Shown in pieces: positions 1-33,890 of a stretch of DNA of 33,890 nt. A model generated the notes under the pieces. It did not search any database, had not been told where the DNA came from, and saw only the letters and a program-made list of their open reading frames with translations. Each line of letters begins with the position of its first letter. Within the stretch, counting starts at the first letter, position 1. This stretch comes from Microcaldota archaeon (GTDB lineage: Archaea > Micrarchaeota > Micrarchaeia > Anstonellales > J096), in contig JALVSQ010000003.1 in assembly GCA_027024255.1 (NCBI GenBank), positions 20,003-53,892 on the forward strand. Reading direction: 5' to 3'. The translations under genes and the position numbers were made by a program.

Positions 1-386
1 AAACCGCTGTAACTGCCTATTCTCTCAATCCTATTAGTTCCTATAAGTATTAATGTTAGCTTTTCATCAACACCTAATTGAAAATGCACAACAACTCTTT
101 TTTCGCCTATAACCACATTTAAACTCTTGGTGGATTTAACATCCTTTATCGTTCCGTTGTAATCAAGAACAAGGGTTATTTTATTGGACGCATTGAGAAG
201 ATTTGATATGCCAATGCTGGTAGCATTTTGCCTTCCTTTTATGAAGTACTTGTAAAAATTGATATTGCCCGATGAAGTATAGGTAACCTGACCATAAATA
301 ATTTCAGCACTTATACCCCCGCTTAAATACATTACATTTGAAAATGAGAGTGAAAGAGTTAAAAGAAGAACATAAATAAGTCTCAT
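1..386 (-). CDS. exported protein of unknown function, N-terminal part (runs off window start)
   Basis: Manual reverse-complement translation from ATG at 386: MRLIYVLLLTLSLSFSNVMYLSGGISAEIIYGQVTYTSSGNINFYKYF... has a signal peptide and stays open to position 1. Confidence 0.7.
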   Translation of the reverse strand, partial: MRLIYVLLLTLSLSFSNVMYLSGGISAEIIYGQVTYTSSGNINFYKYFIKGRQNATSIGISNLLNASNKITLVLDYNGTIKDVKSTKSLNVVIGEKRVVVHFQLGVDEKLTLILIGTNRIERIGSYSG

Positions 387-490
387 AAACTTAGTTTTAA
401 CTTAAACCATATTTAAACCTAACTAAAATTCTGCAATAAACGAATCAAAAAACACCTTCTTTTAAAGATTATTGTAAAAGAAAGAAAGCC

Positions 491-1654
491 ATGAGAAGAG
501 TTGCTATTATTGGTGTTGGAATAACAAAGTTCGGAGAGCATTGGGATAAAGGACTGAGGGATTTAACGCTTGAGGCAGGAATAAAAGCATTAAAAGATGC
601 CGGTATTAGAGGTGAAAAAATAGATGCTGGTTATGTAGGCAACATGGCTGGAGGCAGCTTTGCAGGCCAGGAACACATCGGGGCTTTGCTTGCTGACCAG
701 ATGGGATTAAACCCTATTCCTATGACAAGGGTTGAGGCAGCATGTGCAAGTGGTGGTGTTGCTTTAAGGCAGGGCTATCTTGCTGTTGCCTCAGGAGTTC
801 ATGACATTGTAGTTGTAGGTGGAGTAGAAAAGATGACTGACTTAAACACCAATCAAGTAACTCAAATACTGGGCGGAGCAGGAGACCAGGAATGGGAGCT
901 TTTTGCAGGAGGAACATTCCCGGGACTTTATGCATTGATGATGAGAAGGTATATGTATGAATTTAAAGCAACCGAAGAAGATTTTGCATGGGTTGCTGTT
1001 AAAAACCACAAGCATGCCACAAAGGTTCCTTATGCTCAATTTCCAAGAGAGATAACCATAGAAACAGTTATGAATTCCAAGTACATAGCAAAGCCCATCA
1101 AAATATTTGATTCCTCCCCTATAACAGACGGAGCCGCAGCAGTTGTTCTTGCTCCAATGGACATTGCTGAAAGTTATACAAAGAAACCTGTTGAAATCGT
1201 AGCATCTGCTCAGGCAAGTGATACACTTGCTTTGCACGACCGAGAAAGCCTAACAGAGATAAAGGCCGCAAGAATTGCAGGTGAAAAAGCATACAGGCAG
1301 GCAGGCATTACTCCAAACCACATTCAGGTTGCTGAAGTGCATGATTGCTTTACAATTGCAGAGGTTTTAGCAATAGAAGCTCTTGGCTTTTTCCCAAAAG
1401 GACAGGGCTACAAAGCAGCAAAAGAAGGATGGACAACCCATGGAGGGAAGGTTGTTGTCAACACAAGTGGGGGGCTAAAAGCAGCAGGCCATCCTGTTGG
1501 AGCAACAGGTGTAAAGCAGGCTGTTGAGATAACTCTCCAGCTAAGAGGAGACGCAGGAGAAAGACAGGTTAAAGATGCAGAATATGGCTTAACCCATAAT
1601 GTAGGTGGAAGTGGAGCAACAGCTGTTGTGCACATAATGAAAAGAGCCTTTTAA
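491..1654 (+). CDS. thiolase family protein (archaeal acetyl-CoA C-acetyltransferase-like)
   Basis: 387-aa ORF with thiolase motifs EAACASGG (active-site Cys region) and NTSGGLKAAGHPVGATG; N-terminus MRRVAIIGVGITKFG is typical of archaeal thiolases. Confidence 0.93.
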   Translation: MRRVAIIGVGITKFGEHWDKGLRDLTLEAGIKALKDAGIRGEKIDAGYVGNMAGGSFAGQEHIGALLADQMGLNPIPMTRVEAACASGGVALRQGYLAVASGVHDIVVVGGVEKMTDLNTNQVTQILGGAGDQEWELFAGGTFPGLYALMMRRYMYEFKATEEDFAWVAVKNHKHATKVPYAQFPREITIETVMNSKYIAKPIKIFDSSPITDGAAAVVLAPMDIAESYTKKPVEIVASAQASDTLALHDRESLTEIKAARIAGEKAYRQAGITPNHIQVAEVHDCFTIAEVLAIEALGFFPKGQGYKAAKEGWTTHGGKVVVNTSGGLKAAGHPVGATGVKQAVEITLQLRGDAGERQVKDAEYGLTHNVGGSGATAVVHIMKRAF

Positions 1655-1677
1655 ATGTTTTTAACAAAATTGAAAGC

Positions 1678-2265
1678 ATGACTATTGAGTTTTACTTAAA
1701 ATTATTTGTAGTTGTAACCTTTTTCAATGCACTGCCTGCTTTTGCTCCACCAACCTGGCTTGTCTTAGCCTATGCTAAATTAACAAATCCTGGTGAAGAA
1801 ACAGCATTAATACTGCTCACAGGCCTTTTTGGAGCAATCACTGGAAGAACAATCCTCTATTACTTAACAAAGTTTTTTTCGTTAAAGTTCATGAGCAAAC
1901 AGAGGAAAGAAAAACTTCATTTGCTAAAAGAATTATCTGATAAAAAACCTTTTGATATTTTCATAGTTTCATTTCTCTATTCATTATCACCATTATCAAG
2001 CAATATCATGTTTATTCTCTCGGGTGCTTCAGAAATAAATATATACCCTTTAATACTTGGCTTTATCCTTGGAAGAGCAATAAGTTATGGCATAGGTATC
2101 GTGGTTTATGTAAAAAGCATGAGCGCAATTGAATCTTATGTAAAAACAGACCTTTCACTACTTGTTGATTTAATCACATTCTTTTTAGCCATTGCTTTAA
2201 TATTTGTGGACTGGGAGAAAGTGCTGAGAAAAGCAGGGTTATTAAAAGACCATCATATTAAGTAA
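1678..2265 (+). CDS. polytopic membrane protein, possibly VTT/DedA (SNARE-associated)-like
   Basis: 195 aa with several hydrophobic segments; 'GLFGAITGRTILYYLTK' and 'SPLSSNIMFILSGA' resemble VTT-domain proteins. Confidence 0.6.
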   Translation: MTIEFYLKLFVVVTFFNALPAFAPPTWLVLAYAKLTNPGEETALILLTGLFGAITGRTILYYLTKFFSLKFMSKQRKEKLHLLKELSDKKPFDIFIVSFLYSLSPLSSNIMFILSGASEINIYPLILGFILGRAISYGIGIVVYVKSMSAIESYVKTDLSLLVDLITFFLAIALIFVDWEKVLRKAGLLKDHHIK

Positions 2266-2277
2266 AAGGTGAGAAAG

Positions 2278-2643
2278 ATGAAAGGGAATCCCGTAAGCTT
2301 CCTCGTTCTTGCTATTGGTGGCATACTTATTGCTTCATTTATGCTCTACTCTTTCTTAACTCTTCAAAATGAATTGCACCAGAGAATAGGGGAAAAAGAG
2401 AGTTTGAATTTTTTGTATGGAATGAGAGATGCAATAGATGAAGGATGCAATTCAAATATAAGCGTTGTATTAAGGACTTATGGAGATGTTCTCTGGAATG
2501 GCTCAACTTTGTGCACAAAGAAGTACATAAACAAATGTGTGAATGTAAGTTGTGAAGGCAACTTTTACATCAACCCTGTTGATGGAAGTTACTACACATT
2601 TAATATAGATAATGGAAAGGTGAGTGTTGAATGGCAACCATGA
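2278..2643 (+). CDS. small exported/pilin-like single-TM protein 1
   Basis: The ORF track starts at GTG 2269, but the SD ggtga at 2268-2272 favours ATG 2278 (MKGNPVSFLVLAIGGILIASFML...). One N-terminal TM, Cys-containing ectodomain, N-x-S/T sequons. Confidence 0.65.
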   Translation: MKGNPVSFLVLAIGGILIASFMLYSFLTLQNELHQRIGEKESLNFLYGMRDAIDEGCNSNISVVLRTYGDVLWNGSTLCTKKYINKCVNVSCEGNFYINPVDGSYYTFNIDNGKVSVEWQP

Positions 2644-2960
2644 GCGACTGGATTCTCAATGCATTATCAATTCTGGCAATAGGCTCTTTGTTATTAATAA
2701 TCGGACTAAGCATCAACAATCTGCTTTTCTGGTATTCTTTAAGCGAAGAGCTACATTCTATAAAAAATGCTGGCCTTTGCATTGAAGAAGCATATGTATT
2801 TGGCAACTGCAGAGGATTTACAAAAAGACCTGTGAGCATAAAAAATAACATCATATCAACAGAACATATCTCAATAAGATTTCATTTAAAGGCAGAAGGT
2901 AATGTACTTGGACAATTTGAATGTATAAAAGAAGGTGATATTAAATGCAAGGCCAGGTAA
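2631..2960 (+). CDS. small exported/pilin-like single-TM protein 2
   Basis: Overlaps the upstream CDS; N-terminal TM (ILNALSILAIGSLLLIIGL) then Cys-containing ectodomain. Confidence 0.65.
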   Translation: MATMSDWILNALSILAIGSLLLIIGLSINNLLFWYSLSEELHSIKNAGLCIEEAYVFGNCRGFTKRPVSIKNNIISTEHISIRFHLKAEGNVLGQFECIKEGDIKCKAR

Positions 2961-3289
2961 AACTGGTAATTCAACCTGTTGTGTTTCTTTTATTAAGCCT
3001 TATATCTTTCATGCTCCTCTACACCACATACTCATTTGGAAAGGAGAGATATTTATATGAAAGAAGCAATGTAGAAACATTGCTTAATGAACCATGGCTC
3101 AAATCAGTTCTCGAAGCAGGTTGTGAAGGAACCCAATCCATATATGTTGTTGAAAAAGAGCTCACATTTAATTCAACACATATCTGCGATAAGGAATGCT
3201 TTAGAAAGCCGTGCCATATAATTACTAATAAAACCAGGGGCATCGTCACTATAAAACCATTGGAAACTGGAGGTGTGCTCATTGATTGA
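2945..3289 (+). CDS. small exported/pilin-like single-TM protein 3
   Basis: SD gaaggtga before ATG 2945; N-terminal TM; 'AGCEG...FNSTHICDKECFRKPC' resembles protein 1 'EGCNS...WNGSTLCTKKYINKC'. Confidence 0.65.
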   Translation: MQGQVKLVIQPVVFLLLSLISFMLLYTTYSFGKERYLYERSNVETLLNEPWLKSVLEAGCEGTQSIYVVEKELTFNSTHICDKECFRKPCHIITNKTRGIVTIKPLETGGVLID

Positions 3290-3605
3290 GGATGTATTCG
3301 GAATAGTAATCCTGTTTATACTGCTCTCCTTTGTGGCTTTATCTTTAATTCCAGAAGGATGTTCTCCAGCATTTCTTAACAAAGAGGTAAGGAACAGGTC
3401 AATAGCAACATGGATTGCCTATACAGAGATGGCAAACAACAAAACAATTGAAGTTGATAAGGAAAGGATAAATGTTGAAAGACTGTTCAAAGAGAGCGGA
3501 ATAAGGATAAAAACAAGGCTCATTGACACGCTGAAAAGTAACGAAACATGCAAAGCATACATAAAGATGAATGGAAAAATAATAGAGGTGGAGTATGAAA
3601 GGTAG
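3282..3605 (+). CDS. small exported/pilin-like single-TM protein 4
   Basis: Track start GTG 3273; TTG 3282 fits the SD aggtg spacing (MIEDVFGIVILFILLSFVALSLIPEGC...). Overlaps its neighbours. Confidence 0.6.
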   Translation: MIEDVFGIVILFILLSFVALSLIPEGCSPAFLNKEVRNRSIATWIAYTEMANNKTIEVDKERINVERLFKESGIRIKTRLIDTLKSNETCKAYIKMNGKIIEVEYER

Positions 3606-4038
3606 TGCTTCGGTCGTCCTTTTCTTAATAATCCTTTTCTTTGCAGCATTGTTCATAGCCCTTTCATTCCCTTCAGATGATAATAAAGTTAAAGATGTGG
3701 ATTGTTTAATTCATTTTCCCATCTCAACCAGATTCTTAATTATGTGCAACTCAACACTTCTTGAGAAACCAACAGTAAATAGAATTATGTGCAAAGGTGT
3801 GCTTGAAAAGGACATGAGGCAGGAAATAATTGACAGGGTTTACACCATCCTCAACTCAACAAACTGGACGTCAGAAAACATAGAAGAGTTAACAATTGAA
3901 GAATGCAATGTTACAGTGGGCAACGCCTCTATATGCAATGGAACAAAAAATTTTACAATAAAATGTTACTCAAATACGATATTAAGAGAAAATGGAAGTG
4001 AAGAAGTTGAGTTGGAATTTTATGGAGATGTTAGATAG
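3595..4038 (+). CDS. small exported/pilin-like single-TM protein 5
   Basis: MKGSASVVLFLIILFFAALFIALSF N-terminal TM; Cys-rich, sequon-rich ectodomain; SD gaggtg; overlaps the upstream CDS. Confidence 0.65.
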   Translation: MKGSASVVLFLIILFFAALFIALSFPSDDNKVKDVDCLIHFPISTRFLIMCNSTLLEKPTVNRIMCKGVLEKDMRQEIIDRVYTILNSTNWTSENIEELTIEECNVTVGNASICNGTKNFTIKCYSNTILRENGSEEVELEFYGDVR

Positions 4039-4053
4039 CGAAAGGTTTTTAAA
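4038..4053 (+). promoter_or_regulatory. archaeal BRE/TATA promoter for the hsp20 gene
   Basis: 'gcgaaaggtttttaaac' about 45 bp upstream of ATG 4094; purine-rich BRE followed by an A/T box. Confidence 0.5.
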
Positions 4054-4093
4054 CAAAAAATCTAATAATATTTTAGAATTTGGGGGTGAGAGC

Positions 4094-4633
4094 ATGAAAA
4101 GAAGGAGATTTTTCGGGTTTGATGACATAGATAAGATATTTGAGGAAATGATGAAGAGAATGGAGGAGATGATGGAAGAATTCACAGAGATAGATGAAAA
4201 GAAGTTAGAGGAATTTTTAAGAGACCCAAATGCAAAGGTCTATGGCTACTCTATAACCATAGGGCCTGATGGAAAACCTAGAATAAAGGAGTTTGGAAAC
4301 ATAAAACCAACAATTGAGGCAATTGAAGAAGGAAAAGAGGAGTTGATGGGAGCAAGAGAGCCTTTAACAGAGGTTTACAGAGAAAAGGGAAACTTAAAGA
4401 TTGTAGCAGAGGTGCCTGGTGTTAACAAAGAGGATATAAAACTAAGCATTGTGGATGACGATTTGCTGGAAATAAAAGTGGATACTGCCAGCAGGAAGTA
4501 CTACAAAAAGGTTAAGCTGCCAGCAATTCCTGATGAAAGCAAGATAAAGGCAAGGTATGTAAATGGTATTTTAGAGGTGACAATACCTATAAAGAAAGAG
4601 AAGGAGAAAAGGAAGGAAATAAAGGTAGAATAA
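4094..4633 (+). CDS. hsp20: Hsp20/alpha-crystallin family small heat-shock protein
   Basis: The track ORF begins at 3992, but a strong SD (gggggtgag) precedes ATG 4094. Alpha-crystallin domain: LKIVAEVPGVNKEDIKLSIVDDDLLEI ... YVNGILEVTIPIKK. Confidence 0.9.
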   Translation: MKRRRFFGFDDIDKIFEEMMKRMEEMMEEFTEIDEKKLEEFLRDPNAKVYGYSITIGPDGKPRIKEFGNIKPTIEAIEEGKEELMGAREPLTEVYREKGNLKIVAEVPGVNKEDIKLSIVDDDLLEIKVDTASRKYYKKVKLPAIPDESKIKARYVNGILEVTIPIKKEKEKRKEIKVE

Positions 4634-4700
4634 TCAGTGCTCCAGGTTCTCATCATTGCTCAGAAAACCTGCATTTCATCATCTAATAAGCTATTGAGGC

Positions 4701-4916
4701 TCATTCTTTTAAATAAGCACTTACAATCCTCAATTTCTTTCCTTCTTTTATTACAGATTTCAATTTAAATATGTCCTTTAATATGGCTCCAAGCACACCT
4801 GCATTAACACCCTTCGGCACTTCTAACTCAACCTCTTCAATGTCTTTAATATCAGCGTACCTCTTCAACTCTGCAACTATGAGACTTGCTAAATAATACT
4901 CATGTTCAAATGCCAT
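4701..4916 (-). CDS. small conserved-looking protein of unknown function downstream of ftsZ1
   Basis: 71-aa ORF with regular alpha/beta-like composition; starts 4 nt after the ftsZ1 stop, same strand. Confidence 0.6.
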   Translation of the reverse strand: MAFEHEYYLASLIVAELKRYADIKDIEEVELEVPKGVNAGVLGAILKDIFKLKSVIKEGKKLRIVSAYLKE

Positions 4917-4920
4917 TTTT

Positions 4921-5967
4921 TCACAGTGTTAACACATCATCATCTCTCTTAACAGCACTGCCAGCAAGCTGAGGAGAATGCACACCCGTTACTATTGCTG
5001 AAACAATAACCTTATTCTGCAAATTCAGGTTTATCCTGGCTCCCAGCTTTACCTCTGCATTTTCATCAAACTGGTCTGTAATTCTACCTGCGATTTCAAC
5101 TGCTTCTCCAAGCGTTAAGTCATCACTACCTTCAATATGTATAATGCCTCCTTTTGCTCCTTCAAAATCAACATCAAGCAGAGGATGGGTTAAAACACCT
5201 TCAACAGCCTGATTAACCCTGTCCGCTCCCTGTCCCTCTCCTATTGAAATCATAGCTAAACCTCTGTCTTTCATGACATTTCTTACATCTGCATAATCAA
5301 TATTCATCAAAGAAGGCAAAACAATGCTGTCAGCAATGCCTCTAACTGCCCTTACTATAACGCTATCGGCAACCTTTAAAGCTTCATTCACAGGTAGATT
5401 AGGAGCATACTCAAGCAATTTATTATTATCTATCAGGATTACTGTATCTGAATTATTTATCAAATCTTTAACTCCCTCATGGGCCTTCTTAATCCTGCTC
5501 CTCTCTAACTTAAAAGGGAATGTGACAACTGATATGACAAGGGCTCCTTCCTCTTTTGCAGTTCTTGCTATAACAGGAGCCGCACCTGTTCCTGTTCCTC
5601 CTCCCATACCTGCTGAAATGAAAACAATCTCATTATTTTCAACTGCTCTTCTTATTGCATCAATATCAGCCTCTGCTGCCTTTCTCCCTATTTTAGGGTC
5701 GCCTCCTGCTCCCAACCCTCTTGTTATTCCCTTCCCTATGAGTATTTTCTCATGAGCTTTAGCAACATTCTGCAAATGATTGGCATCAGTATTAACAGCA
5801 ATTGTTTTTGCACTTTTAATACCTTCCTCATAAAGCCTTGTAACAGCATTTGAGCCTGCTCCTCCAACTCCTATAACCGCAATTCTTATTTTTTGAAGGA
5901 GGTCTGTATCATACTCTGTCAGGGATGCTTTCTTTTCACCCAGCACAGAACTTATAATATCTTCCAT
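4921..5967 (-). CDS. ftsZ1: cell division protein FtsZ (archaeal FtsZ1-type)
   Basis: Tubulin-type GTPase motifs: GVGGAGSNAVTRL, NTDANHL, AGMGGGTGTGAAPVIA, LIDNNKLLEYAPNLPVNEA. Confidence 0.97.
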   Translation of the reverse strand: MEDIISSVLGEKKASLTEYDTDLLQKIRIAVIGVGGAGSNAVTRLYEEGIKSAKTIAVNTDANHLQNVAKAHEKILIGKGITRGLGAGGDPKIGRKAAEADIDAIRRAVENNEIVFISAGMGGGTGTGAAPVIARTAKEEGALVISVVTFPFKLERSRIKKAHEGVKDLINNSDTVILIDNNKLLEYAPNLPVNEALKVADSVIVRAVRGIADSIVLPSLMNIDYADVRNVMKDRGLAMISIGEGQGADRVNQAVEGVLTHPLLDVDFEGAKGGIIHIEGSDDLTLGEAVEIAGRITDQFDENAEVKLGARINLNLQNKVIVSAIVTGVHSPQLAGSAVKRDDDVLTL

Positions 5968-6029
5968 AGGAGCACCCGTAGTTATAAATAAGCAGAGTAT
6001 ATAAAAACATTTCTTTTAAACCTAAGTCC

Positions 6030-6794
6030 ATGTTAAAAGCCATCCTCTTTGATATAGATGGTGTCTTATGGGTAAGGGGAACGGGCAAACTGCCCTACAC
6101 CGATAAAATATTTGAAGTGTGCAAACAAAATCAGATTGATGTCTATATAACAACAAACTCCGTTTTACTGACGCCTCAGGAATGGTCTAAAAGATTAGGG
6201 GTAGATGAAAAGAATGTAATAACACCTGCTGTGATATTAAAAGATGTCAGCGATGAGAGAGGTTACTCCTCAATTCTCTCAATAGCGGAGAGCTCTGTAA
6301 GGAAAATGCTTCCGAACATCGAGTTTAAGGAAAAGAATGTGGATGCTGTTTTTGCTGGTTTTTCAAAGGACATAAATTATGAAATTTTAGCCAGCGCTTT
6401 TCACGAGATAATGAGAGGGGCTGATTTTTTAGCTCAATCAATGGATAGGTATCATGCTGTAAAAGGAGGTGTCGAGCCAGGCTCTGCACTGGTGGTCGGA
6501 GCCTTAAAGGCAACAACAGGAAAGGACCCAGAAGTGCTGGGAAAGCCTTCAATGCACTTTATAAAATTCGTAGAGAGAAGAGGAATAAAACCCAATGAAA
6601 TACTTGTAGTAGGTGATAACTGGGAAACAGATATTGCCATGGCTTTAAAGCTCAACTCAAAATCAATTTTTATTGAATGGACTCATAAAATTGAGGATAA
6701 AGAAAAGTTTAACATAAGAGCAGATTACGAAGTGAAAAATCAAAAGGAGCTATTTGAATTACTAAAAGTTCTTATCCAAAATAGTAAAGACTGA
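6030..6794 (+). CDS. HAD-superfamily hydrolase
   Basis: Motif I LFDIDGVLW, motif II ITTNS, motif IV VVGDNWETDI. Confidence 0.9.
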   Translation: MLKAILFDIDGVLWVRGTGKLPYTDKIFEVCKQNQIDVYITTNSVLLTPQEWSKRLGVDEKNVITPAVILKDVSDERGYSSILSIAESSVRKMLPNIEFKEKNVDAVFAGFSKDINYEILASAFHEIMRGADFLAQSMDRYHAVKGGVEPGSALVVGALKATTGKDPEVLGKPSMHFIKFVERRGIKPNEILVVGDNWETDIAMALKLNSKSIFIEWTHKIEDKEKFNIRADYEVKNQKELFELLKVLIQNSKD

Positions 6795-7575
6795 AATCCC
6801 TGAGAATTCTCGCAGCAGTTATTGAAGTTATATCATTGCAATCCAGGGGAGGGCTTACCTCAACAATATCAAGGCCAACTACATTCTTAGCAAGCCTTAA
6901 AGCTTCAACTAACTCTTTATATGAAAGGCCTCCTGGCTCAGGAGTGCCCGTGCCTGGAGCAAATGAAGGGTCAAGGACATCTATGTCAAGGCTAACATAA
7001 ACATGACTTAAACCTTCCAATGCTCCCTTCAGCTCATCAAATGAGAGGGTTTTAGCAATCTCCCACTCTTCCTTGTCTCCTGACCTTATGCCATAATGAA
7101 TCACATTAATGCCCAATTCGGTAATCCTTCTCATAACGCAGGCATGGCTTATTTTTTGCCCTTCATACTCATCAGCCATATCAAAATGAGCATCTAAATG
7201 CAACACAACTAAATCATCGTAAAATTTACTTACAGATTTAACAATAGGTAATGTGATTGTGTGCTCACCTCCCAGTCCTATCACCTTCTTTCCATCTCCA
7301 TAAATCTTTTCTACAATCCTTTCGGTTTCATTAAGACTACTCTGTAAGTCATTAATAACAACATCACCCATATCATGAACCTTTAAAGAAGAGTAATACC
7401 TCTTATTCATAGGACTGTAATCCTCAAGCCCAAAGAAGACATCCCTTATCCTTCTGGGGCCAAACCTCGTTCCCGGCTTAAAGCAGGTGGTCTTATCAAG
7501 AGGAACTCCTAACACCACAACCTCTGCTTCATCGTATTCAGCTGTGTTAAGAAAGGACATAGGATATGTGTTCAT
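6772..7575 (-). CDS. speB: agmatinase / ureohydrolase family
   Basis: Ureohydrolase metal-binding motifs GGEHTITLP, HLDAHFDMAD, SLDIDVLDPSFAPGTGTPEPGG. Confidence 0.95.
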   Translation of the reverse strand: MNTYPMSFLNTAEYDEAEVVVLGVPLDKTTCFKPGTRFGPRRIRDVFFGLEDYSPMNKRYYSSLKVHDMGDVVINDLQSSLNETERIVEKIYGDGKKVIGLGGEHTITLPIVKSVSKFYDDLVVLHLDAHFDMADEYEGQKISHACVMRRITELGINVIHYGIRSGDKEEWEIAKTLSFDELKGALEGLSHVYVSLDIDVLDPSFAPGTGTPEPGGLSYKELVEALRLAKNVVGLDIVEVSPPLDCNDITSITAARILRDFSLYYFG

Positions 7576-8366
7576 TTTACCAGCCTCCTGAATACTTTAA
7601 ACAGATAAACAAGTTCATCAAAATCAAAAACCCTGGTAGGAACCTTTTCCTTATTCCTTCTCCTGATAGGAATGTTTGAGCCAAGGGTGTATGTCCAGAA
7701 ACCCCCTGGATATGAAGGCTCCATACTCACTATTGTAGTGAAATAAGGGAATGTTTGAGAAATAATTTTTCTTAATTTCTTAAAGGTTTGAGGCATTACA
7801 AGCGGTGACTCCGTTTGAGCAGATAGAACACCTCTCTTTTTCATAACGCTCTTTAACCTTTCAAAGAATCTTGGAGAATAAAGCTTTGATGAAGGACCAA
7901 CAGGATCAGAGATATCAACAATTACAACATCAAACTTGTGATTACTTGTGAATGATACTCCATCCCCAATTTCCAGCTTTAACCTCTTATCCTTAAATGC
8001 TCCTCTATTAACTTTCTTCAGGTATCTCTTAGCAACCTCAACAACATCTTTATCAACTTCACGAATAACAACCTCTTTAACACTTCTGTACTTCAAAACT
8101 TCATGAGCAACACCCCCATCCCCACCACCTATTACTAAAACCCTTTCAGGATTTTTTACGGATTGCATGGCAGGATGAACCAAAAACTCATGGTAAAAGA
8201 AGTTAAGCCCTTCAACAGTTTGAATCAATCCATCTAAAACCAGCATATTGCCGTAGCCTGCTGTTTTATACACTTCTATCTTCTGGAATCTACTTCTTTT
8301 AGAAAACAACTTTTGTTTAATTTTGAATCCTGTGCCAATATCAGCGCTTTTTTCCACAAACCACAT
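7572..8366 (-). CDS. speE: spermidine synthase / polyamine aminopropyltransferase
   Basis: LDGLIQTVEGLNFFYHEFLVHPA ... VLVIGGGDGGVAHEVLK ... VDISDPVGPSSKLYS ... AQTESP. ATG 8366 is preferred over TTG 8372. Confidence 0.95.
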   Translation of the reverse strand: MWFVEKSADIGTGFKIKQKLFSKRSRFQKIEVYKTAGYGNMLVLDGLIQTVEGLNFFYHEFLVHPAMQSVKNPERVLVIGGGDGGVAHEVLKYRSVKEVVIREVDKDVVEVAKRYLKKVNRGAFKDKRLKLEIGDGVSFTSNHKFDVVIVDISDPVGPSSKLYSPRFFERLKSVMKKRGVLSAQTESPLVMPQTFKKLRKIISQTFPYFTTIVSMEPSYPGGFWTYTLGSNIPIRRRNKEKVPTRVFDFDELVYLFKVFRRLVK

Positions 8367-8405
8367 AAGCAAGTTGTTTAACTAAAAATTTTAAAAGGAG
8401 CAGGA

Positions 8406-8424
8406 AACAGAAAGGTTTAAAATA
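8406..8424 (+). promoter_or_regulatory. BRE/TATA-like promoter for ftsZ2
   Basis: 'aacagaaaggtttaaaata' about 45 bp upstream of ATG 8464; core GAAAGGTTT matches the hsp20 promoter. Confidence 0.45.
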
Positions 8425-8463
8425 TATTTTTATGAATATTCCAACATTTGAGTGGTGATTAGA

Positions 8464-9651
8464 ATGGAAGATAAGGATGCTAATAAAGAACTTGAAAAAA
8501 AAGAAAGCAATGAAGAGCACAATGAGAAAGTAGAAGAAAAGCATGAAGAAAAAGGAGAGGTAAAAGAAGTTCCAGAAGTAGAAAGACAAGCTGAAGAATT
8601 AGTAGGAGATTTGAGCAAAGATGAAGAGGAAATTTTGAAGTTCATAGAAGAGAGCAAGCCCAAAATATATGTGGTGGGAGCAGGTGGAAGTGGTTCAAAC
8701 ACATTAAACAGATTATTCGAAATGGGAGTTGAGGATGTAAATTTAATAGCTGCAAACACAGATGCAAGGCATTTGCTGAGGATAAAGGCAAATAGAAAGG
8801 TTTTGCTTGGAAAACAATTAACAAAAGGAAGGGGCTGCGGAAGCAATCCTGAGTGCGGTGAAAAGTCTGCTCAAGAAGCAGTTCCCCAATTAAAGGACAT
8901 ATTAAAGGATGCCAGCCTTGTATTTGTAACATGTGGAATGGGGGGTGGAACAGGAACAGGTGCTTTGCCTGTAATAGCCAAGCTATCAAAAATGGAAGTT
9001 GGTGCTTTAACTGTTGCTGTTGTTACACTGCCATTCACATCCGAAGGCAAGGTCAGGATGGATAATGCATTGAAGGGTCTGCAAAAACTCAAAAACCATG
9101 TAGATACTCTTATAGTCATAAAGAATGACAAGCTCCTTTCAATTGCACCTGATTTGCCTCTTGACACAGCCTTCAAGATTTCAGATGAAGTGCTTGCAGG
9201 TTCTGTAAAAAACATAGCAGAATTAGTGACAAAGGCTGGCCTTGTAAATGTTGATTTTGCTGATTTAAATACTGTTCTAAAAGATGCTGGATATGCTGTA
9301 ATAGGTGTTGGCGAAGCAACAATAGATGCTCCTCATGAAGACAGGGCAAGGATTGCTGTTGAAACTGCTTTAAACTCTCCTTTGCTTGATGTAGATATAA
9401 GCAGTGCTAAGAGGGTTTTGATAAACATAATAGGTGGAGAGGATTTAACACTCAAAGAGGTTGAATACATTGTTTCAGAAACAGCAAAAAGAGTGGACCC
9501 TGATGCTCATATCATATTCGGAGCAAGAATAGAGCCAGATTTGAAGAAATCAGCCATAAAGGTTTTAATGGTTTTGGCAGGAGTTAACTTTAATCCTGTT
9601 GCTGAGGCAAAAAAAGTTGGCACAGATGATCTAGAGTTAGAGATTCTTTGA
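8464..9651 (+). CDS. ftsZ2: cell division protein FtsZ (archaeal FtsZ2-type) with long acidic/charged N-terminal extension
   Basis: GAGGSGSNTLNRL, NTDARHL, CGMGGGTGTGALPVIA. SD ggtgatt precedes ATG 8464; the track start is GTG 8452. Confidence 0.95.
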   Translation: MEDKDANKELEKKESNEEHNEKVEEKHEEKGEVKEVPEVERQAEELVGDLSKDEEEILKFIEESKPKIYVVGAGGSGSNTLNRLFEMGVEDVNLIAANTDARHLLRIKANRKVLLGKQLTKGRGCGSNPECGEKSAQEAVPQLKDILKDASLVFVTCGMGGGTGTGALPVIAKLSKMEVGALTVAVVTLPFTSEGKVRMDNALKGLQKLKNHVDTLIVIKNDKLLSIAPDLPLDTAFKISDEVLAGSVKNIAELVTKAGLVNVDFADLNTVLKDAGYAVIGVGEATIDAPHEDRARIAVETALNSPLLDVDISSAKRVLINIIGGEDLTLKEVEYIVSETAKRVDPDAHIIFGARIEPDLKKSAIKVLMVLAGVNFNPVAEAKKVGTDDLELEIL

Positions 9652-9659
9652 GTGGGAGC

Positions 9660-9827
9660 ATGTTTGAGGATAAAATTGCATTAATAAAAAGGTGTATTGC
9701 TGTTGCCAAAAAGGCTCAAAAGCCAACAGAGGCAGAGCTAAGGAGAATTGCAAAGGTTTCTGGCTTACTGATGATAACAACAGGCCTTTTAGGAGTTGTG
9801 ATTTCATTTATATTTGCATTTATATAA
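9660..9827 (+). CDS. secE: preprotein translocase subunit SecE (Sec61 gamma)
   Basis: Not in the ORF track (55 aa). Manual translation: MFEDKIALIKRCIAVAKKAQKPTEAELRRIAKVSGLLMITTGLLGVVISFIFAFI*, the classic archaeal SecE pattern, directly upstream of spt5. Confidence 0.92.
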   Translation: MFEDKIALIKRCIAVAKKAQKPTEAELRRIAKVSGLLMITTGLLGVVISFIFAFI

Positions 9828-9836
9828 GGTGGTCAA

Positions 9837-10295
9837 ATGGAGCATGTATTTTACGCAGTAAGGGTTGCTGTAAGGCAGGAAAAAGTTGTTGCTTTAATGC
9901 TTGAACAAAAGGCAAAGGTTCAGGACCTTAATGTTTACTCTATTGTATTCAATGACAAAGTAGCTGGTTACTTAATAATTGAAGTTGATAGCGAAAATAC
10001 TGCTCTAAAACTCATAAATGGAGTCAAGCATATTAAAGGTCTTATAAACAAACCTATTTCATTTGAAGAAGTAAAAAAGATGATAACTGTAAAGAAAGAA
10101 GTGAAAGCAGAGATTGAAGTTGGAGATATTGTAGAGATAATCTCAGGCCCATTCAAAGGAGAGAGAGCCAAAGTGACAAGCGTTGATAAAACAAAGGATT
10201 ACTATACTGTGTTGCCAATTGAAGTTGCTATATCTATTCCTGTAAATCTCCAGGGCAAAAATATAAGACTTGTTAAGAAGAAAGACGAAGAATAA
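9837..10295 (+). CDS. spt5: transcription elongation factor Spt5/NusG
   Basis: NGN domain plus KOW motif (VGDIVEIISGPFKGERAKVTSVD); conserved secE-spt5 order. Confidence 0.95.
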   Translation: MEHVFYAVRVAVRQEKVVALMLEQKAKVQDLNVYSIVFNDKVAGYLIIEVDSENTALKLINGVKHIKGLINKPISFEEVKKMITVKKEVKAEIEVGDIVEIISGPFKGERAKVTSVDKTKDYYTVLPIEVAISIPVNLQGKNIRLVKKKDEE

Positions 10296-12384
10296 TATCT
10301 TTGCTTATTTCTATTGCTGCTTTTTTATCCAAATACTGGTTGTCATTTCCACAATGAGGGTCAAGAATGCACTTAGGACAGCCATTCTCGCATTTGCATT
10401 TACTTAATCTATTAAAAGTCATTTCAGCGACTTCCTTAAACCTTCTAAAGACAATCCTTGATATGCCGTTAGGCACACTCTCATACATATACATTCTTCC
10501 CTCAGGAAGGCTCAATCCCCCTACCTCAGACGGATTGTTGCCTGCCACAGCAGGAGTCATATTTATAAAAACATGTTCAAATGCATGAAGACCATAACCA
10601 AAATTTGAGATATTGAAAAGCATCTCCTCAGGCATATCAATCCAGAGGCCAGTGGTATCAAATTCATATACATAGGGTTCATCAAAGTAATGCTGAGCCA
10701 CCTTTCTTTTACTGAACTCTTCTCTAACAACATATCCTATTACTGAATCTGCTATGTGAAGGGTTCCCCAGGCAACCCTTAATCCATCTATTTCTTTAAA
10801 CTCCTTTTCCTCAATGACCTCAGCAGACCTTTCTGAAAGAGGAGTGGTGTAATAATCAACATCATCTGCTTTTGATACAATTGCCTTCCTGCCTTTCAAA
10901 TCCAGTTTCAAAGAGAAGTAGGGCTTACTGTTAATAAAGTAAAGAGCGCCTTCGTAAAGTTCTCTCATTGCCACGGGTAACTCCCTACTTCCCAGCAAAG
11001 CCCCATCCTCGTTAAATATGCTTATTCTTTCACCAATGCCCCTTAAATTAAGTGTTCTTGCCAGTAATCTACCTTTGGGTGTAGGAGCATAAAATGGTCC
11101 TAGCTTTTTGAGGAGCCCTTCTTTAAGAAGCAAATCAACCATTTCCCTCTCTTCTCCCTCTTTTAACATAAGTTCTGAAGCCATTGCCAGAACATGATAC
11201 TTCAAAACCTCTTCATTTTCAGGGTTTGCATAACAGCTCTCTGGCTTTCCTTTAAAGAAGTTCTCGGGATTATCTATATAGTACTGGTCCAGAGGATTGT
11301 CTCTGGCCACCATTATGGAATATGAAAGCTGGCCCTTTCTTCCTGCCCTTCCTGACCTCTGTCTTGCTCTTGAAATAGAGCCTGGAAAACCAGCCATTAT
11401 CACAACATCAACATTCCCTATGTCCATGCCTAACTCCAACGCTGATGTTGTAACTAAAATCCTTATATCTCCCCTCTTGAACTTATTTTCTATCTGCCTT
11501 CTAACATCTGGTGGAAGTCCTGCTCTATAGGATGTTATTTTAAGCCCTCTTTTTTTACCAATATAAGCAATCTTTTCAACAAGTAAATGAGAATCTGCAA
11601 ATATCAATGTTTTCTTATCTAATTTTTCAGCAATTTTCAAGCTAGCTGATATATAGCTCTCAGAAGGATTAATAAGAATGTGCTTAACCTTCCTATTACT
11701 CTTAACAACAGATATTACCTCAACATCCTCTGCAAAGACTAATTCTGCAAACTCCTTTGGATTCTCAATGGTTGCAGATGTTGCTATAAAGTTAAGCCTG
11801 TTTTTGAACCTTGTTGAAATAATTCTCTTCAATCTTTTAAGTATATTTGCCAGATGACTTCCAAGGGTTCCTGAATAATAATGCAGCTCATCAACCACAA
11901 CCAATTTAAGATTCCTGAAAAATTTAGTGAAAATAGTATGGTTCAAGAGTATATGATGCAACATATCAACATTCGTTATCAAGATTTTTGGAGGGTTCTC
12001 TCTGATTTTCTTCCTTCTTGATTGAGGTGTATCTCCATCATACACAGCAGTTGATATGCCGTAAAGGGAAAAAGGAGAAAACCTTTCAGTCTGGTCTCTG
12101 CTTAATGCTTTTGTAGGATACAAAATAATGGTGTTAAAACCCTTCAAAGCTTCCTCCACAGCTCTAACAAGGTAAACCTCTGTTTTTCCTCCTGCTGTTG
12201 GAGCTTGAATCACTATATTCTTGCCTTGCCTTGATAGCTCAATTGCATCTGCCTGATAATCGTAAAGCTTATCTATACCCTTGCTTTTAAATACCTCTCT
12301 TATTATTTGGGGAAGCTTAATATCTCTAAACTTCTTTGGCTCTGGATGTTCTAGAAACTCTATAGACTCATAATCAAGCATCAC
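10273..12384 (-). CDS. DEAD/DEAH-box superfamily 2 helicase, YprA/Hrq1-like with C-terminal DUF1998-type Cys cluster
   Basis: QAPTAGGKTEVYL (Walker A), VVDELHYY (DExH), ATSATIENP, TTSALELGMDIGNVDVVI, QRSGRAGRKG, C-terminal CKCENGCPKCILDPHCGN. Confidence 0.93.
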   Translation of the reverse strand: MMLDYESIEFLEHPEPKKFRDIKLPQIIREVFKSKGIDKLYDYQADAIELSRQGKNIVIQAPTAGGKTEVYLVRAVEEALKGFNTIILYPTKALSRDQTERFSPFSLYGISTAVYDGDTPQSRRKKIRENPPKILITNVDMLHHILLNHTIFTKFFRNLKLVVVDELHYYSGTLGSHLANILKRLKRIISTRFKNRLNFIATSATIENPKEFAELVFAEDVEVISVVKSNRKVKHILINPSESYISASLKIAEKLDKKTLIFADSHLLVEKIAYIGKKRGLKITSYRAGLPPDVRRQIENKFKRGDIRILVTTSALELGMDIGNVDVVIMAGFPGSISRARQRSGRAGRKGQLSYSIMVARDNPLDQYYIDNPENFFKGKPESCYANPENEEVLKYHVLAMASELMLKEGEEREMVDLLLKEGLLKKLGPFYAPTPKGRLLARTLNLRGIGERISIFNEDGALLGSRELPVAMRELYEGALYFINSKPYFSLKLDLKGRKAIVSKADDVDYYTTPLSERSAEVIEEKEFKEIDGLRVAWGTLHIADSVIGYVVREEFSKRKVAQHYFDEPYVYEFDTTGLWIDMPEEMLFNISNFGYGLHAFEHVFINMTPAVAGNNPSEVGGLSLPEGRMYMYESVPNGISRIVFRRFKEVAEMTFNRLSKCKCENGCPKCILDPHCGNDNQYLDKKAAIEISKDIILRLSS

Positions 12385-13037
12385 AGCAACCTCAAAACAT
12401 ATCTCTTCTCAATTGCTAATTCAGCAGATTCATAAGGGAAAAGAGCATTCAGAAGGTTTGTGAAAAGTAAATAGCTAAAAGCAATGCCAGCTCCAAATGT
12501 CAATCTTTCCAGAGCAACAACAGGTATTAAAGAAATCCAGAATTCAGGAGTGCTTTTTATAAGGTAAATGAATGCTGTTGACCCTACTGCATGAGCAACA
12601 AATGTTGTGCTTAGAGACCTTAAAAACAGATTCTTTGAGATAAAAGGTGACACAATAGGTATCAACCAGTAGAGAGCATAAAAAATGCTTGAAGAAGGAT
12701 GAATCACGAATAGAATAAAAAATAAGACTGGAATAAAAGAGACAAGTTTTGTTTTATTGTAGTAAGCAAAGTAAAGAGAGGCAATAGGCATTATGAAAAA
12801 TCTGGCTAAGCCAAATAAAGAGGTAAATAATGCCTTCCCATCTATAACTCTATGAAGCAATTGAGAGAAAATGATGCTTATAACTCCAAAGATAGGTCCA
12901 AGAAAAGCGGAGGGTAAAGCCCCAAAAAATGAATAAGCAGAGAAACTACCTTCTGCACCCCATATCTTGAATATTCTAACATGGTAGGAAAGAATAGCAA
13001 ATGCCACAAATAAAAGAGTAAAACCCAATTTTCTCAT
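12381..13037 (-). CDS. multi-pass membrane protein, possibly ECF-transporter S-component-like
   Basis: 218 aa, about six hydrophobic segments; 'GALPSAFLGPIFGVISIIFSQLLHRVI' is reminiscent of S components. Overlaps the helicase start by 4 bp. Confidence 0.6.
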   Translation of the reverse strand: MRKLGFTLLFVAFAILSYHVRIFKIWGAEGSFSAYSFFGALPSAFLGPIFGVISIIFSQLLHRVIDGKALFTSLFGLARFFIMPIASLYFAYYNKTKLVSFIPVLFFILFVIHPSSSIFYALYWLIPIVSPFISKNLFLRSLSTTFVAHAVGSTAFIYLIKSTPEFWISLIPVVALERLTFGAGIAFSYLLFTNLLNALFPYESAELAIEKRYVLRLL

Positions 13038-13081
13038 GCCTTCTATTTCAATAAAAAATGTTTAAAAAACCTGATGCAAGA

Positions 13082-13095
13082 TACATTTTTAATTC
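13082..13095 (+). promoter_or_regulatory. TATA-like box upstream of tRNA-Lys
   Basis: 'tacatttttaattc' 24-37 nt upstream of the tRNA 5' end. Confidence 0.4.
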
Positions 13096-13118
13096 TTTCT
13101 CATAGTCTAAATAGGGTA

Positions 13119-13212
13119 GGGCCCGTAGCTCAGCCTGGTAGAGCGGTGGACTTTTACGCTCTTTCCAAGAGAGGAAATCCATAGGCCGAGGGTTCGAATC
13201 CCTCCGGGCCCG
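13119..13212 (+). tRNA. tRNA-Lys(TTT) with 20-nt intron at the canonical 37/38 position
   Basis: Acceptor GGGCCCG/CGGGCCC, D-arm GCTC/GAGC, anticodon stem GTGGA/TCCAT, loop C-T-[TTT]-A^intron^A, T-arm GAGGG-TTCGAAT-CCCTC, discriminator G. Intron 13157-13176 (cgctctttccaagagaggaa). CCA not encoded. Confidence 0.94.
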
Positions 13213-13292
13213 TGTAATTATTGGGTATTTATATTCTGCTGAAGGCAGTAGGCTCCACGAACGAAGTGAGTGGAAAGATTCGAACCCGAGGA

Positions 13293-13315
13293 GAGGGGAG
13301 AATCCCTCCGGGCCT
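13293..13315 (+). pseudogene. degenerate copy of the tRNA-Lys T-arm/acceptor 3' end
   Basis: gaggggagaatccctccgggcctg versus tRNA gagggttcgaatccctccgggcccg; T-stem GAGGG/CCCTC retained. Confidence 0.6.
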
Positions 13316-13424
13316 GCTTTTCCTCGTAGATTTAAGAACAGAGAAAGAGAGCAACCAAAAAATGCAAACTATTAAAAATGTTATTGTTAAGTAAAAAACC
13401 ACTTATTTTACCAAGAGGGATTTT

Positions 13425-15320
13425 ATGAGTTATATCCAGGAAATAGAGAAGATTATACAGGATATAGTGCCTGAAAGAGCAGGTCTTACAAAAATCGAGT
13501 TATTAGGGCCAAACATAGCAATATACGTAAAGCATCCAGAGGTAATATATGAAGAAAATGATGTAGTAAAGAACCTAGCCTCAACATTGAAAAGGAAAGT
13601 GCTTATAAGAACAGACCCCGATTATCTAATGAAGCCAGAAGAAGCAAGGAGGATCATAAAGGAAATTGTAGGAGAAGAAGCAGGAATAAAAAACATTTAC
13701 TTTGACCCGCTTTTCTCTGATGTGTATATAGAAGCGTTAAAACCAGGAATTGTAATAGGTAAAGACGGTACAGGATTAAAAGAGATAATGCTAAAAACAA
13801 AGTGGAGCCCTATTGTTTTGAGATATCCAACAATGCCTTCATCAACCCTTGATGGAATAAGAAAGAGTATCGTAACCAATGCCCAGGATAGAAAGAAATT
13901 CTTAACAAAGGTGGGAAAAAGAATTGCTCAGCCCTTACCTCAAACTACCTGGATAAGAGCAGGCATGCTTGGAGCATTCAGAGAAGTAGGGAGGAGTGCA
14001 TTATTCATACAAACAAAGAATAGTAAAATTTTATTGGACTGTGGGGTTAATCAGGCAAGTAATAAGCCAGAGGAAATGTATCCTTATCTTAACCTCCTGG
14101 GCTTCCCTTTATCTGAGCTTGATGCTGTTGTTATAAGCCACGCTCACACAGACCACATAGGTTTCCTTCCATTCTTATTTGCTGCCGGGTATGATGGTCC
14201 AGTTTATATGACTCCTCCAACAAGGGAATTAACAGCTCTACTTCAAAGAGATTACATAAATGTGGTCAAAAAATATCTCAATATGGACCCTCCTTATGGG
14301 AAAAAGGAAATTCAGGAGGAGTTAAAGCATATAATAACAGTTCCTTACGGAGAAGTTGTTGATATAACACCCGAGGTAAAGCTAACTTTTTACAATGCAG
14401 GGCATATACTTGGTAGTGCAATAACCCATTTACATATAGGAGAAGGCAAACACAACATAATCTACACAGGAGATATGAAATTCGGATTTACTCATCTGTT
14501 CAATCCTGCACATATAAACTTCCCAAGGGCTGAGACAATATTCATAGAATCAACATATGGAAAGAAAACAGATATATTGCCAAGTAGAAGGGAATCAGAT
14601 GAAGCGTTGATAAATGTTATACAACAGACCGTTGAAAGCAAAGGGCATGTTTTAATCCCTGTTTTCTCTGTTGGAAGAAGTCAGGAGATACTGCTTGTCC
14701 TTGAGCATTATGCAAGGGAACACGAATGGAACATACCTGTATGGATAGATGGAATGATTCTTGAAGCTTCAGCAATACACACTGCATATCCTGATTACTT
14801 AAAAAACAGTTTGAAAAAGAGAATTTTAAGTAATGACTCTCCGTTTGAATGGGACGAGATAAAGTTAGCATATGGAAAGGATAAAAAAGAGATAGTAGAT
14901 GGAGAACCTTCAGTAATTCTTGCTCCATCAGGTATGCTAACAGGAGGTCCTTCTGTTGAGTACTTAAAACTACTTGCTGAAGATGAAAGAAATACTCTGG
15001 TATTTGTAGGTTATCAGAGCGCAAGTTCGCTTGGTGCTAAAATTCAGCAGGGCGTAAAAGAAGTACCTATCATTGATGACAACGGGAAGCCAAAGACATT
15101 AAAGATAAATATGAGGGTTGAAACAGTTGAAGGATTTTCCGGCCACAGTGATAGAAAGCAACTGATTGCATGGCTCGGCAACATATCTGCAAAACCCCGA
15201 GTTGTGTATACAATGCATGGAGACTACAACAAGACTGCTGAGCTGGCTCATTATATAAGCAAAAAGTTTGGAGTTCATGCAGATGCTCCTTTAAATATGG
15301 AATTCAGGAGGTTAAGGTAA
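13425..15320 (+). CDS. KH-domain beta-CASP metallo-beta-lactamase ribonuclease (aCPSF1/FttA-type)
   Basis: N-terminal KH region (PGIVIGKDGTGLKEIM), SHAHTDHIGFLPFL, FIESTYG, GSAITHLHIG, GHSDRKQL, C-terminal TMHGDY. Confidence 0.96.
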   Translation: MSYIQEIEKIIQDIVPERAGLTKIELLGPNIAIYVKHPEVIYEENDVVKNLASTLKRKVLIRTDPDYLMKPEEARRIIKEIVGEEAGIKNIYFDPLFSDVYIEALKPGIVIGKDGTGLKEIMLKTKWSPIVLRYPTMPSSTLDGIRKSIVTNAQDRKKFLTKVGKRIAQPLPQTTWIRAGMLGAFREVGRSALFIQTKNSKILLDCGVNQASNKPEEMYPYLNLLGFPLSELDAVVISHAHTDHIGFLPFLFAAGYDGPVYMTPPTRELTALLQRDYINVVKKYLNMDPPYGKKEIQEELKHIITVPYGEVVDITPEVKLTFYNAGHILGSAITHLHIGEGKHNIIYTGDMKFGFTHLFNPAHINFPRAETIFIESTYGKKTDILPSRRESDEALINVIQQTVESKGHVLIPVFSVGRSQEILLVLEHYAREHEWNIPVWIDGMILEASAIHTAYPDYLKNSLKKRILSNDSPFEWDEIKLAYGKDKKEIVDGEPSVILAPSGMLTGGPSVEYLKLLAEDERNTLVFVGYQSASSLGAKIQQGVKEVPIIDDNGKPKTLKINMRVETVEGFSGHSDRKQLIAWLGNISAKPRVVYTMHGDYNKTAELAHYISKKFGVHADAPLNMEFRRLR

Positions 15321-16091
15321 ATGGTTGTTATTCTTTATTCTTCCTTAGTTATTGCAAGCAACAATATTGCCAAGCACTTAATAGAAACTGAATTTGTAGA
15401 AGTTGGAGAAGGAGTTTATGAAAACAAAGGTGGAATTAAATTGTACGACACAAGAGTTAAAAGCATGATTGAAATTTACAGTCCTGTTGAAACTGACTAT
15501 GCCATTGTTCTAAGCCCTCATTCCTCTGCTTCAAAAAGGCCGAGCTTAACTACCCACATTCCTGGAAATTGGGGGATTGCTGAGGCAGGAGGTGAAAGCT
15601 TTACACTAAACCCTGGCTACGGCAGTTTGATGAGAGCATTACTTTTGAAATTGGATGAGTTAAACACAATCGGTTATGCAGTGAGTTATGAAGCAGACCA
15701 CCATGGCCCAACAGTTGATTATCCAATGGTCTTTGTTGAAGTCGGAAGTTCAATAGAAGAATGGAACAATCTAAAAGCATGTAGCATTGTTGGTGATGCA
15801 GTTATGGATGTTTTGAAAGGATTTAAGAAGGTAGAAAACTTTGTAGGCATTGGAGGAGGTCACTATGCCCCAAAATTCACAGATATAAGTTTGAATGAAG
15901 AAAAAGGATTCAGTCATATATTACCTAAATATCATAAAGATATTAAGCCGGATATGTTAAAGCAGGCAGTAGAAAAGAGTGTTGAAGAGGTGAAGGGCTT
16001 TATAATAGATAAAAAGGGATTAAGCGGTTCAAAAAGAAAATGGTTTATTAAGACTCTTGAGGAGCTTGGTTTTGAGTACTGGCTTGTTTAG
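15321..16091 (+). CDS. dtdA: D-aminoacyl-tRNA deacylase, archaeal/plant DTD2 (GEK1) type
   Basis: SPHSSASKRPSLTTHIPGNWG, ADHHGPTVDYPMVFVEVGSS, VGIGGGHYAPKFT. ATG immediately follows the aCPSF1 stop. Confidence 0.93.
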   Translation: MVVILYSSLVIASNNIAKHLIETEFVEVGEGVYENKGGIKLYDTRVKSMIEIYSPVETDYAIVLSPHSSASKRPSLTTHIPGNWGIAEAGGESFTLNPGYGSLMRALLLKLDELNTIGYAVSYEADHHGPTVDYPMVFVEVGSSIEEWNNLKACSIVGDAVMDVLKGFKKVENFVGIGGGHYAPKFTDISLNEEKGFSHILPKYHKDIKPDMLKQAVEKSVEEVKGFIIDKKGLSGSKRKWFIKTLEELGFEYWLV

Positions 16092-19000
16092 GATTTTTCT
16101 CCTTCCAACAGACTTAGAATCTCTTTTCTCTTCTTCCTGTTGTTTGAAAGAAGCTGAGCATATTCCTCAGGCTTTTCAAGAGGATTCACTCCATCAAGTT
16201 CTGGCAACTCTGTTACTTCACCAAGCACCAACACATCTTCCTTTGTAATTACTTCTCCTTGCTTTAAACTAACCAACTTCTTTTTCACAGTAAGGAACTT
16301 CTTGTAGAAATCTTCATCAACGGGTTTTAGTCCTAATGCTCTTCTCTTTTTGTTAATTTCTTCAATTTCTTTCTTTAATTTAGATATTTTCTTGTCTATC
16401 AGTTTGGAACCTCCCTCCTCAACTGATTTAGATGCTTTTCTCAATCTTTTTTTGCTCTCTTTCAATTTACGAATCTTTTCCCATAACTCAACTGCTCTTC
16501 TGGCATCTCCCTGTATGTTTTTGAATGGGTCTCCCTTAAACAACGAAGCAACCTTATGGATTAATCCTGATTTAAACGCTTTTTCAGTTTCTTCAAGCAC
16601 ATCTTCCTCATACTCTGACTTTCCAGGAATAATAACAGAGAATTTACCATCTTCCCCTCTAAATATAACTGGCTGACCTATTATTGCTTTGTCTCCTTTC
16701 TTAACATACAGATGGGAAAACTCTGAAAGTGAAAAGGCCTCTACCTCAACTGATGTTAGCTTTGATATTTGCAAATCGATAGATGATGCTCGTTGAGAGT
16801 ACTTATCTTTTAATTTAACCAGATACTTGTGTATCTCACCCAATTTCATCTCATATAAATTAAATCTATCTCCCTCAGGTAATAACTCATTCAGCTTTGC
16901 CAAATCATCTCTCATCCTTTCAATTCTTTTTCTTTCAGTTCCTCTTTTGGATGAAAGAAGTTGTTTAATGCTCTTATCTTTATTGGTGTTAAATTGAGTC
17001 TCATAATTCTGATTGAGAATATCTATTAGTTTGGTGTACCTCAAATAGTTAATTCTCTCTGTTTCTAAGTATTTCATTCTTTTTATGATGAATCTCTCCG
17101 CCACATAAGCATAAAATGCTTGTTGATATCTCTCCCTTTCTTCTTTTTTCGCCTTTTCCATCTTTTTAGCTAACTTATTTACATCTGAAATCTCCTTTTC
17201 ATTTAAACCTGTAAATGGGTCATCAAACATGAAATCCGACCATCTCTGCTTGTAGATAGTAAGAAGCAGAATTTCACCATCTGAGAAGGTGCTCACCTTC
17301 TCTGGATTTTTATCTGAAATACTTGTTACATAAGCAGAGTAGAAAGGCAATGCTTTATAATCTAAAAGGCTCTTTACCTTCTCATAAGAAACCTTTCCAG
17401 TAATTTTTTCCATGGTTTCTCTTACCATTTCGCTTTCCATGATTTTATATACTGTTGCTCTTCCTTCCTTAAATTTGTCTAATTTCTTGTCAAGGGATTC
17501 CACATCCACTCCAAACTTATCGAGTTGATCTCTGTATTTCTGTAAACCTTCTCTTTCTTCTTTAGTCTCAGCCGCTAAGTAACTTAGTATATAAGAGGAA
17601 AGAAGCCACCTCCCTGCATCAAAGCTCTTTTCTGCATCCAAAGGGAGTAGCAACTTAAACAAGTTTGAATCCGCCAACTTGAAGTACTGGTTATATTCAC
17701 CCATTTCAAGAAGTTGAACCACAAAACCTTGCTTATATTTTTCTATTAATATATCTCTTATCTTATTTTTCCCTAATAAACCAACAAGCCTGTTTGAAGG
17801 TAATTCTTTAATGCCATACTGTTCAGCCAATCTAGCCATTTGTTTTTCGTATTTCCTTCTAATCTCTAACATTTTCTTTGCAGAACTCTCTACAGTTTTT
17901 GTTTGTCTTTTATATATTCTCTCCCTCGCTTTTTTAAGAAAGTTATCGTCTCCCTTTCCTTTCTTTATGATAAAACCAAAATATCCTTCATCCATCGCCT
18001 CATTATACTCCTTACCCAGCACATCTTTTGCATCCTCACGAGACAGGTAAAGCAGTTTCAATAATTCTTGTGCTTCTTCCCTCTTTTCAGGAACTAATGT
18101 CTCAAGGCTTGTCTCTACAACAGGGTCATATCTAGTTTCATATGTCTTCCCTCCTCTTTTTACCGTTATTTTATTATTTTGGCTATCAACCTTTATCTCC
18201 ATTACTTTATTGCCATTCTCATCAATAAATTTGAATGTACCTCCTGTTTCTTCTACTTTTATTTCACCTCTATATGCCCTATCAAGAATCTCAACCGTAT
18301 TATTGTCTATTGAAAATTTGCTCTTTCCAGCCTTTCCAATCGTTTGAAGTGTATAAATCCTCACAATTCCTTCTAAGGGAATACTCTGCTGATTTATTTT
18401 AACATAAGGCAGGTATTGCTTAACATCAGGAGAACTGCTGTTGAAATAGATTCCATCTTTTCCAAAATATAAAATTGGTTTTTTGATAGCCTCTAAAAAC
18501 TGCTTATAAGCCTGCTCCCGTAGAGATGGATCTAAGCCCGCTTCTGAAGGTGGATTAAAAGATATAATTCCCATCGAAAATAAAGCCTTATTAAACCCAT
18601 AAGGATTTTGGAAGTAAGTTAGTTGAAAACCAAGATTTCCTAAAAGTTGATAAGCAGGTATCACGAGCTTGATAAATTGTTCCTCAACTTTCCCAATTTC
18701 TTGTCTCTCTTTTTCATCTAACTCTTTAATAACTCTCTGCCACTCAAGGTTGGTTAAAATTCCAGGAGCAGTCTCAATCATGTGATAAACAGCCCATCGC
18801 GAATAATCAAAAGCAAATTCACCACCTTTTTTACCAAGAAGCTCAAGCCCACTTAATTTTTCACCTGCATAGAGAAAACCAGTAGAAAGGGCCATCAGGA
18901 TTACTCCTTCACCTATGTTTTTCACCAGCTTGAGCCCCTGAAGCTTCAATATATCCTTGAATGTTTTATCTGGTTTGGCTTCAAGTTCTGCTATTTTTTC

Positions 19001-20056
19001 CACAAGCCTCTTTCCTTCCAGTTTTTGAATAATACCTGCTCCTACACCTGAAGGAAGATTGATAGCAGCTCCTACATGTCCCAAAAGCCTTCTGAAAGAA
19101 AGGCCTTCTTTTCTTCCTTTTTGCGAATCTTTTCTTTTCAAAGTAGCTTCTTCTATCACCTTAGGAGAAAATAAAAGTCTGTTTTGTCCCTTGGATTCTG
19201 GTGAAAACAGTAAATTCTTTCTTCCTTTTCCTTCTCGTGAAAATAAAAGATTCTCTCCCTTACCTTTTACTTTTTTCTTCTTCCCTTCAACCTTTGTTTT
19301 CTTTTTTCTATCAGCCATCATAGTAGCTGCCCTTCCAGCCATAAACAATTTTTTAGCAGTACTAATTCTCTCTCTCCTTACACCTGCCTCTTCAAAGCCT
19401 GCCCTTATGTTAGAAGGTCTCACCAATCTTGGATTTCTAAGCATATCAAAGCTGAACCATATAAACGGGTTGTTGCCTGTCATCAGCATTACTCCAATTA
19501 TAGTGCCAAGAGCAATAATCAAAGGAAAGCATACGGAAAGGTTGGTTACATTCACTCCAACCTGCCTTGAAATGGTTGTTGATGTTGAAATTACAGCGGG
19601 TCTTAACCTGAGTTCCTCTCCATTAACAGTTGCTTTCTCTTTATTAACTGAAAAGCCCACACAATCCTTAATATCATCAATTGAGTTAATATTCAACTCG
19701 CTTAAACATTCCCTAAAAGCGCACTCCTTAGCAGGGTCATAATAACAAAACATGAACCTGTAATACTTGCTCTCATCTGAATCTTTGGGAACAACTACTT
19801 TACCATCACTATTTGTATTTGCTTTGCAAATACTCTCAAGGCCTTTGCTTCCATACTTCTCAACAAATATAATAGCATTTTTAACAGGTTTAAAATCTCC
19901 ATCTACAAAAGCATAAAGGGAAACCTCAATGTTTTGGCCCTCTTTAAGCACCATTTTAGTTGGATAGGAGTTTGCATAATCTTCAATGCTAAGGCATGAT
20001 AATGAAAACCCTATGCTGAGCAAAAAAAGCAAAACAACCAATCTTTTCGCATTCAT
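16088..20056 (-). CDS. very large signal-anchored protein: short ectodomain, one TM, ~1100-aa charged, partly coiled-coil C-terminal region
   Basis: 1322-aa ORF; N-terminal signal peptide MNAKRLVVLLFLLSIGFSLSC, Ig/carboxypeptidase-regulatory-like ectodomain, TM LSVCFPLIIALGTIIGVMLM near residue 180, then a K/E-rich region. Confidence 0.9.
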   Translation of the reverse strand: MNAKRLVVLLFLLSIGFSLSCLSIEDYANSYPTKMVLKEGQNIEVSLYAFVDGDFKPVKNAIIFVEKYGSKGLESICKANTNSDGKVVVPKDSDESKYYRFMFCYYDPAKECAFRECLSELNINSIDDIKDCVGFSVNKEKATVNGEELRLRPAVISTSTTISRQVGVNVTNLSVCFPLIIALGTIIGVMLMTGNNPFIWFSFDMLRNPRLVRPSNIRAGFEEAGVRRERISTAKKLFMAGRAATMMADRKKKTKVEGKKKKVKGKGENLLFSREGKGRKNLLFSPESKGQNRLLFSPKVIEEATLKRKDSQKGRKEGLSFRRLLGHVGAAINLPSGVGAGIIQKLEGKRLVEKIAELEAKPDKTFKDILKLQGLKLVKNIGEGVILMALSTGFLYAGEKLSGLELLGKKGGEFAFDYSRWAVYHMIETAPGILTNLEWQRVIKELDEKERQEIGKVEEQFIKLVIPAYQLLGNLGFQLTYFQNPYGFNKALFSMGIISFNPPSEAGLDPSLREQAYKQFLEAIKKPILYFGKDGIYFNSSSPDVKQYLPYVKINQQSIPLEGIVRIYTLQTIGKAGKSKFSIDNNTVEILDRAYRGEIKVEETGGTFKFIDENGNKVMEIKVDSQNNKITVKRGGKTYETRYDPVVETSLETLVPEKREEAQELLKLLYLSREDAKDVLGKEYNEAMDEGYFGFIIKKGKGDDNFLKKARERIYKRQTKTVESSAKKMLEIRRKYEKQMARLAEQYGIKELPSNRLVGLLGKNKIRDILIEKYKQGFVVQLLEMGEYNQYFKLADSNLFKLLLPLDAEKSFDAGRWLLSSYILSYLAAETKEEREGLQKYRDQLDKFGVDVESLDKKLDKFKEGRATVYKIMESEMVRETMEKITGKVSYEKVKSLLDYKALPFYSAYVTSISDKNPEKVSTFSDGEILLLTIYKQRWSDFMFDDPFTGLNEKEISDVNKLAKKMEKAKKEERERYQQAFYAYVAERFIIKRMKYLETERINYLRYTKLIDILNQNYETQFNTNKDKSIKQLLSSKRGTERKRIERMRDDLAKLNELLPEGDRFNLYEMKLGEIHKYLVKLKDKYSQRASSIDLQISKLTSVEVEAFSLSEFSHLYVKKGDKAIIGQPVIFRGEDGKFSVIIPGKSEYEEDVLEETEKAFKSGLIHKVASLFKGDPFKNIQGDARRAVELWEKIRKLKESKKRLRKASKSVEEGGSKLIDKKISKLKKEIEEINKKRRALGLKPVDEDFYKKFLTVKKKLVSLKQGEVITKEDVLVLGEVTELPELDGVNPLEKPEEYAQLLSNNRKKRKEILSLLEGEKS
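19157..19262 (-). repeat. three tandem ~14-aa repeats within the 1322-aa protein
   Basis: Protein GKGENLLFSREGKGRKNLLFSPESKGQNRLLFSPK: LLFS[RP][EK] three times. Confidence 0.75.
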
Positions 20057-20084
20057 GATTAACTTTTAGTATCATCTTTTTTTA

Positions 20085-20166
20085 ATACTTTTTAAACTAA
20101 AACACCAACCCCCCTTAAAATAAACAATTCACAGGAATTTTTAAAAAACAATAATATCTAAGGTAA
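20085..20166. promoter_or_regulatory. divergent promoter region between the 1322-aa gene and the membrane-protein operon
   Basis: 114-bp intergenic region with A/T boxes 'actttttaaacta' and 'ggaatttttaaaaaac'; the latter lies ~25-35 bp upstream of ATG 20171, which would give a near-leaderless plus-strand mRNA. Confidence 0.45.
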
Positions 20167-20170
20167 TCGA

Positions 20171-21364
20171 ATGAAAAGGTTTATGATTTTACTTCTAATT
20201 GCATCACTCGTGTATTCTATAAACTACAGTTCATTAACCGCAGAGTTAAAAAGAACAATGCCTTTCATATTCATAGGAAACCTAATAGGTTTAATAATAG
20301 GGGTCCTTCAGCTTTACAGTGCCAAAATAACTTCCTCAACCTACTCAGAAGTAAATGCAAAGAATGAAATAAAGACAGTATTCATAAACATTCTTCTGGT
20401 TATAGCAACGTTAGCTCTCCTCTCTTCCTACACAGCAATTATGAATATATTTGTTGGAGGTGATGTATTCATAAAAGTAGAAACAACTCTTAACTCCATC
20501 ATAGATAGTTTATTCAACGCCCAAATATTCATCTCTCCCCTTTACATATGCCAGCAGGCTTTACCAACATTCTACATAGGGGGTGGAATAACAATCCCAA
20601 TACCAAAAGCGCCTATTGGTATTACTATGAATTCTCAGGTAAGCAAATTTATAAAATACTCTTTAACATCTGACTGGCTTTCAATAATATTGAATGTGTT
20701 AGCAACAAATGCAGGCATCTACGGAGTTTCAAAATTCCTTCTTTACTTTCTTCCATTTATAGGAGCTGCCCTATTCCTGCCTCTAGGTTTTTTCTTAAGA
20801 GGATTGTCTTTTACAAGGAGGATAGGCTCAACAATGGTTTCCATCGGACTTGTAATTCTCTTTATATTCCCGTGGATTACATACTTCTTTGCATATATAA
20901 GCAAAGAGATTATACTTCCAAAAACTAATGAATTAATCTCAAATAGTGATGTAAGAAAAGAAAGGACAGATGAAATGGCAGAATACAAAGATGTAGCCAA
21001 CACTATAAAAACATTCAAAGCTCTTGGAATTGGAATAAGAATTATGAGGTTCTCAGAGCCTCTAATTGAAAAAAGATTGCCTTATGGCATAGGTTATATT
21101 TTAGCAGCTTTGTTAAGAGCTTTATCTGTTTTATCATGGTTCTTTTTTTCAAGTCCATGGTTAGCGTTAAAATCCTCATCAGTGGATTCATTAATGAGCT
21201 TAATAAGCATGTACTTTCCCCTTGCCGAATACACAGCAATTGTTTCTATAACATCTCTGTTTTACGCAGTCGGGTTGGTCTTAAGCATACTTGGAGGTAT
21301 CAGGTCCGTTTCTCTTCTCTTAGGTGGAGAATACTTCCTTTACGGGGTGCAGAGTTATGTGTAA
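20171..21364 (+). CDS. polytopic membrane protein, VirB6/TrbL/CedA-like paralog 1
   Basis: 397 aa, signal-peptide-like N-terminus MKRFMILLLIASLVYS, motif A NEIKTVFINILLVIATLAL, motif B GFFLRGLSFTRRIGSTMVSIGLVILFIFP, C-terminal LSILGGIRSVSLLLGGEYF. Confidence 0.85.
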   Translation: MKRFMILLLIASLVYSINYSSLTAELKRTMPFIFIGNLIGLIIGVLQLYSAKITSSTYSEVNAKNEIKTVFINILLVIATLALLSSYTAIMNIFVGGDVFIKVETTLNSIIDSLFNAQIFISPLYICQQALPTFYIGGGITIPIPKAPIGITMNSQVSKFIKYSLTSDWLSIILNVLATNAGIYGVSKFLLYFLPFIGAALFLPLGFFLRGLSFTRRIGSTMVSIGLVILFIFPWITYFFAYISKEIILPKTNELISNSDVRKERTDEMAEYKDVANTIKTFKALGIGIRIMRFSEPLIEKRLPYGIGYILAALLRALSVLSWFFFSSPWLALKSSSVDSLMSLISMYFPLAEYTAIVSITSLFYAVGLVLSILGGIRSVSLLLGGEYFLYGVQSYV

Positions 21365-22319
21365 GCTCAACTTAAACATGATGCCCCTGACAGGAAGCGT
21401 TGTGCCTATTTTAATAATAATAAACGCATTAATAATAGCACTTTCCTACATCGGAAGTAAGTTCCAGAACGATAGAAAAGCAATGCTCTTTGCAAAAAAT
21501 GAAACAAAAGAGCTTTTCATCACGGTAATACTTGTAATAAGCACACCTGCTTTGATATATGCCTTTTGCCAGTTAACGAGCAGTTATCTTGGATTATTTG
21601 GTATAAATGATGACCCTACTTCTTATGCCCTATCAAAGCTGGTAGATATGGAAGATGAGATAAAGAATATGTTAATAAATGGTTATCATTCCCAGATAGA
21701 ACTAGTAAAGCAGAGCATGGATTATTCAGTTATCCCTGTTATAGTGCCTGTCAATTCAATTCAAGAAGTAAAGAAAGTTCCTCTGGCTGTTCTTTGCTTA
21801 AGCACAACTCAGGAAAGTGGAAAGCTTTACTGCCTTTTATCAATCAGCTTTATGAGTTATGCTCCTGATGCCGATTTAAATGCAAACATTCAGGTACTTG
21901 AAATTTACTCTCATACCCTATCCTCATATCTAAACTTAATCTCTGGCCAAAAAGCACTTTTGGAGTTCATAGCTACAACTGGATTCACAGTTCTGTTCTT
22001 CCTGGGTATTGTTCTAAGATTAATTCCACCTCTGAGAACAGCAGGCAACTTTATCTATCTGCTGGCTATTTCCTTAATAGTACTAGTGCCATTTTTCTAT
22101 TCAGTATTCCTTTCACTGTACAACAAAGAGCTAACTTCATCCATTTGTTCTAAAATAACTCTTCCTGAAATAAAACCGTTCAAATGCAATAGTGAGGTTA
22201 GTTTAATAAAGGTAGGGTTATTACTTCCATTTGGCATCCTTCTTCCAAACCTCATGCTTGCATTTGTCATAACATTTGTGAGCAGTGCTAAAAAGATATT
22301 TGAGTTCATAGAGGTGTAG
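21357..22319 (+). CDS. polytopic membrane protein, paralog 2
   Basis: ATG 21357 overlaps the upstream stop (ATGTGTAA) and follows SD ggggtg; track start is 21324. Motif A NETKELFITVILVISTPAL; motif B GIVLRLIPPLRTAGNFIYLLAISLIVLVP. Confidence 0.85.
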   Translation: MCKLNLNMMPLTGSVVPILIIINALIIALSYIGSKFQNDRKAMLFAKNETKELFITVILVISTPALIYAFCQLTSSYLGLFGINDDPTSYALSKLVDMEDEIKNMLINGYHSQIELVKQSMDYSVIPVIVPVNSIQEVKKVPLAVLCLSTTQESGKLYCLLSISFMSYAPDADLNANIQVLEIYSHTLSSYLNLISGQKALLEFIATTGFTVLFFLGIVLRLIPPLRTAGNFIYLLAISLIVLVPFFYSVFLSLYNKELTSSICSKITLPEIKPFKCNSEVSLIKVGLLLPFGILLPNLMLAFVITFVSSAKKIFEFIEV

Positions 22320-22320
22320 T

Positions 22321-24282
22321 ATGAAAAGGCTAATACTATTAATAGCAATGTTAAGCCTTGCTTATGCTCAATCCAGTTTAGTTGATTTTCTCCTCTCACT
22401 GAATCAAAAAACAGGTCCTGTATACAACTGGTTCATAGTCGGCTTCCTGGGAATTATAATATCAATAGCAATAGCTGTCTTAATGTTTGAGCTTTCAAAC
22501 ATATTTGGCATTCCTTATTTAAAAGCAATGTTCAACATAGAGATGAAAGAGGTTCTATTCACCGTCTTTCTTCTTCTCCTCCTGCATACTGTTGTTGATA
22601 TTCTTGATTTAGCATTTAAAGGATTGGGCCCCTTAGGAGGAATTACAGCCTACTGCCACTATTATGACCAGCCCAACTGCATAATCTCAACAACTGTCCA
22701 TTACATCGATGATAATATTGAGCTGAGCAAAAGAGCTTTATCCAATCTTCTCTCCAGATTCGAAAAAACATCAAGAAGGTCTTCGCTCTCATTAGCAGTA
22801 GGTATTGACAAACCAGAATTTGGTTATGCATCCATTTCATATGCCCTCGGAAGCAGTGGAGGTGATGCTGTTGAATCAAGAATTTTATGGGAACAATTAA
22901 CTCAAACATTAAGCCTGAGCTTTGGGTTCAGGGAAGGCCTTTTGTTTATAATTCAGTTTATAGGTCCTGTTGCTTTAAGCATGGGTGCTGTATTCAGATG
23001 TTTTATGCCAACAAGGAGGTTAGGAGCCACATTGATAGGAGTAGGTTTCTCCTTCTTTTATGCATTGCCTTTACTACTCCTCTTTTTCTACTCAATAAAC
23101 GAATCAGAAGGCATAGGACTATTAAATGAGGAAACTCATAACTGCCCTCCAGAATGCGGGCCCAACAACATAATCGGTTTCAGTGATAATGAAGTAATCA
23201 CAACTTCAAATGCGGGAGATTATCTTGCCTCTGCTTCTCCAGAACAAGTTTCTAAGTTCTTAGAAGGTGAAATAAAGGAGTTGAACATAAACGGAAACCA
23301 CTTCATTTCATGTGAATTTATATCCCAGAGTATTGGTAAAAATGTTTTTGCCTCATTCCCGGACATAACAAAGGAAAGATTGAAAAAGCTCAATGAATCA
23401 GGAGTTGATATTTATTTCTCTGTACTCCAATGTCCAAAAGTTTGTAGAAGAATACCTTATCCATCAGATATTCCTATTTGTAGAGATGCTGAAACAACCT
23501 GTTCAAAGATGTTTGAAATTGCGCCAAAATGTTTCAAAAAAGATTATGACTTTTCTTTACTCCAAAAGGAATTCATAGCACCTGACGGCAGTAAGAAGGC
23601 GTTAGCAAAACTCCTTCTTGAAACAAAGTGTTTTGATATACTCCCTCTAAAAGTGCCTTACAAATCAACACCATTCGTTTATTGTCCCAAGGAATGCAGG
23701 TTTTATTACAACACTGCAACCTCAGCAAGTGATGGGCCATGCAAAGGAGATAAAAAGTACGGAACGTATATGGATGAACCTGTTGATTTTGATAAGTGGA
23801 TTGAAAAGGATAAATGCAATTATGAATTCAAGAAATTCAACAAGCTATTTCAAAAGATTATATGCAAACCTGATGGAAGCTGTGAGGACATGTACAAAGG
23901 GAGCTTTAATCCAAGTGATATTTACTCAAAGGTTGAAGCTATGTTAAGAAACCCAAGCCCATCAAACATAAATGAAGTGGAAAGCATGTTAAAAAATATT
24001 CAATTCAGGATAGTGCATAAAGATGAAGATGCAAGTTGCTACAACCTCATAGGCATTCCTGACAGCTTTAGACATATCCCACCATTCATCGACTGCTCAA
24101 AGTGCTATGGGCAGGAACAATCGCTAACTTCAAATTCAATGCCCTATATTGTAACTGCCAGACTTTTCCTTGAAAATGTCGTCATTCCAACCATTGCTCT
24201 CGCCTTAACTATGTTTGCAGGAGCTGGACTATCCCAATACCTTGGTGGAGAAATGTTTGTTCCGGGTTACGGGAGGCTATAA
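22321..24282 (+). CDS. polytopic membrane protein, paralog 3, with ~350-aa Cys-rich insertion
   Basis: 653 aa; signal peptide MKRLILLIAMLSLAYAQ; motif A IEMKEVLFTVFLLLLLHT; motif B GAVFRCFMPTRRLGATLIGVGFSFFYALP; Cys-rich loop before the last TM; C-terminal AGLSQYLGGEMF. Confidence 0.87.
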   Translation: MKRLILLIAMLSLAYAQSSLVDFLLSLNQKTGPVYNWFIVGFLGIIISIAIAVLMFELSNIFGIPYLKAMFNIEMKEVLFTVFLLLLLHTVVDILDLAFKGLGPLGGITAYCHYYDQPNCIISTTVHYIDDNIELSKRALSNLLSRFEKTSRRSSLSLAVGIDKPEFGYASISYALGSSGGDAVESRILWEQLTQTLSLSFGFREGLLFIIQFIGPVALSMGAVFRCFMPTRRLGATLIGVGFSFFYALPLLLLFFYSINESEGIGLLNEETHNCPPECGPNNIIGFSDNEVITTSNAGDYLASASPEQVSKFLEGEIKELNINGNHFISCEFISQSIGKNVFASFPDITKERLKKLNESGVDIYFSVLQCPKVCRRIPYPSDIPICRDAETTCSKMFEIAPKCFKKDYDFSLLQKEFIAPDGSKKALAKLLLETKCFDILPLKVPYKSTPFVYCPKECRFYYNTATSASDGPCKGDKKYGTYMDEPVDFDKWIEKDKCNYEFKKFNKLFQKIICKPDGSCEDMYKGSFNPSDIYSKVEAMLRNPSPSNINEVESMLKNIQFRIVHKDEDASCYNLIGIPDSFRHIPPFIDCSKCYGQEQSLTSNSMPYIVTARLFLENVVIPTIALALTMFAGAGLSQYLGGEMFVPGYGRL

Positions 24283-24283
24283 T

Positions 24284-25360
24284 ATGAATGCAGTTTCAAT
24301 AATACTGCTCGCTGCCATGCCCTCATTAGCATTAGCTGTCCTTTTCTACATGCTTTCAAAAATACTGGACATTCAAAGCCTTTCCTTAATGTCCCAGGAT
24401 GAGATAAAGGAAATAGTCATAGGAACTATCTTCATCTCTTTAGCCTTCCTTATTTTTAATGGATTAATCAATGTAGCTTCCTACTATGTTATAGAAGGAT
24501 TTTACCCTGAAGGAATCACCGGAATAACAAATTACGATTTCAGGGAAGCTTCCCAAACTCTAATCGAGGAACTTTTCATTTCATTCAGCAAGGTTGAAGA
24601 AGCTCTCTACAATGCACAGGTTGAGCTTGAAAGTGTTGTTTATGCAACCAGGTCAACGAGCATAATTCAGGCAGGAAAAACAGATATATTTGGTGATACT
24701 CTTATAGGAAGAATGGTAAATGTCCTTCAGCATGCCTCTGCCTCAGAAGTGGGCTTTTCTCCATGTAAAGGATTAAGTGAAATACTGATTGTTCTTAGAG
24801 GAGTGAACAACAACATAAGACTTGCTTACACAGGCCTATGGGGTCACATAATTCTGATAAACCTTTCAGACACAATCGTGGCAATATTCCTGGCAATGGG
24901 TCTATTCTTGAGGTCCTTCAAAGTAACCAGAGGTATAGGAGGTTTTCTTATTGCTTTTGCCTTTGCTTTACTCCTTTATCAACCCATATCTTACCTGCTC
25001 CATAAATTTGTAATAAACTATATAAACGATGAGTATAAAGTTGACCTCTTAAACATTAAACAGAACGATATTGAAAAGGATTTAGAAAAAGCAGGATTCT
25101 ACTTTACAAAGAGTGGAAGTTACTGCGATGAGGGTAAAATATTCTCTGATGTAGAAAAAAGCTTGAGAAGCATGAGTACCGTAACAAAAGATCCAAAAGA
25201 AAACATAGTAGGAGTGATTACATTTGCAACAATAGGAGTTCTGCTCTCAGAAGGGTTTGCTGTCCTTACAATAATATCTGTGTCAGCAGGTCTATCAAAG
25301 CTCATGGGTGTAGAAATATCTCCATGGGTTCTATCAAACATAGCGAGGTTGAGATTATGA
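24284..25360 (+). CDS. polytopic membrane protein, paralog 4
   Basis: ATG 24284 preceded by cgggaggctata; track start 24215 lies inside paralog 3. Motif A DEIKEIVIGTIFISLAFLIF; motif B GLFLRSFKVTRGIGGFLIAFAFALLLYQP; C-terminal SAGLSKLMGVE. Confidence 0.86.
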   Translation: MNAVSIILLAAMPSLALAVLFYMLSKILDIQSLSLMSQDEIKEIVIGTIFISLAFLIFNGLINVASYYVIEGFYPEGITGITNYDFREASQTLIEELFISFSKVEEALYNAQVELESVVYATRSTSIIQAGKTDIFGDTLIGRMVNVLQHASASEVGFSPCKGLSEILIVLRGVNNNIRLAYTGLWGHIILINLSDTIVAIFLAMGLFLRSFKVTRGIGGFLIAFAFALLLYQPISYLLHKFVINYINDEYKVDLLNIKQNDIEKDLEKAGFYFTKSGSYCDEGKIFSDVEKSLRSMSTVTKDPKENIVGVITFATIGVLLSEGFAVLTIISVSAGLSKLMGVEISPWVLSNIARLRL

Positions 25361-26541
25361 ATTTAATGGATTGCCCTTCAGATGTATCTTCCCTGCCTAT
25401 ATTCCAGATGAGTCAAGCACTAATTTTAAGTTTCATGATTGCAGGTCTCTTCTACTTAATCTACTACTTAATATCAAAAATATTAGAATACGAAAAAGGA
25501 ATTATTGTAATAAAAGAAAATGTAAAAGAGCTAATAGTATTTTCAACTGTTCTATTTGTAGTGAGCTTAGTAATCCAATTTTTTGCCTCAGGCTCCAGTG
25601 GCTTACTCGCAAGCATTCTGAACCTGATTCAGACAAGCAGCAATCCTCAATACATGGATCCACATGCATGCCTGTACAAAAATGCAGAAGCATATCTCAT
25701 AAAGAATATTGAATTCTCCTCATACGTACTTAAATACTCAGTATGGTTTAAGGGCTTTCTAGATTATCTCACATCATTCAGATACTCTAATTGCGTAAGC
25801 TGGGAAGGATGCTTAGGCTCAACAGGCGGAACAAGGCTAGCTAACATTCCTTTAAATCCAGGATTATCAACCTTCCAAAGTATTATGGGAAGTGTTGTAT
25901 ATATGCTCTACAACGCTGTAACAACAGGCGCTACTCAACTCGTATTGCTCCATATAATATCAGGAAATTCATTATTCATCTTAATGTCCTTATCAATAAT
26001 CCTCAGGGTTCTTCCACCAACCAAATACCTTGGAAACATAATGGTTGGAACACTCATAACTCTAACACTTATTTATCCCTTTATAGTCTTCATAGAAGGA
26101 TATGCTTTCAGGATAGATTACCAGGGAAATATAAATGACCATGTCAGAAAAGAGTTTTTCAAGTATGCAGATGGTGATTTTAAAGGAATAATAAACGATG
26201 AGGAGGAGTTAAACAAACTGAAAAAAAACACTTTGAAAGAATTCACAAAGCACATAGTTCCACTTAAACCTTTCACATCATCAAACAAGCCCACTGAGTC
26301 ATTTATGATAAAAGCTAATCCTCAGGCAAACGCAGGATTATGCCTTGTAAAGCACAGTAAAGATAAAGAGTCCACCCTTGTCTGTATTGGGAGTATCTTA
26401 AACCTTACATATTTCTCATTTATCTACTCTGTGTTTACGCTCTCCATGAACTTAATAATAATGATAGTGAGTGTTAAAAGCATAGTGGTTCTACTAGGAG
26501 AAAGAGACTCCCTCATTGATTTATTCATGAAGGTGATATAA
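25357..26541 (+). CDS. polytopic membrane protein, paralog 5
   Basis: ATGA overlap with paralog 4. Motif A ENVKELIVFSTVLFVVSLVI; motif B SIILRVLPPTKYLGNIMVGTLITLTLIYP; C-terminal VKSIVVLLGERD. Confidence 0.86.
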   Translation: MNLMDCPSDVSSLPIFQMSQALILSFMIAGLFYLIYYLISKILEYEKGIIVIKENVKELIVFSTVLFVVSLVIQFFASGSSGLLASILNLIQTSSNPQYMDPHACLYKNAEAYLIKNIEFSSYVLKYSVWFKGFLDYLTSFRYSNCVSWEGCLGSTGGTRLANIPLNPGLSTFQSIMGSVVYMLYNAVTTGATQLVLLHIISGNSLFILMSLSIILRVLPPTKYLGNIMVGTLITLTLIYPFIVFIEGYAFRIDYQGNINDHVRKEFFKYADGDFKGIINDEEELNKLKKNTLKEFTKHIVPLKPFTSSNKPTESFMIKANPQANAGLCLVKHSKDKESTLVCIGSILNLTYFSFIYSVFTLSMNLIIMIVSVKSIVVLLGERDSLIDLFMKVI

Positions 26542-27497
26542 TGCCATTACTTCAACTCTCTGACATTGGAGAAATATACAGTCTGACGATAATAGGCGTA
26601 GTAATAGGTTTCATAATAAATCTAATAGGTCTCATGTTGGCAAAAGGATTCGGAGATGAAAGAACTGTGCTAATGGCAAAAGCTGACTTGATAGATGCAT
26701 TAGGCACAGGAATGCTTGTTGTAGCTATTATAAGCCTCTTTTTCCTATCAGATGAAGCATTAAAGTTCCTATCTTCCTCCTTAGGTGTACAGGATTATTC
26801 AAGAATTATAGATTACATGTATTCCTCATTCGATGTGTTAAGCACATCCGTTTATTCTGCAATAACAAAAGCAAAATCATCTTTAAGCGGATGGTTGAGT
26901 TTAAGCTCTTTCTCATTTTCGCTATTTAGTGTTCCTGTAACATCACTATTACTCAACAATATTGTGTTTGAGCAAGCAACAAGATATGCTTACATCATAT
27001 ACGATGCTGTTCCAATTGAAATAGGAATAATTACAGCCAAACTGTTAATAAAGTTTATAGTGAAATCAACACCTTACGTTCTTGGTTTAGGTGTTCTCCT
27101 GAGGTCGTTTGACCCATCCAGAGCTCTTGGAGCTGCTATGATTGCTTTAGCATTAGGCGGCTACTTCGTGTTTCCTTCTACTTTATACATCCTTCAAAGC
27201 AGGACTGTACCTTTAATTGCATGGACAGAATCAGAAGGAATGAGTTACTGTGGTATAAAAACGCTTGGTGTCCTTTCTTTACCAAATGATGTATTCAATT
27301 CATTAAAAAGCCCTTTAAGTGAATCTCTGTCATCAAGCGATGTAGAAGAGTTCATCAAAGTAATGCACTTAAGCCTGCTCATAGATTATGCAATAGCCTC
27401 AGGCATAACATTCATGTTTATATTTTATACCTCATTAATACTATCAAAAGGGGTGATAGCATACTCATTCGTTGGAAAACTTGGCTCATTGCTTTGA
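26541..27497 (+). CDS. polytopic membrane protein, paralog 6
   Basis: TAATG junction with paralog 5; motif A-like ADLIDALGTGMLVVAIISLFF; motif B GVLLRSFDPSRALGAAMIALALGGYFVFP. Confidence 0.86.
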   Translation: MPLLQLSDIGEIYSLTIIGVVIGFIINLIGLMLAKGFGDERTVLMAKADLIDALGTGMLVVAIISLFFLSDEALKFLSSSLGVQDYSRIIDYMYSSFDVLSTSVYSAITKAKSSLSGWLSLSSFSFSLFSVPVTSLLLNNIVFEQATRYAYIIYDAVPIEIGIITAKLLIKFIVKSTPYVLGLGVLLRSFDPSRALGAAMIALALGGYFVFPSTLYILQSRTVPLIAWTESEGMSYCGIKTLGVLSLPNDVFNSLKSPLSESLSSSDVEEFIKVMHLSLLIDYAIASGITFMFIFYTSLILSKGVIAYSFVGKLGSLL

Positions 27498-30400
27498 TTG
27501 CCGTATTTATTACAGGATGCCTTATCAATGAGAATGCAAGCGTTTGTTGTGAAAGCATAGCCAACAATACATGCACTAAACTAAACAATTCCTATCAAAT
27601 AATTGATGGCGGCACATGCAATAGCTATCAGAAGATATGCGAAGGTGTAAAGGTGAAAATAGGAAACAATGAAATGGTACTCACAATTCCTTACTGTTCA
27701 GATGCTAACTACTCCTTATGTGGAGAGGGATGCAGCATAATCGAGATAAAAAAGTATAAAGAGGAAAGACAGGCAAATGCTGATGGCTGGCAAAGATTCA
27801 CAATATTGAATAACTCTGAGTTCATAGGTCCTACTCCTTCTGCCAGCGGAGATATAAATGATGTCATAGGGCTTCTTTATGCTCACACAGAGCTTTACAC
27901 AATAAGTAAAGATAAAGTTCCTTCTTTAACATCAAGGCTTTATCCTTTCAAGTTCGGAGTAGGAACCTCTTTTGAAGAATTCAACATTGCAAAGCACTTC
28001 TTCCCCACTTCAGATGATACATGCTGTTTTGTTCCCTTTGCTCCTGTTTACAGATACTCGTTTTATATTCTTCCCGAAAAGCCATATTCATGTCAGCCAA
28101 CAGACCAGGGAATTGTGTGCAAGAAGGATGGTAAACAACTTGGCTACTTCAAGGATTATGCCATGTGTTTAATGAACTGTAATGATGAGTATTTAGGACA
28201 TAATCCTCCAAGGCTTTTTACTCCATACACCTTTTGCAGAGGGAATGAAGATATTCCTCTCAACATAAAACTGGCTTACGAGATATACCTCAGGGGAGGA
28301 GCTCCAGAAAGAGATTACATGTCTCCTGAGGCTTATTTCATGTTTTACCTACCTCTTGAATATTCTTCAAGAGATGAATTCAAGAGTGATAGTATATATG
28401 GTAATAAGTTTTTAGAAAGCGGAACTTCCACTCCATACGGCACAAAAATTGGATTTCCATTTGAGTGTAGAGAAAGTAGAGACTGTAAATCAGGTCTTTG
28501 TTCATTCTATTCTTACAGACATTATGTATGCCCTACTAAATTCAGTTCTGCTGTTGATTGTGGATGTGCAATCACAGATGGTTCTACTGTTTACAGTGAA
28601 ACAAGCCCAAGGCAGTGTTTTCAGGAAAAAGATTTTTATGTTGCCACAACATCAGCAGGCACATACATGTTTAAGTGGGGAAACGAAGAAAGCGACTGGA
28701 TACCTACCCTTGAAACAAATTGGAGGAGCTTAAGGAGGGACATTTTATTATTGAGATTAAGATTACCAGAAGCTTCTCAAGGAGACAAAAGAATAGTTGA
28801 AAAGATTACAGCAAAATCTTTCTCAAGGAGTAGAAGATTGAATATAAAGCCCTTAGATAATGACTTTACAAGGGTTATATATGTAGATATGCCTTTAACC
28901 CAATCACTAGAAAAAACAGTGAAGGACATTAAAAGAACAACACCTTTTCTTAGAAAATGCCTGCTAACATCTTATGACAGCGATAACACAGTTGATGATG
29001 AAGCTTATATATGCCTCAATCCAGTAATTGGAGAAATGGCAAAATGTTATGATTTTAACAGCCACTCCTGGAAGTGCACACCTGAATACCTGTTTGATTT
29101 AGATGAGAACAAAGATGACTTTGAAGAAACAGCTGAGATTCTCGAAACCCTTAAACCTCCTACTGATACAAATGTAGTCAAGGTATTTGCTCCACCCTGC
29201 TGTAAAGATGAAGTCGAGGAAAGAGCCAGAGAGGTCTGTGATAGGGAATTCAATTTAAAGGACCCCATAATCAAATTCATATTTGGTCTTGAAGAAACAG
29301 AGGAAAGTAATGCTCTCCAAAAGGCTAAAACTGTTACTGTGCCTCCTCTTGTCCTAATAACATATAAAAGTGATGCAAAGTGGCAGGGAACAGGTATTGA
29401 ATATGATTTCTGGTTCGGAAGGTGTCTTGTAGACTCTCCTAAAATACTGGGATGGTGTGAGCCCTGCACATCCCTATCATTTGCAAGCCAGAATTTAACC
29501 TCTCTTGGGAAAATAAAGGGCTACTGGCCCAATGGCCAGGGAGCATTTACAACAAAAGGAGTAATAATGCCCTACAAAGCTTCTTACATTGAAATAAAAG
29601 ATGATAAAGATGAGCTGTGCGATGCAGGAGGTCATAAAGCTGTAGCAGCAAACATTGTATTGCTTCCAAGGAACACATTCCTGGGCTGTTCTGAGCAACC
29701 AAAAGGAAGCAACGACTATGATTTCTATCCTTATGATAATAAGGCAACATGGCTCCATCTACCTGAGTTTGACCCTGACTATTTGTATATGGTAAAAAAC
29801 ATAAAGAAGCAGTTAGTATCAGGTATAACTCCCATCCTTTTCATGGAAGATGAAAACCTTTACAAGTATAAAGCCTTTGATGTAAACTGGGTGCACGATG
29901 ATAAAGACATGGTTGGTTCTGTATTCGTGACAAAGGTTTTAAGAGACATCTTCTCATTTCCCGAGCATGTAGGCACTCCTGTTTCAGCTCCAATCGGTCC
30001 TGTAATCACAGTGGTAGGTACTTATCCTGATGTATCTATAAATGACTTAATAGAAAGAGCATCAATAATAAAGGAAAACAAGTTTTATGATGAAAAGCAT
30101 CCTGATGAAGTATTAAAAGGAAGTGGGTTTGAAACAGGCTGTCCTACATGCGATGTTGCTGTTGCTTTTGAAGGAGATATGGTATATTCAGGAGAAAAAT
30201 ATGGAGTCTTGCTTAAAGGAACTGCCAACTCTCTTTTTGGGTTGCCAGGGAATAGTCATCACTGCAAAAGAGCAGATATAAGGTTTTCAGGCAAGCTTCA
30301 CAATCCCATTCTGAATATAGATACAGAGCCATACGATTGCAATGAAGAGGCTATGAGGTACTTTGATATAATTGTTGAAAAGATAGATATAAATCCAGGG

Positions 30401-31213
30401 AGTAACTGGCCTTCTGAGAAAGAGGAAGCTGAAAAGAGATATGAAGCTATGGTTGATTCAATGATAAGATTGGCTAAACTCAATGCCTACTACACAGGAA
30501 AACCGACCCTCTTTTATATTACTTCAATAAAAAAGGAAAAAGGATTTGATGTAAAGGAATTTTTCAATGCAATGGCAATGAAAACATCTGAAATGGCTGA
30601 ATCAGGCATTTTAGGGGTGCATATTGCCAAATTTGTAGATGAAAAAAGAAATGTAAATGAATATCTAGGATTCGAACTAGATAAAAGTGGTAATTTGCCT
30701 GAAATAAATGAAGTGGATAAAGATTATATATGTGGAATTGCCCAATTTGCAAATGCTTATGCTGGACTAAGCCTGACAAATAGGATGCCAAAGAGAATCA
30801 ATGTGGGTAATTGTGAAACAAAATTGCCTGATTGCCTAAACATTGAGCAGTGTATCTTCAAAGGACAGCCTGCAAAGCTACTATGTATAAATGAAAAAGG
30901 AGAGTTCATTATCTATTCTTCAAATCCAAAGCAGGGAGAAAAAGACATCAACAAAATATTCAACAACTTTGATATGTATAGCAGCATTATATCCTCCCTG
31001 ACAGAGTACTCATACAAAACTCTATGCAATAAAGATGAAAATGGAACTTATTCATATGTACCAATCAACTTCCCACCAGCAGCAGGCATTCCTGTAGCTT
31101 ATGATTCAACATTGAATCACTCCTGTCTTGGCCATTCATTGACATTCTTCCAGGTTGCTGATTTATTCGGCATAAGCCAGATGCCTGTTGCATGCATAAT
31201 GCTAAGTGGTTAA
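27494..31213 (+). CDS. large Cys-rich exported, lipoprotein-like protein
   Basis: About 1239 aa from TTG 27494. The in-frame upstream extension to ATA 27461 gives xLIRWKTWLIALIAVFITGC, a full lipoprotein signal. Many Cys (e.g. ECRESRDCKSGLCSFY, DCGC); no internal TM evident. Confidence 0.85.
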   Translation: MIAVFITGCLINENASVCCESIANNTCTKLNNSYQIIDGGTCNSYQKICEGVKVKIGNNEMVLTIPYCSDANYSLCGEGCSIIEIKKYKEERQANADGWQRFTILNNSEFIGPTPSASGDINDVIGLLYAHTELYTISKDKVPSLTSRLYPFKFGVGTSFEEFNIAKHFFPTSDDTCCFVPFAPVYRYSFYILPEKPYSCQPTDQGIVCKKDGKQLGYFKDYAMCLMNCNDEYLGHNPPRLFTPYTFCRGNEDIPLNIKLAYEIYLRGGAPERDYMSPEAYFMFYLPLEYSSRDEFKSDSIYGNKFLESGTSTPYGTKIGFPFECRESRDCKSGLCSFYSYRHYVCPTKFSSAVDCGCAITDGSTVYSETSPRQCFQEKDFYVATTSAGTYMFKWGNEESDWIPTLETNWRSLRRDILLLRLRLPEASQGDKRIVEKITAKSFSRSRRLNIKPLDNDFTRVIYVDMPLTQSLEKTVKDIKRTTPFLRKCLLTSYDSDNTVDDEAYICLNPVIGEMAKCYDFNSHSWKCTPEYLFDLDENKDDFEETAEILETLKPPTDTNVVKVFAPPCCKDEVEERAREVCDREFNLKDPIIKFIFGLEETEESNALQKAKTVTVPPLVLITYKSDAKWQGTGIEYDFWFGRCLVDSPKILGWCEPCTSLSFASQNLTSLGKIKGYWPNGQGAFTTKGVIMPYKASYIEIKDDKDELCDAGGHKAVAANIVLLPRNTFLGCSEQPKGSNDYDFYPYDNKATWLHLPEFDPDYLYMVKNIKKQLVSGITPILFMEDENLYKYKAFDVNWVHDDKDMVGSVFVTKVLRDIFSFPEHVGTPVSAPIGPVITVVGTYPDVSINDLIERASIIKENKFYDEKHPDEVLKGSGFETGCPTCDVAVAFEGDMVYSGEKYGVLLKGTANSLFGLPGNSHHCKRADIRFSGKLHNPILNIDTEPYDCNEEAMRYFDIIVEKIDINPGSNWPSEKEEAEKRYEAMVDSMIRLAKLNAYYTGKPTLFYITSIKKEKGFDVKEFFNAMAMKTSEMAESGILGVHIAKFVDEKRNVNEYLGFELDKSGNLPEINEVDKDYICGIAQFANAYAGLSLTNRMPKRINVGNCETKLPDCLNIEQCIFKGQPAKLLCINEKGEFIIYSSNPKQGEKDINKIFNNFDMYSSIISSLTEYSYKTLCNKDENGTYSYVPINFPPAAGIPVAYDSTLNHSCLGHSLTFFQVADLFGISQMPVACIMLSG

Positions 31214-31864
31214 ATGATAAGTGTTGATCTAGCAGGAAGTGAAAAAAACAGAACTGGTATTGCAACACCAGAGCAGATTACATCAGCATATACAGATAAA
31301 GAAATATTAAAATTAGTGGAACCACATAGAATAGTTGGTATAGATGCTCCCTTATCCTTACCTTCAAAAAGAAAAAGCCTTGAACACAACAACGGCATTC
31401 ATTTCAGGGAGTGTGATTTAAAATTAAGGGAATTGGGCATCAGGTTCTTTCCATTAACACTGGGACCAATGAGAGTGCTTACAGAAAGAGGTATTAAACT
31501 AAAAAACAAAATGAAAGGCAAAAGGATAATCGAGCTATTCCCAGGAGCAAGCTACGATATGGCTGGAATAAAAAGAAAAGATATAAAAGACCTCATCAGA
31601 TTCTCTAAAGGCATAGGAATAAGTTTAAAGCCAAAAAATCAGGACGAAGCAGATGCATTAATGGGTTTAATAACACTGGTTATGTGGAGAAAGGGCTTTG
31701 CCTCTTTTCTTTCAGGAAGAGATGGAAAAATACTCATTCTCAATCCATGCGGATACAGCAGAGACGATGTTGAGTTAAGAGCAGAGATGTTTAAAAGAAA
31801 AATGGGGTTCAAGACCGTAAAAATACTAAAATACAGGAGTATATGGGTCTCAACATTCAGGTGA
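31214..31864 (+). CDS. DUF429-like protein (predicted RNase H-fold)
   Basis: N-terminal MISVDLAGSEKNRTGIA, GIDAPLSLP, ELFPGASYD, DEADALMGLITL pattern. Confidence 0.75.
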   Translation: MISVDLAGSEKNRTGIATPEQITSAYTDKEILKLVEPHRIVGIDAPLSLPSKRKSLEHNNGIHFRECDLKLRELGIRFFPLTLGPMRVLTERGIKLKNKMKGKRIIELFPGASYDMAGIKRKDIKDLIRFSKGIGISLKPKNQDEADALMGLITLVMWRKGFASFLSGRDGKILILNPCGYSRDDVELRAEMFKRKMGFKTVKILKYRSIWVSTFR

Positions 31865-31868
31865 AAAA

Positions 31869-32447
31869 ATGGAATTAGATGATTTAAAAAGCATGGTCTT
31901 AAAATGCAGGAAATGTCCTCTTTACAAATTCAGAACAAATCCTGTTGTTGGTTCTGGTTCAACAAAAAAGGGTATTATGCTTGTAGGTGAGGCTCCGGGA
32001 AAAAAGGAAGATGAAACCGGCCTACCTTTTGTAGGAAAGGCGGGAAAGGTACTAAATGAGTTATTGAGTAAAGCAGGACTAAAAAGGGATGATGTTTACA
32101 TAACAAACATTGTTAAGTGTAGACCTCCAAACAACAGGGATCCTACTGAAGAGGAAATAAATGCATGCAAACCTTATCTAGACATTCAATTTGCAATTAT
32201 AAAACCAAAGGTCCTAATAACCCTTGGCAGATATTCGATGGAGCACTTTCAAAAAAAGTTTGGATTGCCCAGGGAAAGCATAAGTAGATGTCATGGAATG
32301 CATTACAAAATAAGGACTCTTCATTCAAACCTTTTATTTGTGCCCATGTACCATCCTGCTGCTTCTCTTTACAGTAAATTAATCAAAGAAAGGTCAATGA
32401 ATGATTGGGAAGAGTTAGGCAAAGCAATAGGTAAATATTTAAAGTGA
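31869..32447 (+). CDS. udg: type-4 uracil-DNA glycosylase (Fe-S)
   Basis: CRKCPLYKFRTNPVVGSGSTKKGIMLVGEAPGKKEDETGLPFVGKAG, TNIVKCRPPNNRDPT, MYHPAAS. Confidence 0.95.
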   Translation: MELDDLKSMVLKCRKCPLYKFRTNPVVGSGSTKKGIMLVGEAPGKKEDETGLPFVGKAGKVLNELLSKAGLKRDDVYITNIVKCRPPNNRDPTEEEINACKPYLDIQFAIIKPKVLITLGRYSMEHFQKKFGLPRESISRCHGMHYKIRTLHSNLLFVPMYHPAASLYSKLIKERSMNDWEELGKAIGKYLK

Positions 32448-32465
32448 ATCAAAAAGAGTAACTTT

Positions 32466-33473
32466 ATGTTCAAGGTAAATAAGCCTGAGCTGGTAACAAA
32501 GCTCACAAAAGGCATGTTCGGAAAAACAAAGAAAGGAGAGGTATATCTTCACCCTATTGAAGCCCTGTTTCTAAACGAAACAAGGAACTTAGAGTTTGGG
32601 GAAGAGCCTTTAAATGCAGTAATCAAATCAAGATTAATTTACGATTATATTGTTTACAGAGACCTCAGAATAAGGGGTTTGAAGATAAGAATAGGTGATT
32701 TCTCATTTGAAGGTAAATACACCCCTGTAAGAATATACAAAAATACCTCCACATTCAAAATAAAGGAAAAATTTGAAGGAAGTCTGGCAGACCCTTTCGT
32801 GATTGTTAAAAATAAGAAAGCAAAAAAACTTTACGAAAAACACTGGTTCGGGCAATGGGGTCTCTACAAAAAATCAATTGGAAATGCGCTTTATTTAGAT
32901 AAATACGAAAGTAGATTCTTAAAAGAAGAGGGTATTTTAAACGCATCTCTTCCAAAGTTAAACAAAAGAGAAGAGCAACTTTACAGAGTGTTCAAAATAT
33001 GGAGAAAAAAAGGCTTCGTGCTCAAAAGTGGCCTAAAATTTGGTGGTGATTTTAGAATATATCCTCATGGCACAAGACCTGGAAATGTAAGGCATTCAAA
33101 GCACATAATGCAGGTATTCCCTTCAAAAACAATAACAGCAGGAGAGTGGAGCAAAAGTGTGAGGGTTGTTCATGGAGTAAGAAAAACATACATTTTATGC
33201 ATGGAAAGGTTAAAGCCAAAGGAATCAAGACCTGAATTTGCCGTTATAGGGAGAGATGGTAAATTCGCCTACTATGTAAAAGTCTACGGGGAAGATGAGA
33301 AAATAAATGCAAGAGAACTACTGAGCAATTTGCTTTTCTCTCAGGCTAAGAAGGCAAAATTACTTATAAGCATAGTTGATAGAGAAACATCTGTAATTTA
33401 TTATTTAGCAAAAAGAATAATCCTGCCTGATGATGAGCATATTTACTTTGAAATAGACTGGATACAGCCTTAA
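32466..33473 (+). CDS. endA: tRNA-splicing endonuclease, long (alpha2-type, tandem-domain) form
   Basis: 335 aa; catalytic-domain signature SGLKFGGDFRIYPHGTRPGNVRHSKHIMQVFPS; degenerate N-terminal half with a similar layout. Confidence 0.92.
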   Translation: MFKVNKPELVTKLTKGMFGKTKKGEVYLHPIEALFLNETRNLEFGEEPLNAVIKSRLIYDYIVYRDLRIRGLKIRIGDFSFEGKYTPVRIYKNTSTFKIKEKFEGSLADPFVIVKNKKAKKLYEKHWFGQWGLYKKSIGNALYLDKYESRFLKEEGILNASLPKLNKREEQLYRVFKIWRKKGFVLKSGLKFGGDFRIYPHGTRPGNVRHSKHIMQVFPSKTITAGEWSKSVRVVHGVRKTYILCMERLKPKESRPEFAVIGRDGKFAYYVKVYGEDEKINARELLSNLLFSQAKKAKLLISIVDRETSVIYYLAKRIILPDDEHIYFEIDWIQP

Positions 33474-33890
33474 CCACAGGACAGCTCTCCTGGTTTTTTC
33501 AAAGGAAAAGCCAGATTAAACCAGTGAAATGTTTGGGTTTGCTTGTAACAACTTCCTGGGTCAAAAACCTGATTTAGCCTCTGACTTCTCATCATTTCAG
33601 TTAGATTCAACTCTGCAAGTCTTTCACAGATTGCATCCTTACAAACATGAGCATCAATCTCTCCACCAGCATTGCAATCAACAATAACAAAGCAAGGAAC
33701 AGCATCCTCACAAACACCTACCCCTCCTAAGGAAATACTGCTTATAGCGCTCTTCTCAGCATAATCCAGCTTTCCATCTCCATTTGTGTCATACAGCCTG
33801 ATTGCTTCTTCTGAGTTTGCAAATGCATCTATTATCCCTTCTAAGCTTCCATTTTGTTCTTTAAGTCGTTTTGCCCAATACTTTAGCCCT
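33470..33890 (-). CDS. C-terminal part of an exported-type protein with EF-hand motif (runs off window end)
   Basis: Manual translation of the reverse complement: ...AIRLYDTNGDGKLDYAEKSAISS...VCEDAVPCFVIVDCNAGGEIDAHVCKDAICERL...KKPGELSCG*. Stop TAA overlaps the endA stop (TTAA). Confidence 0.75.
   Translation of the reverse strand, partial: GLKYWAKRLKEQNGSLEGIIDAFANSEEAIRLYDTNGDGKLDYAEKSAISSISLGGVGVCEDAVPCFVIVDCNAGGEIDAHVCKDAICERLAELNLTEMMRSQRLNQVFDPGSCYKQTQTFHWFNLAFPLKKPGELSCG
33477..33499 (+). terminator. hairpin plus T-tract after endA
   Basis: CAGGA-cagctc-TCCTG-g-TTTTTT immediately after the endA stop. Confidence 0.4.

Follow-up and report, generated by a model that had tools for sequence, protein, structure and literature searches.

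What does a run of six tandem genes for polytopic membrane proteins, accompanied by genes for two giant proteins, do in the genome of a Micrarchaeota archaeon? This archaeon, of a DPANN lineage, is tiny and of symbiont type. The window (the whole 33,890-nucleotide stretch of DNA analysed) carries, at 16088-31213, a locus composed of a divergent gene for a 1322-aa anchor protein, the six polytopic genes (hereafter array 1) and a gene for a 1239-aa Cys-rich lipoprotein. We describe these genes, then their relatives elsewhere in the phylum, and finally the machine to which they most likely belong.

Gene content of the locus

The leftward anchor gene, the six polytopic genes and the exported gene of about 1240 aa named in a preliminary description were all recovered in the window, with housekeeping genes on either side as it had reported:

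16088..20056, minus strand: giant anchor protein (1322 aa), with signal peptide, exported N-domain at about aa 25-170, transmembrane segment (TM) at 173-191 and long coiled tail
20057..20170, no strand: divergent AT-rich intergenic region (114 bp), with TTTTTAAA-type stretches in both directions
20171..21364, plus strand: array 1 position 1, polytopic, 397 aa
21357..22319, plus strand: array 1 position 2, polytopic, from ATG 21357, with an 8-nt overlap with the previous stop
22321..24282, plus strand: array 1 position 3, extended member of 653 aa, with 6 TM and a Cys-rich soluble insert
24278..25360, plus strand: array 1 position 4, polytopic, 360 aa from ATG 24278 (ORF from 24215)
25354..26541, plus strand: array 1 position 5, polytopic, 395 aa from ATG 25354 (ORF from 25324)
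26541..27497, plus strand: array 1 position 6, polytopic, 318 aa (AlphaFold2 model, mean pLDDT 78.5)
27494..31213, plus strand: exported Cys-rich lipoprotein (LIPO, 1239 aa), with invariant lipobox G8-C9 and 47 Cys

The overlapping starts and stops claimed for the rightward genes are real, as the gaps between the seven genes are -8, +1, -5, -7, -1 and -4 nt, and their order is more than chance, as it recurs in dozens of genomes. At position 2, the longest ORF begins at GTG 21324. The 114-bp intergenic region probably holds divergent archaeal promoters. No match above cut-off was obtained in Pfam or NCBIfam for any of the eight proteins.

The Cys-rich insert of the position 3 protein holds 21 Cys and is kept in relatives, and in order relatives this protein carries the motif TRKLGGLL. 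The lipoprotein gene starts with TTG, and its Gly-Cys lipobox is invariant across 23 homologues. In the anchor protein, the signal peptide and the second TM (aa 173-191) are followed by about 1130 aa, which are presumably cytoplasmic; 28 of 59 order relatives retain its N-terminal 230 aa or so.

A family of six paralogs with fixed positions

The six genes had been called paralogs, and they do form one paralogous family, since the profiles built for each position are homologous to one another at 98-99.9%. Their positions are also fixed. Among 48 named Micrarchaeota loci, 34 carry the six genes in the order 1-6, and the lipoprotein gene follows the array in 28. The anchor gene adjoins the array in nearly every locus examined (15 divergent, 9 downstream), so that both giant proteins stay syntenic with the paralogs in many genomes.

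A second six-gene array (array 2) lies elsewhere in the same genome, and its positions correspond one to one with those of array 1: each array 1 protein best matches the array 2 protein of the same position in 6/6 cases in one direction and 5/6 in the reverse. Similarly, the tree needs 13 changes to account for 13 array/position groups, one more than the minimum of 12. Neither the lipoprotein nor the anchor gene is found near array 2 or the arrays of other orders.

The paralogs had also been described as VirB6/CedA-like, a label that is supported for their polytopic topology but not in the sense of VirB6/TrbL homology. The Pfam TrbL/VirB6 families match none of 34 array family members, and profile-profile comparison of the six with VirB6 and TrbL gives at most 4.2% probability (80.9% for the VirB6-TrbL positive control). 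Comparison with the polytopic proteins of pNOB8 was negative, and a PDB sequence search with the paralog profiles returned no match. Fold searches with two array models gave no match at E<=0.001: R388 VirB6 chains rank 6-7 for position 6 (prob 0.51/0.44, best TM 0.35/0.40, E 0.88), and VirB6 is not among the best 50 for position 2. Nothing significant was found in a viral structure library.

Linkage to a VirB4-type ATPase and to pilins

The suggestion that a motor would be encoded outside the window was borne out. A VirB4-type ATPase gene (G000:C50), whose product matches PF19044 over cut-off, is present elsewhere in the genome; in other orders, the array has this ATPase and its partner genes as neighbours. 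This ATPase was found in all 59 order relatives, and its Walker B motif reads DEAW in 11 of 11 sequences. Profile alignment (hhalign) relates it to VirB4 (96%) and pNOB8 TraG (97%), and its PDB sequence matches include HerA and a VirB4-like protein.

In the window, no ATPase lies beside array 1, and its family has one ATPase to two arrays. In five genomes (G065, G074, G097, G102 and G100), roughly 2 kb separates array and ATPase, and partner genes occupy the interval; in another (G014), array and ATPase are contiguous with the lipoprotein and anchor genes. ATPase, pilin and polytopic genes are arranged as one cluster in L188, L181, L183 and L191, the first of which carries pilins, six genes, ATPase and accessory genes as a single run. 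Finally, 17 of the 19 genomes devoid of the array family are also devoid of the ATPase (Fisher p=4e-17, kinship being ignored). The ATPase beside the array of L162 carries EEAH, a HerA-type motif, and was therefore left out of the linkage count.

Additional conserved genes comprise the A1up pair, A2tm, A3cc and A4big. A1up, with 2 TM and a soluble part, lies directly upstream of the ATPase; by eye we suspected a VirB4 N-terminal domain or VirB3, but hhalign to TrwK/TrbE was negative.

T4SS-pilin-like genes occur in the genome itself at two places (C25 and C36); PF18895 scores over the gathering cut-off in this genome at L045:12868-13191, and pilin genes adjoin the array in L188 and L180. For array-adjacent pilin-like genes of several genomes, T4SS_pilin or TrbC is among the top Pfam matches, below cut-off, as are most pilin-like matches. 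In L100 and L102, two tandem pilin-like domains are fused to a position 2 protein. This fusion was detected by a search without iteration, for which 95 other polytopic ORFs served as background; Pfam calls no pilin domain in these fusion proteins. Iterated single-sequence pilin profiles came to match the entire polytopic family and were set aside.

Array 1, array 2, the VirB4-type ATPase operon and the VirB2-like pilins form one evolutionary unit. These ties bear on the idea that the six are ordinary polytopic transporters or permeases, tandemly amplified and with no relation to a secretion machine. Transporters often expand into sets of paralogs and the six have no family match, but their fixed order, their linkage to ATPase and pilins, the pilin-domain fusion and the co-absence with the ATPase make this very unlikely. 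Even less credible is a remnant of an integrated conjugative element: such elements typically carry a VirB4-type ATPase and pilins, but this locus has housekeeping flanks, is present in most genomes of the phylum and has its six genes inherited position-wise, and no PF03432 relaxase was found.

A candidate envelope transfer machine

As sister lineages carry the same row in an operon with a VirB4-type ATPase and VirB2-like pilins, the array is most likely an undescribed relative of bacterial DNA and protein transfer machines, built from six different subunits rather than copies of one. The preliminary description had proposed a multi-subunit trans-envelope machine in which a set of paralogs replaces a single channel; with VirB6 homology set aside, this is still the best reading, since the family is syntenic with both giant proteins and tied to the ATPase and pilins. 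We consider it probable that the locus supplies the membrane pore and the exported components of an envelope transfer machine related to T4SS and Ced/Ted, and specific to Micrarchaeota within the range searched. Our verdict is a T4SS/Ced-like machine that extends across the phylum and whose six-paralog membrane component is without precedent; no six-paralog machine is described in the open literature searched.

In such a machine, the six paralogs would assemble in the cytoplasmic membrane as a hetero-oligomer, probably ring-like with one of each. A hexameric VirB4-type ATPase would dock beneath them and drive pilin extraction, substrate passage or both, and the short pilin would assemble into a slender filament or conduit. 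For array 1, an outer part stabilised by disulfides and turned towards a partner or host cell may be formed by the Cys-rich loop of position 3, the Cys-rich lipoprotein and the exported anchor domain. The machine might import DNA, as Ced does, or exchange cargo with a host. A bolder version, which we advance tentatively, holds that the pore is an obligate hetero-hexamer of six ancient, non-interchangeable paralogs, held in place by gene order and matched to the hexameric motor, that arrays were duplicated whole, and that array 1 was remodelled with the disulfide-rich lipoprotein and anchor into a partner-cell connection device.

Two alternative functions deserve attention. The machine could be the Micrarchaeota equivalent of Ced/Ted, importing DNA from other cells, instead of a host-directed device: the three core roles are as in Ced/Ted (polytopic channel candidate, VirB4/HerA-like ATPase, VirB2-like pilin), Ced/Ted is described as a domesticated T4SS (PMC9905601), and the only match to the PF03432 relaxase family in this genome spans 38 positions with stops (E 0.018). 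We find this rather unlikely, as genes for DNA binding or processing show no consistent linkage, the described Ced/Ted gene sets contain nothing equivalent to the Cys-rich lipoprotein and anchor of array 1, and the fact that genomes of 0.5-0.6 Mb have kept the machine hints at a more central role. Alternatively, the six proteins and the ATPase might secrete and anchor the lipoprotein and giant anchor, forming a surface coat or attachment structure and not a transfer conduit. Both genes accompany array 1 in most loci, but both products have Sec-type N-terminal signals, and neither gene lies near array 2 or near the arrays of other orders, which are nonetheless linked to ATPase and pilin; such a function is therefore improbable.

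VirB6 is a homopentamer in the T4SS structures reviewed. Six position-locked paralogs with a VirB4-type motor would be a new way of building such a pore, and make its symmetry a directly testable question. Recent cryo-tomography revealed a DPANN attachment organelle whose proteins are stated to be unknown (PMC11420986); a conserved, gene-defined and ATPase-driven envelope machine, found in about 90% of the Micrarchaeota genomes sampled, offers concrete targets for how these archaea connect and exchange material.

Among known systems, the Rickettsiales T4SS has VirB6 paralogs in tandem, four or five in number, of which some bear large extensions and lipoboxes, and its genes lie in several scattered clusters (PMC7648143). 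However, its paralogs carry a recognisable TrbL/VirB6 domain, whereas none was detected in the Micrarchaeota proteins, which number six and come with a lipoprotein and an anchor lacking a counterpart named in that study. Patescibacteria (CPR) share a VirB4 ATPase, VirB2-like pilins (PF18895 being among the profiles used) and reduced epibiont genomes; their T4SS mostly lacks a relaxase and is reported to be essential for epibiotic growth in one species (PMC12102498, PMC10633639). It is a bacterial, MPF_FATA-related system with VirB3, VirB6 and VirB8 homologues recognisable in part of the genomes, and a six-gene array is not reported. Nanohaloarchaea, also DPANN, have giant membrane-anchored exported Ig-like proteins associated with VirB4-family ATPases (PMC10266531), but there the VirB4/TraG ATPase domain is fused to the giant protein, whereas in Micrarchaeota the two are separate proteins and the core consists of the six-paralog array.

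The likeness to Ced/Ted (CedA-CedA1-CedB, TedA-TedC-TedB) is one of role and topology: an archaeal reduced T4SS-like set, with a polytopic channel candidate, a short VirB2-like pilin and a VirB4/HerA-type ATPase, in which ATPase and pilin are encoded together with the polytopic protein. The pilin-like sequence fused to the polytopic family in Micrarchaeota also recalls the reported similarity between CedA1 and CedA (PMC9905601). In contrast to the one CedA, Micrarchaeota have six position-conserved polytopic paralogs, often in two arrays, and add the A1up pair, A2tm, A3cc and A4big, together with the lipoprotein and giant anchor of array 1.

Gene content of the locus and its conservation

The preliminary description placed tightly packed ORFs at 16088-31213 of the window (G000:C3:20003-53892, with G for genome, G000 being the window's own, and C for contig), which belongs to an archaeal genome of 875 kb in 52 contigs, 91% complete. 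The ORFs lie at the positions claimed, and the seven rightward genes, namely six polytopic membrane genes (array 1, positions 1-6) and the gene of a 1239-aa Cys-rich lipoprotein, are separated by -8, +1, -5, -7, -1, and -4 nt. The 1322-aa anchor gene is divergent from array 1, across an AT-rich gap of 114 bp. None of the eight proteins of the locus (0/8) scored above cut-off in a Pfam and NCBIfam scan.

Other genes of the window
2269-4038: run of five overlapping ORFs for proteins of 109-147 aa that have a single N-terminal TM and 3-6 Cys apiece, with a thiolase region on one side and an Hsp20-type gene on the other; the products resemble a series of small pilin-like or secreted proteins (no Pfam match for the one scanned, 2269-2643)
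4921-5967 and 8452-9651: pair of ftsZ paralogs in a 5-kb stretch, with HAD phosphatase and agmatinase/spermidine synthase-like genes between them
33470-33889, leftward: protein that contains several Cys plus an EF-hand-like motif, incomplete at the contig end

The giant proteins are syntenic with the paralog array in other genomes: the lipoprotein follows the six genes in 28 named loci, and the anchor gene is divergent upstream of the array in 15 loci and downstream in 9. All six genes occur in the order 1-6 in 34 of the 48 named Micrarchaeota loci, many of the others being broken by contig ends or ORF calling, with uncertain position labels in a few. Intergenic spacing across loci has a median of -1 nt (≤20 nt in 155 of 168 gaps). 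The Gly-Cys lipobox is invariant among 23 lipoprotein homologues, as are many of their Cys.

Small genes near the anchor or array 1 in relatives (L, examined locus)
L048:18045-18359, L050:1161-1475, L052:19718-19999, L056:18285-18599: conserved gene (~104-111 aa, '...RPxKRLRRHLTxENLWLYILSIIRK...') adjoining the anchor gene in many relatives, with none seen beside the window's anchor
L048:923-1258, L053:1547-1882, L055:4395-4730: Cys-rich zinc-ribbon-like gene (~111 aa, 11-13 Cys), found with a ~190-aa partner gene near array 1 in the neighbouring family

A single family with six positions

The genome carries a second set of six genes, array 2, on G000:C25 (L044:4670-11691). Pairwise BLAST among the twelve proteins of both arrays shows weak yet consistent similarity, and hhalign comparisons between positional profiles indicate mutual homology (98-99.9% probability). 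The family shares the core motif LPhGhhLRhhPxTRxxGxxLIA, with an invariant Pro after it, and five positions have order-wide signatures.

Order-wide signatures
Position 2: QAIFLPNL
Position 3: TRKLGGLL
Position 4: RGAGGFLI
Position 5: LRSLPFMR
Position 6: LPLGILLR

The best hhalign score falls on the same position of the other array for six of six array-2 positions and five of six array-1 positions. An IQ-TREE phylogeny was built from 112 sequences in 13 groups, one for each position of each array and one for a solitary type; these groups require 13 changes on it, the minimum being 12. Cross-array pairing, on long branches, is exact for positions 1 (SH-aLRT 91) and 6 (SH-aLRT 68), near-exact for positions 2 and 5, and absent from this tree for positions 3 and 4. 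Complete arrays inspected within the window's order have six members each; the optimal gene-to-position assignment is 1-2-3-4-5-6 in G100, from another order, and in both G160 arrays, and is noisy in the most distant families. In some lineages the position-3 protein reaches ~1350-1580 aa (L058:1090-5838, with 106 Cys; L141:9194-13246; L147:9878-13919), and further positions are enlarged in L057 (933 and 876 aa).

The proposed homology to VirB6 was not borne out by sequence: family members gave no match in a TrbL domain search, and profile comparisons with R388-type VirB6 and TrbL reached at most 4.2% (control VirB6 vs TrbL, 80.9%). R388 VirB6 chains were among the best TM-scores for the window's position-6 model (mean pLDDT 78.5), at a non-significant E of 0.88, and none was among the top 50 for the L115 position-2 model (pLDDT 86.2). 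Because the sequence comparison is negative and the fold match not significant, we read the likeness as functional, residing in what the paralogs work with, rather than as demonstrated descent.

The ATPase, its partner genes, and pilins

As previously stated, the window holds no ATPase, and the motor expected elsewhere in the genome was found: a single VirB4/TraG-type ATPase at C50:2649-4211 (PF19044 above cut-off; hhalign 96% vs a VirB4 pair and 97% vs pNOB8 TraG). DEAW, the form of VirB4/TraG, occurs in 11 of 11 ATPases inspected, a HerA-type neighbour having EEAH. A VirB4-type ATPase is present in 59/59 order relatives, in one copy in all ten genomes searched of the window's family despite their two arrays. 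The operon order, with its conserved partner genes, is A1up-ATPase-A2tm-A3cc-A4big. Most order relatives outside this family have a second, diverged VirB4-type ATPase (~34-52% identity), accompanied by a separate A1up and A3cc (L095, L097, L099, L103-L106). A T4SS_pilin (PF18895) scores above cut-off at G000:C25:32868-33191, with additional copies beside it and on C36.

Array and ATPase are linked in several genomes. On G014:C46 (L096-L097) an uninterrupted run comprises the six genes, the lipoprotein and anchor genes, A1up, a second ATPase type, and A3cc. In G065, G074, G097, G102, and G100, complete or near-complete genomes from outside the window's order, the array is followed by two A1up, the ATPase, and those of A2tm, A3cc, and A4big that were called (in G074, a whole-genome search placed the ATPase at array locus L182); two pilins precede the array in G100, and one pilin lies a gene upstream in G065. 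A solitary family member has a pilin-like gene on one side and A1up-ATPase on the other in L095, L104, L106, L181, and L183, adjoins pilin and ATPase in L191, and has no called pilin in L105. Array-2 position-2 proteins of G057 and G041 begin with two tandem pilin-like stretches, matched by the own-pilin profile at 1e-23 and 4e-15; its only other polytopic matches were pilins and family members (background, 95 non-family polytopic ORFs). In a set of 197 Micrarchaeota genomes, the family is present in 178 and the ATPase in 173; of the 19 without the family, 17 lack the ATPase as well (Fisher p=4e-17, ignoring shared ancestry; four ATPase absences are inferred from genomes left unlisted).

Proposed machine and nearest known systems

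Gene content, order, co-occurrence, and fusion were observed. VirB4 ATPases cooperate with VirB2 and VirB6 to assemble pili and transfer substrates, a VirB4 hexamer lies at the centre of the Dot/Icm machine, and R388 VirB6 and DotA form pentamers (PMC12857230). The six paralogs may assemble into a single hetero-oligomeric ring in the membrane, with the ATPase beneath it, and array 1, lipoprotein, and anchor would be a specialised outward-facing version.

Searches of the open-access literature on Micrarchaeota and DPANN turned up no account of this system, and it is undescribed in that sense. Ced/Ted is a reduced T4SS (PMC9905601). Among the nearest known systems are nanohaloarchaeal giant proteins with a VirB4 domain (PMC10266531), a DPANN attachment organelle with proteins reported as unknown (PMC11420986), the Patescibacteria T4SS (PMC12102498, PMC10633639), and the tandem VirB6 paralogs of Rickettsiales (PMC7648143).
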